Source of the DNA: Flavobacteriales bacterium
GTDB lineage: Bacteria; Bacteroidota; Bacteroidia; Flavobacteriales; Schleiferiaceae
Length of the DNA: 64,000 nt
Reading direction: 5' to 3'
NCBI GenBank assembly: GCA_017795025.1
Contig: CP051243.1
Coordinates: 1,989,501-2,053,500 of the forward strand
Every line of letters begins with the position of its first letter. Positions within the stretch are counted from its first letter, which is position 1. The translations under genes and the position numbers were made by a program. Under the pieces are notes generated by a model that did not search any database, was not told the DNA's origin, and saw only the letters and a program-made list of their open reading frames with translations. Shown in pieces: positions 1-64,000 of this stretch.

Positions 1-1
1 T

Positions 2-211
2 GACTTCCATAATATTAATTATGGATGGTGCGCCGGCTTCGGCTTTGTTTACCCAATTAGTGAGGATCTCTTTTTAAGCATTGGACTTCGGCATGATTAC
101 GGCATTTCGAATTTAAGCATCGCCCCCATTGTTGATGAAGGCAGCATTCGTACCAATAGCAGTCAGGTCTTACTAGGAATAAACTACCAGTTTGGCGATC
201 GTATCCATTGA
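2..211 (+). CDS. C-terminal fragment of an outer-membrane beta-barrel protein
   Basis: The frame open from base 2 ends at TGA 209-211 and encodes 69 residues. The N-terminus lies outside the window. The peptide alternates polar and hydrophobic residues and ends in a strand with LLGINYQFGDRIH, as expected for the last strands of a small Bacteroidota beta-barrel (PorT/OMP_b-brl class). The fragment is too short to fix a family or ligand. An imperfect hairpin follows about 25 nt downstream. Confidence 0.6.
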   Translation, partial: DFHNINYGWCAGFGFVYPISEDLFLSIGLRHDYGISNLSIAPIVDEGSIRTNSSQVLLGINYQFGDRIH

Positions 212-234
212 TTTAAGTCAATAATCGGCTAAGC

Positions 235-262
235 AAAGCCCTCCTAAATAGTAGGACTTTTT
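235..262 (+). terminator. Possible weak Rho-independent terminator
   Basis: CCTCCTA and TAGTAGG can pair with one mismatch around a very short loop and are followed by a short T run. It lies just downstream of the outer-membrane fragment. The stem is imperfect, so the call is weak. Confidence 0.3.
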
Positions 263-402
263 GGTGACACCTTATTCCTTAGATCGTATTCTAGCTAGTG
301 GAAGCAATAAGCCGAGCTTCAAGCGCCAAGAAAGATGAGATTAGCTTTTTAAGATGTACAATAGGATTTTCAAAGTTCAAGATACAGGCCTTGGCACTAG
401 CC

Positions 403-1095
403 TTAACTGCTCAAAACATTAGCAAGTTCATACTGCACTAAAAATAGGCGCTGATCCTTCCCCATAAGCTCCGTAAACTCATTATGCCTAAAATCCCTTA
501 AACCGGGCTTTTTTTCAAAAGCTTCTATTTTACCTAAGTGAAAAGAAGTGCCCGTCCAAAGCAAAGCCATTTTATGGAGGGCGCTGGGCCAATCTTTACG
601 ATCTTCCAATTCGCGTACGACTAAAAAGTCGATCAATCGACCTGCAGCATTAAGCCAGGCCTGACCAGCATCAGCTTCAAAAGCAAAGTAATTCCCTTTT
701 ATGGCAGGAATGGGGAAACTCAATTTTAAAAAGGCATCTAAATCGGGGCCGTCAAAATAGTCGCTGCGCCTTTCGGCAGATACGTAGTACACCGGATTTA
801 AACTTAAAGGCAGTTTACTCGGCCGTAACTGGTTGCCCGCATTCTTTACATAGTCCTTTTTGAAGATATCGAAGTGATAGAGATCGTTAACCGACAATTC
901 TTTGTTTAGCAAGTCATCGGTGGAAATACCAAAATGCTTAGCAATTTCAATCAGCGTTGCAATTTTTGGTTCCGCCCTTCCCTCTTCATAAGCACCAATA
1001 CTGGCGCGCTTCAATTCAAATAAATCTGCAAACTGACTCTGGTTCAAGTTTTTAACAGACCTTATCTTCTTGATGTTCTTTCCTACGTATGACAT
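403..1095 (-). CDS. XRE-family regulator with degenerate S24-like C-terminal domain
   Basis: 230 residues. Residues about 6-62 form a Cro/CI helix-turn-helix (NLNQSQFADLFELKRASIGAYE), with the usual conserved Q-F-A and E-E-G-R-A-E-P positions. Residues about 95-228 follow the pattern of Bacteroidota S24/LexA-type repressors: a YVSAERR segment, then a proline-rich LSFPIPAI strand, then YFAFEADAGQAWL where a peptidase would have AFEvxGDSM. The catalytic Ser position appears to be Gln, so self-cleavage is unlikely; that is inference from motif alignment by eye. It is divergent from the PspA/flotillin/polyamine operon, with an 81-bp gap carrying inverted and direct repeats, and is the natural candidate for the operon's regulator. 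It could instead be an unrelated sensor regulator. Confidence 0.75.
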   Translation of the reverse strand: MSYVGKNIKKIRSVKNLNQSQFADLFELKRASIGAYEEGRAEPKIATLIEIAKHFGISTDDLLNKELSVNDLYHFDIFKKDYVKNAGNQLRPSKLPLSLNPVYYVSAERRSDYFDGPDLDAFLKLSFPIPAIKGNYFAFEADAGQAWLNAAGRLIDFLVVRELEDRKDWPSALHKMALLWTGTSFHLGKIEAFEKKPGLRDFRHNEFTELMGKDQRLFLVQYELANVLSS

Positions 1096-1176
1096 ACTTC
1101 TAAAAATATTTTGCTAAAACTTTTGGCAAAACTAAAAATATTAGTAGTTTAGCAGGGTAAAACTAAAAATAATAAC
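1096..1176. promoter_or_regulatory. Divergent regulatory region with candidate operators
   Basis: This A/T-rich gap lies between the XRE regulator and the PspA operon. It contains a direct repeat AAAACTAAAAATA at 1128-1140 and 1159-1171, spaced 31 bp apart (about three helical turns). It also has inverted repeats TTTTGC(1109-1114)/GCAAAA(1126-1131) and TAGTTTA(1145-1151)/TAAAACTA(1158-1165). These suit binding of a dimeric HTH repressor and could control both directions. No clear TAnnTTTG box was found. Confidence 0.45.
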
Positions 1177-1281
1177 ATGAAAAGTGTGCTCTTCTACTTA
1201 AAAAGCCTTTTTGCCCCGCGGAAAAATCCTAATTTGCTGCCTATCTATGCTAAGCAAGAATCGCATAAAATCAAATTCTAG
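1177..1281 (+). CDS. Small ORF leading the PspA operon
   Basis: 34 codons from ATG 1177 to TAG 1279-1281, five bases before the YbjN-like gene. The peptide is basic with a hydrophobic N-terminal stretch (MKSVLFYLKSLFAPRKNPN), no Cys and no recognised domain. It starts directly after the candidate operators. Placement and spacing favour a translated leader or small membrane-associated protein, but chance ORFs of this length are common. Function unknown. Confidence 0.35.
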   Translation: MKSVLFYLKSLFAPRKNPNLLPIYAKQESHKIKF

Positions 1282-1286
1282 AAACC

Positions 1287-1682
1287 ATGACCCAACATTT
1301 TGATCGTGTAAAAAATTACCTCATTGACTTGGATTACAACATCACCTACGAAAGCGCTGAAGAAGAGGTTTTCGTAGTCGAAAATCCCGATGCTGGCATC
1401 CACAACCTGGTAATCGCTATCGCCGATCCGATCCTCATCATGGAGCAATATCTATTCGAATTGCGAGAGGGCAAACCCGAAGTTTTCCAAAAGCTTTTGG
1501 TTAAAAACCGCGACATCGTTCACGGTGCTTTTGCCCTTGATGAGTCGGGTAAGAAAGTGGTGTTTCGGGACACCTTACAATTGGAAAACATTGACCTGAA
1601 CGAGATCGAAGGCTCGGTTAACTCCCTCGAACTACTCCTCAGTGAGTATTCTGATGAATTAATTGAATTTTCTAAAAACTAA
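1287..1682 (+). CDS. YbjN-like / type III chaperone-fold protein
   Basis: 131 residues, acidic, no signal peptide or membrane segment. It fits the small alpha/beta YbjN / secretion-chaperone-like fold: an N-terminal helix (DRVKNYLIDLDYN), a beta-hairpin with VFVVENPDAGIHNLVIAIADPILIM, and a C-terminal helix ending SLELLLSEYSDELIEF. In proteobacterial PspA (YjfJ) operons a small cytosolic protein of comparable size, YjfI, occupies the same position. It probably acts in the cytosol as a partner or chaperone of the PspA homologue encoded 3 bases downstream. The family call rests on pattern and context, not a search. Confidence 0.6.
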   Translation: MTQHFDRVKNYLIDLDYNITYESAEEEVFVVENPDAGIHNLVIAIADPILIMEQYLFELREGKPEVFQKLLVKNRDIVHGAFALDESGKKVVFRDTLQLENIDLNEIEGSVNSLELLLSEYSDELIEFSKN

Positions 1683-1685
1683 GAC

Positions 1686-2408
1686 ATGAGTATTTTCAAA
1701 CGCATCTTTAGCATTGGCAAAGCCGAAGCTAATTCGGCCCTCGATAAATTAGAGGATCCCATTAAAATGACCGAACAGGGCATTCGAAACCTTAAAGAGG
1801 ACCTCGACAAAGCCCTGCAATCCTTAGCCGAAATTAAAGCCTTAAGCATTCGCGCTCGCAACGACGCCAATACTTATCAGGCGAAAGCCAAGGACTACGA
1901 AAACAAAGCCATGGCTCTTTTACGTCGCGCCGAAAGTGGGGAGATGGAAGCCGCCGAGGCCGACCGTTTAGCCGGTGAAGCCCTCAACAAGAAAAAGGAA
2001 AACGAAAGCTTGATGAACCAGGCCAAAACCGATAAGCAAAAATTTGATGGCAACATCGATTCGATGGAAAGCAAGATTAAACGCTTACGCCAGCAAATTA
2101 GTCAGTACGAGAACGAACTTAAAACCCTCAAAGCCCGGGTTAAGGTGAGTTCCGCTACTAAGAACATCAATAAGCAAATGGCGCAGATTGATTCCTCCAG
2201 CACCGTTAGCATGCTCGAACGCATGAAAGACAAAGTTGCCGAGGAAGAAGCATTAGCCGAAAGCTATGGCGACATTGCCAACGAAAGCCGCAGTTTAGAC
2301 GATGAGATTGATCGGGCATTGCAGGACGACACTCCCGCCAGTGACGAGCTCGCCGCTCTAAAAGCGAAAATGGGCTTAAACAAAAACGAAAACAAAGATT
2401 CCGAATAG
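1686..2408 (+). CDS. pspA: PspA/IM30 (YjfJ-like) membrane-stress protein
   Basis: 240 residues, close to usual family length. The N-terminus (MSIFKRIFSIGKAEANSALD) is the amphipathic membrane-binding helix, followed by the conserved LEDPIKMTEQGIRNL segment. Residues about 25-200 are one long Ala/Glu/Lys-rich coiled coil, as in ESCRT-III-like PspA/Vipp1 proteins. The C-terminal third contains the short acidic helices typical of YjfJ-type members. These proteins polymerise on the inner face of the cytoplasmic membrane under envelope stress. No pspF, pspB or pspC is nearby, so regulation differs from the enterobacterial Psp system; the divergent XRE protein is the likely regulator. Confidence 0.9.
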   Translation: MSIFKRIFSIGKAEANSALDKLEDPIKMTEQGIRNLKEDLDKALQSLAEIKALSIRARNDANTYQAKAKDYENKAMALLRRAESGEMEAAEADRLAGEALNKKKENESLMNQAKTDKQKFDGNIDSMESKIKRLRQQISQYENELKTLKARVKVSSATKNINKQMAQIDSSSTVSMLERMKDKVAEEEALAESYGDIANESRSLDDEIDRALQDDTPASDELAALKAKMGLNKNENKDSE

Positions 2409-2425
2409 AATCAGAATAATCTGCC

Positions 2426-3073
2426 ATGAGCGACTTCATACACCTCATATTTAATGGAGCTAATGCCGTACCCACGGCATTACTCCTCTTTGTGGTCCTG
2501 TATTGGATCATCGTTATCTTCGGCTTTATCGGGAGCGATTTCCTGGATATCGATATCGACGTGGATGCCGATGGTGACGCCGACCTCGACCTCGATGGTG
2601 AGGGTGTTGAAGTCTCCTGGATTAACAATGTGCTGCAATTTTTTAACCTCGGGAAAATCCCCCTAATGATTTGGCTCACCTTTGTAGCGCTTCCCCTTTG
2701 GGTGATGGCTATAAACTTTAATGCCTTACTGGGATTCAGCGGCTTTTTCGCCGGCCTGATTGTATTTTTCCCCGCCGCCTTTGTTAGTCTATTCCTAGCC
2801 AAATTCCTCACCTGGCCTTTTGTGAAGATGTTCGAAAAATTGGACGCCGACACCAAAGCCAAGGAAATTATCGGCCGGGTTGGTACGGTAACCAGTTCTG
2901 CCACCGCTAGCAGTAGGGGTATGGCCGAAATAAACTACGATGGTTCCTTTTTGCGAATGATGATTCGGTGTTCCGAAAATCAAAGCGTGAAAAAGGGCGA
3001 TCAGGTGCTCTTCATCCGAAAGCTCAACGACCGAGGCGTGTACTTGGTCGAGCCTTATACGTCAATCGATTAA
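2426..3073 (+). CDS. YqiJ/NfeD-like membrane protein with OB-fold and Asp-rich loop
   Basis: 215 residues. One membrane segment at about 13-33 (ALLLFVVLYWIIVIFGFIG) is followed by an acidic loop at about 36-58 with repeated DxD (DIDIDVDADGDADLDLDGEG). Two further hydrophobic segments (about 75-140) and a C-terminal OB-like beta domain (IIGRVGTVTSS...GDQVLFIRKL, about 150-210) complete the YqiJ/YuaF architecture. In E. coli and Bacillus such proteins pair with flotillin-family partners, and here the flotillin gene starts 15 bases downstream. It probably anchors or regulates the flotillin assembly. The acidic loop, likely on the outer face, could bind divalent cations or polyamines; that part is inference. 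Confidence 0.8.
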   Translation: MSDFIHLIFNGANAVPTALLLFVVLYWIIVIFGFIGSDFLDIDIDVDADGDADLDLDGEGVEVSWINNVLQFFNLGKIPLMIWLTFVALPLWVMAINFNALLGFSGFFAGLIVFFPAAFVSLFLAKFLTWPFVKMFEKLDADTKAKEIIGRVGTVTSSATASSRGMAEINYDGSFLRMMIRCSENQSVKKGDQVLFIRKLNDRGVYLVEPYTSID

Positions 3074-3088
3074 TCCAAAATTCACTCC

Positions 3089-5260
3089 ATGGAAATTTTC
3101 CAAAACACTATGGTGACCTCGGTCATCGTTGCGGTGGTGCTCATCTTCGGGATCATCGCCCTTTTCTCCAAATTCTACTATAAAGCCTCCCAAGGTCAGG
3201 CCCTGGTTCGAACCGGTGTAGGCGGAATTAAAGTCTCCTTTAATGGCTTGATGGTGATTCCGGTTTTACACAAGATCGAAATCATGGACATCTCCCTCAA
3301 CACGATTAACATCGAACGGAAGGGAAAGGATGGCCTGGTTTGTAAGGACAATCTGCGGGCCGACATTAGCGTAGCCTTTTACGTGCGGGTAAATGAAATG
3401 CAGGAAGACGTAAAACGAGTAGCCCAGTCGGTAGGTTGCAGCCGTGCCTCTTCTAAAGATGCCTTGCGCTTACTCTTCGATGCCAAATTCTCGGAAGCCC
3501 TGAAGACCGTAGGTAAGAAATTCGAGTTCGTTGACTTATACAATCAGCGAGATGAATTCCGTAAAGAAATCATCGACATCATCGGCACCGACCTTAATGG
3601 TTATATTCTTGATGATGCGGCGATTGACTTCCTGGAGCAAACCCCACTCGAGTCTTTAGACCCCAATAACATCCTCGACGCTGAGGGTATTAAAAAGATC
3701 ACTGAAATCACTTCTCGCGAAGCGGTGAAATCCAACTTTATCCAAAGAGATAAGGAGAAAACCATTAAGCAACAAGACGTGGAGGCCCGTGAAGCCATCT
3801 TAGTTTTGGAGCGTCAGTTGGCCGAATCGGAAGAAAAGCAAAAACGCGAAGTAGCCAATGTTAAGGCCCGTGAGGAAGCGGAAATTGCCCGGGTAAATGA
3901 AGAAGAGCGTCTTAAGTCGGAACGCGCCCGCATTCAAACCGAAGAAGAACTGCAGGTAGCGGAAGAGAACAAACTTCGTCAGGTTATCGTTGCCGCCAAA
4001 AACAAGGAGCGCACCGACGCGGTAGAAACGGAGCGTGTGGAAAAAGACCGCATGTTAGAAGCTACCGAAAGAGAGCGCATTGTAACCCTCACGCAAATTG
4101 AGAAGGAAAAAGCGATTGAGGAAGAGCGCAAGAACATTCAAGAGGTAATTCGCGAGCGGGTGGCCATTGAGAAAACCGTGGTGGATGAAGAAGAGCGCAT
4201 TAAAGATACGCGTGCTTACGCTGAGGCCGAACGTTTGAAGAAAGTAGCCCTTACCGAGGCCGAGCAGCGTGCCGAAGCCGCCTTGGTTGAGCAAATTAAA
4301 CGAGCCGAAGCCGCTAAACAAGCCGCCGAGTTCGAAGCCAAGAAGAAAATTATTGACGCTGAGGCCGAGCAGCAAAGCGCGGCTCAAAAAGCCGAAGCGG
4401 TGAAAACACTGGCCGAAGCAGAGGCCGCCAGAGAGGCCGCCAAAGGAATGGCCGAAGCGCAGGTAATGGAAGCCAAAGCAGCGGCCCGCGAGAAACAAGG
4501 GGAAGCCGAAGCCAGCGTGCTGGAAGACCAGGCTCTTGCCGAAGCGAAAGGCATCGAAGCGAAGTCTAATGCACAGGCCGAAGCCGATCTGCGCATTGGT
4601 AAAGCAGCGGCCGATGTTGACAAAGCCAAAGGATTAGCCGAAGCGGAGGTGATTCAGAAGAAAGCCGCGGCCGAAAAGGAAAAAGGATTGGCCGATGCGC
4701 AAATCCTCTTCGAAAAAGCGCAGGCCGAAGCCGAAGGTATCGACCGCAAGGCCAAAGCCATGAAGACCTTTAACGACGCCGGTAAAGAGCACGAAGAATT
4801 TAAACTTCGCTTAGATAAAGATCTGCAAGTTGAATTGGCCGGCATCAATATCCAACGCGACATTGCCGATGCTCAAGCAGAGGTATTATCCGAAGCGCTT
4901 AAAAACGCTAAAATCGACATCGTAGGTGGCGAGCAGGTATTCTTCGATAAGATTATGGGCGCCATCACCCAAGGGAAAGCAATGGACCGCACCGTACACA
5001 ACAGCGAAATCTTTAGTGAAATTAAAGGTCAGTTACTAGACCCCAATGGTAAACCCCTTTTACAACAAGTAAAGGAGATTTTCGCCGAATCGGGAATCGA
5101 CAGTGAGGATGTTCGCAACCTCAGCGTAGCGGTATTCCTAAACCGATTGATGCAAAAAACGGAGGACCCCGTAAAACGCAGCAACCTGGAGCAAATGCTC
5201 CAATTAGCAAAGAGCTCCGGTATTGGTAACAATTCGGTGCAAGACCTTGGAATTCTGTAA
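3089..5260 (+). CDS. Flotillin / SPFH (Band 7) protein, YqiK type
   Basis: 723 residues. An N-terminal membrane anchor (about 8-30, VTSVIVAVVLIFGIIALF) precedes an SPFH/Band 7 domain (about 32-230: QALVRTGVGG, ADISVAFYVRV, the LLFDAKFSEALKTVGKKFEF helix). Residues about 230-580 form a very long Ala/Glu/Lys-rich helix with repeated AEA/EAKA motifs, no proline and almost no aromatic residues. The C-terminal domain (about 585-723) contains the flotillin-type KIDIVGGEQVFFDKI motif. It should oligomerise into membrane scaffolds. The coiled coil is longer than in ordinary flotillins and matches the YqiK class. A hairpin separates it from the downstream ATPase gene. Confidence 0.9.
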   Translation: MEIFQNTMVTSVIVAVVLIFGIIALFSKFYYKASQGQALVRTGVGGIKVSFNGLMVIPVLHKIEIMDISLNTINIERKGKDGLVCKDNLRADISVAFYVRVNEMQEDVKRVAQSVGCSRASSKDALRLLFDAKFSEALKTVGKKFEFVDLYNQRDEFRKEIIDIIGTDLNGYILDDAAIDFLEQTPLESLDPNNILDAEGIKKITEITSREAVKSNFIQRDKEKTIKQQDVEAREAILVLERQLAESEEKQKREVANVKAREEAEIARVNEEERLKSERARIQTEEELQVAEENKLRQVIVAAKNKERTDAVETERVEKDRMLEATERERIVTLTQIEKEKAIEEERKNIQEVIRERVAIEKTVVDEEERIKDTRAYAEAERLKKVALTEAEQRAEAALVEQIKRAEAAKQAAEFEAKKKIIDAEAEQQSAAQKAEAVKTLAEAEAAREAAKGMAEAQVMEAKAAAREKQGEAEASVLEDQALAEAKGIEAKSNAQAEADLRIGKAAADVDKAKGLAEAEVIQKKAAAEKEKGLADAQILFEKAQAEAEGIDRKAKAMKTFNDAGKEHEEFKLRLDKDLQVELAGINIQRDIADAQAEVLSEALKNAKIDIVGGEQVFFDKIMGAITQGKAMDRTVHNSEIFSEIKGQLLDPNGKPLLQQVKEIFAESGIDSEDVRNLSVAVFLNRLMQKTEDPVKRSNLEQMLQLAKSSGIGNNSVQDLGIL

Positions 5261-5276
5261 TTAACACTAGAACCTC

Positions 5277-5309
5277 GGGGAGCTGAGCCTCACTTGGCTC
5301 CCCAATTTT
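5277..5309 (+). terminator. Intra-operon terminator or attenuator hairpin
   Basis: GGGGAGC (5277-5283) pairs perfectly with GCTCCCC (5297-5303) around a 13-nt loop, followed by AATTTT. It sits in the 55-nt gap between the flotillin and ATPase genes, the largest gap in an otherwise very tight operon. It could terminate a fraction of transcripts so the scaffold genes outnumber the giant ATPase, or stabilise the upstream mRNA 3' end. Confidence 0.5.
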
Positions 5310-5315
5310 CGCCAC

Positions 5316-8300
5316 ATGCCTGAAGACAAACCAACATCTGAAGCCCCCCAAAGCCAGCTCGAATCGGGTAGCTACGGTATAATCCGCGAGCGCCTGCAAA
5401 AGCAAGCCCAAGACCTCCAGCAACGGATTAACAATCTAAACCAAGAACGCCGGACTGTATTTGGTGCTACCGAAACGAAGCTAATTGCAAACGAGCGGAT
5501 TAGCACCGAAAATAACTGCTTTGCCCGCGACATTGCTCCGGTTGGTCAGGATTACTTTTGGTTTGGCTACAATGTGCAAATCGGCCTTAAAGCCGAAACC
5601 AAGGTGGCCGATGTATTTAGTGTTTACCATTACGACCGCAAGGAACATCGATTCCAAAGCACCGAAACCAAAGCCTTTCAAAACGAGCAATTTCAGCTCG
5701 ACTTTCAAAACCTATATCAGTATTATCGCGATACCCGATTTAGCAAATTTGCCCTCATCGGACCGCATTTATTTATGGTTTTCCAGGTGGGCAAAACCCC
5801 CGAAGACCTAAAGACCTTTAAGTGGACCCTTAAAAATGGGGTATACGTGTACGTTGATAATCGCAGCGACCACGAGTTTCGTTACCCCGACCAACATGAA
5901 TTCCGCTGGATAAAGGCCAATCGCGATATGCATCGCAAAGGGCTCCACCCCCATATCTCCATTGAGGACCGCATCTTCGTTGAAACGATTGGCGGGGATC
6001 TCACCCTAAAGGTGGAAGACAATACCCAAACCGGAAAAGGCATTTACAGCGAGCCTGTGGAAGAAGCCGATCAAACTTTAGACGATGCGGAAATCTACTA
6101 TGCGATTGTTGGCAATTTCATTATCCTCCGCATCCAACCTTACCAAGAAGAGCAGTTTCGCTACTTGGTATTTAACGAAAAAATTCAGCAGGTAAAGCGC
6201 ATCGACGCCATTAAGGACTCTTGCGTGCTTTTACCCGAAGATCAAGGTTTAATATTCGCCAAAGGCTATTACAGTCAGCGCGGAGAAGTAAAGTTGTTCG
6301 ATAACGACTTGCAGAATATGCAATTCGAAAAACGCATTATCTCTCCCAATGGCGAAGATGTGCTTTATATCTTTTACCAGGCCGAGAGTGGCACCTACGC
6401 CCTAATGCGCTACAACCTAATTGAGCAGGAAGTAGGCACCCCCATTATTTGCAATGGCTACAGCTTGTTCGAAGATGGTGAATTGATTTACTTCCGCTCC
6501 GAGGCGGAACAAACCAAGCATCACCTCATCCAAATTTGGCAAACCCCTTTTTACTCACCCAACCGGCAAGTAAAGGTGACCGAGCAAAACTATATCGCCA
6601 AAATTGGCAATAAGGAAATTGTGCGAGCCATGGCTGAGGCACGAGACTTATTAAAACTGCTTTATCAGGAAGATAGTTACCAAGGCCTGTATAACGACAT
6701 CACCAAAAAAAGCAGCGACCTCCTCGATAGCTACCACTGGCTCGATGCGGAGGAAACCTTTCAAATGCAAGCCCCGCTTTTAGAAATTCGGCAAACGGCC
6801 AAAAGCGCCATCGACGAGTTTGAAAAAGTGATGCAATTAAAGAAGGAAAGCCGTAAGGAGTTTTCCGCTTTCGCAGAGGCCACTAAAAGTCAGCTACGCG
6901 CCCTAAAGGCCGGATTAGGCAACCATATCGATGCCTATGTAAAGCGAATGGCCGAATTACGTCAGAGCCGCGGGCGTGTGTTACAATTGCAGGAACTCCC
7001 CTATATCGATTTAGAAGGACTGCAATCTCTAGAGCAAGAGCTGATTGAAGCCAGCGAAAAGCTTGCCCGGGAAACCGGTGACTTTTTGGTGAAGGAAAAA
7101 GCCTTAGCCCCTTACCGGGAAAAACTAGAAAGCCTAGAGCAAAACTTGGATCGCATTAAAAAGTCGATTGAAGCCAAAAAACTAGAAGAAGAAAGCTTGC
7201 AGCTTGCGCAAGAGCTGGAGATGCTTATCGAAACCGTGAGTAACCTGCAAATTGAGGATACCACGCAAAGCACCGCCATCATTGACCGGATTAGCGGCAT
7301 TTACGCTGAATTTAATCAGCTTAAAGCGCGTACGAAACAAAAACGCAAAGAGCTCGCCCAAAATGAAGGTGCTTCGGAGTTTAAAGCACAAATACGCCTA
7401 GTTGACCAAAGTTTGAGTAATTACCTCGACTTGGCCGATGAGCCTGAGAAATGCGATACCTACCTCAATAAGCTAATGATTCAACTGGAAGAGCTGGAGA
7501 GTCGTTTTTCCGAATCGGCAGCGTTTATCGATCAGATTGCGGCTTTACGCGACCAGATTTACAACACCTTCGAAAGTCGAAAGATTCAACTCAAGGAAGC
7601 GAAAAACCGTAAAGCCCTGCAGTTATTAGATTCGGGGAAACGCATTTTGGAAGGTATTCGCCGCCGCCTCTTTCATATGGATCAGGTGGAAGACATCCAA
7701 ACCTATTACGCTTCGGACTTCATGGTGCTAAAGCTGCGTGATCAGGCGAAAAGCCTCTTAGCCTTAGGCGAATCGGTAAAAGCCGACGACCTTGAAAGTC
7801 AGCTAAAATCGAGCTATGAAGAAGCCCTTCGACAGTTAAAGGATAAAAAGGAGCTGTATGCCGATGGCGATAAACTTATCCAATTGGGTAAGCACCGCTT
7901 TAGCATCAACCACCAAGATATTGACCTTTCCCTGGTGGAGCGAAACGACGACCTCTACCTCCACGTGAACGGCACCGGTTTTTTCGAAAAAATTGAAAAC
8001 GCTGAGCTGGAAGCCTGCCGCCCCATTTGGAATCAAAATGCCCGTTCGGAAAACGATTCGGTTTACCGAGCGGAATACTTGGCCTATGCCTTATTTCAGA
8101 AAGGTTTAAATGCCGAAGCTGGTCTGGACCTACAGGACTGGCGCGGTTTAAGCTCGCAGGAAATTTTAGGCTTGGTTCAAAGCGAAATGTCACAACGCTT
8201 TCACGAATCCTATGTAAAAGGTGTTCATGATGAAGATGCCGCCAAAATTTTGGAGTCGCTGATTGCCATTCACTACAAACTTGGCCCGCTGCGTTACAGC

Positions 8301-10250
8301 GCAAAAGGTCGATTATGGGCCTTGTACACTTGGGACCATCTTTGGGATGCTGAGCTTAAAAAGGCACTTAAAACCGAATTTGCCCATATTCAAAGTATCC
8401 TGCAGTTTTTCCCAAATAGCCGCAGCTTCCAAAGCAGCCGGGAGACCCTCGCCAAGCGTCTTGAAGCAGCCGTGGAAGTAAAAGACCTGTTAGACAGCGG
8501 AGCCGAAGATTTAGAAGATGCGGTAAGTTTCTTATTCGATTGGCTAAGTGGTCGCCATACCCTAAGCTTCCGACAAGAAGCCCGCGAACTCTGTGTAGCC
8601 CTTGAACAGCATCTTAAAACCAGTCAGGCCCACAAGGAGTTTGAACAAGCCCGAAAAGTCTTAAAAGAGGAAAATTGGGAAGGGAGAATCCAAAGAATTC
8701 AAGCTTGGCTAAAAGCCTATACCGAAACTTTGCCTCAGCCAGTAGAGCCCTCCCTAATTCTGGAAGCCAGCTACCTGCTTAAATTGAATAAGCTCGAACA
8801 AGAGCAAGGTCACATCCTGCAAAGTAGCGCTCAAATTGAGGGACTGCGCGGTGATCATCCACGTATTGAGCAAGGTAAAATGCAATTGGATTACCTCGAA
8901 TTTTTAGAGCGACTAAAAGCCTTCGAAAAAGTTGAAGTTCCCTTGTACGATAAATTCCAGGCTTTAAAAAAGCGCTTACTCGAAGTGGAGCGACGCGAGA
9001 TGGGCCTACAGGAGTTTAAACCCCGTATCATGAGCTCCTTTGTGCGCAATGAACTTTTAAACCAGGTATACCTCCCCCTGATTGGCGATAATTTAGCCAA
9101 GCAAATTGGGGCGGCTGGCAACGAAAAGCGTACCGACCTGATGGGCATGTTATTGCTAATTTCCCCTCCGGGTTACGGTAAAACCACCCTGATGGAATAC
9201 ATCGCCGCCCGCTTGGGTTTGGTGTTTATGAAAATTAACGGTCCGGCCCTGGGTCATTCCGTAACCAGCGTAGACCCTGCCAGCGCCCCCAATGCGGGAG
9301 CTCGCGAGGAATTGCATAAGCTTAATTTGGCCTTTGAGATGGGCGACAATGTGATGATCTATGTAGATGACATTCAGCATTGTAATCCGGAATTTCTTCA
9401 AAAATTCATTTCCCTTTGTGATGCTCAGCGTAAAATTGAAGGAGTGTATAAAGGTGAAAGTAAAACCTACGATTTCCGAGGAAAGAAGGTAGCCGTAATT
9501 ATGGCCGGTAACCCTTACACCGAGAGTGGGGATAAATTTCAGATCCCCGACATGCTGGCCAACCGTGCGGACATTTACAATTTAGGAGACATCATTGGCG
9601 GTAAAGCGGAGAGCTTTGAGCTTAGCTACATTGAAAACGCTTTAAGTAGTAATAAACACCTGTCTATTTTAAGCGATAAACCCAAAGAAGATTTAAAGAG
9701 CTTTTTACGCGCCATCGCCAATAACAGTCCGGAAGACCTCAACCTGAAGGCCAATTATAGCGCAGCAGAAAAAGGAGATTTACTGCAAATCCTGCAACAC
9801 AGTTACCGCATTCGCGAAGTGGTTCTTAAGGTGAATAAACAGTATATTCTATCCGCCGGTATGGCCGATTCCTACCGAACAGAACCCGCATTTAAGCTGC
9901 AAGGTTCCTATCGCGATATGAACAAACTCTGCGAAAAGCTCTCACCCTTAATGAATGAGGCGGAGCTGGAGCAAATCTTGCTTTCGCATTATGAGAACGA
10001 ATCGCAAACCTTAACCCAAGGCGCCGAATTTAATTTCTTGCGCTTAAAGCAGATGCTGGACCGCCTAAGCCCAGAGGAAGCAAGCCGTTTGGAAGAAATT
10101 CGCAGGGTTTTCCAAAAGCAACAGGAAGCTAAGGGCTATGGCAGCAATCAAGTGGCTCCTATTGTGGAACGCTTAGAAAAGATGGGCATTGGCCTGCAGG
10201 AGCTGGTCCGCATATTTGGCAATCAATCTAATAACAACGAAAACGCATAA
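5316..10250 (+). CDS. Giant AAA ATPase, DUF3686 ('DNA repair ATPase') family
   Basis: 1644 residues. An N-terminal coiled coil (about 20-55) precedes a beta-rich region (about 60-430) with repeated YxYDR/FRY strands, possibly propeller-like. Several long coiled coils follow (about 500-840), then helical domains and a C-terminal AAA module. Walker A is PPGYGKTT with Lys1289; Walker B is MIYVDD with Asp1351 and Asp1352; a sensor-like VIMAGNPYTE follows. This matches the family annotated as DNA-repair ATPase (DUF3686 plus AAA). That name is historical; genomic association with PspA, flotillin and DUF350 points to a membrane-stress or remodelling motor. No membrane segment is visible, so recruitment by the flotillin or PspA is likely. 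ATG start is 55 nt after the flotillin stop. Confidence 0.85.
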   Translation: MPEDKPTSEAPQSQLESGSYGIIRERLQKQAQDLQQRINNLNQERRTVFGATETKLIANERISTENNCFARDIAPVGQDYFWFGYNVQIGLKAETKVADVFSVYHYDRKEHRFQSTETKAFQNEQFQLDFQNLYQYYRDTRFSKFALIGPHLFMVFQVGKTPEDLKTFKWTLKNGVYVYVDNRSDHEFRYPDQHEFRWIKANRDMHRKGLHPHISIEDRIFVETIGGDLTLKVEDNTQTGKGIYSEPVEEADQTLDDAEIYYAIVGNFIILRIQPYQEEQFRYLVFNEKIQQVKRIDAIKDSCVLLPEDQGLIFAKGYYSQRGEVKLFDNDLQNMQFEKRIISPNGEDVLYIFYQAESGTYALMRYNLIEQEVGTPIICNGYSLFEDGELIYFRSEAEQTKHHLIQIWQTPFYSPNRQVKVTEQNYIAKIGNKEIVRAMAEARDLLKLLYQEDSYQGLYNDITKKSSDLLDSYHWLDAEETFQMQAPLLEIRQTAKSAIDEFEKVMQLKKESRKEFSAFAEATKSQLRALKAGLGNHIDAYVKRMAELRQSRGRVLQLQELPYIDLEGLQSLEQELIEASEKLARETGDFLVKEKALAPYREKLESLEQNLDRIKKSIEAKKLEEESLQLAQELEMLIETVSNLQIEDTTQSTAIIDRISGIYAEFNQLKARTKQKRKELAQNEGASEFKAQIRLVDQSLSNYLDLADEPEKCDTYLNKLMIQLEELESRFSESAAFIDQIAALRDQIYNTFESRKIQLKEAKNRKALQLLDSGKRILEGIRRRLFHMDQVEDIQTYYASDFMVLKLRDQAKSLLALGESVKADDLESQLKSSYEEALRQLKDKKELYADGDKLIQLGKHRFSINHQDIDLSLVERNDDLYLHVNGTGFFEKIENAELEACRPIWNQNARSENDSVYRAEYLAYALFQKGLNAEAGLDLQDWRGLSSQEILGLVQSEMSQRFHESYVKGVHDEDAAKILESLIAIHYKLGPLRYSAKGRLWALYTWDHLWDAELKKALKTEFAHIQSILQFFPNSRSFQSSRETLAKRLEAAVEVKDLLDSGAEDLEDAVSFLFDWLSGRHTLSFRQEARELCVALEQHLKTSQAHKEFEQARKVLKEENWEGRIQRIQAWLKAYTETLPQPVEPSLILEASYLLKLNKLEQEQGHILQSSAQIEGLRGDHPRIEQGKMQLDYLEFLERLKAFEKVEVPLYDKFQALKKRLLEVERREMGLQEFKPRIMSSFVRNELLNQVYLPLIGDNLAKQIGAAGNEKRTDLMGMLLLISPPGYGKTTLMEYIAARLGLVFMKINGPALGHSVTSVDPASAPNAGAREELHKLNLAFEMGDNVMIYVDDIQHCNPEFLQKFISLCDAQRKIEGVYKGESKTYDFRGKKVAVIMAGNPYTESGDKFQIPDMLANRADIYNLGDIIGGKAESFELSYIENALSSNKHLSILSDKPKEDLKSFLRAIANNSPEDLNLKANYSAAEKGDLLQILQHSYRIREVVLKVNKQYILSAGMADSYRTEPAFKLQGSYRDMNKLCEKLSPLMNEAELEQILLSHYENESQTLTQGAEFNFLRLKQMLDRLSPEEASRLEEIRRVFQKQQEAKGYGSNQVAPIVERLEKMGIGLQELVRIFGNQSNNNENA

Positions 10251-10252
10251 GG

Positions 10253-10798
10253 ATGAGCTTTTTTAAAAACCTATTTGGCAAAAAGGAAGAACCTAAACCC
10301 TTTAGCCGCACCGTATTGGATTTAGATCAAGGATTTATTTTCGAATACGACCTGAGTACCTGGGAAGTACAAGCGGTATACGAGTACGATTGGGGCGATG
10401 AAGAATTTAGCAAGGAGTTTAAAGTAAGTGATGGCAAAGACACTTATTACCTTGCGGTGGAAGAAGACGATACCATTGAAATGCTTTGGTCGCAAAAAAT
10501 ACCCTTGCGGGCTATTGAAGGAAATATCGCGAAAGAAATAGAAGAAAATGAACGCCCTCCGGAGCAAATTGTGTATGATGCCAAAACCTATTACTTGGAT
10601 GAGGAGAGCGCCGGATACTTCCACGAACAAGGAAGCGATGAGGATAATTGGGCCGAGTTTATGGTTTGGGATTATTACGATAAAAAGGAGGCTTTTAATA
10701 TCAGCATAGAACAATGGGGGCCCCGCTCCTTTGAGGCCTCGCACGGAAAAGTACTTCAGCAACACGAGATATCAGAAATTCTACCCCGAAAATTATGA
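10253..10798 (+). CDS. DUF4178 domain protein
   Basis: 181 residues, acidic, cytosolic. After a basic N-terminal segment (MSFFKNLFGKKEEPKPF), the body has the DUF4178 pattern: DLSTWEVQAVYEYDW, then YYLAVEEDD, and a second half with WDYYDKKEAFNISIEQWG followed by FEASHG. DUF4178 proteins are repeatedly found beside DUF350, SpeD and spermidine-synthase genes; no biochemical activity is established. It starts two bases after the ATPase stop and overlaps the next gene by ATGA, so translation is probably coupled. A role as adaptor between ATPase and membrane components is a guess. Confidence 0.75.
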   Translation: MSFFKNLFGKKEEPKPFSRTVLDLDQGFIFEYDLSTWEVQAVYEYDWGDEEFSKEFKVSDGKDTYYLAVEEDDTIEMLWSQKIPLRAIEGNIAKEIEENERPPEQIVYDAKTYYLDEESAGYFHEQGSDEDNWAEFMVWDYYDKKEAFNISIEQWGPRSFEASHGKVLQQHEISEILPRKL

Positions 10799-11559
10799 CT
10801 ATGAAAAACAGCTATCGATTTCTAATCCTCGGCACTCTGGCCTTGCTCATGCAGGCTTGCAGCCCGAGAGGACCGGTTTTTCAAAAGAATCCGGTAGATG
10901 ACTTAATCAAGGACATGACGAGCATTCCCGATTACAGCATCATCCTTTACGATATGAATTACGATGAGGCCTCGGAGCAGTACCAACATCAGTACCGCAT
11001 CCTTAAGGAGCCTCAGGGAGCCGACTCCATCCTCACCGAAACCACAGGATGGCTGCAAGTGAGCCCAGAATACTTCAATGAACATATTGAGGATATGGGC
11101 ATGACAATCGTTTCGAAAACTAATGGTACGGTGGACAAAAAAGTGAGTCCGCCCGGCTACAATCAATATGTAGGCAATGAAAAATACGGACAATGGCGCC
11201 AAAACTCAGATGGCACCAGCTTTTGGGAATTTTACGGACAGTATGCCTTCCTCCGCTCTGTTTTGGGTTTTGGCTACTCTCCTATTTACTACGGGGGTTG
11301 GTACGATTACCGTCGGAACTATTACCCGAGCGGACGCGCCTATTACGGAAATGGCCGTAACGGCGGACGACGCTTCGGAACCGGCGGAAGCCACGTTAAC
11401 AGCCGCAGCACCGCATCAACCTGGTCCAGCAAAGACCAAAGCTTCAAAAACCGAGTACGCAGTAGAGTCCAGCGAAGCAGCAGCAGAACCCGCCGCTCCA
11501 GCTCGCGCTACCGCAGTGGATCAAGTAGTAGAGGCCGCGGATTTGGCGGAGGTAAATAA
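10795..11559 (+). CDS. Lipoprotein with Arg/Ser/Gly-rich basic tail
   Basis: 254 residues. The ATGA overlap with the DUF4178 gene supports ATG 10795; ATG 10801 gives a slightly shorter signal. Signal peptide FLILGTLALLMQAC gives a lipobox Cys near residue 22. The middle (about 35-165) is a mixed soluble domain with FWEFYGQYAFLR. Residues about 170-254 are dominated by Tyr, Gly, Arg and Ser, with many RS/SR dipeptides and a terminal FGGGK. The DUF1190 lipoproteins YgiB and YjfM, which occur with DUF350 and PspA homologues in enterobacteria, also end in Gly/Ser/Arg-rich tails, so this may be the functional equivalent. The tail could bind polyanions such as LPS phosphates. Function unknown. Confidence 0.7.
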   Translation: MTMKNSYRFLILGTLALLMQACSPRGPVFQKNPVDDLIKDMTSIPDYSIILYDMNYDEASEQYQHQYRILKEPQGADSILTETTGWLQVSPEYFNEHIEDMGMTIVSKTNGTVDKKVSPPGYNQYVGNEKYGQWRQNSDGTSFWEFYGQYAFLRSVLGFGYSPIYYGGWYDYRRNYYPSGRAYYGNGRNGGRRFGTGGSHVNSRSTASTWSSKDQSFKNRVRSRVQRSSSRTRRSSSRYRSGSSSRGRGFGGGK

Positions 11560-11576
11560 TCTAAAGAAAAAGGATC

Positions 11577-12458
11577 ATGACAACAGAATTAGTAAGCAAC
11601 GAATGGATGAACGATCTTCTTCTCTTTGGCACTTATTTGGCCAGTTCCCTCATTCTCCTATACCTTGGTAAATGGATCTTTAAGCTCACCAAAACCGGTA
11701 TTGAAACCGAAGTTGAGCTCGTAGAAAAGGACAATCTAGCCTTTAGCTTCGCCTATGCGGGATACTTTGCCGGCTTGTTAATGGCGGTGGGCTCGGCTAT
11801 TTATGGCGATTCCAATGGACTGCTGGTGGACTTGGAAGACATGGCTGTTTATGGCCTATTGGCTATCGTTCTGCTCAATTTATCTTCCATCATTATCGAT
11901 AAAATTACCCTCCGCCATTTTTCCATTTGGAAGGAAATTACCGTTGATCGCAATATTGGCATGGGGATTATTGAGGGGGCTAATTACTTGGCCTCAGGAT
12001 TAATCATTTTTGGCGCCGTAACTGGCGAAAGTGGGAACTTGGTTTTTGGCATTTATACCGCCATTGCCTATTGGGTACTGGGTCAAGTATTGATTATTCT
12101 CGCCACTGCGATATACGATCGATTAACCCCCTATTCCCTGCATAAAGAAATTGAAAAGGATAATAATGCCGCAGGAGTAGCCTTCGCGGGATTGATTATT
12201 GCTGTGGCCAATTTAATTCGTCATGGCCTAATGGGTGACTTCGAAACCTGGCCCGAAACCTTAACGGAAGTGGGCTACGAAACAGGAATCGGCCTACTTA
12301 TTTTGCCTTTGATTCGCACTTTGGTTGATCGCATTTTATTACCCGGTCAAAAATTGAGCGATGAAATAGCCGCTCAGGAAAAGCCCAATGTAGGGGCTGG
12401 CTTAATTGAAGCACTAGGCTATATCGGCGGATCTGTACTTATTATTTGGTGTATCTAA
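11577..12458 (+). CDS. DUF350 (YjfL-like) membrane protein, tandem duplication
   Basis: 293 residues with about eight hydrophobic segments. Two homologous halves are visible. VEKDNLAFSFAYAGYFAGLL (about 48) matches EIEKDNNAAGVAFAGLIIA (about 194). DRNIGMGIIEGANYLASGLI (about 124) matches KPNVGAGLIEALGYIGGSVL at the C-terminus. Each half is one DUF350 unit. E. coli YjfL is a DUF350 protein in the yjfIJKLMC cluster with a PspA homologue. It lies between the lipoprotein and aminopropyltransferase genes, one base before the latter, and is probably an inner-membrane component. Transport activity is not established. Confidence 0.85.
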   Translation: MTTELVSNEWMNDLLLFGTYLASSLILLYLGKWIFKLTKTGIETEVELVEKDNLAFSFAYAGYFAGLLMAVGSAIYGDSNGLLVDLEDMAVYGLLAIVLLNLSSIIIDKITLRHFSIWKEITVDRNIGMGIIEGANYLASGLIIFGAVTGESGNLVFGIYTAIAYWVLGQVLIILATAIYDRLTPYSLHKEIEKDNNAAGVAFAGLIIAVANLIRHGLMGDFETWPETLTEVGYETGIGLLILPLIRTLVDRILLPGQKLSDEIAAQEKPNVGAGLIEALGYIGGSVLIIWCI

Positions 12459-12459
12459 A

Positions 12460-14007
12460 GTGAAAAACCGCCGCTCCCCCTTTCTAAAGTTAGCCCTGTT
12501 CGCCACGGGATTATCAGGCATTGTTGCCGAATACATCCTGTCGACCCTGGCTACCTATTTCATCGGCGATTCGGCCGTGCAATGGTCCCTCATTGTATCG
12601 GTGATGTTATTCTCGATGGGATTGGGTTCGCGGCTCAGTAAGTACTTTGAAGGAAATTTATTACTGAAGTTCATCGGGGTGGAGTTTGCATTAAGTCTTT
12701 TGGTTTCCTTCTCCTCGCTGGTAGCCTATTCGGCCGCCGGTTTAACCGAATACGTGGGAATCATCATCTACGGAATGAGCATCCTCATTGGACTGCTCAT
12801 TGGTTTAGAAATCCCCTTGGTCATTCGCCTCAATGAAGAATTCGAAAGCCTTAAGGTGAATGTAGCTTCGGTAATGGAAAAAGATTACCTCGGCTCTTTG
12901 GTGGGTGGTTTGTTCTTTGCTTTTGTTTGCCTACCGATATTAGGCTTAACCTACACCCCCTTTATTTTGGGATTCATCAATTTAATGGTTGCAGTAGGCC
13001 TGTTTCTTACCGTAAGACGCGAATTGCAAAAACGGGCAAACGGAGGCATCACCATCGCCTCCGGACTTATTTTGCTCTGTATGTTTTTTGGAATTACGAA
13101 GGCCGAGAACATCATTTTATTTGGGGAGCAAAGTCGTTATAAGGACAAAGTGATTTTTTCGGAGCAGAGTAAATATCAAAAGATTGTGATTACCCAATGG
13201 AAAGACCATTATTGGCTTTACTTAAATGGTAATCAGCAATTAAGCACTTTAGACGAAGACAAATATCACGAGGCATTGGTCCATCCTGCCGTGGCTTTAA
13301 GTGGACAAGTGAAAAACGTTTTGGTAATGGGTGGCGGTGATGGTTGCGCAGCGAGGGAACTCCTTAAATACCCCAACATTGAGCAAATTACCGTGGTTGA
13401 TTTAGACTCGATGATGACTGGTCTGGCCAAGCGACATCCGGTTTTAACCGAGCTTAACGACTCGGCCTTTCACCACCCCAAGGTAACAGTTCAAAATGCC
13501 GATGCCTTTAACTGGTTAGAGCAAGCCCCTGGCTTATTTGATCTGATCATTGTGGATTTACCCGACCCCCGTTCGGTAGAGTTAAACCGGATGTACACAG
13601 CCGAATTTTACAGTTTATGCCATTTAAAATTGCGTCCGCATGGCAGCCTGGTTACCCAGGCCGGAAGCCCGTATTTTGCCACCAAGGCCTTTCGCTGTAT
13701 AGATACGACTATGGCCTCCGCGGGCTTCGAAACCTTGCCCCTGCACAATCATGTAATTACCCTTGGAGAATGGGGTTGGGTATTAGGTCAGAAGCAAGAT
13801 TGGAGCCAAGGACAGCTTAAGGAAAGGGCTCGCAAGCTAGATTTCAAGGGCGTAGAAACACAATGGCTAAATGCGGAAGCCATGCTAATGATGACGGCTT
13901 TTGGCAAGGATATTTATTTTAAAGTAGAAGATAGCATCGCGGTGAACCACATTCAAAATCCGGTGCTTTACCGCTATTACTTGAAAGGAAATTGGGATTT
14001 GTATTAA
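12460..14007 (+). CDS. speE: Membrane-fused spermidine-synthase-like aminopropyltransferase
   Basis: 515 residues, GTG start one base after the DUF350 stop. Residues about 8-215 hold about seven membrane segments; about 225-510 is a spermidine-synthase fold. Visible motifs: YHEALVHPAV, MGGGDGCAARELLKYP (nucleotide-binding loop, Gly291-Asp294), VVDLD for the co-substrate ribose, and DLPDP with the putative catalytic Asp366, then MYTAEFY. It should transfer an aminopropyl group from decarboxylated AdoMet to an amine, producing methylthioadenosine. SpeD is encoded immediately downstream. The acceptor may be putrescine or a membrane-associated amine; the fused membrane domain argues for an acceptor at or across the inner membrane. 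No ODC or agmatine-pathway gene is in the window. Confidence 0.85.
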   Translation: MKNRRSPFLKLALFATGLSGIVAEYILSTLATYFIGDSAVQWSLIVSVMLFSMGLGSRLSKYFEGNLLLKFIGVEFALSLLVSFSSLVAYSAAGLTEYVGIIIYGMSILIGLLIGLEIPLVIRLNEEFESLKVNVASVMEKDYLGSLVGGLFFAFVCLPILGLTYTPFILGFINLMVAVGLFLTVRRELQKRANGGITIASGLILLCMFFGITKAENIILFGEQSRYKDKVIFSEQSKYQKIVITQWKDHYWLYLNGNQQLSTLDEDKYHEALVHPAVALSGQVKNVLVMGGGDGCAARELLKYPNIEQITVVDLDSMMTGLAKRHPVLTELNDSAFHHPKVTVQNADAFNWLEQAPGLFDLIIVDLPDPRSVELNRMYTAEFYSLCHLKLRPHGSLVTQAGSPYFATKAFRCIDTTMASAGFETLPLHNHVITLGEWGWVLGQKQDWSQGQLKERARKLDFKGVETQWLNAEAMLMMTAFGKDIYFKVEDSIAVNHIQNPVLYRYYLKGNWDLY

Positions 14008-14008
14008 A

Positions 14009-14329
14009 ATGGAAAAAACACGGATTTACAATCTTCGAATGTGGCTCCAATTAACGGATGAGTCTGCGATTGCCCCTGCTTTAGAAAAGGCCCTGCGAGA
14101 GTCAGGATACGGCATTGTGGGCTTTTGTGAACATCATTTTAGTCCGCAGGGCTACACTTGCACTTGGCTCCTAAGTGAGAGTCATTGTGCCTTACACACC
14201 TTCCCCGAAGAAGGTCGATCCTACATTGAACTAAGCGGCTGTTCCAAAGAAAAAAGTGCCGCCTTTACCCATACCATTTTAAGCCTTTGGAAAGATTATA
14301 TTAGCGATTCAGAACAATCGAATTGCTAG
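14009..14329 (+). CDS. speD: S-adenosylmethionine decarboxylase proenzyme, minimal form
   Basis: 106 residues, shorter than most bacterial AdoMetDC (about 115-140). The pyruvoyl processing site is intact: Glu57-Ser58 in LLSESHCALHTFPE, with Ser58 expected to become the pyruvoyl group. His63 (processing) and Cys78 in ELSGCS (proton donor) are in the expected positions. It makes decarboxylated AdoMet for the aminopropyltransferase whose stop is one base upstream of this ATG. The ATG of the next gene follows the TAG directly. The pairing implies local supply of aminopropyl donor dedicated to this operon. Confidence 0.92.
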   Translation: MEKTRIYNLRMWLQLTDESAIAPALEKALRESGYGIVGFCEHHFSPQGYTCTWLLSESHCALHTFPEEGRSYIELSGCSKEKSAAFTHTILSLWKDYISDSEQSNC

Positions 14330-15322
14330 ATGAAGTTACGCCCCCTATTTCGCCTTCTACTCCTTTTTTTCAGTTTTCAACTTAGCGCTCAGGAATATGC
14401 CTTGATTATTCATGGTGGCGCCGGAAATGGATTGGTTCCCGAGAATTACACCGAAGCGCAAACCGCTGCCTTTCACGAGGCCCTCAACAAAGCTTTGATG
14501 CGGGGCGATTCGGCCCTTGCGGCCGGCACTCCAGCGGTGGAAGTAGTGAGTTTAGTTATTCAAGTTTTGGAAAACGACAGTTTATTCAATGCCGGCAAAG
14601 GGGCGGTTTTAACCTATGAAGGTAGAGCCTCTTTAGACGCTTCCATTATGGATGGCAGCAATTTGGAAGCGGGAGCTGTAGCCGGATTATCATGCATTAA
14701 AAATCCAATCACGGCAGCCTTAGCAGTTATGCGCTACTCACCACATGTTTTACTAAGTGGCTCGGGGGCCGATAGTTATGCCCAATCTAAAGGTAGCATT
14801 TGTGTGGACCCTGCTTATTTCTTGATACCCAGTAAGGTTAAGGCCATGGATAAAATTCGGGAAGACATTCGGGTGCGCGATAGTATTCGCGATCACAAGA
14901 TGGGAACCGTTGGTTGCGTGGTACGCGATAAAGAGGGCAATATTGCGGCTGGCACTTCTACTGGGGGGATGATGGCCAAGCGTTATGGAAGGATTGGGGA
15001 TTCCCCCATTATTGGCGCGGGCACCTATGCCAATAATAAGACCGTAGGCGTAAGCTGCACCGGACATGGTGAATATTTCATCCGCAATGTGATTGCTTAT
15101 CAGCTAAGTGCTCGTTACGAGTTTTTGCAAAACAGCGGGCAGGAAGCAGCAGATTATATGATCCACACCTTACTAAGTGGTCAAAACGCTTTTGGCGGTT
15201 TAATTGGCATTGATGCGGAGGGCGAATTCTTTTACGCCTTTAATACCACCGGTATGTTACGGGGCTTTAAACGCGAAGGAGAAGCCGCCGAAACCTATAT
15301 TTTCGGATTGGAGGAAAAGTAA
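14330..15322 (+). CDS. Exported isoaspartyl peptidase / L-asparaginase (Ntn hydrolase)
   Basis: 330 residues. A signal peptide (PLFRLLLLFFSFQLSAQE) indicates export. The body is a plant-type asparaginase: ALIIHGGAG at the mature N-terminus, FNAGKGAVLTYEGRASLDASIMDG, and the autocleavage nucleophile Thr193 in HKMGTVGCVV, followed by GTSTGGMMAKRYGRIGDSP. It cleaves beta-aspartyl dipeptides and L-asparagine after self-processing. Its ATG directly follows the speD stop, making it the last gene of the operon. It may only be a co-transcribed neighbour; a link through beta-Asp-Arg cleavage feeding arginine-derived amines is conceivable but unproven. Confidence 0.9.
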   Translation: MKLRPLFRLLLLFFSFQLSAQEYALIIHGGAGNGLVPENYTEAQTAAFHEALNKALMRGDSALAAGTPAVEVVSLVIQVLENDSLFNAGKGAVLTYEGRASLDASIMDGSNLEAGAVAGLSCIKNPITAALAVMRYSPHVLLSGSGADSYAQSKGSICVDPAYFLIPSKVKAMDKIREDIRVRDSIRDHKMGTVGCVVRDKEGNIAAGTSTGGMMAKRYGRIGDSPIIGAGTYANNKTVGVSCTGHGEYFIRNVIAYQLSARYEFLQNSGQEAADYMIHTLLSGQNAFGGLIGIDAEGEFFYAFNTTGMLRGFKREGEAAETYIFGLEEK

Positions 15323-15386
15323 TTTCCTTGAAAATCAAAAGCTTGAAATAAAGACCGCATTTTCCCTAAATTTTTTAGCCCCGAAT

Positions 15387-15419
15387 TTGCGCTCAAAAGA
15401 AAAAAGCATTCTATATTTG
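15387..15419 (+). promoter_or_regulatory. Bacteroidota-type promoter of tRNA-Val
   Basis: TATATTTG at 15412-15419 fits the TAnnTTTG -7 box exactly. A TTG at 15387-15389 lies 22 nt upstream, within the usual -33 spacing. The tRNA starts 17 nt after the box. Confidence 0.75.
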
Positions 15420-15436
15420 CCGTCCCAAAACGGAAG

Positions 15437-15511
15437 GGGCGATTAGCTCAGCTGGTTCAGAGCACCTGCCTTACAAGCAGGGGGTCACTGGTTCGAATCC
15501 AGTATCGCCCA
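15437..15511 (+). tRNA. tRNA-Val (anticodon TAC)
   Basis: Acceptor arms GGGCGAT (15437-15443) and ATCGCCC (15504-15510) pair, with discriminator A15511. The anticodon stem CCTGC/GCAGG encloses loop CTTACAA with anticodon TAC, decoding GUA. The T loop GGTTCGAATCC is canonical. The 3' CCA is not encoded (ACAAA follows). It has its own promoter and terminator and stands alone. Confidence 0.97.
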
Positions 15512-15519
15512 CAAAGATT

Positions 15520-15549
15520 AAAAGCCACACTGCAAAGTGTGGCTTTTTT
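15520..15549 (+). terminator. Rho-independent terminator of tRNA-Val
   Basis: AAAAGCCACAC pairs with GTGTGGCTTTT around a short loop and runs into six T residues. It starts 8 nt after the tRNA. The sequence AAAGATTAAAAGCCAC at its 5' edge recurs in reverse complement in every copy of the downstream repeat family. Confidence 0.9.
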
Positions 15550-15752
15550 CATTTACAGACTTTGAGCCAAGCTTGCTTGAGCGAAAAAGGATGTAAATGA
15601 AAAAAGGCCGGAGTGACCGCAGGGAACGGCGGCTTTTAATCTTTGGGTAAGAAGGCTCCCGTCCCTGGATCACGAAGTAATCCAGTTTTGGTGGATTGGT
15701 GGATTGGGGAACTGGTGAACTGGTGAAAACGTCGATGGGTTCTCTCCGCAGC

Positions 15753-16053
15753 AAAAAGGCAGGAGTGACCGCAGGGAACGGTGGCTTTTAATCTTTGGGT
15801 ACAAAGGCCCACCTCTATGGATCACGAAGTAATCCCTTACCAAACAGGCCGCTAGCTTGCTTGAGCGAAAAAGGATGTAAATGAAAAAAGGCCGGAGTGA
15901 CCGCAGGGAACGGCGGCTTTTAATCTTTGGGTACAAAGGCCCACCTCTATGGATCACGAAGTAATCCCTTACCAAACAGGCCGCTAGCTTGCTTGAGCGA
16001 AAAAGGATGTAAATGAAAAAAGGCCGGAGTGACCGCAGGGAACGGTGGCTTTT
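15753..16053. repeat. 132-bp near-exact tandem duplication within the island
   Basis: Successive repeat copies begin at about 15753, 15885 and 16017, exactly 132 bp apart. The spacer ACCAAACAGGCCGCTAGC at 15839 recurs at 15971. Both spacers end in TGTAAATGAAAAAAGG, which is also an inverted match to the sequence after the tRNA terminator (TTTTTTCATTTACA). Confidence 0.8.
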
Positions 16054-16105
16054 AATCTTTGGGTAAGAGGGCTCCCGTTCCTGGATCACGAAGTAATCCG
16101 GTTTT

Positions 16106-16198
16106 GGTGGATTGGTGGATTGGTGGATTGGTTGAATGGTGAATTCGTGGATTGGTGGATTGGTTGAATGGGGAATTGGTGAATTGGGAAACTGGTGA
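16106..16198. repeat. Octamer minisatellite (TGGATTGG type)
   Basis: About eleven degenerate units of an 8-bp motif TGGATTGG, with variants TTGAATGG, TGAATTCG, GGAATTGG and GAAACTGG. Shorter tracts of the same motif occur at about 15690-15728, 16313-16380, 17776-17812 and 17926-17975, and in the second island at 45070-45140 and 46208-46236. On the minus strand they translate to strings of Pro/Ser/Thr/His/Asn, giving spurious ORFs. Confidence 0.85.
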
Positions 16199-16658
16199 AA
16201 CATCAATGGGTTGCCTCCGAAGCAAAAAGGCCGGAGTGACCGCAGGGAACGGTGGCTTTTAATCTTTGGGTAAGAGGGCTCCCGTCCCTGGATCACGAAG
16301 TAATCCGGTTTTGGTGGAATGGGGAATTGGTGGATTGGTTGAATGGTGAATTCGTGGATTGGGGAACTGGGGAACTGAGGAAACCGTCGATGGGTTGCCT
16401 CCGAAGCAAAAAGGCCGGAGTGACCGTAGGGAACGGTGGCTTTTAATCTTTGGGTAAAAGGGCTCCCGTTCCTGGATCACGAAGTAACCCTAATCCCTCA
16501 GTAATTTCCACTTAAATAAAATATTAATTATCCAATCGACTGTTAATAAGGGTGTTAAAAAACAAGAAGTGGCTTAAGGGTATTTAAACCTTAATAACCT
16601 TAGCTTTAATTGACTCAAAAAGAATGATTAAACATTCACCAAAAAAGTCGAATAACAA

Positions 16659-17072
16659 ATGAACCCAAACCTTAACGAAGAACTTTGGAGAACCTTTCAA
16701 AGCAAATTTGCAAGACTATTAAATGACCTTCCACGGAAAGAGCAAAAAAAATACTTTTACGTCTTCGGTATGCGTGAGGAGTTTGAAAGCAATTTCAATT
16801 TCGAGCAAATGAGGGAAGTGTTTTTAAAAAACGTACGCGAAAAAAAAAGCGAAAAAAAAAGAACCAAATATCTTAGAAAGCTAATTGCTGATATCGAGGT
16901 TCAAAAACAAAAAGACATCTTGGAAAGCACAACGAACACTATAACAAAAAACATTTTCAATCTAAAGGATGAAATAGCAACTAGACCTAATGTAGTTGTT
17001 CAGGTTGCTAAGGAAAAAGCTTCAAAAAAATCCAGAGGGTGTGAATTTTTCCCATGTGGTGATGGAAAATAA
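16659..17072 (+). CDS. Hypothetical charged helical protein, first of a two-gene cassette
   Basis: 137 residues, Lys/Glu-rich, no signal peptide. Predicted largely helical, with a coiled coil at about 50-110 (KNVREKKSEKKRTKYLRKLI). Not recognised. Codon use is strongly A-rich, unlike flanking genes, and two A9 runs (16840-16848, 16852-16860) lie in the frame and could promote slippage. The last 11 bases overlap the start of the next gene, suggesting coupled translation. Both flanks are repeats, consistent with an acquired accessory cassette. It could be an effector-associated sensor, but nothing shows this. Confidence 0.65.
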   Translation: MNPNLNEELWRTFQSKFARLLNDLPRKEQKKYFYVFGMREEFESNFNFEQMREVFLKNVREKKSEKKRTKYLRKLIADIEVQKQKDILESTTNTITKNIFNLKDEIATRPNVVVQVAKEKASKKSRGCEFFPCGDGK

Positions 17073-17526
17073 AGAACGTGCATTAAACCTATTGATTGAA
17101 ACATACAAACTGTATGCGGGATTTAGCGCTATCATTATTGCCGGCTTATTGTCATATGCTTCAGGCAATTCCCAAATTGCAGATGATAATCTTCTTTATA
17201 CTTCTATCGTTGTTTTATGCCTTGCTTCTTGTTTATGCGTTTTTGGTATTCAATATTTCATTTCAAGGGTAAATAAAGGTGATTACAATATTTACTCAAT
17301 ATGGGCAAAAGGCCTTACATTCTTTATAATGGTGTTTTTGTTTCTTGGGCTGCTATTTAGTTTTCTTTACATATATAATTACAGGGAGTCCACCTTAAAC
17401 TCCCAAAAGACCGAAATAACCCAAACTTCATCAATAAAAAAAGACTGCCACCCAAACATGGGTGCTGCAAGTAGCCCATCAAAAGAAACCTGTAACGACG
17501 GAAAACCGACTTTAAAAGCATATTAG
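17062..17526 (+). CDS. Hypothetical three-TM membrane protein, second of cassette
   Basis: 154 residues from ATG 17062; the frame is open upstream to 16996, but ATG 17062 gives an 11-bp overlap with the preceding gene and a sensible N-terminus (MENKERALNLLIETYKLYAG). Three hydrophobic segments lie at about 20-38, 50-70 and 86-112 (FFIMVFLFLGLLFSFLYIYNY). The C-terminal 40 residues are polar and Ser/Thr-rich. Family not recognised. A soluble coiled-coil protein paired with a small membrane protein recalls sensor/effector pairs of defence cassettes, but no diagnostic motif supports that. Confidence 0.65.
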   Translation: MENKERALNLLIETYKLYAGFSAIIIAGLLSYASGNSQIADDNLLYTSIVVLCLASCLCVFGIQYFISRVNKGDYNIYSIWAKGLTFFIMVFLFLGLLFSFLYIYNYRESTLNSQKTEITQTSSIKKDCHPNMGAASSPSKETCNDGKPTLKAY

Positions 17527-18040
17527 AGAATGCCTTAGGTTATAATTTTGTTCACATTCAAGCTACTAATTCTATTATACATTCTGGAAATTAACAGCAG
17601 CATCGTTGAAAAGTCGTAAACATGTTGGCAGGGCGATATATCATTGTATTTCTAACAGCGCCCTGATTGTTCCTTTCTTCAACGCAGAGGAACGAGAGTA
17701 CTAGTAGAATTTATCCTTTAGATTAGAAAATGCAGAGGCATTCGAGGGCTTTTCTTTACCCTAGTAGCCTATGGAAATCGGTGGATTGGGGAACTGGTCA
17801 ACTGGTGAAACCGTCGATGGGTTACCTCCGAAGCGAAAAGGCAGAAGCGACCATAGGGAGTGCTGGCTTTTAATCTTTGGGTAAAAGGGCTCCCGTTCCT
17901 GGATCACGAAGTAATCCATTTTTGGTGGAATGGTGAAAATTGGTAGATCGGTGGATTGGGAAACTGGTGAACTGGGGAAACCGTCAATGGGGATTGCTTC
18001 AACGCAGAGCTATGCCGCCGCATTGAGCTTTGGCAGACGG

Positions 18041-18405
18041 AAAAGGCTAAGCCTTTCCCAAGGTGATTTTTTTAACCTAAGACCATGTTTAAAGATTATA
18101 AAAAAGGGGATAATCGTTTCCTGTATGGAATCCTTGTTCGGAGGCGAATGGGACCTGAGCAGCAATAGTCCGCTCTTAGGGCAGTATTCAGGACTCAATA
18201 AGGCCACTGGAGGAGATATCTCAATCAAGTAAAATGTAACATCGTGCTGGCCCAGCCCAAGAGTCGGCGGTTTGTGGAGCAAGCCGAAGGCTGCTTCGCA
18301 AAATTGCCTTTCAGGGCCCTTGATTTTCCCGCCTGCCACAGCCAGTTATGGCGGGCACGGTTGTTTCGTTTTTTATCAAGAAAAAATGAAAGGAAAGAGT
18401 TGTTG
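18041..18405. repeat. Dispersed ~300-bp repeat, copy A
   Basis: From GGCTAAGCCTTTCCCAAGG through GACCATGTTTAAAGATT, GGACCTGAGCAGCAATAGTC and CTTTCAGGGCCCTTGATTTT to TTTTTTATCAAGAAAAAATG. Copy B at 45462-45752 is highly similar along its whole length. The repeat carries no intact ORF, transposase fragment or terminal inverted repeat. Copy A contains a 33-nt hairpin that copy B lacks. Confidence 0.85.
18328..18360. repeat. Nested 33-nt hairpin inserted in dispersed repeat A
   Basis: CCCGCC...GGCGGG pairs around CAGCCAGTTAT. In copy B, TTGATTTT joins directly to TTGTTTCG, so this segment is an insertion (or was lost from B). Related CGCC-stem hairpins stand at 45854-45915 in the second island. 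Confidence 0.65.
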
Positions 18406-18567
18406 AGGAATCAGAAATCAGCTATCAAATTCGAATAAGTTCGAGCTCATCATTTGCAAGGTCTTCGGTTCATGAGCAGAAATTTTAGTAGTTGATGTCA
18501 ACTCAAACTCAAGCACCCCCCAAGTACCCCCCAAGCCAAAACAGCTTAATTCTCGGCAAGCAATCCT

Positions 18568-18575
18568 TAACTTTG
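18568..18575 (+). promoter_or_regulatory. TAACTTTG -7 box, 4 nt before start
   Basis: Perfect TAnnTTTG box (TAACTTTG) ending 4 nt before ATG 18580. This predicts a leaderless or nearly leaderless transcript. No clear -33 TTG is seen. Confidence 0.5.
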
Positions 18576-18579
18576 CCGC

Positions 18580-19128
18580 ATGTCCGATAAAGCCATCCCT
18601 TCCCTACTTCATAATGAAGATGAAAAGCAACCGCATCAAAACTGCCGCATCTGCAATAAAGACTTGATGAACGGGGAGATGTATGCCATTCAAAAGGTTT
18701 TTAAAAATTACCCTGGACAAGAAAAAGCACAGGTCCTTTTCGACTTTGCCATGTGTCAGCAATGCATGATGGAAGCCCGTGCCGAATTGAGCGTGGAGTC
18801 GCGAATGCGCATTGATCGCTTTATGATGGATGGCCTGCAGGGCTTGGAAAGCAGCGGCGAGAATCCCGAAAGCAGATTCGAGAATAAACAATGCACCATC
18901 AGCGGAAAGCCGCTTGGAGAAAGTCAGGAATACCAAGTAATGGCCGTTTGCGAAGGGGATCGATTAATGGAAAGCCCTATTTGCCTGAGCGATGAGATTC
19001 TAGAGCACATACAGGAACTCCTCTCCGAACAAAGTCGGGATGAACTGAACCGCTTTACCGAAAACAATTTTGGCTGGCCACCGGAACTAAAGAAAGCTTT
19101 GCAAGACGGAGACCTCGTCCTGTTGTAA
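18580..19128 (+). CDS. Hypothetical protein with paired CxxC motifs
   Basis: 182 residues, acidic, cytosolic. Cys22-x2-Cys25 (NCRICNKDL) and Cys59-x2-Cys62 (MCQQCMMEA) form a likely zinc-binding treble-clef or zinc-ribbon-like module. A second half (about 105-150) repeats the flavour with NKQCTISGKPL and SPICLSDE. Probably a conserved Bacteroidota protein of unknown function. Monocistronic: repeats upstream, convergent gene downstream. Confidence 0.75.
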   Translation: MSDKAIPSLLHNEDEKQPHQNCRICNKDLMNGEMYAIQKVFKNYPGQEKAQVLFDFAMCQQCMMEARAELSVESRMRIDRFMMDGLQGLESSGENPESRFENKQCTISGKPLGESQEYQVMAVCEGDRLMESPICLSDEILEHIQELLSEQSRDELNRFTENNFGWPPELKKALQDGDLVLL

Positions 19129-19149
19129 ACTCCTGCCGCTTCCCACTTA

Positions 19150-19914
19150 TTAAAATCGTACCTGCAGTCCGTTCTCTATTTTATAGGTAAGCCCTGGGAT
19201 TTGAGGGTCCACTACGGGTCGTGCATCATAGTTTAACTGCGCACTCACCGTAAAAGCCCAATGCTCGCCAAGCTTAAAAGCCAACTGGTTTTGCATGCTC
19301 ATCCGCCAATCCGACCAATCGGTAAAGCGAGGTTGGTAATAGGTCACTGAAGTCCATAGAAAACGATCCTTAAACTTCCACATCAAACTCACATAAGAAC
19401 TCAATCGCCAGTCGAAATGCCGGATGCCCGTTTCGCGCTCCAAATCATCTTCATACATGATTAAATGTCCAGTATGAAATTGAAAATCTCCCTTTTGATC
19501 TACCCCAAAGCGCGGCCCGAAGCCATACAATAAACGTCGCTCAATCTTTAAAGGGCGGTCCGCTTGCGCCTGGCTAAAATATTCCATCTCCCACCACTTA
19601 TTCCAGCGCTGCACATAGCGCAAATGCAAATAGGCCGACTGGGCAAAATCGACCTGATTGGAAAAATTGAAATGCAAGCCATTGGAAAACAAAACCTGAT
19701 GGCGCGCCTTTTGGTAGCGAAGTAAAAATTGATTTTCAATATCAATCACCTCCTGCGTGTTCTTGAAAATGTCGAAACTTAAGTCGTCCTGAAATAACCA
19801 AGCGCTGCTATCCTGCCGAAACCGCAACTGTTCGATGTTAACAATCTGCCCCTGCCCCCCTAGGGCAAACAAACTAAATAGTAGAACTTTGCGTAATAAT
19901 GATGAGTGAACCAT
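19150..19914 (-). CDS. DUF481-like outer-membrane beta-barrel protein
   Basis: 254 residues. Signal peptide VLLFSLFALGGQGQ. The mature protein is rich in alternating strands and Trp/Tyr (YVQRWNKWWEMEYFSQAQAD, RRLLYGFGPRFG), as in DUF481/YdiY-type outer-membrane proteins, and ends in a terminal strand YKIENGLQVRF with a C-terminal Phe, the BAM signal. Probably a small outer-membrane barrel of unknown ligand. A TATTTTTG box ends 4 nt before its start. Confidence 0.75.
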   Translation of the reverse strand: MVHSSLLRKVLLFSLFALGGQGQIVNIEQLRFRQDSSAWLFQDDLSFDIFKNTQEVIDIENQFLLRYQKARHQVLFSNGLHFNFSNQVDFAQSAYLHLRYVQRWNKWWEMEYFSQAQADRPLKIERRLLYGFGPRFGVDQKGDFQFHTGHLIMYEDDLERETGIRHFDWRLSSYVSLMWKFKDRFLWTSVTYYQPRFTDWSDWRMSMQNQLAFKLGEHWAFTVSAQLNYDARPVVDPQIPGLTYKIENGLQVRF

Positions 19915-19918
19915 GGGG

Positions 19919-19926
19919 CAAAAATA
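19919..19926 (-). promoter_or_regulatory. TATTTTTG -7 box, 4 nt before start
   Basis: On the minus strand, TATTTTTG fits TAnnTTTG and is followed by CCCC then ATG of the DUF481-like gene. It overlaps the foot of a hairpin in the divergent intergenic region. Confidence 0.5.
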
Positions 19927-20030
19927 AATAGCCCCGGCTAGGCCGAGGCTATTTTGACCATGAAGGTCATGTCATGAAACATTTGAAAACTCTACTCAGG
20001 TCAAATATAAGACCTTTATTTGGAAAAACA
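19926..20030. promoter_or_regulatory. Structured divergent intergenic region
   Basis: AAATAGCCCCGGC / GCCGAGGCTATTT (about 19926-19954) forms a strong hairpin with one A-C mismatch, followed on the plus strand by TTTT. Next come TGACC/GGTCA (about 19955-19970) and AGGTC/GACCT (about 19998-20013) stems. No gene ends on the plus strand nearby, so the first hairpin is not a normal terminator. It may be a leader or attenuator for the secreted protein at 20072 or a short transcript. Confidence 0.4.
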
Positions 20031-20071
20031 AATATTATTTAACCCTGACTAACAGACATTTACGATTTTAT

Positions 20072-20698
20072 ATGTTGAAAATACGCCTAACTATTTTAAG
20101 TCTTTTTCTTCTTAGCCTTGGAATTCAGCTTCAAGCTCAGGATACCGATAAACGCGATGAAGAGGGCACGGAGTTTAAAGCGGCCATTGAGCAGTTTGTA
20201 TCCGAAATGAAGGAAGACCACAAGCAAAAAACCCTCAACCTCCGCATGCGGGAAATTGGTAGTTTGGAAAATGAACCTTTCGCCTGGAAGGAATATTTCA
20301 TGCTGGAAACCAAAGAGGAGTTTGAGAACAATTTAGGCTATACCACCGAGCGCGAATACTATTTCCTTTTCTATCATTACGCCACCGTGGAGGATCGTCA
20401 GTACGCCTTAAAATACTGGCTCGAGGATTTCATCGAAGGGGAGCAGGTACGTCCCGGTCGTCCAGTACGAACCTATGATTACGCCACCCCCACCCTAATC
20501 CTCATCAATCCTACCAATATTATTATCCTCAATTACGAGTGTAAATATTTCGACGACTACGATTACGACGATTGGCGCGATTTAATGATTGAAAAGTTTG
20601 GCGATCGGGCCACCACCATGGTTATTGAGATTGAGTGCGACGGGCCTTTAGAGTGGACCCTAAATGCCCCCGATCCTAAGGTTCGGGGACTGTTTTAG
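20072..20698 (+). CDS. Secreted hypothetical protein
   Basis: 208 residues. Signal peptide LTILSLFLLSLGIQLQAQ. The mature protein is acidic, with a DYDYDDW cluster near 165 and a C-terminal ALNAPDPKVRGLF. Two Cys residues lie in the last 60 residues (NYECKYF, IECDGP) and could form a disulfide. No family recognised. Convergent with the membrane protein of the sigma operon, three bases apart. Confidence 0.7.
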   Translation: MLKIRLTILSLFLLSLGIQLQAQDTDKRDEEGTEFKAAIEQFVSEMKEDHKQKTLNLRMREIGSLENEPFAWKEYFMLETKEEFENNLGYTTEREYYFLFYHYATVEDRQYALKYWLEDFIEGEQVRPGRPVRTYDYATPTLILINPTNIIILNYECKYFDDYDYDDWRDLMIEKFGDRATTMVIEIECDGPLEWTLNAPDPKVRGLF

Positions 20699-20701
20699 GG
20701 A

Positions 20702-21310
20702 TTAGTCTTCCGATTCAATCAGTCGTAACCGTTCTTCTAGCTCTTTGAGGTATTTCCCAAAGGTCTTGCGATTCATCCAGCGCGCCAACCAATGGGATAG
20801 CGGGGTTAGGATAATCATCAAGATAAGCAGGGTGATTAAGATTCGATTATCCGCTAAAGCCTCTTCCAAGCTCATTTTTTCGAGCAGACTGAAAAAGAAG
20901 CCCCCCGCAGCGGCAATGGGGTAAAGTATAAGGCCGCCAAGTTCTTCTTGCCTTAAAGTAGCTTTAATGTTTTCGATGTACAGTTTGAGGGTCTGGCGGC
21001 TGTCGTTTTCGCCCAACTGTAGGGATTTGGCTCTTTGATACCGGCGGATAAAGAAGACCAAACCAATCAGATGCGCCACAATAATGATGATAAACAACAG
21101 CTGCGGTAACCAGCTCTCTACATAGAATACCGCGCCGAAATAAAGGGGCAAGAAAAGGATAGTAAAGAATATTTTCCAAGCTAATCTTTTATTCAGCTTT
21201 TGCACCGGATCGCGACGCTTCACCTTAGCGCTTAAACCCGCCCGGATATCAGCGCCACTGAGGCTTTCGGCCTCATTATCCATGGATTTCCAGGTTTCTT
21301 CAATTTTCAT
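20702..21310 (-). CDS. Membrane protein of the sigma-factor operon, candidate anti-sigma
   Basis: 202 residues. A 45-residue cytosolic N-terminus (MKIEETWKSMDNEAESLSG) precedes two membrane segments (about 47-90), a soluble loop and two more segments (about 126-175), then a charged C-terminal helix. It overlaps the sigma-factor gene by 11 bp. Anti-sigma factors of Bacteroidota are often encoded this way, and a KxxExxWKSM N-terminus is common among them. Anti-sigma activity is inferred from position and topology; no zinc-binding ZAS motif is seen. Confidence 0.65.
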   Translation of the reverse strand: MKIEETWKSMDNEAESLSGADIRAGLSAKVKRRDPVQKLNKRLAWKIFFTILFLPLYFGAVFYVESWLPQLLFIIIIVAHLIGLVFFIRRYQRAKSLQLGENDSRQTLKLYIENIKATLRQEELGGLILYPIAAAGGFFFSLLEKMSLEEALADNRILITLLILMIILTPLSHWLARWMNRKTFGKYLKELEERLRLIESED

Positions 21311-21785
21311 CTTGCTCGTTCTTGATGGCCTGGCTTAACTTCTCCTTAATTCGGTGTAAGCGTACCGCCACATGATTCTTACTAATTCCGGAAATCAGCG
21401 CAATTTCCTCATTCCCATAACCGTCGAGGTGTAGCATGATTACCAACTTCTCGGCATCGTTCAATTTTCGAATATGACTCATCAGTTGGGCGCGTTCATC
21501 ACCCGCGGGTGCCACTTGCCAATCGGAATCAAAACCGGGGCTTTCCTTCCGATCTTTCTTTGCATGGGTAAGCGCGGTATTGAGGGCCACCCGATAAAGC
21601 CAAGTAGAAAACTTAGAAGCGCCTTTAAAATTCGCATAGGAACGCCAAGCCTGATAAACCACCTCCTGACGCAGGTCCTGCTCATCACTGGCATTTTTCG
21701 CATATATCCGGGTCACCTTATAGATGATTCCGCTATGCGCCTCCAATAGGCGAATAAATTCCGATTCCTTATCCTCGCTCACCAA
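21300..21785 (-). CDS. ECF-type RNA polymerase sigma factor
   Basis: 161 residues. Sigma region 2 spans about 8-75 (IYAKNASDEQDLRQEVVYQAWRSY, with -10-recognition residues in STWLYRVALNTALT). Sigma region 4 spans about 100-155 (VIMLHLDGYGNEEIALISG and KNHVAVRLHRIKEKL). Start is TTG 21785 or GTG 21782, two to five bases after the TraB-family stop. It is downstream of a TraB/GumN gene and overlaps the membrane protein, so it likely forms a cell-surface signalling operon. Confidence 0.9.
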   Translation of the reverse strand: MVSEDKESEFIRLLEAHSGIIYKVTRIYAKNASDEQDLRQEVVYQAWRSYANFKGASKFSTWLYRVALNTALTHAKKDRKESPGFDSDWQVAPAGDERAQLMSHIRKLNDAEKLVIMLHLDGYGNEEIALISGISKNHVAVRLHRIKEKLSQAIKNEQDEN

Positions 21786-21787
21786 GC

Positions 21788-22654
21788 TTATTTTAAGGGC
21801 TTCAATTTATAACCTTCGGCCTGTAATAGGGCAATTAATCCTTGCTCCCCGGGTAGATGTAAAGCACCCACCGCGATAAACAGTCCGCCTTTGTTTAGTT
21901 CGGGAGCTAATTTAGGCACCCAAGCCTGATTGCGCTCATCCAAAAGCACTTCCATATCGCCCGCTTCCATGCCACTAAGCATTGCTGCCTCGTATAGCTC
22001 CGATAAATCATCTTGGTGGTAAGCGGCTATAATTCCGGTTGTCACATCTTCCCCCATATCCTCACGCAACATTTCCAGCAAATCCTCCAGTTGCTCCTCT
22101 TCAGTTTGACTTTCGAATAGGATGGTCATCTGCTCTTTAATGGTTTCTAAACTAAGAACCTCTTTCCCCTGCTCCTCACCTGTTTTAGCGAAGTACATAT
22201 CAATGGGCAAGCCTCCATAGCGCAAAGAATCGGGGGTAAGTTCCTGCGCCAAATTTGCCGCATAAGCGGTACTTAACACCATCGGCTTTAGCATATCTAA
22301 CATCGCTAAATCCATTTGCATTACCGGCTCAATCTTCTCTTTTAAAAGGAGGTAATCCAGGGAGTCGGTCATGGCTTTTAAGGATTTCCCGGGCATTAAG
22401 GATAAGGGGGCCAAGCTCATCAGCTGACTGCTATCAATAACCGTTTCTACAACCACCATACGCGATTCCTCAAACACCTTGCTTACATCTTTACGTTCTT
22501 CCAGGAAATCAGCGCCAACCAAATGATAGGTCCCATACAAATAGGAAACCTTGCCTTCCGGACTTTCAATTTCCCACAACAAGCCTTGCTCCTGAGCCGG
22601 CAAAACAAGGATTGCGAGTAAACTTGCCCCTAAACTTAAAAGTAGCTTTTTCAT
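21788..22654 (-). CDS. TraB/GumN family exported protein
   Basis: 288 residues. Signal peptide LLLSLGASLLAILVLPAQ. TraB/GumN hallmarks: YGTYHLVG near the mature N-terminus (about 40), VVVETVID, ERNQAWVPKL (about 232), and GALHLPGEQGLIALLQAEGY near the C-terminus. The family is related to Tiki-type metallo-hydrolases and the His/Glu pairs are retained; its substrate in bacteria is unclear. It is the first gene of a three-gene minus-strand operon with a sigma factor and a membrane protein, an unusual partner that may be the envelope sensor or output. Confidence 0.85.
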   Translation of the reverse strand: MKKLLLSLGASLLAILVLPAQEQGLLWEIESPEGKVSYLYGTYHLVGADFLEERKDVSKVFEESRMVVVETVIDSSQLMSLAPLSLMPGKSLKAMTDSLDYLLLKEKIEPVMQMDLAMLDMLKPMVLSTAYAANLAQELTPDSLRYGGLPIDMYFAKTGEEQGKEVLSLETIKEQMTILFESQTEEEQLEDLLEMLREDMGEDVTTGIIAAYHQDDLSELYEAAMLSGMEAGDMEVLLDERNQAWVPKLAPELNKGGLFIAVGALHLPGEQGLIALLQAEGYKLKPLK

Positions 22655-22802
22655 TTTCTAGTTTTTTTTTGGTTTACCTCATTAGTAGCACTTTGGACCT
22701 AAAAATTACAGGAAGCGCAAAAAAAACCAAAAACTGGGTAAAAACTTTCATTTCCCCTTGGTAGGCATTAATTTCAGCGTTTTAATTCTAAATTCCCACA
22801 AA

Positions 22803-25800
22803 TTGAAGACTGCTTACCGCTTGGTCCTCTTGACCATCCTTAGCCCTGTTGCCTTATTCGCCCAATCTGAGGATTGGTTTTTCCACTCTTACGACACGAT
22901 TATTTCCGGAATCGAAATGCATGATCGCGAGTCATACGACAGCGCCCTTACCATGTATGAAAAAATTCACCCTGGGGATACCAATTACGACATGGCACTT
23001 TACGAACGTGCCCTCACCCTGTATGCGGCCGAGCGTTACGAAGAGGCCATTGCCATCTGCCGCGAAGGCCTAAAAACCAATAGCCGCTTTAGCTCGCAGT
23101 TTATTGTAAACTTAGGGAATGCCCTCGACGATATGGATCGCACCGAGGAAGCGCAAGCGGTTTACGATAGCGGTATTGCGATGTTCCCAGGTAGTCATTC
23201 CCTTTACTACAACCGGGCGATAATGCATCTCGCTAAAGGTCGGGATAAAGAAGGAGTGGCCGATTTAATGAAGGCCATCGAAATGAATCCTTACCATGCT
23301 TCTTCGCATTTCCAACTGGCCAACCTTTGCGCCCGTAATGGAAATTATACGCAAGCCTTAATGGCTGCAGGCTATTACTTTATTATCGAGCCGGCGAGCG
23401 GACGTTCGCATGCCATCCTTAGCCTGTTTAATAGCGCGGTATCCGAGAAAAACGACTTTGAAGCGGTAGACTACGATTTTGACCCTGATGGTACCTACTC
23501 GCGCAGCGATCGTTTAATTGCCAGTTATGCGGCTCTTCGCGATAACTACGAAGTGGATAGCGACGTAGATTATCCGCTGGTAAAGCAAATGCATTTAGCC
23601 TTTACCCAAGCGCAAAAAGCCAAAAACAAAAAAGGATTCTTCGAGCTATACTACCTTCCCTACTACCAAGCTTTAATGGAAGATGAAGAGCGTTTCGAAA
23701 TGTTCTCTTACTTAATGTCGGCCAGCATTGAATCGGATTACTACCAACGTATTGTTTCCAAGAACATCGACGATATTAAGGAACTCATTTCTTGGAATTC
23801 CGATTTCTTAACCACCCATCACGAGCGTCATATTTTGGGTTATGAGGCCGGTGCACCGGAAGTGTATTATATCTTCCACGAAGGTACCGATGGTTTAAGT
23901 GGCCGTCAGCTTTTAGATGAAAGCGGCAAGCCCACACAAGACTATGAATTTTACTTCACGGGAGGTGCAGTTAGCGCCCACGGTAAGCTTAACGAGAATA
24001 ATCGCTACGACGGAGAGGTAACCTTTTACCACCGAAATGGCAAGGTGCGTAAAGAAGCCACTTACGTAGATGGCGATTTAGAAGGCGAGAGTCGTGAGTA
24101 TAATGACCGTGGTGCCCCAAGCTTATTTGCCACCTACAAACTCAACACGCTTGACGGACCTGCCACGGTATTTTATTCCCATGGTGCCAAGAGTCGCGTT
24201 TTCAACTTTACAGATGGCGTACCTACCGACACTATGTATATGTACTTCGCCAATGGGCAATTGCAAGCGCGCATTCCTCAGCAAGAAGGGAAAGATAATG
24301 GCTTAGCCACCTTCTACCATGAGAATGGCAGCCTGCTTTCTAAAATCAACTTTAAGAATGATGAGCGCTCGGGTCCGGCAGAATTTTACTACCCCAACGG
24401 GCAGCTTAAGGTAAAAACCACCTATAACGACGAAGGCTTGTACGATGGTCATTATCAATACTACCACTCGAATGGAGAGCTTTACGAAGAAGGCGATTAC
24501 ATTGAAGGCGTTCAAATTGGCAACTGGAAAACCTTTGATGCCACCGGTAACTTGATTCGTGAAGTGAACTTTGACGAAGGCGGGAAAAAGACCGGTACCG
24601 AAGCTTACTTTGATAATAAAGGCCGTAAAACGGAACTCTTCCGCTACAAAAAAGAGGAATTGGAATATTACGAAGGCTACGACCTCGAAGGTAATGTGCA
24701 AATCTCGGCTGAGGAGAAACGCGGCAAAATCAATTACCGCGAAATGAGCCTCTATGGCACCCTTATTCAAGAAGGAACGATTGATGCCGATAAGCGCGTT
24801 GGCCGCTGGATTAGCTACAACGACTACGGCGTAAAATCTTCTGAAAGGGAATACAATGAAGAAGGTGAAAACATTGGCGAAATTGTAGAGTACTTCGCCG
24901 TTAACGGCAAGCGTTCGGCTTGGTCTACCTATAACTTAGACACCCTTCACGGGCCATTTGGTGAGTATTACCTCAACGGACAATTACAAAACGAAGGCAT
25001 TTACTACGATGGCGATCGCCAAGGCTTGTACCGCGAGTACTATATGGATGGCACCCTCGCCTCCGAGCGCTACTATGTAAATGGAAAAATCAATGGTCCG
25101 CGTAAGTACTATGCCGTGGATGGCGAACTTAGCCGTATCGAGTACTTCGATATGGGTACAATCATTCGCATTGAAAATTACTACCAGGGCAAGATGACCT
25201 CTGGAAAGGATTACAGCAACCCCCTTGAAACCTTAATTGCCTATTACCCAAATGGTAAAAAGTACTTTGAAATTAATCGTACCGGCACTCACTACCAAGG
25301 CAAAGCGCAGTGGTTTTACGGAAATGGTGGCATGGAAGTAGACGGGCAGTTTACCGATGGTTTGCAAGATGGTACTTGGAAATACTACTACCCTAATGGG
25401 CAGATGAGCCGCGAAGCCCACTATGATTTGGGAACCAATATTGGCGAATTAGTTACCTATTACCGCGATGGCACCGTTTCGGGTAAGTTCTCGTATTTAG
25501 AAGGGGAAATTCACGGACCCAATGTAGATTACAGTGAAGAAGGTATTATGACCGATAGCCTAAACTATTGGTACGGAAATATCGATAGCGACCGTTACTT
25601 CTACACCGAAACTGGGGAATTGCAGCATATCCGCGTTTACGATTTAGGAAAGATTATTGGCTGGCGCAAGCTTAATGCTGATGGTAGTGCTGGGGAATTC
25701 GTAGAAATTAAGGAGGGTACAGCGAAGATTAAAGCTAACTTCCCGAATGGTAAAACCGCCATTGAATACGAATTGAAAGCGGGCGAAATTGTAGGCAGCT

Positions 25801-26087
25801 ACACCAGCTATTATCCTAATGGGCAAATCGAAATGAAGCTGAATTACAAGGATGGCGAATACAATGGCGAACAGCTTTATTACTACCCCGACGGAACGGT
25901 AATGCGCCGCGTTAATTACAACAATGGCATGCTTGAAGGAACCGAAACCTATTACCATCCTAATGGAAAAGTATACCGTGAATTAAATTGGATGTTAGAT
26001 AAAAAGCACGGAAAAGAAAAACAATACGATGAAAATGGAAATCTGCTTGCTGAATACACTTTCTACAGTAACGACCTCTATGAATAG
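22803..26087 (+). CDS. Giant TPR plus MORN-variant (YwqK-like) repeat protein, exported
   Basis: About 1094 residues from the TTG at 22803, preferred because a signal peptide follows at once (LKTAYRLVLLTILSPVALFAQ). The open frame also allows TTG 22758. Residues about 25-200 are TPR-like (YERALTLYAAERYEEAIAIC, YNRAIMHLAKGRDKEG). From about 365 to the end, 22-24-residue beta-hairpin repeats of the form YYPNGQLxxExxYxxGxxxG run about thirty times. These MORN_2-type repeats are annotated as YwqK-family; here they probably form one long beta-solenoid in the periplasm or on the surface. The last bases overlap the next gene. Confidence 0.8.
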   Translation: MKTAYRLVLLTILSPVALFAQSEDWFFHSYDTIISGIEMHDRESYDSALTMYEKIHPGDTNYDMALYERALTLYAAERYEEAIAICREGLKTNSRFSSQFIVNLGNALDDMDRTEEAQAVYDSGIAMFPGSHSLYYNRAIMHLAKGRDKEGVADLMKAIEMNPYHASSHFQLANLCARNGNYTQALMAAGYYFIIEPASGRSHAILSLFNSAVSEKNDFEAVDYDFDPDGTYSRSDRLIASYAALRDNYEVDSDVDYPLVKQMHLAFTQAQKAKNKKGFFELYYLPYYQALMEDEERFEMFSYLMSASIESDYYQRIVSKNIDDIKELISWNSDFLTTHHERHILGYEAGAPEVYYIFHEGTDGLSGRQLLDESGKPTQDYEFYFTGGAVSAHGKLNENNRYDGEVTFYHRNGKVRKEATYVDGDLEGESREYNDRGAPSLFATYKLNTLDGPATVFYSHGAKSRVFNFTDGVPTDTMYMYFANGQLQARIPQQEGKDNGLATFYHENGSLLSKINFKNDERSGPAEFYYPNGQLKVKTTYNDEGLYDGHYQYYHSNGELYEEGDYIEGVQIGNWKTFDATGNLIREVNFDEGGKKTGTEAYFDNKGRKTELFRYKKEELEYYEGYDLEGNVQISAEEKRGKINYREMSLYGTLIQEGTIDADKRVGRWISYNDYGVKSSEREYNEEGENIGEIVEYFAVNGKRSAWSTYNLDTLHGPFGEYYLNGQLQNEGIYYDGDRQGLYREYYMDGTLASERYYVNGKINGPRKYYAVDGELSRIEYFDMGTIIRIENYYQGKMTSGKDYSNPLETLIAYYPNGKKYFEINRTGTHYQGKAQWFYGNGGMEVDGQFTDGLQDGTWKYYYPNGQMSREAHYDLGTNIGELVTYYRDGTVSGKFSYLEGEIHGPNVDYSEEGIMTDSLNYWYGNIDSDRYFYTETGELQHIRVYDLGKIIGWRKLNADGSAGEFVEIKEGTAKIKANFPNGKTAIEYELKAGEIVGSYTSYYPNGQIEMKLNYKDGEYNGEQLYYYPDGTVMRRVNYNNGMLEGTETYYHPNGKVYRELNWMLDKKHGKEKQYDENGNLLAEYTFYSNDLYE

Positions 26088-27987
26088 GTTTTTACTGGGA
26101 GGTTTAGTCCTTTTGGGATTAAACCTCGGGGCGCAAAGCCCCAATAGCCTGATGATCGAATATACGGATGAAGACGTGGTTCGCTTAGAGAACTACAGCG
26201 AAACCGTCTTGAGTATTGATGATGATGAAATCCTCATTACCAACCGTATAAAGCTCATGACTTTTATTAACGATAAGGAGCTGAACGGACGGGGAGAAAT
26301 TTCCTTGAAATACGAGCCTCCCTTTAGTGAGATCACCGACATCGACGCCTATACCTTGGTGCCCAATTTGGAGCGCGATAAGTACTCCAAAAATCGCGTG
26401 CGGGATATCGTTGATCGCAAGTTGATTGATGAGGACGTATTTCATAATGGTACTCGCGCCAAGAGTTTCTCCTTTGAGGGACTTACTAAAGGGGCCATTA
26501 CCGTTTTGGAGTATGAAGAGGAGTACCACGAACCCTTTTTAGTGGGCCGCGAAATTTTTGATCCCTATGTTTATTCCAAATCACAGGTATTTATGCTGGT
26601 GGTAGAAGAAGGCATTGAGATTGAATATGATTACTTCAATTGCGACAGCAGCTTCTTTGAGCATAGCATCGAAAAAAAGCGAGGCGAAACCATTCACCGC
26701 TGGAGCACCAAGGAGATGGAATCTCGGAAATACGAATCCGGTGCCCCCGACCGACTTTATTTAAGTCCCCATATCGTTTACCGAATTAAATCCTTCCGCA
26801 AATCGGATGGAACGGTGGAAAAGGTATTGGGCGACGTAAATGACCTACACCGCTATTACCAAACCTTTTTAGATGGCTTGGAAGCCCCTAATGAAGAGCT
26901 GATTGGTATTACCGACAGTTTGGTTAAAGGGCTAAGCAGCGACCGCGCCAAAGCCAAGGCTATTTACGATTGGGTGAACCACTCCATCCGCTACATTGCT
27001 TTTGAAGATGGCTACGGCGGTTTCCGTCCGAGAGAAGCCAATTTTGTATGCACCAAGCGCTATGGCGATTGTAAGGATATGGGCAACCTAATGGTGCAAA
27101 TGATGAACCATGCTGGATTGGAAGCTTATCACGTTTGGATTGGCACTCGCAGCATCCCCTACACGTACGAGCAAGTACCCACCGGTTTGTCCGATAATCA
27201 CATGATAGCGGCGGTAAAGCTTAATGATGAGTATTACTTTTTGGATGCCACCAATAAGTTTTTACCCTTCCCTTATCCCAGTAGCTTTACTCAAGGTAAG
27301 CAGGCGCTAATCAATTTGGGTCCCGATGATTTTAAACTGAAAATGGTGCCCACGCTAAAAGCTGAGCAAAACCATGAAACCGATACCTGTCGCTTTACTT
27401 TAGAGGAAGGCAGCCTGATTGGTAAAGGACGTAAGGATTACGGCATTTACCATCGCAGTTCGGTGATGCGGGTTTTAGAGCGTAAAGATGAAGACGCTTT
27501 AGAGAGCTTTATCAAATACGATTTAGAGAAAGGGGATAATCGCTGTAAATCCGAACTGGTGGATTATCAGGATCACGACACCTCACTCACCTTCAACTAC
27601 ACCACGAAGTTGAATCAATACGCTCGCGAAACCGGGGATAAGCTCATCCTAAATATGAACCTCGAGCAATTACTGGCCAGCGGTAAATTAGAGGATGATC
27701 GCGAAAATGCCTTGGAGCTTAAAAACGCCACCCTATTTAAACGCTATTTCGAATTGGAGATTCCCGAAGGTTATACGGTATCTCATCTGCCCGAAGGCAG
27801 CAGCTTTGAACATCCTAAATTTGGCTTTGAAATTAGCTACCGTCAGGAAGACAATATCGTTATCTACGAAATGGAAATTGCGCTCAAAGCCCTCTTTGTA
27901 GAGAAAGAGGAGCTAGAAGACTGGAACAATTTTATTCGTGCCCTTCGCAAGGAATACCAACAAACTTTAATACTTAACCAACAATGA
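26080..27987 (+). CDS. DUF3857 transglutaminase-like protein, catalytically intact
   Basis: 635 residues from ATG 26080, which overlaps the preceding stop and gives a clean signal peptide (MNRFLLGGLVLLGLNLGAQ); the frame is open slightly further upstream. DUF3857 spans about 45-230. The transglutaminase core spans about 265-400, with Cys331 in GDCKDMGN, His374 in NHMIAAV and Asp389 in FLDATN, a complete papain-like triad. A C-terminal beta domain follows. Family members are periplasmic and may cleave or crosslink peptides; the substrate is unknown. It is followed by a paralogue in a 4-bp overlap. Confidence 0.88.
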   Translation: MNRFLLGGLVLLGLNLGAQSPNSLMIEYTDEDVVRLENYSETVLSIDDDEILITNRIKLMTFINDKELNGRGEISLKYEPPFSEITDIDAYTLVPNLERDKYSKNRVRDIVDRKLIDEDVFHNGTRAKSFSFEGLTKGAITVLEYEEEYHEPFLVGREIFDPYVYSKSQVFMLVVEEGIEIEYDYFNCDSSFFEHSIEKKRGETIHRWSTKEMESRKYESGAPDRLYLSPHIVYRIKSFRKSDGTVEKVLGDVNDLHRYYQTFLDGLEAPNEELIGITDSLVKGLSSDRAKAKAIYDWVNHSIRYIAFEDGYGGFRPREANFVCTKRYGDCKDMGNLMVQMMNHAGLEAYHVWIGTRSIPYTYEQVPTGLSDNHMIAAVKLNDEYYFLDATNKFLPFPYPSSFTQGKQALINLGPDDFKLKMVPTLKAEQNHETDTCRFTLEEGSLIGKGRKDYGIYHRSSVMRVLERKDEDALESFIKYDLEKGDNRCKSELVDYQDHDTSLTFNYTTKLNQYARETGDKLILNMNLEQLLASGKLEDDRENALELKNATLFKRYFELEIPEGYTVSHLPEGSSFEHPKFGFEISYRQEDNIVIYEMEIALKALFVEKEELEDWNNFIRALRKEYQQTLILNQQ

Positions 27988-29984
27988 AAATAAGTAAGTA
28001 CTTATTAGCCCTGCTTCTGCTTGTGGGCTATCAAAATACACAAGCTCAAGAAGAGGAATACACCGCCTATTTTAATTACGAAGACTACGATTGGGAGGAA
28101 GATCAAGCGCGTTTCGAAGGAGAAATCGACGACAGTACGGCTGCTATCATCACCAAGGAGAAGTACATCTACAACTATTATTACAACGAGGAAGATCGCT
28201 TTGCGATGCAGCGTTTGTATCATCAAAGAGTTTACCTCAATAGTACCCGTGCTTTGGAAGAGTACAACCGCGTGTATCTACCCAGTGGAGAGGGCAATGA
28301 GCTCCTTAAATTTAGAGCCAGAGCCTTTACCGGCGATAAGGTAATTGAGATTGATGAAGACGATATCCAAACCGGTCAGCTCGAAGATGACCCCGAACAA
28401 GAGTACGATTACTTTGCCTTTGAAGGCTTGGAAGTAGGTTCAGAAATTGAGTATTACTATGTAAATGAGCGGGAGCCAAGCACCAGTGGCTTAAGCGTTA
28501 CTTTCCAGGATGAATATGAAATCTTAGACTTTGAATTCGATTTAATTAGTCCTTGGAACCTCGCTTGGAAAACCAAGATTTACAATTTACCGGATAGTGT
28601 TATTGAAGACACTGCCCTAGAGTACGAAAATCGTTACTACTTCAAAACGGCCGTTCCTGCTTATGAGGAAGAGCCCGTTACGCCTGCCGATGCCCTTAAA
28701 GGGCGGGTGATTTTTGCCCTGGATCGCAATTTGTATAATGGTGCTAAAGACATCACCTCTTACAATTATACGGCGCAAAATATCATCACTTACGTTACCA
28801 AGGATTTAAGCCGCAAGGAACGCAAGGTGATAAAGAAAGAAGCGGAGAATGCCTCCGAGTATTTGGCCGATACCGAACCCGACTTGGGGCTGGGCCTGCG
28901 AGTGGAGCACTACATTAAAGACAATTACTCCTACTACAATGCGGGCTTTTCCGATTTACGTGATCTCGAATTTGTAGAAGAAAACAAGGTGTTTAATGGC
29001 AGCGGCGCCTTACAATTGTACGCACGCATTTTTGATGAGCTTGGCCTCGAATACGAGTTGGTGTATACCAGCAATCGTTATCAATTGCAATTTGATGGCG
29101 ACTTCCAAACTACCAATTTCCTTTCCGAGCTTTTAATTTATGTGATTGATGAAGATTTATATATCGATCCCAGTGAGAATGTTTCGCGAAATAACTTGAT
29201 TAACCACAATTTTACCGGAACCGACGCCCTGTTTATGTCGAAAACCGACTTGGGCGGCGAAATTGTAGCGATTACCGACATCCGTGAAATTCCTTTCCAA
29301 CCGGCCTCATTTACGGTGGACACTATTTTAGCCAAGGTGAATTTAGGTCCGGATTTATTGGACAATTCAGTAGATGTTTACCGTGCCCTAACTGGTTATT
29401 CCGCGCGTTCTTACCAAGGAATTTTTGAATTGATTGATGATGAAGATGACCTGGAGGAAATTGAAGAGTCTCTCATTAGTTATATCGACGAAGAAGGAAC
29501 GGTTGAGGACTTAGAATTAACGCACGATCGGGCCATCTACATGGGCCGCCAACCCCTGCAAGCCAAGGGTACCCTAAAGGATGTGCGTATCATTGAAAAT
29601 GCCGGAAGCGATATCTTACTCAATGTAGGGAAGCTTATTGGTCCACAAATGGAGATGTACGATGAAGATTCGGTTCGGAACTTTGACATTTACAATGCCT
29701 ATACCCGGACCTATTACCGCGAAATAGAATTTGAAATTCCCGAAGGTTACCGATTGGCCGACCCCGAGAAATTGAAATTTGACGTACGCTTAAACATTGA
29801 TGGAGTAGACGAAGCCATTTTCGTATCCGATTACACCATTGAAGGCAATCAGGTTAAAGTAGTGATTAGTGAATACTACGAAGGGTTCTCTTATCCTAAG
29901 GCGTATTTCCAAGAGTACCTAGCGGTGGTTAATGCGGCTGCCGACTTCAATAAGGTAAGCGTACTTTTCGAGAAGGAAATTTAA
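27984..29984 (+). CDS. DUF3857 protein, pseudo-transglutaminase paralogue
   Basis: 666 residues with signal peptide YLLALLLLVGYQNTQAQ. It shares layout with the upstream gene: DUF3857 in the N-terminal half, transglutaminase-like fold at about 290-395 and C-terminal beta domain. The catalytic Cys position falls on Gly (FNGSGALQ region) and the His on Leu (TNFLSELL), while the Asp remains (YIDPSE). It is therefore probably non-enzymatic and may partner its active paralogue. ATGA overlap with the preceding gene implies coupled translation. Its stop shares TTAA with the convergent YifB gene. Confidence 0.85.
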   Translation: MKISKYLLALLLLVGYQNTQAQEEEYTAYFNYEDYDWEEDQARFEGEIDDSTAAIITKEKYIYNYYYNEEDRFAMQRLYHQRVYLNSTRALEEYNRVYLPSGEGNELLKFRARAFTGDKVIEIDEDDIQTGQLEDDPEQEYDYFAFEGLEVGSEIEYYYVNEREPSTSGLSVTFQDEYEILDFEFDLISPWNLAWKTKIYNLPDSVIEDTALEYENRYYFKTAVPAYEEEPVTPADALKGRVIFALDRNLYNGAKDITSYNYTAQNIITYVTKDLSRKERKVIKKEAENASEYLADTEPDLGLGLRVEHYIKDNYSYYNAGFSDLRDLEFVEENKVFNGSGALQLYARIFDELGLEYELVYTSNRYQLQFDGDFQTTNFLSELLIYVIDEDLYIDPSENVSRNNLINHNFTGTDALFMSKTDLGGEIVAITDIREIPFQPASFTVDTILAKVNLGPDLLDNSVDVYRALTGYSARSYQGIFELIDDEDDLEEIEESLISYIDEEGTVEDLELTHDRAIYMGRQPLQAKGTLKDVRIIENAGSDILLNVGKLIGPQMEMYDEDSVRNFDIYNAYTRTYYREIEFEIPEGYRLADPEKLKFDVRLNIDGVDEAIFVSDYTIEGNQVKVVISEYYEGFSYPKAYFQEYLAVVNAAADFNKVSVLFEKEI

Positions 29985-31522
29985 ACCCCAAACCAGGTTT
30001 CCCGATCTAAGCTGCGGTACTGCACCGCTTCTGCAAGATGTTCCGCCCGGATCTTTGTCGCTTGTTCCAAATCGGCAATGGTCCGGGCTACTTTTAGAAT
30101 GCGATCGTAAGCCCGACCGCTTAAACTGAGTTTCTCAATTGCCAGTTTTAGCATATCCCGACTTTCTTTATCCAAAGCGCAGACCTCCCTTAATTGCCGA
30201 CTATGCATTTGCGCATTGCTATACATGCCTTCTAATCCCGCGAAGCGTTCCGTTTGCACTTCCCGAGCTTCCACCACCCTTTTACGAATGGCCACACTGG
30301 ATTCAGCCGGTACAGCATCGGCAATAGCATCAAAACTCACCGGACTTACTTCCACGTGCAAGTCAATGCGATCTAATAAAGGTCCCGAAATGCGGTTTAG
30401 ATACTTCTGCACTGCTCCGGGCGGACAAACACAATCCTTTTGGGGATGATTGAAAAAACCGCATGGACAAGGATTCATAGAGGCCACCAACATAAAGGAA
30501 GCAGGGAAGTCGACACTAAAGCGAGCTCGACTGATGGTTACCTTCCGTTCTTCCATAGGTTGTCGCATTACTTCTAAAACCGTACGCTTAAACTCGGGAA
30601 GCTCATCGAGGAATAAGATTCCATTGTGGGCCAAACTAATTTCTCCGGGTTGAGGGTAGCCGCCCCCACCAACTAAAGCGACATCGGAAATACTGTGGTG
30701 GGGACTGCGAAAAGGGCGCTCGGCCACAATACTTTGTCCTCGTTCCAAGCGACCTGCCACCGAATGCACTTTGGTGGTTTCCAGAGCTTCACTTAAACTT
30801 AAGGGTGGTAAGATACCGGCCATTCGCTTGGCAAGCATGGTTTTACCCGCACCGGGCGGACCGATTAGAATAACATTATGACCTCCCGCAGCAGCAATCT
30901 CCAAGGCTCTTTTTACATTCACCTGGCCGCGGACTTCCGAGAAGTCGAAGCTGGGAATTTTCCGTCGATCAGCAAACTGTTCCTCTACATTTAAAACGAC
31001 CTTTTCTAATATTTTTTCCCCACTTAAATGCGCAACCGCATGCATAATATTCGCCGCCCCATAAATATTAATCCCCGCTACCATACCGGCCTCTTTTGCA
31101 TTTTCAATGGGCAGGATAACAGAAGTAAAGCCCTCTTTTTTAGCTTGTAAGACTGAAGGTAAGACCCCATTTACGGGCACCAAGCCTCCATCCAATGATA
31201 ACTCTCCAAGAATTAAATAATCGGCTAGTTCCGGAAATTCTTTTTGACCTGAAGAAGCCAATACACCAAGGGCAATAGGCAAATCATAGGCCGAGCCTTC
31301 TTTGCGAATATCGGCCGGTGCCAGGTTTACCGTAATGCGGAAGCCCGGCCATTTTAAGCCATTGTTCTTAAGGGCAGCCACAATGCGATGCTGACTCTCC
31401 TTTACGGCCGAATCGGGTAATCCCACCAAGAAAAAGTTGATGCCTTGATCGGTATGCGTTTCTACTGTGATGGTGGTAGCATTAACACCAATCACCGCAC
31501 TACTAAAGGTTTTTATAAGCAT
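29981..31522 (-). CDS. YifB/ComM-family Mg-chelatase-like AAA ATPase
   Basis: 513 residues, normal length. The N-terminal Lon-S5-like domain (about 5-165) includes GLPDSAVKESQHRIVAALKN. The AAA core has Walker A GPPGAGKT (221-228) and Walker B ILFLDELPEF. A CPCG...CVCP cluster and a C-terminal RAYDRILKVARTIADLE helix follow. ComM in naturally transformable bacteria is a helicase for branch migration during homologous recombination; Bacteroidota orthologues are annotated YifB. The gene is monocistronic and converges with the DUF3857 gene through a 4-bp overlap. Confidence 0.95.
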   Translation of the reverse strand: MLIKTFSSAVIGVNATTITVETHTDQGINFFLVGLPDSAVKESQHRIVAALKNNGLKWPGFRITVNLAPADIRKEGSAYDLPIALGVLASSGQKEFPELADYLILGELSLDGGLVPVNGVLPSVLQAKKEGFTSVILPIENAKEAGMVAGINIYGAANIMHAVAHLSGEKILEKVVLNVEEQFADRRKIPSFDFSEVRGQVNVKRALEIAAAGGHNVILIGPPGAGKTMLAKRMAGILPPLSLSEALETTKVHSVAGRLERGQSIVAERPFRSPHHSISDVALVGGGGYPQPGEISLAHNGILFLDELPEFKRTVLEVMRQPMEERKVTISRARFSVDFPASFMLVASMNPCPCGFFNHPQKDCVCPPGAVQKYLNRISGPLLDRIDLHVEVSPVSFDAIADAVPAESSVAIRKRVVEAREVQTERFAGLEGMYSNAQMHSRQLREVCALDKESRDMLKLAIEKLSLSGRAYDRILKVARTIADLEQATKIRAEHLAEAVQYRSLDRETWFGV

Positions 31523-31656
31523 TTTGAAAGCCGATTTTATTAGTATTCAGATTAAGGTTTATGGGTATAAAATTCGAGGCGGTTCAATTAGCATTGATTT
31601 TCCTTTTATACGTACCCAAATCGGACTGTTCTACAAATATTAAATTCAAAATTATT

Positions 31657-31664
31657 TACTTTTG
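31657..31664 (+). promoter_or_regulatory. TACTTTTG -7 promoter box
   Basis: Perfect TAnnTTTG match 49 nt before ATG 31714 of the 85-residue gene. No strong -33 TTG; A/T-rich upstream. Confidence 0.55.
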
Positions 31665-31713
31665 TAATGCCTTTTGATTAAAAGGTTTTTATAAACGTTT
31701 AAAAACTCATACT

Positions 31714-31971
31714 ATGTCTAGAGTACCAAAATCAGCGCACACGCCTAAGCAAGTGGCTGAGTACCTTAAAAGTCAAATCGCAGTGCGGGGGGAGCGCGGA
31801 TTAAAGAATGCTTTTGCAGTACAATTCTTTTCTCACTTTACCGGTGATGAAATTGAAGATATCATGACTTCCTTCCAACGCGAATTACAAAAGCGTTCGG
31901 AAGCAGAAATCGAGCACCTTCGTGGTATGCTTGAAGCAAAGTCTGGTAAAACTGTAGAGTTAAAGGACTAA
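31714..31971 (+). CDS. Small conserved-looking helical protein
   Basis: 85 residues, no signal or membrane segment, mostly helical (YLKSQIAVRGERGLKNAFAV and the coiled FQRELQKRSEAEIEHLRGML). Not recognised. It has its own -7 box and a strong terminator, so it is an independently expressed monocistron, probably abundant. It lies directly upstream of recA but in a separate unit. Confidence 0.7.
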   Translation: MSRVPKSAHTPKQVAEYLKSQIAVRGERGLKNAFAVQFFSHFTGDEIEDIMTSFQRELQKRSEAEIEHLRGMLEAKSGKTVELKD

Positions 31972-32002
31972 TAAAATCAGCCAAAGCGTTTAAAAGCGTT
32001 TA

Positions 32003-32037
32003 AGGCTTGCTTCTGTTAAGAAGTGAGCCTTTTTTTA
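32003..32037 (+). terminator. Rho-independent terminator
   Basis: AGGCTTGCTTCT pairs with AGAAGTGAGCCT (small internal mismatch) around GTTA, followed by seven T. It ends the 85-residue gene and insulates recA. Confidence 0.9.
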
Positions 32038-32061
32038 TTTCCGCCCTGCCTAATAAGCCGC

Positions 32062-32069
32062 TATATTTG
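32062..32069 (+). promoter_or_regulatory. recA -7 promoter box
   Basis: TATATTTG, a perfect TAnnTTTG, lies 28 nt before the recA ATG. The -33 is weak. No LexA-type palindrome was recognised, in keeping with many Flavobacteriia lacking a canonical SOS box. Confidence 0.65.
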
Positions 32070-32097
32070 CTCGCACAGTATTTAATGTATTTGAAAG

Positions 32098-33096
32098 ATG
32101 AGTGACGATAAAAGCGCCAAGTTAAAAGCCCTTAAGCTTACTTTAGATAAACTGGATAAAACCTATGGTAAAGGTGCCGTGATGCGCATGGGCGACTCGG
32201 CCGTGGAAAAAATTGCCACCATTCCTTCTGGCTCTCTGGGATTAGATTTAGCCCTTGGGGTTAATGGTTATCCCAAAGGTCGTGTAGTGGAGATTTACGG
32301 TCCCGAAAGTTCGGGTAAAACCACTCTTACCCTACATGCGATTGCCGAGGTACAAAAGGAAGGAGGCATCGCTGCTTTTATTGATGCGGAGCACGCCTTT
32401 GATCGGGTGTACGCCGAAAATTTGGGTATTAACACCGAGGACCTTATCATTTCTCAGCCGGATAATGGGGAGCAAGCTTTAGAGATTGCGGATAACCTTA
32501 TTCGCTCTGGAGCCATCGATCTTTTAATTGTAGACTCGGTTGCCGCACTCACGCCAAAGAGTGAAATCGAAGGTGAAATGGGCGACAGTAAAATGGGACT
32601 GCAAGCGCGCTTGATGTCTCAAGCCCTGCGAAAACTTACCGGAACCATCTCCAAAACCAACTGCTGCTGCATCTTCATTAACCAGTTACGCGAAAAAATT
32701 GGGGTGATGTTTGGCAACCCCGAAACAACCACCGGGGGTAATGCGCTTAAATTTTACGCTTCTGTTCGATTGGATATTCGCCGCATCTCCCAAATCAAAG
32801 ATTCGGAAGGTGTTACCGGAAACCGGGCGCGAGTGAAGGTGGTGAAAAACAAAGTAGCCCCTCCCTTCCGTCAGGCGGAATTTGATATTCTTTATGGCAA
32901 GGGAATTTCCAAAGTTGGGGAAATCATTGACCTGGGCGTAGACCACGAAATTGTAAAGAAGTCAGGAAGCTGGTTTAGCTACGGAGACACAAAGCTGGGA
33001 CAAGGTAGAGATGCCGTACGCCAGTTATTGGAAGACAATCCCGAATTAGCCGATGAGATCGAAGCTAAAATTAAGGCCAGTATAGCCGCGAAATAA
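32098..33096 (+). CDS. recA: RecA recombinase
   Basis: 332 residues. Walker [10 protein letters not shown] (68-76), Walker B LLIVDSV, and the conserved [20 protein letters not shown] stretch leading to the L1 and L2 regions ([19 protein letters not shown]) are all present. The C-terminal acidic tail is short, ending KIKASIAAK. It catalyses homologous pairing and strand exchange and would trigger repressor autocleavage. Own promoter and terminator. Confidence 0.99.
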
Positions 33097-33120
33097 GTCA
33101 GGTCATTCACCGTATATATT

Positions 33121-33153
33121 AAAAAGCCGTTCTTAATGGAGCGGCTTTTTTTT
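33121..33153 (+). terminator. recA terminator
   Basis: AAAAAGCCG pairs with CGGCTTTTT around an 11-12 nt loop and continues into a T run. Confidence 0.9.
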
Positions 33154-33226
33154 GGCTTACAGGCATCTCTTTTTCATTTTCGACTCTAAAGTGTGACCCT
33201 ATTTGAATTATTCCCCCTTAGCAATG

Positions 33227-33234
33227 TATTTTCG
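33227..33234 (+). promoter_or_regulatory. TATTTTCG -7-like box, 4 nt before start
   Basis: TATTTTCG differs from TAnnTTTG at one position and is followed by TAGC then ATG 33239 of the TPR lipoprotein. Confidence 0.4.
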
Positions 33235-33238
33235 TAGC

Positions 33239-34285
33239 ATGAGAATTTGGAAAAGCTTAGCTGCTCTTAGTCTACTCTTGATTTGGAGTTGCCAATCGGA
33301 GCCGCAAACAGAAGAAAACAACACCCAGACTAATCAGGATAGTCTGCAGTCTAGCCTTCCCAAAGCGAAGGTTAATCCCAAGCTCGATAGTTTGAACGCC
33401 GTACTCGAAGGCGAGCCCAATAATCTTACGGCCCTAGTGGCGCGAGGCAGCTTCATGCTGCGCAATGGAAATCAGCAAAACGCTTGGCTCGATTTTCAAC
33501 GTGCTTTTGCCATCGATTCGATGAATCCAGATTTGCTGCTGAATCTCGGCGAATTATACATGATTCGCAATCAAAGTCGGCAAGCCCGAAACATGTGGAC
33601 CAATTGCGCCATGGCCGATCCCGAAGCGATTGAATGTCGTTTAAACCTGGTGAAGATTCACGCCAGTATTAAAAACTTCGAGCCCGCCCTGCGCTATGCC
33701 AACGAACTTATTGAAATTGACGAATACTTTGCCCCAGCTTACCTGTATAAGGGAATCATTATTCGCGATAGTCGGCAAGACACCAATTTAGCCCTCAGCT
33801 ATTTTCAAAAAGCCACCGAGCTCGATCAAGATTATGTGGAGGCCTTAGATTTAACCGGTGTAACCTTGGCGCAAAGAGGCGACACCCTAGCCCAATACTA
33901 TTACAAGCGCATTTTGGAACTCCAGCCCAATAATGCCGAGGTATACTATAAACTTGGGGTGCATTACATGAACATCGACGAGCTTAATCGGGCTATCGAA
34001 GCTTATACCAAAGCCACGCAGATTAATCCACAGCATGCGGATGCCTTCTATAATTTGGGCTACATCTTTACCGTGATTGTAAAGGACTATCGCGAAGCCA
34101 AAGAATATTACTCCAAGAGTATCGCCGCCGATCCCGAGCATAATTACAAAGCCTATTACGGTAGAGGTTATGCTTATGAAATGTTGGGAGATGTGATTAA
34201 TGCCGAGAAGGACTACCGTAAGACCATCGAGCTTTTACCCGTTCACCGTCCGGCCAAAGAAGGCTTAGACCGTATTCGCAAATAA
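33239..34285 (+). CDS. TPR-repeat lipoprotein
   Basis: 348 residues from ATG 33239, chosen over an earlier in-frame ATG because it starts the signal peptide (MRIWKSLAALSLLLIWSC) with lipobox LIWSC. About seven TPR units follow from residue 50, e.g. YYKLGVHYMNIDELNRAIEA and YYGRGYAYEMLGDVINAEKDYRKT. Likely an envelope scaffold lipoprotein; specific partner unknown. The 100-residue gene downstream begins one base after its stop. Confidence 0.85.
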   Translation: MRIWKSLAALSLLLIWSCQSEPQTEENNTQTNQDSLQSSLPKAKVNPKLDSLNAVLEGEPNNLTALVARGSFMLRNGNQQNAWLDFQRAFAIDSMNPDLLLNLGELYMIRNQSRQARNMWTNCAMADPEAIECRLNLVKIHASIKNFEPALRYANELIEIDEYFAPAYLYKGIIIRDSRQDTNLALSYFQKATELDQDYVEALDLTGVTLAQRGDTLAQYYYKRILELQPNNAEVYYKLGVHYMNIDELNRAIEAYTKATQINPQHADAFYNLGYIFTVIVKDYREAKEYYSKSIAADPEHNYKAYYGRGYAYEMLGDVINAEKDYRKTIELLPVHRPAKEGLDRIRK

Positions 34286-34286
34286 G

Positions 34287-34589
34287 ATGAGTAGCTGGTA
34301 CCAACATCAAAATTGGGATGAAACTATTCACGGTGAGTTTTATGCTGCTTACCGAGAAGCCGACCCCCAAACTCAAGAAAAAGCCCTAATTCATCAGGCT
34401 GAATTACTGAGCAAGCATTTAGATAATGGCACTTTAAAAGCGGCGGAATCCCTTTTAATCCTATGGATGTCGAGGCATTTCAATAAAGGAAATGCCGCCC
34501 AGGTATACGAATTAATGCAAGATATCTGCAGCCGGATTGGCGATCACGATCGGGCTCGGGAATTTAAGCGCAAGCTCGAAAAATTATAG
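34287..34589 (+). CDS. Hypothetical helical protein
   Basis: 100 residues, no signal peptide. It looks like two to three helices of TPR character (EKALIHQAELLSKHLDNGTL, AAQVYELMQDICSRI). Co-transcribed with the TPR lipoprotein gene, one base after it. Not recognised. Confidence 0.65.
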   Translation: MSSWYQHQNWDETIHGEFYAAYREADPQTQEKALIHQAELLSKHLDNGTLKAAESLLILWMSRHFNKGNAAQVYELMQDICSRIGDHDRAREFKRKLEKL

Positions 34590-34593
34590 GGTT

Positions 34594-35523
34594 CTAATTA
34601 GGGAAGGCCGCAATCATCTTCGCGGGGTAATCGGTAATAATCCCATCTACTCCCCAGGCTTTCAATTGCTCGGCATCTTTTAAGTCATTTACAGTCCAGG
34701 GAATAACCTTGATACCGGAGGATTGTAATCCACTTACTGTAGTTCGATCTAAAAGCCCGTATTCGCAACTGTAAATTTCAGGCATAAAGCCCAAGTCACT
34801 TATTTGCTCGGCTGCACTACGAGTTCCATCTTCAGAAAGGTAAGCCAATCGAAGCTTAGGATAATTTTGATGGAGGTAGTTTAATGCCCGCGGATCAAAA
34901 CTTTGGATGATAAGGCGCTCGCCCAAATTGGCAATTTCCAAAACCTGCATAACGCGATCGCAGTAAAACTCCAAACTGGGATAATACAGGGAATCCCACT
35001 CGGCTCTCGACTTGATCTCAATATTGTAAAAAGGCTCGGGGCGATCCATTAAAAGGCAAGCTTCTTCCACCGCTGATATCACATCCAATAAGCGTGGCTT
35101 CTCGGCCACAAAATGTTCTTGCCCGGGAAAACGAGAATTCGGCTTGCTGCCGCAATCGCATTTCGCAATATCCGAGTAATCGTAATGGAAAAGGTTTACA
35201 TCATCGGTATCCAACCATTCTTCTCCTTGCCCATTCAAACAAATTTCGGGATTAAACCAAGGTTCATGAGAGAGTAAAACCACCGAATCTTTAGAAAGGA
35301 CCACATCCATTTCCAGGGTTTTCACGCCTTCTTGCAAAGCGCGTAACATCGCTTGGGTGGTATTCTCGGGTGCTTCGCCACGCGCCCCACGGTGACCTTG
35401 CCAATCGAAGGGCTCCGGTGGTTTGGTACCGGTTTGACAAGCAACAGTCAACAAACAAAAACTAAAGAGTAAAGCCTTACTTGCCCTTGCGGGTAGCTTC
35501 ACCAATCCAATCCCACATTTCAT
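34594..35523 (-). CDS. Glycerophosphodiester phosphodiesterase lipoprotein
   Basis: 309 residues. Signal and lipobox: KALLFSFCLLTVAC. GDPD core with GHRGARGEAPENT (first catalytic His), LEMDVVLSKD (metal-binding Glu/Asp), LLSHEPW (second His), then YNIEIK and IIQSFD. It hydrolyses glycerophosphodiesters to glycerol-3-phosphate and alcohol in the periplasm or at the outer membrane. Its 5' end overlaps the SDR gene by 47 bp; later TTG/GTG starts (about 35502-35505) would shorten but not remove the overlap. Confidence 0.92.
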   Translation of the reverse strand: MKCGIGLVKLPARASKALLFSFCLLTVACQTGTKPPEPFDWQGHRGARGEAPENTTQAMLRALQEGVKTLEMDVVLSKDSVVLLSHEPWFNPEICLNGQGEEWLDTDDVNLFHYDYSDIAKCDCGSKPNSRFPGQEHFVAEKPRLLDVISAVEEACLLMDRPEPFYNIEIKSRAEWDSLYYPSLEFYCDRVMQVLEIANLGERLIIQSFDPRALNYLHQNYPKLRLAYLSEDGTRSAAEQISDLGFMPEIYSCEYGLLDRTTVSGLQSSGIKVIPWTVNDLKDAEQLKAWGVDGIITDYPAKMIAAFPN

Positions 35524-36349
35524 CGGGTACTGCTTCTAAAAAGTTTAACTCTCCAGCTCCTAACAGCCATTCACCTCCATCAATGGTAACAATTTCGCCA
35601 TTCATATAGGCGGCAAAATCACTCACCAGAAAAGCGGCTAAATTGGCCAGTTCCTGCATGGTACCAGCGCGCTTTAAAGGAACTTGGTTTTCGATTTTTA
35701 ACATGTCTGGAATATCGCCGGGCAACAATCGGCTCCAGGCACCTTCGGTAGGAAAAGGACCGGGTGCAATGGCATTAAAACGAATACCATAACGGGCCCA
35801 CTCTACCGCTAAGGAGCGAGTCATGGCCGAAACACCCGCCTTAGCCATGGCCGAGGGTACCACAAAGGCGGAACCCGTGGCCGCATAAGTTGTGGTGATA
35901 CTTAGGACAACTTTATTTTTCTCCTCCTTCTGAATCCAGTTCTTACCAAAAGCAAGGGTACAGTTTTTAGTGCCTTTTAAAACAATGTCGATAACCGCAT
36001 CAAAAGCACCGGGAGAAAGACGTTCGGTCGGACTAATAAAATTACCAGCGGCATTATTAAGGAGCACATCTACTTTGCCATAATGGGCTAGGGTCGCATC
36101 GCGGAAAGCTTCCACCTCATCATACTTCCGCACATCACATGGAAAGGTAAACACCTCACTGCCATGCGCTTCCATCATCTCCGATGCCGCTTTCTCCAAA
36201 ACTTCTTTGCGACGACCGCAAATAGCCAGCTTCGCACCGAGCTCTAAAAAATAGGAACCCATAGCCCTTCCTAGGCCGGTTCCTCCACCGGTAATTACAA
36301 TGACTTTATCTTTTAAAGCGCCTTCGCGTAGCATTCCCTCTTGGCTCAT
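35477..36349 (-). CDS. SDR-family oxidoreductase, 2,4-dienoyl-CoA reductase type
   Basis: 290 residues, classical Rossmann layout: TGGGTGLGRAMG for NADP(H), CDVRKYDEV, LLNNAAGNFISP. Where ordinary SDRs have YxxxK this protein has SAMAKAGVSAMTRSLAVEW, the form found in DECR-type 2,4-dienoyl-CoA reductases, which keep the Lys but use a different Tyr. It ends with MNGEIVTIDGGEWL. Role: reduction of polyunsaturated acyl-CoA in fatty-acid beta-oxidation. Heads a two-gene minus-strand unit with the phosphodiesterase. Confidence 0.88.
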   Translation of the reverse strand: MSQEGMLREGALKDKVIVITGGGTGLGRAMGSYFLELGAKLAICGRRKEVLEKAASEMMEAHGSEVFTFPCDVRKYDEVEAFRDATLAHYGKVDVLLNNAAGNFISPTERLSPGAFDAVIDIVLKGTKNCTLAFGKNWIQKEEKNKVVLSITTTYAATGSAFVVPSAMAKAGVSAMTRSLAVEWARYGIRFNAIAPGPFPTEGAWSRLLPGDIPDMLKIENQVPLKRAGTMQELANLAAFLVSDFAAYMNGEIVTIDGGEWLLGAGELNFLEAVPDEMWDWIGEATRKGK

Positions 36350-36448
36350 GTTCTCCTTTTTAGTGTTGCTGCAAGATATAAATAGGACTGCTTAACCCCG
36401 CTTGACAGCCAAGAAAAAATCAGGAACTTAGCCTCAAACTTCAGGACC

Positions 36449-38503
36449 ATGTCTCAAAACCTTCCGATTCCGCGTGCTGGCCAAAAACCGGAAAGCCTCG
36501 AAATGCACGGCGACACCCGTGTAGACCCTTATTACTGGCTGCGGGAACGGGAAAACCCCGATACCATTGCTTATCTAAATTCGGAGAATGATTATCGGGA
36601 GGCGGTGATGTCGGGCCTCAAGCCCCTGGAAGAAAAGCTCTTTTTAGAACTTAAGGCTCGCATTAAAGAAGACGATAGCTCGGTACCCTATTTTAAAAAT
36701 GGGTATTGGTACTATGTGCGCTACCAAGAGGGACAGGACCACCCCATTTACTGCCGCAAAAAGAATGACCTGGAAGCGGAGGAAGAAGTTATGCTAGATG
36801 TTAATGTGGAGGCCAGCGGTAAGGATTATTACCAAATTGGCGGGATGAGTGTGAGTCCCAATCGCCAGATCCTCGCTTATGGTTACGATGATCAAAGTCG
36901 GCGCATCTACAAAATTCGCTTTCGAAATTTAAGTACTGGAAAAGAGGAACATTATGAACTGCCTAATTGCACGGGCTCTGCGGCTTGGGCAAGTGACAAT
37001 CAACATGTTTTTTATACCCAGAAAGACGATACCCTGCGTCCGGCCAAAATTTACCGGCACCGCCTAGGCAGCGACCCTAATACCGATATCTTAGTTTACG
37101 AAGAAGAGGACCCAAGCTTTTTATGTTCGGTGTACCGCAGCAAGAGTGGTACATATATTATGATAGGCAGTCATAGCACCCTTAGCAATGAATACCGCTA
37201 CCTCGACGCGAACAATCCCTTGGGGAATTTTAATCTTATTCAAGCCCGGGAACGCGAGCTGGAGTATTCGGTAGCGCATTATGGCGCGCATTGGTATATC
37301 CGGACCAATTATCAAAAAGCGCAAAATTTTAAATTGATGCGCACGCCTTTAGAAAAAACCCAAAAAGAACATTGGGAAGATCTTATCCCGCATCGAGAAG
37401 AGGTTTACCTCGAAGGCCTCGAGCTGTTTGAAAAATACTTGGTTTTAGAGGAGCGCAGTAATGGCTTAAGCCGCTTACGCGTGAGGCATTGGGACGGTAG
37501 TAAGGATCATTACCTCGATTTTGGCAGCGAAACCTATACCGCAGGGATTGGCTTAAATCCCTCCTTTGAAAGCGAAAAACTACGGTACTCCTATTCCAGC
37601 TTGGTTCAACCCTATTCCATTATGGAATACGACATGGCCACGGGTGAAAAGCGCGTCTTAAAAGAACAAGAAGTACTGGGCGATTTTGATAGCAGTCGCT
37701 ACCGTGAAGAGCGCCGTTGGTATAAAGCGGAGGACGGCACCGAGATTCCGGTTTCAATGGTTTGGCGAGCGGATGCTCAAGAATCGGGACCCAATAAACT
37801 TTTACTCTATGGCTATGGCTCCTATGGTATTACTGTGGAGCCGGGATTTTCCAGCAATCGCCTAAGCTTGCTCGATCGGGGGTTCACCTTTGCCATAGCG
37901 CATATTCGGGGTGGACAGTATCTCGGAAGAGAATGGTACGAAAAGGGAAAAATGCTCCATAAACGAAATAGCTTTTCCGATTTTATAGCGGTTGCCGAAG
38001 GTTTGGTAGCGGATAAAATAACCGCACCAGAGCAACTTTTCGCGATGGGAGGCAGCGCTGGAGGCCTGTTGATGGGCACCGTAATTAACTGGAAACCCGA
38101 ACTTTTTAAAGCGGTTATTGCCGCCGTTCCTTTTGTTGATGTGGTAACCACCATGCTCGATGAAAGCATTCCCTTAACAACCGGGGAGTTTGATGAATGG
38201 GGCAATCCTAAAGAAGAGGAATACTATCAGTATATGAAGTCCTATTCGCCCTACGATAATGTAAAGGAACAAGCCTATCCCAATTTATTAATCACGACCG
38301 GTTTGCACGACTCACAAGTACAATATTGGGAACCGGCCAAGTGGTGTGCTAAATTGCGCGATCACCAGCAAGGCGAAAATCACATCCTCATGTATTGCAA
38401 TATGAGTACTGGTCACGGTGGGGCCAGCGGGCGTTTTGAAGCGCTTAAAGAAACAGCAATGGAATACAGCTTTTTACTTTGGCAGGCAGGAATCGAGCGA
38501 TAG
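36449..38503 (+). CDS. S9 family peptidase, oligopeptidase B type
   Basis: 684 residues, no signal peptide. An N-terminal beta-propeller (about 75-400) gates a C-terminal alpha/beta hydrolase. Triad: Ser536 in GGSAGGLLMG, Asp621 in GLHDSQV, His656 in STGHGG. The HIRGGQYLGREWYEKGKM motif is diagnostic for prolyl-oligopeptidase/oligopeptidase B. It cleaves short peptides, typically after Arg or Lys in this subgroup. The end overlaps the next gene by 25 bp. Confidence 0.95.
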   Translation: MSQNLPIPRAGQKPESLEMHGDTRVDPYYWLRERENPDTIAYLNSENDYREAVMSGLKPLEEKLFLELKARIKEDDSSVPYFKNGYWYYVRYQEGQDHPIYCRKKNDLEAEEEVMLDVNVEASGKDYYQIGGMSVSPNRQILAYGYDDQSRRIYKIRFRNLSTGKEEHYELPNCTGSAAWASDNQHVFYTQKDDTLRPAKIYRHRLGSDPNTDILVYEEEDPSFLCSVYRSKSGTYIMIGSHSTLSNEYRYLDANNPLGNFNLIQARERELEYSVAHYGAHWYIRTNYQKAQNFKLMRTPLEKTQKEHWEDLIPHREEVYLEGLELFEKYLVLEERSNGLSRLRVRHWDGSKDHYLDFGSETYTAGIGLNPSFESEKLRYSYSSLVQPYSIMEYDMATGEKRVLKEQEVLGDFDSSRYREERRWYKAEDGTEIPVSMVWRADAQESGPNKLLLYGYGSYGITVEPGFSSNRLSLLDRGFTFAIAHIRGGQYLGREWYEKGKMLHKRNSFSDFIAVAEGLVADKITAPEQLFAMGGSAGGLLMGTVINWKPELFKAVIAAVPFVDVVTTMLDESIPLTTGEFDEWGNPKEEEYYQYMKSYSPYDNVKEQAYPNLLITTGLHDSQVQYWEPAKWCAKLRDHQQGENHILMYCNMSTGHGGASGRFEALKETAMEYSFLLWQAGIER

Positions 38504-40236
38504 CGAACCTTTTAAGGGAGCATTGGCCTTTTGTTCTCCTAGTAGCCCTTGCGGCCTTTTTACGCTTTTGGAATTTAGCGGAAGCCGATTTTTCCCATGA
38601 TGAATTAAGTGCGCTTTACAGAACACAATTTGATAGTCTTTCCGAACTATTTGAAAAAGCCATTAAGGTCGACGGACACCCTCCCCTGGTGCAGGTATTC
38701 CTTTACTATTGGGCCCCATTGGTGCAGTACCAGGAATTTTGGGTGAAATTACCTTCGGTACTGTTGGGTTTAGGGAGTATGTTCCTGGTATATCGGAGCA
38801 GCATTTTTGTCAATGCCCAGTCAAGAGGTGAATTGATGCCAGTAGCTATTATCGCCTTCAGTGAGCTTTTCCTGTATCATCATCAAGTGGCTCGCCCTTA
38901 TGCCTACGGGATGTTTTTTGTAGCCTTAAGTGCCTATGCTTACTTCGCTTGGTTTTACCGAGCACGTAAAAATAAATACCTCCTCCTTTTTGGTTTAGGG
39001 GCTATTCTGGCGGCCTTCACGCATTACCTGGCCTTGCTCTCGGTGCTGCTTATTGGACTTCATGCCATATGGCGCGATCGTAAAAACCCAAAACCCTGGT
39101 TATGGCTTGGCCTTGCGGTTTTGGCACTTTTTAGCCCCTACCTCGGTACTTTCTGGTATCAGTTACAATTAGGGGGAGTAGGCCAATGGTTAGGTACACC
39201 CAAAGCAGATTGGCTCCTAAACTTTTTTCACTACCTCTTTAATTACTTCATCCTTGGTCCTTACATCGCGGCGGGTATCATGCTTGTGCTTCTTATCAAT
39301 GCTTGGCGAAGCAAATTTTGGGAGGGCTGGATTTGGTTTCTGAGTGTCTTCCTAATCGCTTTTCTGTATTCGATTTTCCGCAATCCCGTATTACAGTTTT
39401 CCAGTTTAATCTTCCTCAGTCCCTTTCTGTTTTTCCAGAAGGAGCCGCATTGGAAATCGCCATACCTTCAGCTAGTCTTAAGTGCTCTGCTAATTTGGTC
39501 CTTGGTCGCTGATCGGGCCTATTTCCAATATGGGCAAAAAGCTCCTCCAAAAGAGGCCGCCCGCTTTTTAGCAGAACACCAACTGGAAGGTGAAGATCTG
39601 TATTACCATTGGAGCCCTGAAAAATGGAAGTTTTATCATCAAATCGACCAGCAAGTTCCGGCCGGTCAATACCTAGAATCTTTAAATACCGATAGCCTTT
39701 CGGCAGAGGCGTTTAGCTTAGTAGTGGATCATGCCGCCCCGGGACACTGGCCTTTACAGCTGATAGATGCGGGCTACGCGCTGCATCATGCCGACTTCCA
39801 ATTTGGTTTTAGCCTTTTTCATTTTTGTCGGCAGTCCCCAAAAAATCAGAGTACCTACACCATCCTGCCTGTTTTGGAAAACCTGGCCTTAGAAAGTACG
39901 AATCAACAATACCAATTGCTAAGCGAGGACCTGGAACTCCCGGCGGTTTTTGACCGTTATCAAGTGGTCCTGCATTTCGACAGCTTAGCGATAGAAAGCC
40001 CTATGCATTTGGTTTTCCAGGTGATGGATGCTGAGGAGCAAGTGGCCTGGTATGCCCACCCTATTGACGTTAATACCCGATATATTAGTCGGGCTCTAAG
40101 TCCAAAAAAGGACGGAGACTATCAGTGGCGGATATTGCTTGATAAAGGTAATCCGGCCGCCGAGGTGCAAGGAAAAATTAACCTCCGACTTTTCCCTGAT
40201 AATCCCTTAATCTATGGCTTGGTCCAAGATTTTTAA
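38479..40236 (+). CDS. Integral-membrane glycosyltransferase, GT39/ArnT-like
   Basis: 585 residues, apparently a TTG start inside the end of the peptidase gene. About eleven membrane segments in residues 15-350, then a soluble C-terminal region with strand-rich sequence. The first periplasmic loop holds FSHDELSALYR, with the Asp-Glu pair of GT-C enzymes, and IKVDGHPPLVQ resembles the lipid-sugar loop of PMT_2 proteins. It likely transfers a sugar from a polyprenyl-phosphate donor to an envelope acceptor. Start choice is uncertain. Confidence 0.8.
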   Translation: MAGRNRAIANLLREHWPFVLLVALAAFLRFWNLAEADFSHDELSALYRTQFDSLSELFEKAIKVDGHPPLVQVFLYYWAPLVQYQEFWVKLPSVLLGLGSMFLVYRSSIFVNAQSRGELMPVAIIAFSELFLYHHQVARPYAYGMFFVALSAYAYFAWFYRARKNKYLLLFGLGAILAAFTHYLALLSVLLIGLHAIWRDRKNPKPWLWLGLAVLALFSPYLGTFWYQLQLGGVGQWLGTPKADWLLNFFHYLFNYFILGPYIAAGIMLVLLINAWRSKFWEGWIWFLSVFLIAFLYSIFRNPVLQFSSLIFLSPFLFFQKEPHWKSPYLQLVLSALLIWSLVADRAYFQYGQKAPPKEAARFLAEHQLEGEDLYYHWSPEKWKFYHQIDQQVPAGQYLESLNTDSLSAEAFSLVVDHAAPGHWPLQLIDAGYALHHADFQFGFSLFHFCRQSPKNQSTYTILPVLENLALESTNQQYQLLSEDLELPAVFDRYQVVLHFDSLAIESPMHLVFQVMDAEEQVAWYAHPIDVNTRYISRALSPKKDGDYQWRILLDKGNPAAEVQGKINLRLFPDNPLIYGLVQDF

Positions 40237-40571
40237 AGCGCCGAATCGAGATTTTCGGTAGGACGACCGATAGCCGCTTTTTCGCCATTCACCAAAATTG
40301 GACGTTCCATTAATTGAGGATGCTCAATCATCAGCAAAATGAGCTCATCTTCATCCAATTCTTTATCGGCAAATTCCTCCTTCCAGATTTTCTCCTTATC
40401 GCGAATCAAGTCTCGAGCTTCGAGGTCCAATTTTTCTAGAATAGATTCAATATCCATCGGGCTCAAAGGCTCCTTTTGATAGAGAATAACTTCGGGCTTT
40501 AAGCCCTTTTCTTCGAGATAGGCTAAACCTTGACGGCTTTTAGTACAGCGAGGGTTGTGGTAGTACTGCAT
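40233..40571 (-). CDS. ArsC/YffB-like thioredoxin-fold protein
   Basis: 112 residues from ATG 40571, preferred over the upstream start since family members begin at MQYYHNPRC. Motif YHNPRCTKSRQGLAYLEEKG carries the redox Cys9; the C-terminal half has ERPILVNGEKAAIGRP, the ArsC-family RP signature. It may reduce arsenate with glutaredoxin-type thiols, or be one of the many ArsC-fold proteins of other function. It is two bases downstream of the large secreted protein gene; stop shares TTAA with the glycosyltransferase. Confidence 0.85.
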   Translation of the reverse strand: MQYYHNPRCTKSRQGLAYLEEKGLKPEVILYQKEPLSPMDIESILEKLDLEARDLIRDKEKIWKEEFADKELDEDELILLMIEHPQLMERPILVNGEKAAIGRPTENLDSAL

Positions 40572-40573
40572 TT

Positions 40574-43500
40574 TTAGCGTTGTAAATGGAGAAATCCGTT
40601 TTGTTCTTTTTTCGTACCGCAAATATCTTCATAATGCAGGACATAAAAGTATACGGCCTGCGCAACATCAGTTCCTTCATATCTACCATCCCAGGCTGTT
40701 TGCAAGAGGTCGCCGACAAACAAGCGTTGACCATTCCGATTGTAAATTTCAATATTGGCAAAAGCCAAATAAGGGGCCACCGTTTCTAAATCAATGATGG
40801 TAAAACGCTCATTTAAGCCATCGCCATTAGGGGTAAAGATATTAGGGAACTGCACCTCAAAGGCATCCGAATAAAAGAAGAGCTCTTGCTCCTTCTCTAC
40901 TGTTCGCTTGCAAATACTATCGCGGTAAAACAGCTTAAGCTGATAGAAGCCACCTTCGTTAAATTGAAAGTTTAAGGTGTCCCCAGTTCCCACGAGATTA
41001 CCATCAACAAACCATTCTGCCTCTTGATAACCATTTTGCCCTAAGGGCAAGGCGGTATAGGCTTTAAGGTTGCGCTCCGGGTCGCAGGGATCACTCTCCA
41101 CCACAAAATCAGTTTCATTGTTTAAGAGCGATACCTCCAGACTTTGCTCCAAAGTATCCTGAATCCCACAAATCGAATCTTCTACAATAAGTCGAATGGT
41201 ATAAGAACCCGGTAAATAGGTATGCTGGGGTTCTTCCTGATTACTGCTGGCACCATCTCCAAAATCCCAGCGGTAGCTGCGCGCGCCCGAGCTCCGGTTT
41301 AGGAATTGTACCTGCCCATCTCCCCGACAACTGTCGTATTCGTAGCGAAAGTCCGCTTCCAAGACCTCATTAAATGCGTAAACGGTTAGCTCGGTCGAAT
41401 CAATGAGGTTGCAATTAGTATCCAAGGCGGTAAACCAAAAAGTATTGGCCCCAATATTCAAAACGGGAAAAAGCTGACCATCTAAGGTGTCGATATTACC
41501 CTGTGGGTCTCGAACCAGGGTAATGTCCGCATTAAAGCTTCGATCTAAAAATTGCACATCAGCCGGCAAACAAACACTATCCGAAAACAAAGGAGAAATG
41601 TTAACCCGCGCCGCTACAGTATCGGCATCCATATCGAAACGGAAAACCACCAGATTGCAACGATTACTTTTTATGGTGTCCTCATAAGCTCCTGGGGTGA
41701 TTGGAAAAGTAGACGCCCCACAAGAGCAAACCGCTTGGAAAATACTTCCATCACGGCGAAAGCGAGAACTACCTCCGTCCACATGGTCGGAGCCCCCCAA
41801 CATTCCAAAATAGGTTCCATAGGTCAATCGCTGCCAAGAGGCATCTAAACGCATAAAATAAAAGTCGCCAAGAGTATCGTTGGTGCGGGATAATAAATCG
41901 AAATTGCTGCGATAGGCATCGGGCGTTAAGGGCATTCCTGCAGGGTAACCCATGGTCCCCAACTGGGTATTGGGGTTGTTATACGATGCCCCCCATCCCG
42001 AAATAAATATATCGCCACAATCGGAAACCATTAAAGCGGTAGGACTGATATTCACTTCCGAACGCTTGCCGGTACCAAAAGAGGTGGAATGTAATAGACT
42101 GCTTAGATCGGGAGAAAACTCTTGTAAGAACTGAGAACTACTATCCTGTCCCCATACATTAGTGCCCACCATCGGCCAAATACCATTGGTTTGCCCGAAA
42201 ATAACCAGATCACCCGCTGGGGTATAGTCTACAAAAAAGGAGAGGTCATCATCTGGGGTTCCGCTATAGGTGAACTTTAAAACATTGCCATCTGCCGGAT
42301 TAATTTCAGCTACAAATGCGTCGATCCCGCCTTGTCGGGTTTCTTGATAGGCATTGGTTTTAGGGTAAGGAATATTATCACTCTTGGTGGCCCCCGTAAC
42401 AAAGAGTCGACCGGTATTAGTATAGCGTAAAGAAATACAGGCATCTTGATCCTCGCCACCAATGTAAGAGGCCCAATTAAGACTACTTAAATCGGCATTA
42501 AAGGATAAAACCAGGCCGTCTTGTGCACCTTGGTGACTGGAGTTGGTCGCCAAACCAGTAGGCAAATTGGCACTCATGGTATAGGAACTTACAATAATAT
42601 TCCCTTGATTATCTAAGGTAATATCGCCCCTAGCCGCATCGCCATAATTATAGATCAGGCGCTTATTATGTCCATCAGGCATGCTATCACCAAAGAAGGT
42701 AGAACCCAAAAGAGCGCCCCCAGTGCTATCTAAAATGCTTAGGAAAATTTGCGAACCCCGGTTCATAGCTAATGTACCGCCAATGACAAGAGTATCCTTA
42801 GGTCCTTCTGCAAAGCTGGTATCAAAACCATTGGCCGTAACGGGAAAGTCGATGGAGCCCGTTACGCCGAGTACAATCAAACTTTTATTAGGACCTTCTA
42901 GCAAGCTAAAGGGCACATCGTTACCCAGGCCGCCTAAGTAGGTACCGTAAATCATCGCCGTTCCATCAGCGGTATATTTAGAGATGGTCGCATCTACCCT
43001 TCCCCCTTGCGAGCTATCCTGGAAAGCGCCAAGGGTGGTGGGGTAACCGCGCCAAATCTGACCGTAACCATAATTGATACCCGCTCCATATCCCGAACCA
43101 TCTTCGCCATAAGTGGCCGAAAAGCCGAAGTTATCATCGAGGCTTCCGCTATAGGTGCTAAAAACCAAGGTGGGGTCTATGATCAACTTTTCCTTCCGAT
43201 TATAATCGCCCACCTTAAATCCGTAAACTCCGGCTTTAATTTGCCGGAAGGAGGAAGCCACGGACTCCCCATTTTGGAAACTTTCGGGAGCGGTATATTC
43301 TGCTGAGCCTAAACTGGTTATTAAGGTGAGGTTACCCGATAATAAGCCCTGTTCCTCTACCCCTTCAATTTCCCATTGAATGCTTTCGGGGTCACCACCG
43401 GGATGCACGATAAAATCGAAGCGAAGCAGGCCATAAGAGCCAATGTAATAGCGTAAATCGATATTGGGGTAAAGGTCGTGGTAGATTACTTCATGGTATT

Positions 43501-43852
43501 GACTTAATCCCGATTGCCAGTACTTTGGGTCTTTGCCTAATAAGTAATTGAGCTTCGGCTGACCTTTAAAAACCGCCTTGCTGATGCGGGCATTGGTATC
43601 GGCCCCAATCCAAGACATATTATATACATGTCCTTTAAGAGGTCCCTGTTCTTGGTGATGTTCATGGTGATCATGCTCTGGCTTATCTAAAAGCACTACC
43701 CTCTGCTCGGCTGCCTTTAAATACACATAGCCTTCCGGCTGATGGAGCCTAAAATCAAAGTTACCCTCCCATTGCCCCGCATTGGGCACAAAGCCTTGTT
43801 CTTGGGCTGATAAGCCAAAAACCAGTAAGATGGAAAGCAATAGGGTTCTCAA
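40574..43852 (-). CDS. Type IX-secreted SBBP/PKD adhesin-like protein, sorting domain type B
   Basis: 1092 residues, TTG start, signal peptide TLLLSILLVFGLSAQEQ. The N-terminal region (about 18-230) begins with GFVPNAGQWEGNFDFRL, typical of DUF7948-like modules, followed by SBBP-like beta-propeller repeats (about 230-740). A PKD domain lies at about 835-910 (YRWDFGDGASSN...HTYLPGSYTI). The final 90 residues are a CHU_C/type B sorting domain (FPNIFTPNGDGLNERFTI, EIYNRNGQRLF, GVYFYxLxY-like strand). It should be exported by Sec and then by the type IX system to the surface. The His-rich segment DHHEHHQEQ near 60 could bind metal. Confidence 0.92.
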   Translation of the reverse strand: MRTLLLSILLVFGLSAQEQGFVPNAGQWEGNFDFRLHQPEGYVYLKAAEQRVVLLDKPEHDHHEHHQEQGPLKGHVYNMSWIGADTNARISKAVFKGQPKLNYLLGKDPKYWQSGLSQYHEVIYHDLYPNIDLRYYIGSYGLLRFDFIVHPGGDPESIQWEIEGVEEQGLLSGNLTLITSLGSAEYTAPESFQNGESVASSFRQIKAGVYGFKVGDYNRKEKLIIDPTLVFSTYSGSLDDNFGFSATYGEDGSGYGAGINYGYGQIWRGYPTTLGAFQDSSQGGRVDATISKYTADGTAMIYGTYLGGLGNDVPFSLLEGPNKSLIVLGVTGSIDFPVTANGFDTSFAEGPKDTLVIGGTLAMNRGSQIFLSILDSTGGALLGSTFFGDSMPDGHNKRLIYNYGDAARGDITLDNQGNIIVSSYTMSANLPTGLATNSSHQGAQDGLVLSFNADLSSLNWASYIGGEDQDACISLRYTNTGRLFVTGATKSDNIPYPKTNAYQETRQGGIDAFVAEINPADGNVLKFTYSGTPDDDLSFFVDYTPAGDLVIFGQTNGIWPMVGTNVWGQDSSSQFLQEFSPDLSSLLHSTSFGTGKRSEVNISPTALMVSDCGDIFISGWGASYNNPNTQLGTMGYPAGMPLTPDAYRSNFDLLSRTNDTLGDFYFMRLDASWQRLTYGTYFGMLGGSDHVDGGSSRFRRDGSIFQAVCSCGASTFPITPGAYEDTIKSNRCNLVVFRFDMDADTVAARVNISPLFSDSVCLPADVQFLDRSFNADITLVRDPQGNIDTLDGQLFPVLNIGANTFWFTALDTNCNLIDSTELTVYAFNEVLEADFRYEYDSCRGDGQVQFLNRSSGARSYRWDFGDGASSNQEEPQHTYLPGSYTIRLIVEDSICGIQDTLEQSLEVSLLNNETDFVVESDPCDPERNLKAYTALPLGQNGYQEAEWFVDGNLVGTGDTLNFQFNEGGFYQLKLFYRDSICKRTVEKEQELFFYSDAFEVQFPNIFTPNGDGLNERFTIIDLETVAPYLAFANIEIYNRNGQRLFVGDLLQTAWDGRYEGTDVAQAVYFYVLHYEDICGTKKEQNGFLHLQR

Positions 43853-43926
43853 GGGGAGCTAATTTCTAGCAAATTACTAAGCATTTGCGAAAAAGCCACA
43901 GCGGATGAGAGTGTAATAGGTTTTCC

Positions 43927-45033
43927 TTATTCAACGGTGGAATTAGCACCTTGCCCCTGACTCATTAAATAAGCCTTGATAAAGGCATCTAAGTCGCCGT
44001 CGAGCACCTGATCCACATTTGAGGTTTCCTCGGCGGTTCGCACGTCCTTGATCAATTTATAGGGATGTAAAACGTAATTCCGGATCTGACTTCCCCATTC
44101 AATTTTCTTTTTCCCTGCCTCAATTTCGGCGCGCTTGGCATTCTTAGCCTCCAATTCAATTTCGAAAAGCTGCGACTTTAAAAGCTGCATCGCTTTATCC
44201 TTATTCTGCAGTTGCGAACGACTTTCGGTATTTTCAATAATAATCCCGGAGGGGCCGTGCTTTAAACGAACTCCGGTTTCTACTTTGTTCACGTTCTGTC
44301 CGCCCGCACCACCAGACCGGAAGGTATCCCACTCGATATCGGAAGGATTGATGTCAATTTCAATAGAGTCGTCCACCAATGGATAAACATACACCGAGGC
44401 AAAGCTGGTATGGCGCTTTGCATTACTATCGAAAGGTGAAATCCGCACTAGACGATGCACACCATTCTCTCCTTTTAGGTATCCAAAGGCAAAATCCCCT
44501 TCAATTTCGAGGGTTACGGTTTTAATCCCCGCTACATCGCCATCCTGGTAATTGAGCTCGCGAACTTTAAAATTCTGACGTTCGGCATAACGGATATACA
44601 TCCGCATCAGCATGGAGGCCCAATCGCAAGACTCCGTTCCGCCCGCTCCTGCGGTAATTTGCAAAACGGCACTTAATTGATCCTCTTCTCCCGATAGCAT
44701 ATTGCGGAATTCGAGGTCCTCTAAAGTTTTAACGGCCTTAGCATGCATGCCATCCAATTCCTCCTCTTCTAGCTCTCCAAGCTCGTGAAATTCAATCCCT
44801 AAATTCACCTCCTCTACGGCCGCGGCAAGTTCATCGTAGGATTCTACCCAAAACTTTAAACCCCTTATTTTTTTCATCACCTGCTGGGCGGTTTTTTGGT
44901 CTTCCCAAAATCCAGCATCGGCGGTTTTTTCCTCTTCATTTATAATTTGAATCCGCTTGTCTTCAATTTGTAAATATTCTTGAAGTGACTTTAAGCGGTT
45001 TTGCAGTTCCTGCAATTGTTCTTTGCTCACCAT
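43927..45033 (-). CDS. prfB: Peptide chain release factor 2, uninterrupted ORF
   Basis: 368 residues. SPF stop-recognition tripeptide at 199-201 ([14 protein letters not shown]) identifies RF2; GGQ at 244-246 ([15 protein letters not shown]) is the peptidyl-hydrolysis motif. The ORF is continuous from ATG through the position of the usual autoregulatory frameshift, where LQEYLQIED is encoded in frame and no CTTTGAC slip site occurs. A TAACTTTG box ends 4 nt before ATG. It recognises UGA and UAA. Confidence 0.97.
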
Positions 45034-45037
45034 GGGA

Positions 45038-45045
45038 CAAAGTTA
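45038..45045 (-). promoter_or_regulatory. prfB TAACTTTG -7 box, 4 nt before start
   Basis: On the minus strand TAACTTTG is followed by TCCC then ATG. A (near-)leaderless transcript is predicted. Confidence 0.5.
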
Positions 45046-45059
45046 TTGTTATTTGGGAT

Positions 45060-45140
45060 TTGGGGAGGGGGGGATTGGTGGATTGGTGGATTGGTAGATT
45101 GGTGAATTGGTGGATTAGAAGATTGGTTGACTGGTGGACG
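45060..45140. repeat. Octamer minisatellite tract, second island
   Basis: About eight degenerate units of TGGATTGG (variants TAGATTGG, TGAATTGG, TTGACTGG), the same motif as at 16106-16198. It lies directly upstream of prfB. Confidence 0.8.
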
Positions 45141-45461
45141 ATACACGATAAATGCACCAGAATCCCAAGGGTTATCCTTTAAATCTAAAATTCTGTGTGG
45201 ACCTATCCGGCCTAGGAAGGGCAGCCAAGAAAATGGAAGTATACGACTAGCTGAGTTTTTACGATACTTTTTTCATTGCCAAAAAGTATCCAAAAAGGCT
45301 AGGCCTTTCCCTAGGTGATTTTTGCCTCTTTTTAGTCGGCAAAACTGTTCGGCCCTAATCGCTCCATGCTTCTTCCGCCCAAGGCGGACGCAATTGCGCT
45401 CAGGTCCTCTCGATCACTGGGGAAAGGCCGAATGCTTCCATAGGTAAGTTTTGGAATCTGA

Positions 45462-45752
45462 GACCATGTTTAAAGATTGCAAAAAGAGCGATATTCGTTT
45501 CCTGTATGCAATTCTTATTCGGAGGAGAATGGGGCCTGAGCAGCAATAGTCCGCTCGTAGGGCAGCATTCAGGACTCAATAAGGCCAATGGAGAAAATAT
45601 TTCAATCCAGAAAAATGCTTCATCGTGCTGGCCCAGCCCACGAGTCGGCGGTTTGCGGAGCACGCCGCAGGCTGCTTCGCGAAATTGCCTTTCAGGGCCC
45701 TTGATTTTTTGTTTCGTTTTTTATCAAGAAAAAATGAAAGAAAAGAACTGTT
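45462..45752. repeat. Dispersed ~300-bp repeat, copy B
   Basis: Same sequence and orientation as 18081-18405: GACCATGTTTAAAGATTGC, GGGCCTGAGCAGCAATAGTC, ATCGTGCTGGCCCAGCCCA and the GGGCCCTTGATTTTTTG tail. It lacks the 33-nt hairpin seen in copy A. Confidence 0.85.
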
Positions 45753-45853
45753 AAAGAGAACAATATTAGCTTACCAAAAAAGCAATCTAACTCGTGCACC
45801 GAAGCAGGAGGCTACAAGCATTTTAGAGGCGTACCTTCCAAGCCTTGATTTAT

Positions 45854-45915
45854 TCGCCCGCCATAGCTCTAGCGGCGGCGGGATGTATTCGCCATAGCTT
45901 TAGCGACGGCGAATT
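45854..45915. repeat. Two adjacent CGCC-stem hairpin repeats
   Basis: CCCGCCATAGCTCTAGCGGCG-type and TCGCCATAGCTTTAGCGACG-type elements stand side by side, each able to fold with terminal stems CCCGCC/GGCGGG and ATTCGCC/GGCGAAT. They are paralogous and resemble REP-like elements. Confidence 0.6.
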
Positions 45916-46135
45916 TCGTTGTTACGAACGTCCTACCTATTTTCAATTGAGTTCGTGAGCTCGAGCAAAGCTCTCGGTTGATCAAGCAAAAATGAAAGAG
46001 AAGAACTGTTTATGAGTATGGACTTAGGTCACCAAAAACGTGAATCAATCTTTAGAAGACCTAGTAACCAAAGACATGATCTAATAAATTAATCTTACCC
46101 CGTATTACAGCCCGTGATGTAATGAAGGGACTGTC

Positions 46136-46178
46136 TTCCGACATACGTCGGAATCCACCCCTTCGCCCCGCGAAGGGG
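46136..46178. repeat. Two perfect hairpins in tandem
   Basis: TTCCGAC (46136-46142)/GTCGGAA (46147-46153) with a 4-nt loop, and CCCCTTCG (46158-46165)/CGAAGGGG (46171-46178) with a 5-nt loop. Both are followed or preceded by GGGACTGTC, giving a direct repeat around the pair. Confidence 0.6.
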
Positions 46179-46380
46179 ACTGTCCTGCGAGGTGAATATT
46201 CGGGGGGGATGGTGAATTGGTGGAATGGTGGATGGGGTTTTGTGTGATTGCTTCAGCGCATTGCATGCCGCCGCACTAGGCTTTGGCAGGCGATACCTTT
46301 CTCGACGCACAAGACTTTTGTAGGTGAATAGAACTTAGGGATAAAAAAACTTTGCTCTTTTGGCTTGAAGTAACAGTGAA

Positions 46381-46411
46381 ATGAGCCGATTAAAAAAGGG
46401 AATCGGCTCAT
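46381..46411. terminator. Strong hairpin, possibly bidirectional terminator
   Basis: ATGAGCCGATT pairs perfectly with AATCGGCTCAT (11 bp) around AAAAAAGGG. On the plus strand it is followed by TTAAATAAT rather than a T run. No adjacent gene clearly uses it. Confidence 0.4.
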
Positions 46412-46683
46412 TAAATAATAAATTCTGAGCCGAAAAATTTCCTGCGTCAAATTATCTAAAGTGACCGCTAACCTTCACTTCCAAGATTTGGTGCCGATAG
46501 GAGCTTTGTAAGTTTCATGTAAAGACCGTTCTCCCCTTTATCAACTTAATCTCAGACTAAGAAAGCAATGTGTGACCTAAAAAAAGGCACTGGATAGAAA
46601 AGTGTGCTAAAGAGCCAAAATAGAAATCAACACTTCTAGACTTTTGAAGCTCACGAAAAATCACGGTTTTAAAAATAAGTTTC

Positions 46684-47157
46684 TCATTTGGAGTTTTGGC
46701 AGTCATCCTTAATCAGGATTCTTTCTACTCCAATAGGGAGTAAATCGTTTATTGAGGCGAACAAGGAATTGGTTTGATCGAAACAAACATTGTTTAAATA
46801 AAGGAATTGTATTCCACCATTGCGACGTATAACAACCTTCCACACAAAGCCATCCATCACATTTGAGTCATAGTAAACTTTGAGTCCTGATAGCGCATTT
46901 TTATTTGCAATCACATTGGACCAATCTTCTAACAAAATTTTAGACTTGTATATTATCTCCCCATCCTTCCAAACCTTTATGGAATTTTCCTTTAGCTCGT
47001 AGAGAGTACTTTCTAATGCTGATAAACTCACAAGTTCAACCACGATTTCAAGGTCCGAATTTTCACTAATAGAATTAGGTTTAATCATCTTGCAGCCAGC
47101 AAGCAGAAAGACACTTATCAAAAAGCAAGAGACCAAATGAAATTTTAGTTTATCCAT
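46684..47157 (-). CDS. Hypothetical lipoprotein
   Basis: 157 residues from ATG 47157 (an upstream in-frame start at 47175 is less likely). Signal peptide KFHLVSCFLISVFLLAGC with lipobox LLAGC. Mature part is a small mixed alpha/beta domain with Cys in NNVCFDQ and DDCQNSK, perhaps a disulfide. A/T-rich relative to neighbours and flanked by repeat sequence. Not recognised. Confidence 0.7.
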   Translation of the reverse strand: MDKLKFHLVSCFLISVFLLAGCKMIKPNSISENSDLEIVVELVSLSALESTLYELKENSIKVWKDGEIIYKSKILLEDWSNVIANKNALSGLKVYYDSNVMDGFVWKVVIRRNGGIQFLYLNNVCFDQTNSLFASINDLLPIGVERILIKDDCQNSK

Positions 47158-47219
47158 TTCTATAAGTTTTAGCACTTACCTTCTTTGCTCGGATAAATCG
47201 AATCAAGGCAGCTAAGGTT

Positions 47220-47330
47220 TTAGGAAAACGACTCCCACCTTGAGTCCAAATCGTAAGAACTAAGCGTGTCACAGTCAGCAAATCCACTAGAGCTAGTAAG
47301 AAGAAAAAGCATTAAAGTTATAAATAACAT
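47220..47330 (-). CDS. Possible 36-residue exported peptide or gene remnant
   Basis: ATG at 47330-47328 opens MLFITLMLFLLTSSSGFADC, a convincing signal-peptide-like stretch, then 16 polar residues to TAA 47220-47222. It is upstream of and in the same direction as the hypothetical lipoprotein. It may be a small exported peptide or the 5' remnant of a decayed gene. The remaining intergenic sequence from 47331 to 47495 shows no feature. Confidence 0.3.
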   Translation of the reverse strand: MLFITLMLFLLTSSSGFADCDTLSSYDLDSRWESFS

Positions 47331-47495
47331 TTTTGGCAATGTAACCACTCATCTTAAAGTCCAGAGGTAACAATAATCAAATCTTGGTGTTGTCTAAGCT
47401 AGCGAAAAGGCTTGCAAAATCTAAGCCTAATAGCGGGGAGCGGTCTCGCATAAAACCCCTAATTTTATGCCCTCTAAAAATCTAATCAAAGATTC

Positions 47496-48893
47496 ATGGA
47501 TAAATTTGACGTAGCAGTAATTGGCTCCGGTCCCGGAGGATATGTTGCTGCCATTCGCTGTGCCCAGTTAGGCTTAAAAACGGCGATCATTGAAAAATAT
47601 TCAACCCTTGGTGGAACTTGCTTAAACGTAGGATGTATTCCTTCCAAAGCCTTACTCGATAGTAGTGAGCATTTCCACAATGCCCATAAAACCTTTGCCG
47701 AGCACGGCATCGAAATCAACACCCCCAAGGTGAACTTCGAGCAAATGGTGGCTCGCAAGCAATCGGTGGTCGATCAAACTTGTGATGGTGTGAAATTCCT
47801 AATGGATAAAAACAAGATCAGCGTATTTGAAGGATTGGGTTCCTTTGAAAACGAAAACACCATTAAAATTGCCGGTAAAGAGGAGCAAAAAATTGAGGCG
47901 AAGAATATCATCATCGCCACGGGCTCTAAACCTACCGAGCTTCCTTTCGCCAAATTCGATAAGGAGCGAATCATAAGCAGCACCGAAGCTCTAAAACTTC
48001 CTGAAGTACCTAAGAAAATGGTGGTTATTGGTGCCGGTATTATTGGCCTCGAACTGGGTAGTGTGTACGCGCGCCTAGGGGCAGAAGTAACAGTAGTGGA
48101 ATACCTCGATCGGGCCATCCCTACTTTCGATGGTGCCATGAGTAAAGAAATCACGAAGTCCCTTAAAAAACTGGGCATTAAGTTCCAGTTTAGCCATAAG
48201 GTGAGTGATGTGAGCCGTAAAGGGGATACTGTTACCGTAAAGGCCACCAACAAAAAGGACGAAGAAGTAAGCTTTGAAGCAGACTACTGCTTAGTAGCGG
48301 TTGGACGCAGCGCTTACACCGAAGGTCTTAACTTGGAAGCAGCCGGACTAAAAGCGGGAGAGCGCGGAAAGATTGAGGTGAATGAGCACTTGCAAACTGC
48401 CAAATCTCACATTTATGCTATTGGCGACGTAATTAAAGGCGCCATGCTGGCTCACAAAGCAGAAGAAGAAGGTGTATTTGTAGCCGAGCGTTTAGCCGGT
48501 CAAAAGCCACATATCAATTACGACTTAATTCCAGGGGTAGTTTATACTTGGCCCGAGGTAGCTTCAGTTGGTAAAACCGAGGAGCAATTAAAAGAGGATG
48601 GTGCCCAATACAAGGTGGGATCCTTCCCCTTCCGCGCGCTTGGTAGAGCCCGCGCTAGCGGCGACCTCGAAGGCCTGGTGAAAATATTATCGGATAAGGA
48701 AACCGACGAGATCTTAGGTTTCCATGTGATTGGCCCACGCGCTGCCGACTTAGTAGCCGAAGGCGTAGTAGCCATGGAATATCGCGCTTCGGCCGAAGAC
48801 ATTGCCCGGATGAGTCACGCCCACCCCACCTTTGCGGAGGCCGTAAAAGAAGCGGCTTTAGCGGCAACCGACAATCGTCCATTGCACGTTTAA
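47496..48893 (+). CDS. lpd: Dihydrolipoyl dehydrogenase (E3)
   Basis: 465 residues. FAD motif VIGSGPGGYVAAI, redox disulfide Cys42-x4-Cys47 in GGTCLNVGCIPSKALL, NAD-binding VIGAGIIGLELGSVYARLGA, second FAD motif YAIGDVIKGAMLAHKAEEEG, and catalytic His443 with Glu448 in HAHPTFAEAVKEA. It reoxidises dihydrolipoamide for 2-oxoacid dehydrogenase and glycine-cleavage complexes. Stands alone here, without E1/E2 genes. A strong terminator follows. Confidence 0.97.
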   Translation: MDKFDVAVIGSGPGGYVAAIRCAQLGLKTAIIEKYSTLGGTCLNVGCIPSKALLDSSEHFHNAHKTFAEHGIEINTPKVNFEQMVARKQSVVDQTCDGVKFLMDKNKISVFEGLGSFENENTIKIAGKEEQKIEAKNIIIATGSKPTELPFAKFDKERIISSTEALKLPEVPKKMVVIGAGIIGLELGSVYARLGAEVTVVEYLDRAIPTFDGAMSKEITKSLKKLGIKFQFSHKVSDVSRKGDTVTVKATNKKDEEVSFEADYCLVAVGRSAYTEGLNLEAAGLKAGERGKIEVNEHLQTAKSHIYAIGDVIKGAMLAHKAEEEGVFVAERLAGQKPHINYDLIPGVVYTWPEVASVGKTEEQLKEDGAQYKVGSFPFRALGRARASGDLEGLVKILSDKETDEILGFHVIGPRAADLVAEGVVAMEYRASAEDIARMSHAHPTFAEAVKEAALAATDNRPLHV

Positions 48894-48913
48894 TTCCTAA
48901 ATGGAATATCATT

Positions 48914-48951
48914 AAAAAAAAAGAGGTCTAGTAATTAGGCCTCTTTTTTTT
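48914..48951 (+). terminator. lpd terminator
   Basis: GAGGTCTA pairs with TAGGCCTC (one G-T wobble) around a short loop, flanked by an A tract and an eight-T run, so it may work in both directions. Confidence 0.9.
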
Positions 48952-48962
48952 AGGCTTTTAGC

Positions 48963-48970
48963 TAGCTTTG
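48963..48970 (+). promoter_or_regulatory. TAGCTTTG -7 box of the histidine kinase operon
   Basis: Perfect TAnnTTTG, 19 nt before ATG 48990. Confidence 0.6.
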
Positions 48971-48989
48971 TAGCCTTAGCCATGCCTTG

Positions 48990-51900
48990 ATGCGCAATAT
49001 AAAGTGGGCCTACATTAGTTATATTTTGCTGATTGTTTTTATCAGCTTTCTGCTTTATTTCTTTTTAAAGCGTACCCACGCTGCCCAGGAATATGATGCG
49101 CAGCGTATAAATACTGCAGGACGACAGCGCATGCTCTCCCAACGCCTGAGTAAAGAAGCGCTCCACATTACCGAATTTACCCAAGTACGCGAGGTGCAAA
49201 AAAGCTGCACCGACCTGGAAAATACCCTCGAGAAATACCTGGAGCAGGAAGCCTTACTAAGAGACGGACCTCTATACTGGCTGGTGCAAGAAAAAACGCG
49301 TTTAAAAGTGGACTCGCTTCACCAGCGTTATGAAAAATTGCGCAATCGCTACATTGAGCAAGCGGCCCATTTGGGCGATTACTGCTCAGGCAGCCTTAGC
49401 ACCGAAGAAGCGCGTAGTTTAGGCCGCAGTATCTTAATGGATAGTGATCGGATGCTCGACTACCTTGAGTTGATGGTGCAAGCCTATGCCCAAGACTCGG
49501 TCGAGAAAAACGAAAAAGAACACTACCTCAATACGTTGGCTTTTATTGCCGTAGGAACCATATTCATCTTACTCTCCATCCTCTTTTTCCTCCCCATCTT
49601 TCAGCAGCATAAAAGAGAATACGCCGAACGCCTTAAGAGCTTGGAGAGCAGCCGTGAAACGGGGAAAAAATTAAGTCGCTTACTGGAGTCTGAAAAAGAC
49701 TATAACCAAGAATTAGAGCGACAGCGCAATGCCCTCGCTACTAGTCAGGAGGAACTGAAAGCCTACGTTAAGGAAGTAGAACTAGCGCGCTTAAAACTTC
49801 GGGATAGTGAGCAGGAACTCCTCGGGGTGATTGATAATCTGCCGGTGGGTGCCATTTTGGTGCAGGACGAGGAACTTTTGGCCAATAAAAGAACCACCGA
49901 AATATTAGGCTTCCCCGCGCAGGAAATAAACACCACCGAAAAGTTCTTTACAAAAGTTTACAGGGATCGTTCGGATGAGATTTTAAATCAATACCAAAAT
50001 GTATTGGAAGAAGGGAGTATTGAACCCTTTTTATTCCCGGTGTACCGCAAAGACGGCCAGAAGAGAGTGGTAGAGTTCGGAGGCTATAAGTTTAATCGCG
50101 GAATCGTATGGACGGTAAACGACATCACCGATAAACGTAGGGCCGAGCAAACGCTAAAACGCAATGAAGAAGCGATTCGAAAGCTTTACGCTATTTCCGC
50201 CGACCCAAATTTAAGTTTCGAGGAAAAGACCCATCAAATATTAGAATTGGGAACAGAGCGCTTCCAATTACCTATTGGGGTGGTAACCGAGATTGACGAA
50301 ACGAATTATACCTATAAAGCGACCTATGCTTTTTGCAAGGAGGGCAAGGTGGACATTAATCGGGTGCTCCCCCTAAAAGGGACCCTAAGCGAAATTATTT
50401 TTAAAACCCGCAATGCCTTTGGTTTCCACAATGAAGAAACCGCTCCGGAGGTTACCACTAAGATTCCCAATTTCCCCATTAAGGCTTATTTAGGGGCGCC
50501 AATTGTAACCGACTCCGGCATTTTTGGCACCCTAAACTTTAACAGTCCCGAAGCTAGTAAGCACCAAATTAGCGACACCGAGCTCGATTTACTAAAGTTA
50601 ATTGCTCGTTGGCTGGGCGCCGAAATTTCGGCTGAGCAATCGCGTAAGCAATTAATTGAAGCGAAGGAAAAAGCCGAGCAGGCCGCTAAGGCTAAATCGG
50701 AATTCCTGGCGACCATGAGCCACGAAATCCGCACTCCCATGAACGGGGTAATTGGCATGACCTCCCTCCTCTTGCAAACGCAATTGGACGATGAGCAAAG
50801 AGATTTTGTGAATACCATTCGCCTGAGTGGCGACACGCTTTTAAGCATCATTAACGACATTCTCGATTTCAGTAAAATTGAAGCCGGGAATATGGATTTA
50901 GAAGAATATCCCTTCGCCATAAAGCAATGCATGGAGGAATCAATCGAATTGCTTTCCAATAAAATTGCCGAGAAAAACCTGGAGCTCATTTACAGCATCG
51001 ATCCTAAAATCCCTCCTTACATTATTGGTGATATTACGCGTTTGCGGCAAATATTGATTAACCTCCTTACCAATGCGATTAAGTTTACCGAAGCGGGGGA
51101 GATTGAACTTAAAGCAGAATTGAAGGAGTTTAAGGATTCGAAATACGAAATTCACTTCTCGGTGCGCGACACCGGAATTGGTATGAGCCCCAGCCAACAA
51201 GAAAAGCTCTTCCGCGCCTTTAGTCAGGCCGACAGTTCCACCACCCGTAAATATGGCGGCACCGGCTTAGGATTAGCCATCTCGCAGCGCTTAACGCGAT
51301 TGATGAAAGGCGAAATTTGGGTCGAAAGTAAGAGCGGACAGGGCTCCACTTTCCACTTTACTATTAAGGCCGCTCAAGCCGACCGCAGTATTGATAAGGA
51401 CGAAGAACGTTTATTGCAAACCCTAAAAAATCGTCGGGTGATGGTCATCGACGACAACAACACGAATTTAAGGGTTCTCTTAAAGCAGTTGCGTTTATGG
51501 GGTATGCAGGCTTTTTCCGAATCGGACCCTCGGATTGGCTTGGAGTCTACCTTAAAGCAAGAGGTAGACCTGCTGATTACCGACTACGAAATGCCGATGT
51601 TAAGTGGCTTAGATTTAAGTCGCAAGCTCAAGGAGGCCAAACCCGAGCTGCCTATCATTATGCTTAGCTCCGCTTATGTGGAAATGGAGGAAGCGGAAAA
51701 ACACCGTCTCTTCCGCTATTACCTCAATAAACCAACTAAGCACTCCCAGCTGATGCAGTGCATGGGCGAAATTTTTAGAGATAAGGAAAAAGCGGCTCCC
51801 GCTAAAACTGAGAAGCCGCAAGAGCAATTACTACAGGACCTTGGGGAGAAGTTCCCCTTGCGTATTCTATTGGCCGAGGATAATGCGGTAAATCAAAAAC

Positions 51901-52235
51901 TGGCGGTATTAACCCTGAAGAAAATGGGGTACAACGCCGACATTGCCGCCAATGGCTTGGAAGTACTCGAAGCCCTGGAGCGTCAGGATTACGACCTTAT
52001 TTTTATGGATATCCAAATGCCAGAGATGGACGGCATCCAAGCCACCAAAGAGCTTATTCTTAAATACGGGAAAGACCGCCCCACCATTATTGCCATGACC
52101 GCCAATGCTATGGAAGGAGATCGAGAGAAGTTTATGGAGGCCGGTATGGACGATTATGTGACCAAACCCATCAACCTGCGCATTATCCAAAACATGCTTA
52201 AGAAGGTATTCCTGAAAGAGTACCGCCCCGAATGA
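48990..52235 (+). CDS. Hybrid sensor histidine kinase: PilJ-like, PAS, GAF, HisKA, HATPase, two REC
   Basis: 1081 residues from ATG 48990 (the TTG just before is in frame but less likely). TM1 about 8-27. A PilJ/NIT-type four-helix sensor ([14 protein letters not shown], 39-52, to about 170) lies in the periplasm. TM2 about 184-206. Then coiled coil, PAS (about 275-390), GAF (about 400-545), HisKA with His578 in [10 protein letters not shown], HATPase (N box [13 protein letters not shown] boxes GTGLGLAIS), REC1 with Asp865 and REC2 with Asp1007. Both receivers keep the phospho-acceptor Asp and the Lys. No output regulator is encoded nearby, so it probably signals in trans. pabB overlaps its stop by 4 bp. 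Confidence 0.93.
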
Positions 52236-53488
52236 TGGCTCCTTATCAGTTTCAATTAAAAGCAGAAGCTGGCCTCCGCGAAAAAATAGAAGCTTTGGCG
52301 GCGCAAAGTCTCCATTGTATTTTTTTAGATAGTCATGCCAATCCCGACCCTTACGGCGCCTACAATGTTTTAATTGCCTTTGAAGCGCGGGCCATTTACC
52401 GCGGCACTTTGGAAGGCTTACGCCATTTTCGGGAGGAACATCAAGACTGGCTTTTTGGCCATTTAGCTTTTGATTTAAAGAACCAATTGGAGGATTTAGG
52501 CAGCCGGCATCCCGATGAACTGGAATGGGCCGACCTGCAATTCTTTATTCCCGAAACCATCGCTCAGCTTAAGCAGGGTTACTGGGAAATCAGGTCCTAC
52601 GAATACCCGAGTGCAAATGCTTTTTTAGCGTGTCTTCCAGATGAGGAGCCCAGTAAAGCACCGATAAGTAATCTCGAATTTAAGGCCCAAAGCAGCAAAG
52701 AGACCTATTTAAAGGACCTCCAAAAGCTGAAAGAGGAACTGCAGTTCGGCAATATCTACGAAATAAATTACTGCACCTTATTCGAGGCCAAGGGCAGGCT
52801 CAATCCCCTGCAGCGCTTTCGAGAATTAAACCCCAGGCATCAAGTGCCCTTTGGTGGTTTTTATCGCGATCAAGATCGTTATCTCTTGTGCTTTTCACCC
52901 GAGCGCTATCTGCGCAAGCGCGGCAAGGAAATTATCTCCCAACCCATTAAAGGCACCGCAGCGCGACATCCCGACCCCATTCGCGATCAGGAGCAAAAGG
53001 CTCACCTTTTAAGTTCGGAGAAAGAACGGGCCGAAAATGTGATGATTGTGGATTTAGTGCGAAACGATTTATCCCGCACCGCCGCGAAAAACACCGTGAG
53101 TGTACCTGAGCTTTTTGGCCTTTACAGCTTTAAAGCCGTACACCAAATGATTAGCACGGTGCGCAGCGAACTAAACGAAGCGAAGTACAGCCTCGAAGAT
53201 GTTATCAAATACTCCTTTCCTATGGGCAGCATGACTGGGGCGCCCAAAATTTCGGCCCTTAAGTTGATCGACCGCCAAGAGCACTTCCGCAGAGGACTCT
53301 ATTCGGGCTCCATCGGCTATATTGATCCGCATGGAAATTTCGACTTCAATGTGGTGATTCGCAGCATTGCTTATCATGCCCAAAAAGAATACGCCCAAGT
53401 GGCTGTAGGAAGCGCCATTACCATTCATTGTGATCCCGAAGCCGAATATGCCGAATGCTTATTGAAGGCCGAAAAGTTGATTAGCTGA
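52232..53488 (+). CDS. pabB: Aminodeoxychorismate synthase component I
   Basis: 418 residues. The chorismate-binding domain (about 135-415) includes [42 protein letters not shown] and [22 protein letters not shown], with the Lys forming the covalent intermediate, favours PabB over TrpE (PIAGT). The product goes to p-aminobenzoate and folate. No pabA or pabC is adjacent. The ATGA overlap with the kinase gene shows co-translation. Confidence 0.9.
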
Positions 53489-53489
53489 T

Positions 53490-53497
53490 TAACTTTG
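53490..53497 (+). promoter_or_regulatory. TAACTTTG -7 box 4 nt before tilS
   Basis: TAACTTTG then CGGG then ATG 53502. It lies in the 13-bp gap after pabB, so tilS may have its own leaderless promoter in addition to read-through. Confidence 0.45.
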
Positions 53498-53501
53498 CGG
53501 G

Positions 53502-54815
53502 ATGCTCCAAAAAATTGAGGAAGCCCTAGGGCGCTACGATATTGATTCCCGAGACCGCGTGCTCCTAGCGCTTAGCGGTGGATTAGATAGTGTAGCCCTT
53601 TTGCATGCCCTATTGCGCTTGGGTTACCAACCCGATTTAGCCCACTGCAATTTTAAGTTACGGGGCCAAGCAGCCGATCAAGATCAGGCCTTTTGCGAAG
53701 AACTGGCGCGCAGGCATCACTTAAAAATAGCTCTGCGGCAGTTCAACACGCAAGCTTACGCTGATGAAAAAGCTTTGTCGATTCAAATGGCCGCTCGAGA
53801 ACTGCGCTACGATTTTTTTGAAGCGCTCGACGAGCAGTCAAATTACCGGGCTATTCTGACCGCGCATCATGGAGACGATCAAATTGAGACCGTGCTTTTT
53901 AAACTCGCCCGGGGCAGTGCCTTGGCCGCAGTAGCCGGTATTCGAGAGCAGCGCCAAAAATACCTGCGGCCCATGTTGGGCATTTTAAGTGTAGAGATTG
54001 AAGCCTTCGCGAGACAACACGAAATCGAATGGCGCGAAGATGCCAGTAACGCCGATACCAAATACTTACGCAACGCCTACCGACATCGCCTCCTTCCGCT
54101 TTGGCAGGAAATTCAACCCGACCTAAAAACAAAGCTTTTAGAAAGTAGTCGTTTGCTGCGCGAGCAAGATTTGGCCTTAGACAGCCTGCTGGAGGAGGTA
54201 CTGGAAAATAAGCTCCGTATGGAAAACGACATTGAGTATTTGGATTGGGACACCATCTGCCGAAAGGCCTATTTCCCACAATTACTATTTAAATGGTTAG
54301 CTCCTAAAGGGGCATGGGACTGGCAAGCAGTAAACCAACTTTGGGAAGCCCGCAAGGGACGGTATACGGAAAATGAAGCCTTTCGTTTATATCAAGGTGA
54401 CGGATACTATGAGTTGCGTCCTCGGGAAGAAGTGAGCAAGGTCACTAAAGAAATTAAGAAGGAGGACCGTTTTTTGACTGAACCCTTGGCGATGGAACTT
54501 CGTTTTTTAAGTTCCGAAGAACTAAGTATTGATGGCAAGCCTGAGCATCATTATTTAGATGCCGAAAAACTGCAATTCCCTTTAATCCTGCGCACTTGGG
54601 AGGAAGGCGACCGGTTTCAGCCTTTGGGCATGTCAGGAACCAAGAAGCTTAGCGACTATTGGATAGATCAAAAAATAGCGATGGCCGAAAAAGGAAAGCA
54701 GTTGGTATTGGAAAGTGGCGGGGAAATTGTGGCTTTGATAGGCCATCGTATCGACCACCGTTTTCGGGTCCGCAATTCGACGAAAACCATTTACTTTGTT
54801 CGACTTAAAAAATAA
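53502..54815 (+). CDS. tilS: tRNA(Ile)-lysidine synthase
   Basis: 437 residues. PP-loop SGGLDS at 25-30 in LLALSGGLDSVALLHAL, HCNFKLRGQAADQDQAF and a HHGDDQIETVLFKLARGS helix are diagnostic. The C-terminal domain has FQPLGMSGTKKLSDYWIDQKI. It modifies C34 of tRNA-Ile(CAU) to lysidine, an essential step for AUA decoding. Confidence 0.97.
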   Translation: MLQKIEEALGRYDIDSRDRVLLALSGGLDSVALLHALLRLGYQPDLAHCNFKLRGQAADQDQAFCEELARRHHLKIALRQFNTQAYADEKALSIQMAARELRYDFFEALDEQSNYRAILTAHHGDDQIETVLFKLARGSALAAVAGIREQRQKYLRPMLGILSVEIEAFARQHEIEWREDASNADTKYLRNAYRHRLLPLWQEIQPDLKTKLLESSRLLREQDLALDSLLEEVLENKLRMENDIEYLDWDTICRKAYFPQLLFKWLAPKGAWDWQAVNQLWEARKGRYTENEAFRLYQGDGYYELRPREEVSKVTKEIKKEDRFLTEPLAMELRFLSSEELSIDGKPEHHYLDAEKLQFPLILRTWEEGDRFQPLGMSGTKKLSDYWIDQKIAMAEKGKQLVLESGGEIVALIGHRIDHRFRVRNSTKTIYFVRLKK

Positions 54816-54822
54816 GCTCGCA

Positions 54823-56949
54823 ATGCGATTATTACATACCCTCTCATTAGTACTATTAAGCTTCGGCATTGCCACTGCTCAAATTCACGAGCCTACTAAA
54901 ATTGAGTTTCTCTCCAAAGATCTTGGCAAAGGCAAAGTGGAACTCATTGCCAAAGTGGTGATGGATCCCGGTTGGCATATATATTCGGTAAACACACCCG
55001 ACACCTCTCTCATTATGGGGGGCGAGTTTACTTTTAAGCCCAATGCCAACTATCGGAAAATTGGCAAGCTACAAGAGCCTGAGCCGCATTGCGAGTATGA
55101 TCAGTATTATATGATGGACCTCTGTTCCCACGAGGGTACCGTTTTAATAAAACAAGTAATTGAGGTTTTAAGTGCAGAAGATTTTACTATCGAAGCGGAG
55201 TTTGGATTTCAAACCTGTGATGAGGAGATGTGCTTACCTCCTGATTACCAAGAACACACCTATACTATTAAAGGGTATACGGCACCAGCCGAAAAAACTT
55301 CAGCGGCAAGCAAGGGCATGGAAACTCCCCCCGACGCGCCCAAGGAAGAGCCTGTTGTTCCTGAAACCAGCGATGAAGATACCATTGAGGTACCGGGGGA
55401 GCAGCTGGAAATTGACTACAGCAATGAAGCGGCCGGTGAGCTTGCTGACAATGAAAAGGAAGCGGTACAAGAAGACCCCGAACCCAAAGAGCAAAAATCG
55501 GAAGCCCCCAGTTTATGGGGTACCTTTTTATTAGCCTTTGGTGGAGGTTTTATCGCTCTTCTTACCCCTTGCGTATTTCCGATGATTCCCCTCACGGTTA
55601 GTTTCTTTACCAAACAAAGTAAAAACCGCGCAAAAGGAATTGCAAACGCCATGATTTATGGCTTATCCATTATTGTGATATACACTTTACTGGGATTCCT
55701 AATTGTGAAAATATTTGGTAGTGATGCCCTCAATGCCCTCTCTACCAATCCGTGGATGAACCTCTTCTTCTTTGCCTTATTGGTGGTTTTCGCCATTAGC
55801 TTTTTCGGAGCTTTTGAAATCACCTTGCCAAGTTCTTGGGTAAATAAAAGTGATCGTCAGGCCGATAAGGGAGGGGTAATTGGAATTTTCTTCATGGCCT
55901 TTACTTTAGCTTTAGTTTCCTTTAGCTGTACCGGGCCCATTATTGGTTCTCTTCTTGTGGAGGCGGCCAGTGGAGGCGTACAAGGTCCCTTGATCGGAAT
56001 GTTTGGTTTTAGCTTGGCTTTGGCCCTGCCCTTTACCTTATTCGCCATTTTCCCAGGTTGGCTAAACTCTTTACCTAAAAGTGGAGGTTGGCTAAATTCG
56101 GTTAAGGTGGTACTCGGCTTTATCGAACTAGCTTTCGCCTTCAAATTTTTAAGTACCGCCGACCTTGTTTGGCAAGCTCATATATTACCACGCGAATGGT
56201 TTATCGCCATTTGGATTGGTATTGGCTTACTACTTACGGCTTACTTATTGGGTAAGTTCCGAATGCCACACGATAGTCCTACCGATAAGATTTCTGTTTT
56301 CCGCTTAATCTTGGCGGTTATTACCATCAGTTTTACGGTATACTTGATTCCCGGTTTATGGGGCGCACCCTTAAAAGCAATTAGTGGCTTCCCTCCTCCG
56401 ATGTTCTACAGTGAGTCTCCCCAAGGAGTTGGCGGTGGTCAAGCGGTTATGGTTAACAATAGCGGTGGCGACAATAACATTCCCGATGGAGCCGACCCTG
56501 ATCATTGTCCACATCAATTAAATTGCTTCCACGATTTTGAAACCGGTAAAGCTTACGCTGAAAAAGTAAACAAGCCTATTTTACTCGACTTCACGGGTTG
56601 GGGCTGTGTAAACTGCCGTAAGATGGAAGAGCAAGTATGGAGTGACCCCAAGGTTTTAGAGATGCTTCGTGAAGATTTTGTTCTGATTTCCCTTTACGTA
56701 GATGAACGCGAAAAACTTCCTGAGGACGAGCAATACCTAAGTGAGGTAACCGGGAAGAAAATTCGCACCGTTGGAAATAAATGGAGCGAATTTCAGATTA
56801 AACATTACCAAAGTAACTCCCAACCGCAATACATTGTGATTGGTCATGATAGCATGGAGCCTTTAAACGGCAGTACCGCCTACGACCCAGACATTCAATT
56901 GTATGTAGATTGGTTGAATGAAGGCATCGCCGAATTTGAAAAGCAATAA
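54823..56949 (+). CDS. DsbD-type protein-disulfide reductase
   Basis: 708 residues from ATG 54823 (a longer frame starts inside tilS). Signal peptide LHTLSLVLLSFGIATAQ. N-terminal DsbDalpha-like domain with the Cys pair in FQTCDEEMCLPP, then an acidic linker (about 155-220). A membrane block follows (about 225-520), whose Cys lie in LLTPCVFPM and SFSCTGP. The C-terminal thioredoxin domain has Cys595-VN-Cys598 in FTGWGCVNCRKME. It carries electrons from cytosolic thioredoxin to periplasmic thiols and may serve cytochrome c maturation. Confidence 0.93.
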   Translation: MRLLHTLSLVLLSFGIATAQIHEPTKIEFLSKDLGKGKVELIAKVVMDPGWHIYSVNTPDTSLIMGGEFTFKPNANYRKIGKLQEPEPHCEYDQYYMMDLCSHEGTVLIKQVIEVLSAEDFTIEAEFGFQTCDEEMCLPPDYQEHTYTIKGYTAPAEKTSAASKGMETPPDAPKEEPVVPETSDEDTIEVPGEQLEIDYSNEAAGELADNEKEAVQEDPEPKEQKSEAPSLWGTFLLAFGGGFIALLTPCVFPMIPLTVSFFTKQSKNRAKGIANAMIYGLSIIVIYTLLGFLIVKIFGSDALNALSTNPWMNLFFFALLVVFAISFFGAFEITLPSSWVNKSDRQADKGGVIGIFFMAFTLALVSFSCTGPIIGSLLVEAASGGVQGPLIGMFGFSLALALPFTLFAIFPGWLNSLPKSGGWLNSVKVVLGFIELAFAFKFLSTADLVWQAHILPREWFIAIWIGIGLLLTAYLLGKFRMPHDSPTDKISVFRLILAVITISFTVYLIPGLWGAPLKAISGFPPPMFYSESPQGVGGGQAVMVNNSGGDNNIPDGADPDHCPHQLNCFHDFETGKAYAEKVNKPILLDFTGWGCVNCRKMEEQVWSDPKVLEMLREDFVLISLYVDEREKLPEDEQYLSEVTGKKIRTVGNKWSEFQIKHYQSNSQPQYIVIGHDSMEPLNGSTAYDPDIQLYVDWLNEGIAEFEKQ

Positions 56950-56955
56950 TCCCTA

Positions 56956-56977
56956 ACCCCGCAAAAGCGGGGTTTTT
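56956..56977 (+). terminator. Terminator after the DsbD gene
   Basis: ACCCCGC-AAAA-GCGGGGT hairpin followed by four further T. Perfect 7-bp stem. Confidence 0.92.
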
Positions 56978-56993
56978 CATTAATATACTACGC

Positions 56994-57653
56994 ATGACCA
57001 CTACCCGCTATCCTCTAAAAAATTGGCTTCTTTTCATTGGCATGGGCTTAGGCTTCTGCGCCTGCGACGCTCCTAAGCAAGAGCCCGCTCCGACTGAAAT
57101 TGAGATTGGAGGAAATCAATGGCAAACCTTTAATCTTGGGCTTAAGGTTTTTCGCAATGGTGATAGTATCCCCTTTGCCTCTTCTAAAGCGGCTTGGCGC
57201 GAAGCGGCGCAAAAGCAAGAGCCCGCTTATTGCTATGTGGATAATAATGCCGCTACCGAAAAGAACTATGGGCTCTTGTACAATTGGTACGCCGTAAATG
57301 ACCCTCGACAATTGGCTCCCCAAGGTTATCACGTGGCTAGTCAAAAAGAATGGGAAGATTTGGTTGATTCCTTAAGCGGCAAAAACATTGCAGGTCGCTA
57401 TTTAAAAGATACCCTAGGTTGGCGCATTAATCCCAGCAAGGAAGCCCAAGCCTTTGCTGCTCGAGGTGCTGGTGGTCGTAATGATAAAGGTCAAGGCTTT
57501 AGCTTCCAACTTTATGCTCACTGGTGGACCGCCACTGAAATGGACAGTAGCTTGGCCTACAGCCTAATTCTTAATGGTTTGAGTGAATCGATTATGATTG
57601 GCGGAGCTAATGCAAAGGGCTCAGCCTTTTCTGTACGATGTGTAAAAGACTAA
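56994..57653 (+). CDS. FISUMP-domain lipoprotein
   Basis: 219 residues. Signal and lipobox: WLLFIGMGLGFCAC. Body is the Fibrobacter succinogenes major paralogous domain: NQWQTFNLGLKVF, CYVDNNAATEKNYGLLYNWY, APQGYHVASQKEWEDLV, HWWTATEMDSSLAYSL and a final AFSVRCVKD. Lectin-like surface domain of unknown ligand. Confidence 0.93.
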   Translation: MTTTRYPLKNWLLFIGMGLGFCACDAPKQEPAPTEIEIGGNQWQTFNLGLKVFRNGDSIPFASSKAAWREAAQKQEPAYCYVDNNAATEKNYGLLYNWYAVNDPRQLAPQGYHVASQKEWEDLVDSLSGKNIAGRYLKDTLGWRINPSKEAQAFAARGAGGRNDKGQGFSFQLYAHWWTATEMDSSLAYSLILNGLSESIMIGGANAKGSAFSVRCVKD

Positions 57654-57703
57654 GCGGCTAAAAGTTTAAGATATCTCTAAGAATTAGCCAATTGGGGAAA
57701 CTT

Positions 57704-57711
57704 TACCTTCG
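57704..57711 (+). promoter_or_regulatory. TACCTTCG -7-like box, 4 nt before start
   Basis: One-mismatch TAnnTTTG box, followed by CAGC then ATG 57716. Confidence 0.4.
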
Positions 57712-57715
57712 CAGC

Positions 57716-60106
57716 ATGCAAAAGCGCTTACTTCTTTCCTTCCTCTTCCTTAGTCAGGGCCTCGCTGCACAGTTCACTGGCCGCATTCTAAGTGAAAACG
57801 CCGAGCCCATCCCCATGGCTAATATTCTGCTGCTTAATGCTAGCGATTCGAGTTTAGTAAAAGGTGGGGTAAGCGAAACCGATGGTAGTTTCTCGGTTCG
57901 CCCTTTAGATAATGATACCTACCTCCTGCAGGTTCAGATGCTGGGTTTCCAAAGAATAACCCAGGGTCCTTATGTTTATAAAGGTCAAGAAATTTCCTTG
58001 GGCACCATTACCTTGAAAGATGCCTCAGATATGCTGGACGAGGTTAGTGTAAGTGCCGACAAGCCTATGATTCAGGTGGAAGCGGGTAAAACCATTTTTA
58101 ATATCGACGCCAATTTAAGCGCCGGTAGTGGCAATGCCCAAAACCTCCTCCGGGCCGCACCAGGGATGTTTGTTGATCAAAACGACAACCTTATTCTCGA
58201 AGGCCGAAGTGGGGTGCAAGTCTTCGTAGATGGCCGACCCCTAAACTTACAAGGCGACGACCTTAACGCCTACCTCCAAAACTTGCAAAGCGACCAAATT
58301 GAAAAAGTAGAAATCATTTCCCAACCGGGCTCCCAATACGATGCCGCAGGGAATGCAGGAATCATCAATATTATTCTAAAGCGCGATCAAAGCCTGGGGA
58401 CAACCGGTTCCTTCTCACACCGCTACACTCAGGGCTACTATGCCCGCAACAATGGAAACCTCAACCTCTTTCATAATCGGAAAGGCCTACGTCTGCTAGG
58501 AACTGTTGGTTACTCCTTCAATCGCTCTCGGAATTTCATGAACCTCAATCGCAGTCAGAACAATATTAGCTTTGACAGCAAAACCGTTAATGTCCCCGAT
58601 TTACAAGGTTATAATGCCCGCTTAGGGGCCGACTGGAAAATCAATGCCAAGAATACCGTGGGTATTTCCGCCCGAGGGGATATAGCCGATAATACGGGTC
58701 GCAGCGAAAGTCGCACTCCCATTATTCCCGATAGCAGCGCTACTACCACTCAAGTTTTGGTTTCTTCCACCAGCAATTCCGATGATAATTACAGCCTCTA
58801 TAGCAATGTTTACTACCGCTACAATAGCGACAAAAGCAGCTTTGGGATCGATTTAGATCAGGGTCGTTTTTCGGCAGGCTCCTTTACTGATCAACCCAAT
58901 AAGTACTACAATGGCGATGAAGTAGTCTTGCAATCGACCAATCACTACCAAATGGAAACCGAGCGTCAGTTTGATCTTTACAGCGCCAAGGCCGATTACA
59001 GCACGGGCATCAAATCCTGGAAGCTGAATAGCGGCTTTAAATGGTCGGAAGTAAACACCGCCAACGACTTCGACTTTTTCATTTTAGACACCACACGCTA
59101 TCAAGATCCCAACCGCAGTAATTTATTCGACTACCGAGAAGCCATTACCGCCGCTTACCTAGAAACGGCTAAAGATTGGCAAGCCTGGAGTTTCCAAGGT
59201 GGTTTGCGCTACGAACATACCTATTCGAGAGGAGCGCTTTCCACCATCGACGCTTCGGGCGATAGTCTTGTGGAGCGGAACTATGCCAATTGGTTTCCAA
59301 GTGCTTCCTTAAGCTATAAGAAAAACCCCATGAGTCAATGGACCCTGAGCTACAGTCGTAGGATTCAGCGTCCTAATTACCAAAACCTCAACCCCTTCTT
59401 ATATCAACGCGATGAACTTTCGTATTGGCAAGGCAACCCCTTCCTGATACCTCAATTAAGCGATAACATTCGGATTGGGCATTTGTATAAGTATGCTACC
59501 AGCACTTCCCTATCCTACTCTTATACCACTAACTTCTTTGCACAGATTACCGATACCGTTGGTGAGCAACGCAGCTCCTTAACCACCCGAAATGTCGCGG
59601 ATACCCGAAGCATTAGTTTGAGTTTTGGCAGTCCCTTTAAGCATAAAGCCTGGTGGAACTCCTATTTGAGTGTAAACACCTTCCAAACCTGGTATATCCC
59701 TCGGGATCAAAGCTTCCAAGCGATTGATTTACTTACCGTTTCCCTGTATGCACAAAGCTCAGTGAACCTACCGAAAGACTGGCAGGTACAGCTCTCCGGT
59801 TGGTGGAGCTCCCCCGGAGTTTGGGGTGGTACCTATCGCACCAAAAGCTTGGGCGCTATGAATGTTTCCATCAGCAAAAGCATGATGCAAAATCGTTTGA
59901 AGCTCTTTGTGAACTTTAACGACATCTTTTTCACCTCGCCCTGGTATGGCGAAATGGAATATGGTGGCTTATCCATTAATGGCACCGGTGGTCGCGATAG
60001 TCGGCAAGTGGAATTTGGTTTGACCTACAGCTTTGGTAACGAAAAGGTGAAGAAACTAAAATTGGAAGAAGGCGGCCTGGAAGAAGAAAGCAAGCGCGTT
60101 AACTAG
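57716..60106 (+). CDS. Outer-membrane beta-barrel protein, OMP_b-brl_3 type
   Basis: 796 residues from ATG 57716, which starts the signal peptide KRLLLSFLFLSQGLAAQ; a longer frame exists. A CarboxypepD_reg-like domain (about 20-105: TGRILSENAEPIPMANILLL) precedes a TonB-plug-like domain (about 110-220: NLLRAAPGMFVDQNDNLILE, GSQYDAAGNAGIINIILKR) and a barrel to the C-terminus. SusC-related TonB-type transporters of this class lack a SusD partner; none is encoded here. A charged C-terminal tail (KLKLEEGGLEEESKRVN) follows the last strand. Substrate unknown. Confidence 0.88.
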   Translation: MQKRLLLSFLFLSQGLAAQFTGRILSENAEPIPMANILLLNASDSSLVKGGVSETDGSFSVRPLDNDTYLLQVQMLGFQRITQGPYVYKGQEISLGTITLKDASDMLDEVSVSADKPMIQVEAGKTIFNIDANLSAGSGNAQNLLRAAPGMFVDQNDNLILEGRSGVQVFVDGRPLNLQGDDLNAYLQNLQSDQIEKVEIISQPGSQYDAAGNAGIINIILKRDQSLGTTGSFSHRYTQGYYARNNGNLNLFHNRKGLRLLGTVGYSFNRSRNFMNLNRSQNNISFDSKTVNVPDLQGYNARLGADWKINAKNTVGISARGDIADNTGRSESRTPIIPDSSATTTQVLVSSTSNSDDNYSLYSNVYYRYNSDKSSFGIDLDQGRFSAGSFTDQPNKYYNGDEVVLQSTNHYQMETERQFDLYSAKADYSTGIKSWKLNSGFKWSEVNTANDFDFFILDTTRYQDPNRSNLFDYREAITAAYLETAKDWQAWSFQGGLRYEHTYSRGALSTIDASGDSLVERNYANWFPSASLSYKKNPMSQWTLSYSRRIQRPNYQNLNPFLYQRDELSYWQGNPFLIPQLSDNIRIGHLYKYATSTSLSYSYTTNFFAQITDTVGEQRSSLTTRNVADTRSISLSFGSPFKHKAWWNSYLSVNTFQTWYIPRDQSFQAIDLLTVSLYAQSSVNLPKDWQVQLSGWWSSPGVWGGTYRTKSLGAMNVSISKSMMQNRLKLFVNFNDIFFTSPWYGEMEYGGLSINGTGGRDSRQVEFGLTYSFGNEKVKKLKLEEGGLEEESKRVN

Positions 60107-60144
60107 CATCAGCAAGCGAATTACTCAAGAAGCCTAAGCTTGAC

Positions 60145-60262
60145 CAAAAGCGTCTCAATGCTTTTAGTAAAGCCTCCCAATGCTTTCGGTTTAAGATGCC
60201 TTTCCTCTGGAAAAAGCGTCCCAATGCTTTTATCAAAGTGTCCCGATGCTTTTGGTTAAGCG
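60145..60262. repeat. Degenerate ~23-bp tandem repeat upstream of nth
   Basis: Five imperfect units based on AAAGCGTCCCAATGCTTTT, with variants CGTCTCAATG, CCTCCCAATG, CGTCCCAATG and TGTCCCGATG. Each unit also has a weak AAAGC...GCTTT inverted symmetry. The other sequence in the gap from 60107 to 60402 contains no gene. Confidence 0.75.
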
Positions 60263-60402
60263 GCCTTTAGGCTACTGAGGAGAATCCCTTTGCTTGCGAT
60301 CACTCCTTTGGCTACTCCTTAAATGTCCTTGGCTCGTTTTTAAAGGTTCGGTAGATTGCAGCATCATTTTGAGGACGGTAAGCATAATCCCTTAAAACCA
60401 CT

Positions 60403-61056
60403 ATGACTAAACAAGAGAAGGTAAACTTCGTCATCCAATCCTTAGAGGAGCTCTACCCCGAAACACCGATTCCCTTAGATCATAAAGACCCTTACACTCT
60501 TTTAATTGCTGTGCTCCTTTCGGCCCAATGCACCGATGAGCGGGTGAATAAGATTACACCCCTTCTTTTTGCCAAGGCCGACAACCCTGCGGCTATGGTG
60601 AAAATGACCCAAGAAGAAATTCAAGATATTATTCGGCCCTGTGGCTTAAGCCCCATGAAATCGAAGGGTATTTACGGACTCTCCCATATCTTACTTGATA
60701 AATACAATGGCGCGGTTCCCGCCGATTTTAAGGCCTTGGAAGCCTTACCGGCGGTGGGCCATAAAACCGCCTCGGTAGTGATGAGTCAGGGTTTTGGAGA
60801 ACCTGCTTTTCCGGTAGACACCCATATTCATCGCTTGATGTATCGTTGGACCTTAAGCAATGGTAAATCGGTAGAGCAAACGGAGAAAGATGCCAAGCGT
60901 CTCTTTCCAAAGGCGCTCTGGAATAAACTGCATTTGCAGATTATCTTTTACGGACGCGAATACAGTCCGGCGCGAGGATGGGACATTGAGAAGGATTTTA
61001 TTAGTCGGAAAATCGGCCGCAGGAGTTTACTCAAAAAGACTTTTGGGACTATTTGA
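60403..61056 (+). CDS. nth: Endonuclease III, lacking the Fe-S cluster cysteines
   Basis: 217 residues. HhH motif LPAVGHKTASVVM with catalytic Lys121; catalytic Asp139 in VDTHIHRLMYRW. LLSAQCTDERVNKITPLLF is the standard N-terminal motif. It removes oxidised pyrimidines and nicks the strand. The usual C-x6-C-x2-C-x5-C cluster after the YGRE motif is absent (YGREYSPARGWDIEKDF); only Cys43 and Cys80 occur in the whole protein. Confidence 0.95.
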   Translation: MTKQEKVNFVIQSLEELYPETPIPLDHKDPYTLLIAVLLSAQCTDERVNKITPLLFAKADNPAAMVKMTQEEIQDIIRPCGLSPMKSKGIYGLSHILLDKYNGAVPADFKALEALPAVGHKTASVVMSQGFGEPAFPVDTHIHRLMYRWTLSNGKSVEQTEKDAKRLFPKALWNKLHLQIIFYGREYSPARGWDIEKDFISRKIGRRSLLKKTFGTI

Positions 61057-61084
61057 AGCGCAGTAATTAAAAAGAGCCACCCCT

Positions 61085-64000
61085 TTAAAAATCGGTACTC
61101 AGGGAAACGTAGAAAATGCCAGGAAGCACAATACCATCCTCGATTCCCCAGGCCCAGTCGGCCCGCACATAATAACCAAACAAGCGACTGCGTACCCCGA
61201 ATCCAGTACCCAGTACAACCGGTTCTTTTTGGGCGTCGAGCACAATTTGACCGCCACTGCCTAAGGGAACGGTGCGGGTATTAATGGCGTTCTCGGGTTC
61301 CCAGGGATTAGGGCCATTCCAAGCGGTACCAACATCGGCAAAACCAATGACCATTAGGTTATTGAGAAAGTCATTGCGAATAGGACGATTGGCCAGGTAG
61401 CTCACAAAAGGCCAGCGCAACTCAGTATTCACCACGGCGAAGTTGTTGCCATTACGCACATTTTGGAAGAAACCCCGCATATTGGTAACCAAGGTTTGGA
61501 AAACATAGTTGTTCTCCCGCGCAATAGGGGTTGACTGGTCTAAACGGGGGGAGAACTCATTATCTACCCCACCCATAATATGAATAAGCTTTTCGGGACC
61601 AAAAGAAGTTCCGGCGGCCAAGCGATTCGCCCAAATCATATTGCGATGTATCACGGTATAATGTCGGGCATCGATTCCGGCGGTATACAAGCCGCTATTC
61701 GATTTTGTGAGATTGCGGTAGTACTCGGCAAAAACCTTGTAGCGCAGACCCGCATAAAGGTTAAGACCAATTTTACGAGAGTTATCGTAAACATAGGCGG
61801 TACGAGCAATGGCGTAATCGGTGTAATTTATGGGCTCGTCGAGGTTATTAAAATCGCTGGCAAGGCGAATATCCTCATCAATACGATAACCTACCGAAAG
61901 GTGCACACCAGCTACAGGGTTAAAAGGATACACCACCTTGTAGTTCACCTCATTGTTAATGTACCGTCGGAAGTTATTTAGCGCTAAAAACTGCACTTGA
62001 GATCGACGGGTATAGGTGTAAAATTTATCCCAACGACCTTTATAGTCGGCCACCCCAAACACAAATTCGGCATTAGGCGTTAGGGAAGTTCCGGGCAATG
62101 GCTGGAAAGTGGTGCGCACTCCGGCTACGATACGGTAATCGTGCATCAAATCCATAACCCCAACCTTAAAGTTCATATTAAAACCCTGATTAAGGATATC
62201 GCCACTCACAAAACCCGTAAAGGGCTGGTATTGTGGGTTGTCGAACATATTATCGAAGCGAACCGTAAAATTATCTTGGAAGAAGGAAAGGAAGTAATTC
62301 CGAACCGAGGGTATTTCAAAGTCATCATCCGCATCGGCTTCTACCTCGGCTAAACTCGCCGGTAATAAGGGAGCGCTCTTTAGTCCTTCCGAAGGTTGAG
62401 TAGGGCGTTTGGGCGGACTGGTTTTTTGATAGAACTGATAGTTGCGAACGTCAATGGGGAAATTTGCACGATCGGGTTCCCCGTAATATAACTTACGACG
62501 CGCTTGGGCTTCCTCTTGTGCGGTACTATCACCTAAAGTCGCATCTGCGCCAAGCACATTTTGACTTTCCACCTGATATGGATTTAAGCCTAAGTTCCGC
62601 GGATCCTCATATTCTTCGAGGTACACTCGATAGCGTTTATCCTGAAGATAGATACTGGCTCGCAAATTCTCCGCTGGGGCAAGGTCCATATCTACCAAGG
62701 AGTTGGGCTCCTCGCTAAACAGGTATTCGGAAAAGAAATAATCGTAATGAGTAGTGGTATCAACGTAGGCAATGGCCGAATCAATTTTCACCAAATTTTG
62801 CCGACGAACCCCATTGCGGTCACTAGTAAAGCTTAAAAGTCCAGGATCTATTTCTTGCAGGCCGCGTTCATCCACTCCCTCGGTTCGGGTTAAGCGCCAA
62901 ACCTTTATCGAATCCTCCCGCATTTCTTGATTCTCCGTGGCAAATAAATCGAAACTTTGGGTTTGAATACTGCGCTGATCTTCGGGCAAGAGGCTATCGA
63001 TGGGACGATTGGAGCTCCAGGCAATGCGCTGACCATTAGCAAAGAAACAAGGATCTACATCGTCGAATAAATCGCGCGTAATGGGCGTGATTTTAGTATT
63101 AAGGATGGTGTAGACATAAATATCCGACTGACCATCTTTTACGGCTGAGAATAAAAACTGCTTACCATCGGGGGAATACTCCAAGGAAACAATTTTATCA
63201 AAGCGATAAAAGGGCTTGGTATTGAGTTCATCCTTTTCGCGATCGTAAATACTAAATTGGGTAATTCCCTCCTCTTCGGTGAAAATGGCGAGCAGGTTCC
63301 CTTCGGGATGCCAAGCGAGGAGTGGATAACTGTAATCGGTATTTTGCGCTATGCGGTAGCCCCCGGTATAAACGCGTTTCTTTTTGTCCTCAAGCCGGTC
63401 GTAGATATACACTTTGTAGCGACTAAAGCGCCGGTCTACATAGGCTAGGTACCGCCCATCTTTACTGAGCTCCACATTGGTGATCTCATGGTTTTTTCGG
63501 GATTTGAGGAGGGCAGATTCATCCTCAAAATCCTCCTTCCCATCAAAGCCATATCGATCGCGATAAAAGTTCACCCAATCGCGGGTCATCTCATCCATGT
63601 CCTTACCCAGAATGTAAACAAAGCCACTCTCGATATCGCGGTTCACCACCGACATGTAAACGATGTTTCGAATGACCTTCTCGCCGTAGGTCTCTTTTAC
63701 AAAGTACCAAAAGGAATGCCCCGCATACCGGGCATCCATCTGCGTAAGCGTATTAATGCGTTTGTATTTATTGCTGAAAAAACCGTCGCGCACCTGCACA
63801 TCCACCTCCGAGTTCCAATCGTCGCCCACAAAAGAAACCAGCCCCTCTACATACCAGGCTGGAAGATTTAATAATGCTGAATTCGCCAAACTTTGCGTAA
63901 AACTGCCGTACACCAAGTTACTGAGTACCACCTCAGTTAAACCCATGCGAAGGGTTTTCTCCAAATTGGCATAGCTGCCATCAAAATAAACGAAAAGGCG
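61085..64000 (-). CDS. TolB-like propeller plus outer-membrane surface-antigen-like protein, partial
   Basis: The open frame continues beyond the right edge, so the N-terminus is outside the window; more than 960 residues are present. The visible start contains ALLNLPAWYVEGLVSFVGDDWNS, a peptidase MA/gluzincin-like segment (WYVEGLVSFV), so an HExxH may lie upstream. WD40/TolB-like repeats follow (LSKDGRYLAYVDRRFSRYKV, YSPDGKQFLFSAVKDGQSD, ARIAWSSNRP-like). The C-terminal 350 residues form a BamA/surface-antigen-like barrel, with FGVRSRLFGYYVRADWAWGI and a terminal FYVSLSTDF strand. Likely an outer-membrane protein with periplasmic domain. Confidence 0.8.
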   Translation of the reverse strand, partial: RLFVYFDGSYANLEKTLRMGLTEVVLSNLVYGSFTQSLANSALLNLPAWYVEGLVSFVGDDWNSEVDVQVRDGFFSNKYKRINTLTQMDARYAGHSFWYFVKETYGEKVIRNIVYMSVVNRDIESGFVYILGKDMDEMTRDWVNFYRDRYGFDGKEDFEDESALLKSRKNHEITNVELSKDGRYLAYVDRRFSRYKVYIYDRLEDKKKRVYTGGYRIAQNTDYSYPLLAWHPEGNLLAIFTEEEGITQFSIYDREKDELNTKPFYRFDKIVSLEYSPDGKQFLFSAVKDGQSDIYVYTILNTKITPITRDLFDDVDPCFFANGQRIAWSSNRPIDSLLPEDQRSIQTQSFDLFATENQEMREDSIKVWRLTRTEGVDERGLQEIDPGLLSFTSDRNGVRRQNLVKIDSAIAYVDTTTHYDYFFSEYLFSEEPNSLVDMDLAPAENLRASIYLQDKRYRVYLEEYEDPRNLGLNPYQVESQNVLGADATLGDSTAQEEAQARRKLYYGEPDRANFPIDVRNYQFYQKTSPPKRPTQPSEGLKSAPLLPASLAEVEADADDDFEIPSVRNYFLSFFQDNFTVRFDNMFDNPQYQPFTGFVSGDILNQGFNMNFKVGVMDLMHDYRIVAGVRTTFQPLPGTSLTPNAEFVFGVADYKGRWDKFYTYTRRSQVQFLALNNFRRYINNEVNYKVVYPFNPVAGVHLSVGYRIDEDIRLASDFNNLDEPINYTDYAIARTAYVYDNSRKIGLNLYAGLRYKVFAEYYRNLTKSNSGLYTAGIDARHYTVIHRNMIWANRLAAGTSFGPEKLIHIMGGVDNEFSPRLDQSTPIARENNYVFQTLVTNMRGFFQNVRNGNNFAVVNTELRWPFVSYLANRPIRNDFLNNLMVIGFADVGTAWNGPNPWEPENAINTRTVPLGSGGQIVLDAQKEPVVLGTGFGVRSRLFGYYVRADWAWGIEDGIVLPGIFYVSLSTDF

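Follow-up and report, generated by a model that had tools for sequence, protein, structure and literature searches.

A merged PspA-flotillin-AAA ATPase and membrane aminopropyltransferase operon in a Flavobacteriales bacterium, with a lipoprotein C-terminal lysine as candidate acceptor

In the 64,000 nucleotides of contig CP051243.1 analyzed here, referred to as the window, eleven consecutive plus-strand genes (1287–15322), separated by 3, 17, 15, 55, 2, −4, 17, 1, 1 and 0 bp, place an aminopropyl-donor pair with intact catalytic residues, SpeD and a membrane-embedded SpeE, in one operon with a PspA/flotillin/AAA scaffold. This bears out the original prediction, as do the tight spacing and most of the family assignments. 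We tentatively propose, at somewhat less than even confidence, that SpeE aminopropylates the terminal lysine of the lipoprotein encoded within this merged operon. SpeD/membrane-SpeE pairs would thereby gain one specific, testable candidate acceptor. The features of the region are as follows.

403–1095, minus strand: divergent HTH_19 (Cro/cI-type) regulator (Pfam), just outside 1177–15322
1095–1180, no strand assigned: putative operator/promoter bearing GCTAA..TTGGC and ACTAA..TTAGT as inverted motifs (81% mean column identity, 6 loci)
1177–1281, plus strand: small ORF of 34 amino acids, probably a genuine gene since its start is similar in relatives L012, L070 and L071
1287–1682, plus strand: CesT/Tir-like chaperone (CesT_Tir_1, YbjN-like; Pfam, 3e-54)
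1686–2408, plus strand: PspA/IM30 family protein (Pfam, 1e-42; tree)
2426–3073, plus strand: YqiJ-like membrane protein, 3 TM helices by hydropathy (BLASTP to E. coli YqiJ, 22%, 3e-7)
3089–5260, plus strand: flotillin/YqiK-like protein (E. coli YqiK, 32% over 449 residues, 3e-53)
5316–10250, plus strand: 1644-residue ATPase with N-terminal DUF3686, DUF7902 and C-terminal AAA+ domain (Pfam)
10253–10798, plus strand: DUF4178 protein, predicted cytosolic (Pfam, 7e-23)
10795–11559, plus strand: lipoprotein with a Ser/Arg/Gly-rich tail ending ...SSRGRGFGGGK (alignment; terminal residue Lys254)
11577–12458, plus strand: double-length DUF350 membrane protein (Pfam, 1e-53; model pLDDT 90)
12460–14007, plus strand: membrane SpeE, 7 TM helices plus aminopropyltransferase domain (NCBIfam NF002956; Pfam Spermine_synth; model, fold search, topology)
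14009–14329, plus strand: SpeD, short divergent AdoMet decarboxylase (Pfam AdoMet_dc; Ser58, His63 and catalytic Cys retained)
14330–15322, plus strand: secreted Ntn-hydrolase, asparaginase/beta-aspartyl-peptidase (Asparaginase_2; Pfam, 6e-96; synteny)
15437–15512, plus strand: tRNA-Val, 3' of the operon; a tRNA-Val also follows the L012 operon
15520–15547: strong terminator-like hairpin after the tRNA-Val

The YqiJ-like and flotillin assignments are upheld by BLASTP to the E. coli proteins but not by Pfam, where YqiJ_N reached 19.9 bits, under the 23-bit cut-off, and the flotillin-like protein had no match. The latter does possess the single N-terminal TM helix, SPFH region and Ala/Glu-rich coiled coil of YqiK. 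The DUF350 protein, in spite of its good model, gave no significant PDB match in fold comparison. The tail of the lipoprotein is already highly basic. The last gene, initially read as a lipoprotein, specifies instead the secreted peptidase, which by synteny is confined to the operons of close relatives. A six-gene core recurs across several phyla, so that the gene set is not due to chance, and the order of the core genes extends far beyond close relatives.

Both halves of the operon have been described, and it is not new in kind. In Ravi et al. 2024 (PMC11237479), PSP group 1 comprises CesT/Tir-PspA with a YqiJ/YuaF-like protein, a band-7/flotillin and an AAA ATPase, and group 2 comprises CesT/Tir-PspA with DUF4178, the Ctha_1186 lipoprotein, DUF350 and a 7TM-spermine synthase. 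All five group 1 gene types are present together in the window operon, as are all six core genes of group 2, the lipoprotein being equated with Ctha_1186 by position only (the Pfam scan holds no Ctha_1186 model). The operon differs from group 1 in carrying the group 2 genes downstream, with one CesT-PspA pair serving both, and from group 2 in having YqiJ-flotillin-AAA inserted between PspA and DUF4178 and SpeD and the peptidase added at the end. This merger around a single CesT-PspA pair is, to our knowledge, apparently new, and is limited to close relatives. We found no mention of the terminal lysine of the group 2 lipoprotein in the main-text passages of PMC11237479 consulted.

The original prediction had the operon begin at 1177, missing the HTH regulator, which is a conserved upstream neighbor of merged, group 1 and group 2 operons; its S24-like domain is retained in relative L064 and degenerate in the window. 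The conserved interval 1095–1180 is a probable operator/promoter. No Rfam elements were detected in the leader.

The membrane SpeE scored 570.9 bits against NF002956 (cut-off 472). With 132.8 bits against TIGR00417 (cut-off 249.55) and seven TM helices it does not qualify as a canonical soluble spermidine synthase; it has, though, the GGGDG, D-x-x-D-P (with two Asp) and YHE motifs and the two-domain fold of aminopropyltransferases, and its catalytic Asp366, Asp369 and Tyr269 are invariant in 46 relatives. Since the Lys plus Arg content per loop alternates (2.24/0.02/1.80/0.02/3.02/0.04/2.93), the N-terminus is predicted to lie inside and the SpeE domain on the outer side of the inner membrane, probably in the periplasm. 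PADLOC returned only a partial match to the SpeE domain (mad2, 63.7 bits, residues 283–425) and a coiled-coil match, and we rejected an anti-phage system.

Ser58, His63, Pro66 and the Cys of ELSGC in SpeD align to T. maritima S63, H68, its Pro and C83. Based upon the residue roles given in PMC10407285 these represent the pyruvoyl Ser, the His, the AdoMetDC-marking Pro and the Cys of a class 1b AdoMet decarboxylase, and that activity is predicted; the score against the B. subtilis-type model is low (50.9 vs 75.65 bits). Ornithine or arginine decarboxylase was rejected as an assignment, the Pro which marks AdoMetDC as opposed to ADC being retained and a SpeE being present. SpeD occurs in 17/19 genomes with membrane SpeE versus 13/179 others of the class (p 1e-14). 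Family searches, the source of all our genome-level absences, revealed no recognizable SpeD in seven genomes with membrane SpeE (G007–G010, G015, G074 and G109), several of which are MAGs; a class 2 AdoMetDC gave no match in the SpeD-less genomes, nor did any control. Elsewhere the genome encodes SpeA, SpeB and SpeY, a set predicted to make homospermidine, so that SpeD and SpeE are not its general polyamine route.

The lipoproteins from SpeE loci terminate in -GK without exception (34/34, L085 and L016 being one locus), as do five more found by profile away from the known SpeE; among distinct members of the window family, drawn from several phyla, 38/38 end in -Gly-Lys. Other protein families at SpeE loci share no common terminus. 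Where a genome has membrane SpeE and no lipoprotein nearby, the lipoprotein is encoded elsewhere (4/4), and it was found in none of 40 sampled genomes lacking membrane SpeE. A second branch of clusters has no lipoprotein, but at 17/18 loci there is a small, unrelated membrane protein whose last residue is Lys, some with caveats: the seven from L083, L084 and L099–L103 were chosen by a terminal-Lys filter and are weaker evidence, and the frames at L077 and L081 are unclear. The exception is L082, where no Lys-ended small protein was seen. Amine oxidases adjoining SpeE in this branch bear Tat signals and a lipobox, and so act outside the membrane.

We suggest that the operon consists of a membrane-scaffold module (CesT, PspA, YqiJ-like protein, flotillin and AAA ATPase) and a module for aminopropyl transfer (DUF4178, lipoprotein, DUF350, membrane SpeE and SpeD). 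SpeD would generate decarboxylated AdoMet in the cytosol, the 7-TM part of SpeE would carry this donor across the membrane to the periplasmic SpeE domain, and the aminopropyl group would be moved onto the side-chain amine of Lys254. The side chain of lysine is an aminobutylamine, like putrescine, and the product would thus be a protein-bound spermidine-like tail. We know of no precedent for the export of decarboxylated AdoMet which a periplasmic SpeE domain requires; alternatively, the lipoprotein may be modified before export. Once formed, the polycationic tail would associate with anionic components of the envelope. PspA, flotillin and the ATPase, the last perhaps acting on PspA, would meanwhile stabilize the inner membrane or remodel it, with the divergent HTH protein as regulator and envelope stress as a putative trigger. 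For the second branch, we suppose that the small single-pass protein takes the place of the lipoprotein and that the exported amine oxidase may be the next enzyme to act.

We think it rather unlikely that SpeE aminopropylates a different acceptor in the membrane, for instance the head group of an aminophospholipid, with the Lys-ended lipoprotein receiving, sensing or positioning the product. SpeE is membrane-embedded and is found together with the membrane-linked DUF350, PspA and flotillin, and PMC11237479 leaves aminopropylation of other substrates open; however, such an acceptor does not account for two unrelated carriers sharing an invariant terminal Lys, and we identified no feature of lipid binding. 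We consider it just as unlikely that the lysine serves as a signal for recognition, sorting or binding, with SpeE modifying something else or making a small molecule. Invariant C-termini often do serve in recognition, and here the residue ends a tail that is basic to begin with, but the lipoprotein family keeps company with membrane SpeE and lysine is the natural protein analog of putrescine. That the product of SpeD and SpeE is free spermidine or thermospermine, a polyamine which would stabilize the membrane where it is formed, strikes us as very unlikely, even though NCBIfam names the SpeE family polyamine aminopropyltransferase and the solved structures closest in the fold search are polyamine synthases. 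The genome has its own SpeA-SpeB-SpeY route, relatives in other phyla possess, in addition to the membrane SpeE, a soluble one that is often a fusion with SpeD, and Li et al. 2019 reportedly obtained no spermidine from the fusion in E. coli. Free spermidine production is further disfavored by the constant pairing with Lys-ended tail proteins. Of the roles at the membrane originally predicted, modification of a fixed acceptor is therefore the likelier, and a polyamine product the less likely, because of the SpeA-SpeB-SpeY set and the invariant lysine.

A further explanation, compatible with any of these acceptors, is that the two modules are co-transcribed through an accidental merger of operons and act independently. 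The genome of L012 lacks the flotillin-AAA cassette though its SpeE is 80% identical to that of the window, and the two operons lie apart in G005, G011 and G219. Against this, the merged layout occurs in five genomes whose SpeE proteins are 70–84% identical to the window's, one regulatory region is common to group 1, group 2 and merged operons, and AAA and membrane SpeE co-occur above expectation (4/6 genomes, p 8e-4, uncorrected for phylogeny). We regard independent action as unlikely, if by no means far-fetched.

Among known systems, that of Li et al. 2019 (Biochem J 476:2579; reference 89 of PMC11237479) concerns SpeD with a membrane-fused SpdSyn-like (SpeE) protein, as they adjoin in the window. 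A non-polyamine role is said to have been proposed for it, with no acceptor put forward. Diatom silaffins, in which lysines of Ser/Gly/Lys-rich tails bear propylamine chains, offer a precedent; they differ in being eukaryotic, with many internal lysines and enzymes that are unsettled. The P. aeruginosa bacABCDEF operon, for which RT-PCR has shown co-transcription (PMC10948618), is likewise headed by CesT-like BacA and PspA-like BacB, but is without a spermidine-synthase-like gene.

The yjfIJKLMC and ygiBC clusters of E. coli also assemble CesT-like, PspA, DUF350, S/R/G-tailed lipoprotein and polyamine-related genes, with DUF2491 in yjfIJKLMC where the window has DUF4178. Their ATP-grasp enzyme, cited in the original prediction as standing in place of SpeD, was correctly noted but corresponds to SpeE. 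No ATP-grasp glutathionylspermidine-synthetase-like gene, the mark of PSP group 3 (yjfIJKLMC type), was detected by the Pfam scan in 1287–15322. The tails of YjfM and YgiB end in Gly-Gly, unlike the Gly-Lys of the window lipoprotein, and their genes adjoin those of the peptide-spermidine ligases YjfC and YgiC, respectively. Comparison did not support homology between DUF4178 and YjfK, or between the lipoprotein and YgiB, and the parallel, as we draw it, is positional and functional. With a shade more reserve than for the window itself, we can envisage a widespread extracytosolic modification in which a SpeD-fed membrane aminopropyltransferase acts upon the C-terminal Lys of dedicated tail proteins as the counterpart of YjfC/YgiC, there being then two unrelated ways to polyamine-tailed lipoproteins in PspA/DUF350 clusters. 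If so, this would be a new envelope protein modification, and would explain the repeated clustering of PspA, flotillin, DUF350 and polyamine genes.

The operon comprises eleven plus-strand genes (1287–15322) with intergenic gaps of -4 to 55 bp, which confirms the gene cluster originally predicted. Its first half specifies CesT/Tir-like, PspA, YqiJ-like and flotillin-like proteins and a 1644-residue DUF3686-AAA ATPase; the second half encodes DUF4178, a lipoprotein, DUF350, membrane SpeE, SpeD and a secreted asparaginase/beta-aspartyl-peptidase. Pfam did not identify the flotillin-like protein; its assignment is upheld by similarity to E. coli YqiK (32%, E 3e-53), and that of the YqiJ-like protein, in the same way, by similarity to E. 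coli YqiJ. According to Ravi et al. (2024; PMC11237479), group 1 consists of CesT/Tir-PspA, YqiJ, a band-7/flotillin protein and an AAA ATPase, and group 2 of CesT/Tir-PspA, a 7TM spermine-synthase fusion, DUF350, a lipoprotein and DUF4178; Li et al. are cited there. The present operon thus combines known systems, and the original interpretation, an aminopropyl modification made at the membrane, was partly right but mostly anticipated, both halves being already in that paper. The new, testable element is the proposed lysine-ended acceptor.

The operon is bordered by the following features:
403–1095, minus strand: divergent HTH_19 gene, conserved in merged, group-1 and group-2 operons
1177–1281: small ORF of 34 residues; similar ORF starts are found in relatives
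Downstream of the operon: tRNA-Val, then a strong terminator-like hairpin

The 90 bp separating the HTH_19 gene from the operon share this conservation, and the HTH_19 protein is likely the operon's regulator. The HTH regulator of a relative (L064, 13464–14237) keeps a LexA/cI-type S24 domain which is degenerate in the window copy (403–1095), hinting at a loss of autoproteolysis. Directly past the tRNA-Val (15570–16540) lies an array of 132/184-bp direct repeats with an 8-bp repeat core, TTGGTGGA; related 8-bp repeats occur at 45072–45138, and a 66-bp tandem repeat (1.9 copies) at 60146–60268.

Among 33 loci found via membrane SpeE, those of Bacteroidota, Gemmatimonadota and Latescibacterota show the six-gene core, as does one Thermodesulfobacteriota genome; records from Nitrospina and Deltaproteobacteria hold parts of the core. 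The core gene order extends across several phyla, well beyond close relatives. Within this set, only the window, G003, G004 and G029 have the YqiJ-flotillin-AAA cassette placed between PspA and DUF4178; in G001 (locus L011) AAA adjoins DUF4178. In L012 (80% SpeE identity) the operon is otherwise alike but lacks the cassette, and a search for a DUF3686 gene in the rest of its genome gave none. The group-1 operon is separate in G005, G011 and G219, so that the CesT-PspA pair occurs twice, in whole or in part, in G005 and G011. Because L012 nests within the merged clade of the PspA tree (support 98/88 and 98/95; several deeper nodes unresolved), the tree suggests merger in an ancestor followed by cassette loss in L012. 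Ion-channel genes occur inside or beside group-2 operons (L015 4899–6944, L021 11912–12937, L086 4808–5650); in L015 and L021 they come with TrkA_N, and L015 also has a rhomboid protease gene so placed.

The catalytic residues of both enzymes are intact. SpeD keeps the equivalents of T. maritima S63, H68 and C83 and the AdoMetDC proline. Membrane SpeE (12460–14007) matches NF002956 above cut-off; Asp366, Asp369, Tyr269 and most of the GGGDG motif are invariant among 46 relatives, and its AlphaFold model (pLDDT 90) has a predicted complete aminopropyltransferase fold (Foldseek E 5e-16 to Thermus SpeE). NCBIfam NF002956 names the family polyamine aminopropyltransferase, as an equivalog, a label which probably overstates what is known. 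SpeD reportedly adjoins such membrane-SpeE fusions, and the fusion is said, in work by Li et al., to make no spermidine. Within the class, SpeD was found in 17/19 genomes with membrane SpeE versus 13/179 others (Fisher p 1e-14, uncorrected for relatedness); in 10 of those 13 a SpeE domain shares its frame of about 430–476 residues. Fusions of SpeD to soluble SpeE (frames of about 410–476 residues) were seen in G017–G019, G022–G023, G026–G028, G048, G050, G065, G092, G139, G180 and others. SpeD was not detected in seven genomes with membrane SpeE (G007–G010, G015, G074, G109), which are possibly incomplete or use another donor such as AdoMet itself.

The genome (one contig, 3.44 Mb) has a single SpeD and a single SpeE homologue, both in the operon. 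Elsewhere (L044 8499–11717; G000:C1 about 2080498–2083716) genes for a short SpeA-like decarboxylase, an arginase-family (SpeB-like) and a deoxyhypusine-synthase-family (SpeY-like) protein stand side by side, and family and order predict a putrescine-homospermidine route separate from SpeD/SpeE; a PF02784 search of the genome gave nothing else but LysA. Most Latescibacterota and Gemmatimonadota relatives encode, at another place in the genome, a soluble SpeE that is in many cases a fusion with SpeD. The operon does hold an aminopropyl-donor pair, SpeD and membrane SpeE, but, given the separate SpeA-SpeB-SpeY set, these are not the genome's general polyamine route.

The lipoprotein has a Ser/Arg/Gly-rich tail whose final Gly-Lys is invariant despite 50% mean identity. 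All 34 lipoproteins of SpeE loci (33 distinct, L016 and L085 being one locus) end in GK, while terminal Lys is found in 6/28 CesT, 4/31 PspA, 4/28 DUF4178 and 1/14 flotillin proteins of these loci. We tested the prediction that a lipoprotein would exist elsewhere where SpeE lacks one nearby, and be missing from genomes without membrane SpeE. A profile search found one in 4/4 of the former genomes and in G134, in 0/40 genomes without membrane SpeE, and in 0/6 carrying the other SpeE branch. The five new lipoproteins all end in GK, bringing the total to 38 distinct cases.

That second branch (L072–L084) has SpeD (absent from L083 and L084, not near SpeE in L074), a zinc-ribbon DUF4178, a short DUF350, membrane SpeE and, at most of the loci, an amine oxidase; no lysine-tailed lipoprotein was found at these loci. 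In L072–L076 and L078–L080 a single-TM protein of 52–64 residues, found without selection for Lys, lies between DUF4178 and DUF350 and ends in -HK, as do the L077 (39-residue frame) and L081 (fused to the DUF4178 frame) products, whose gene starts are unclear. With a filter for terminal Lys, comparable proteins were found in L083, L084 and the alphaproteobacterial, betaproteobacterial and gemmatimonadal plasmid loci L099–L103; the scan's single other hydrophobic match was in L082. Column identity among fourteen of these small TM proteins is 23%, yet Lys is the last residue of every one. The amine oxidases carry twin-arginine signals and a lipobox and therefore act outside the membrane. These clusters also have a 352–371-aa membrane protein of no Pfam family.

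In 46 SpeE homologues positive charges of the membrane-domain loops alternate strictly, and TM7 matches the other helices in hydrophobicity. Since there are seven helices and the N-terminus is inside, the catalytic domain is predicted to face the periplasm, on the same side as the lipoprotein tail. The donor would then have to cross the membrane, which is the weakest part of the proposal.

Comparisons of operon proteins with E. coli counterparts (DUF4178 with YjfK, the lipoprotein with YgiB) did not support homology. The E. coli yjfIJKLMC cluster encodes a CesT-like protein, PspA, DUF350, a lipoprotein with the tail ...SRGGYGRSSSARGHWGG and YjfC, and ygiBC a lipoprotein ending ...SSRSMGG and YgiC. 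YjfC and YgiC are peptide-spermidine ligases by RefSeq name (Pederick et al. 2023, as cited in PMC10948618). By analogy, a shared logic is suggested in which a Gly-Gly carboxylate would call for a ligase and a Gly-Lys amine for an aminopropyltransferase.
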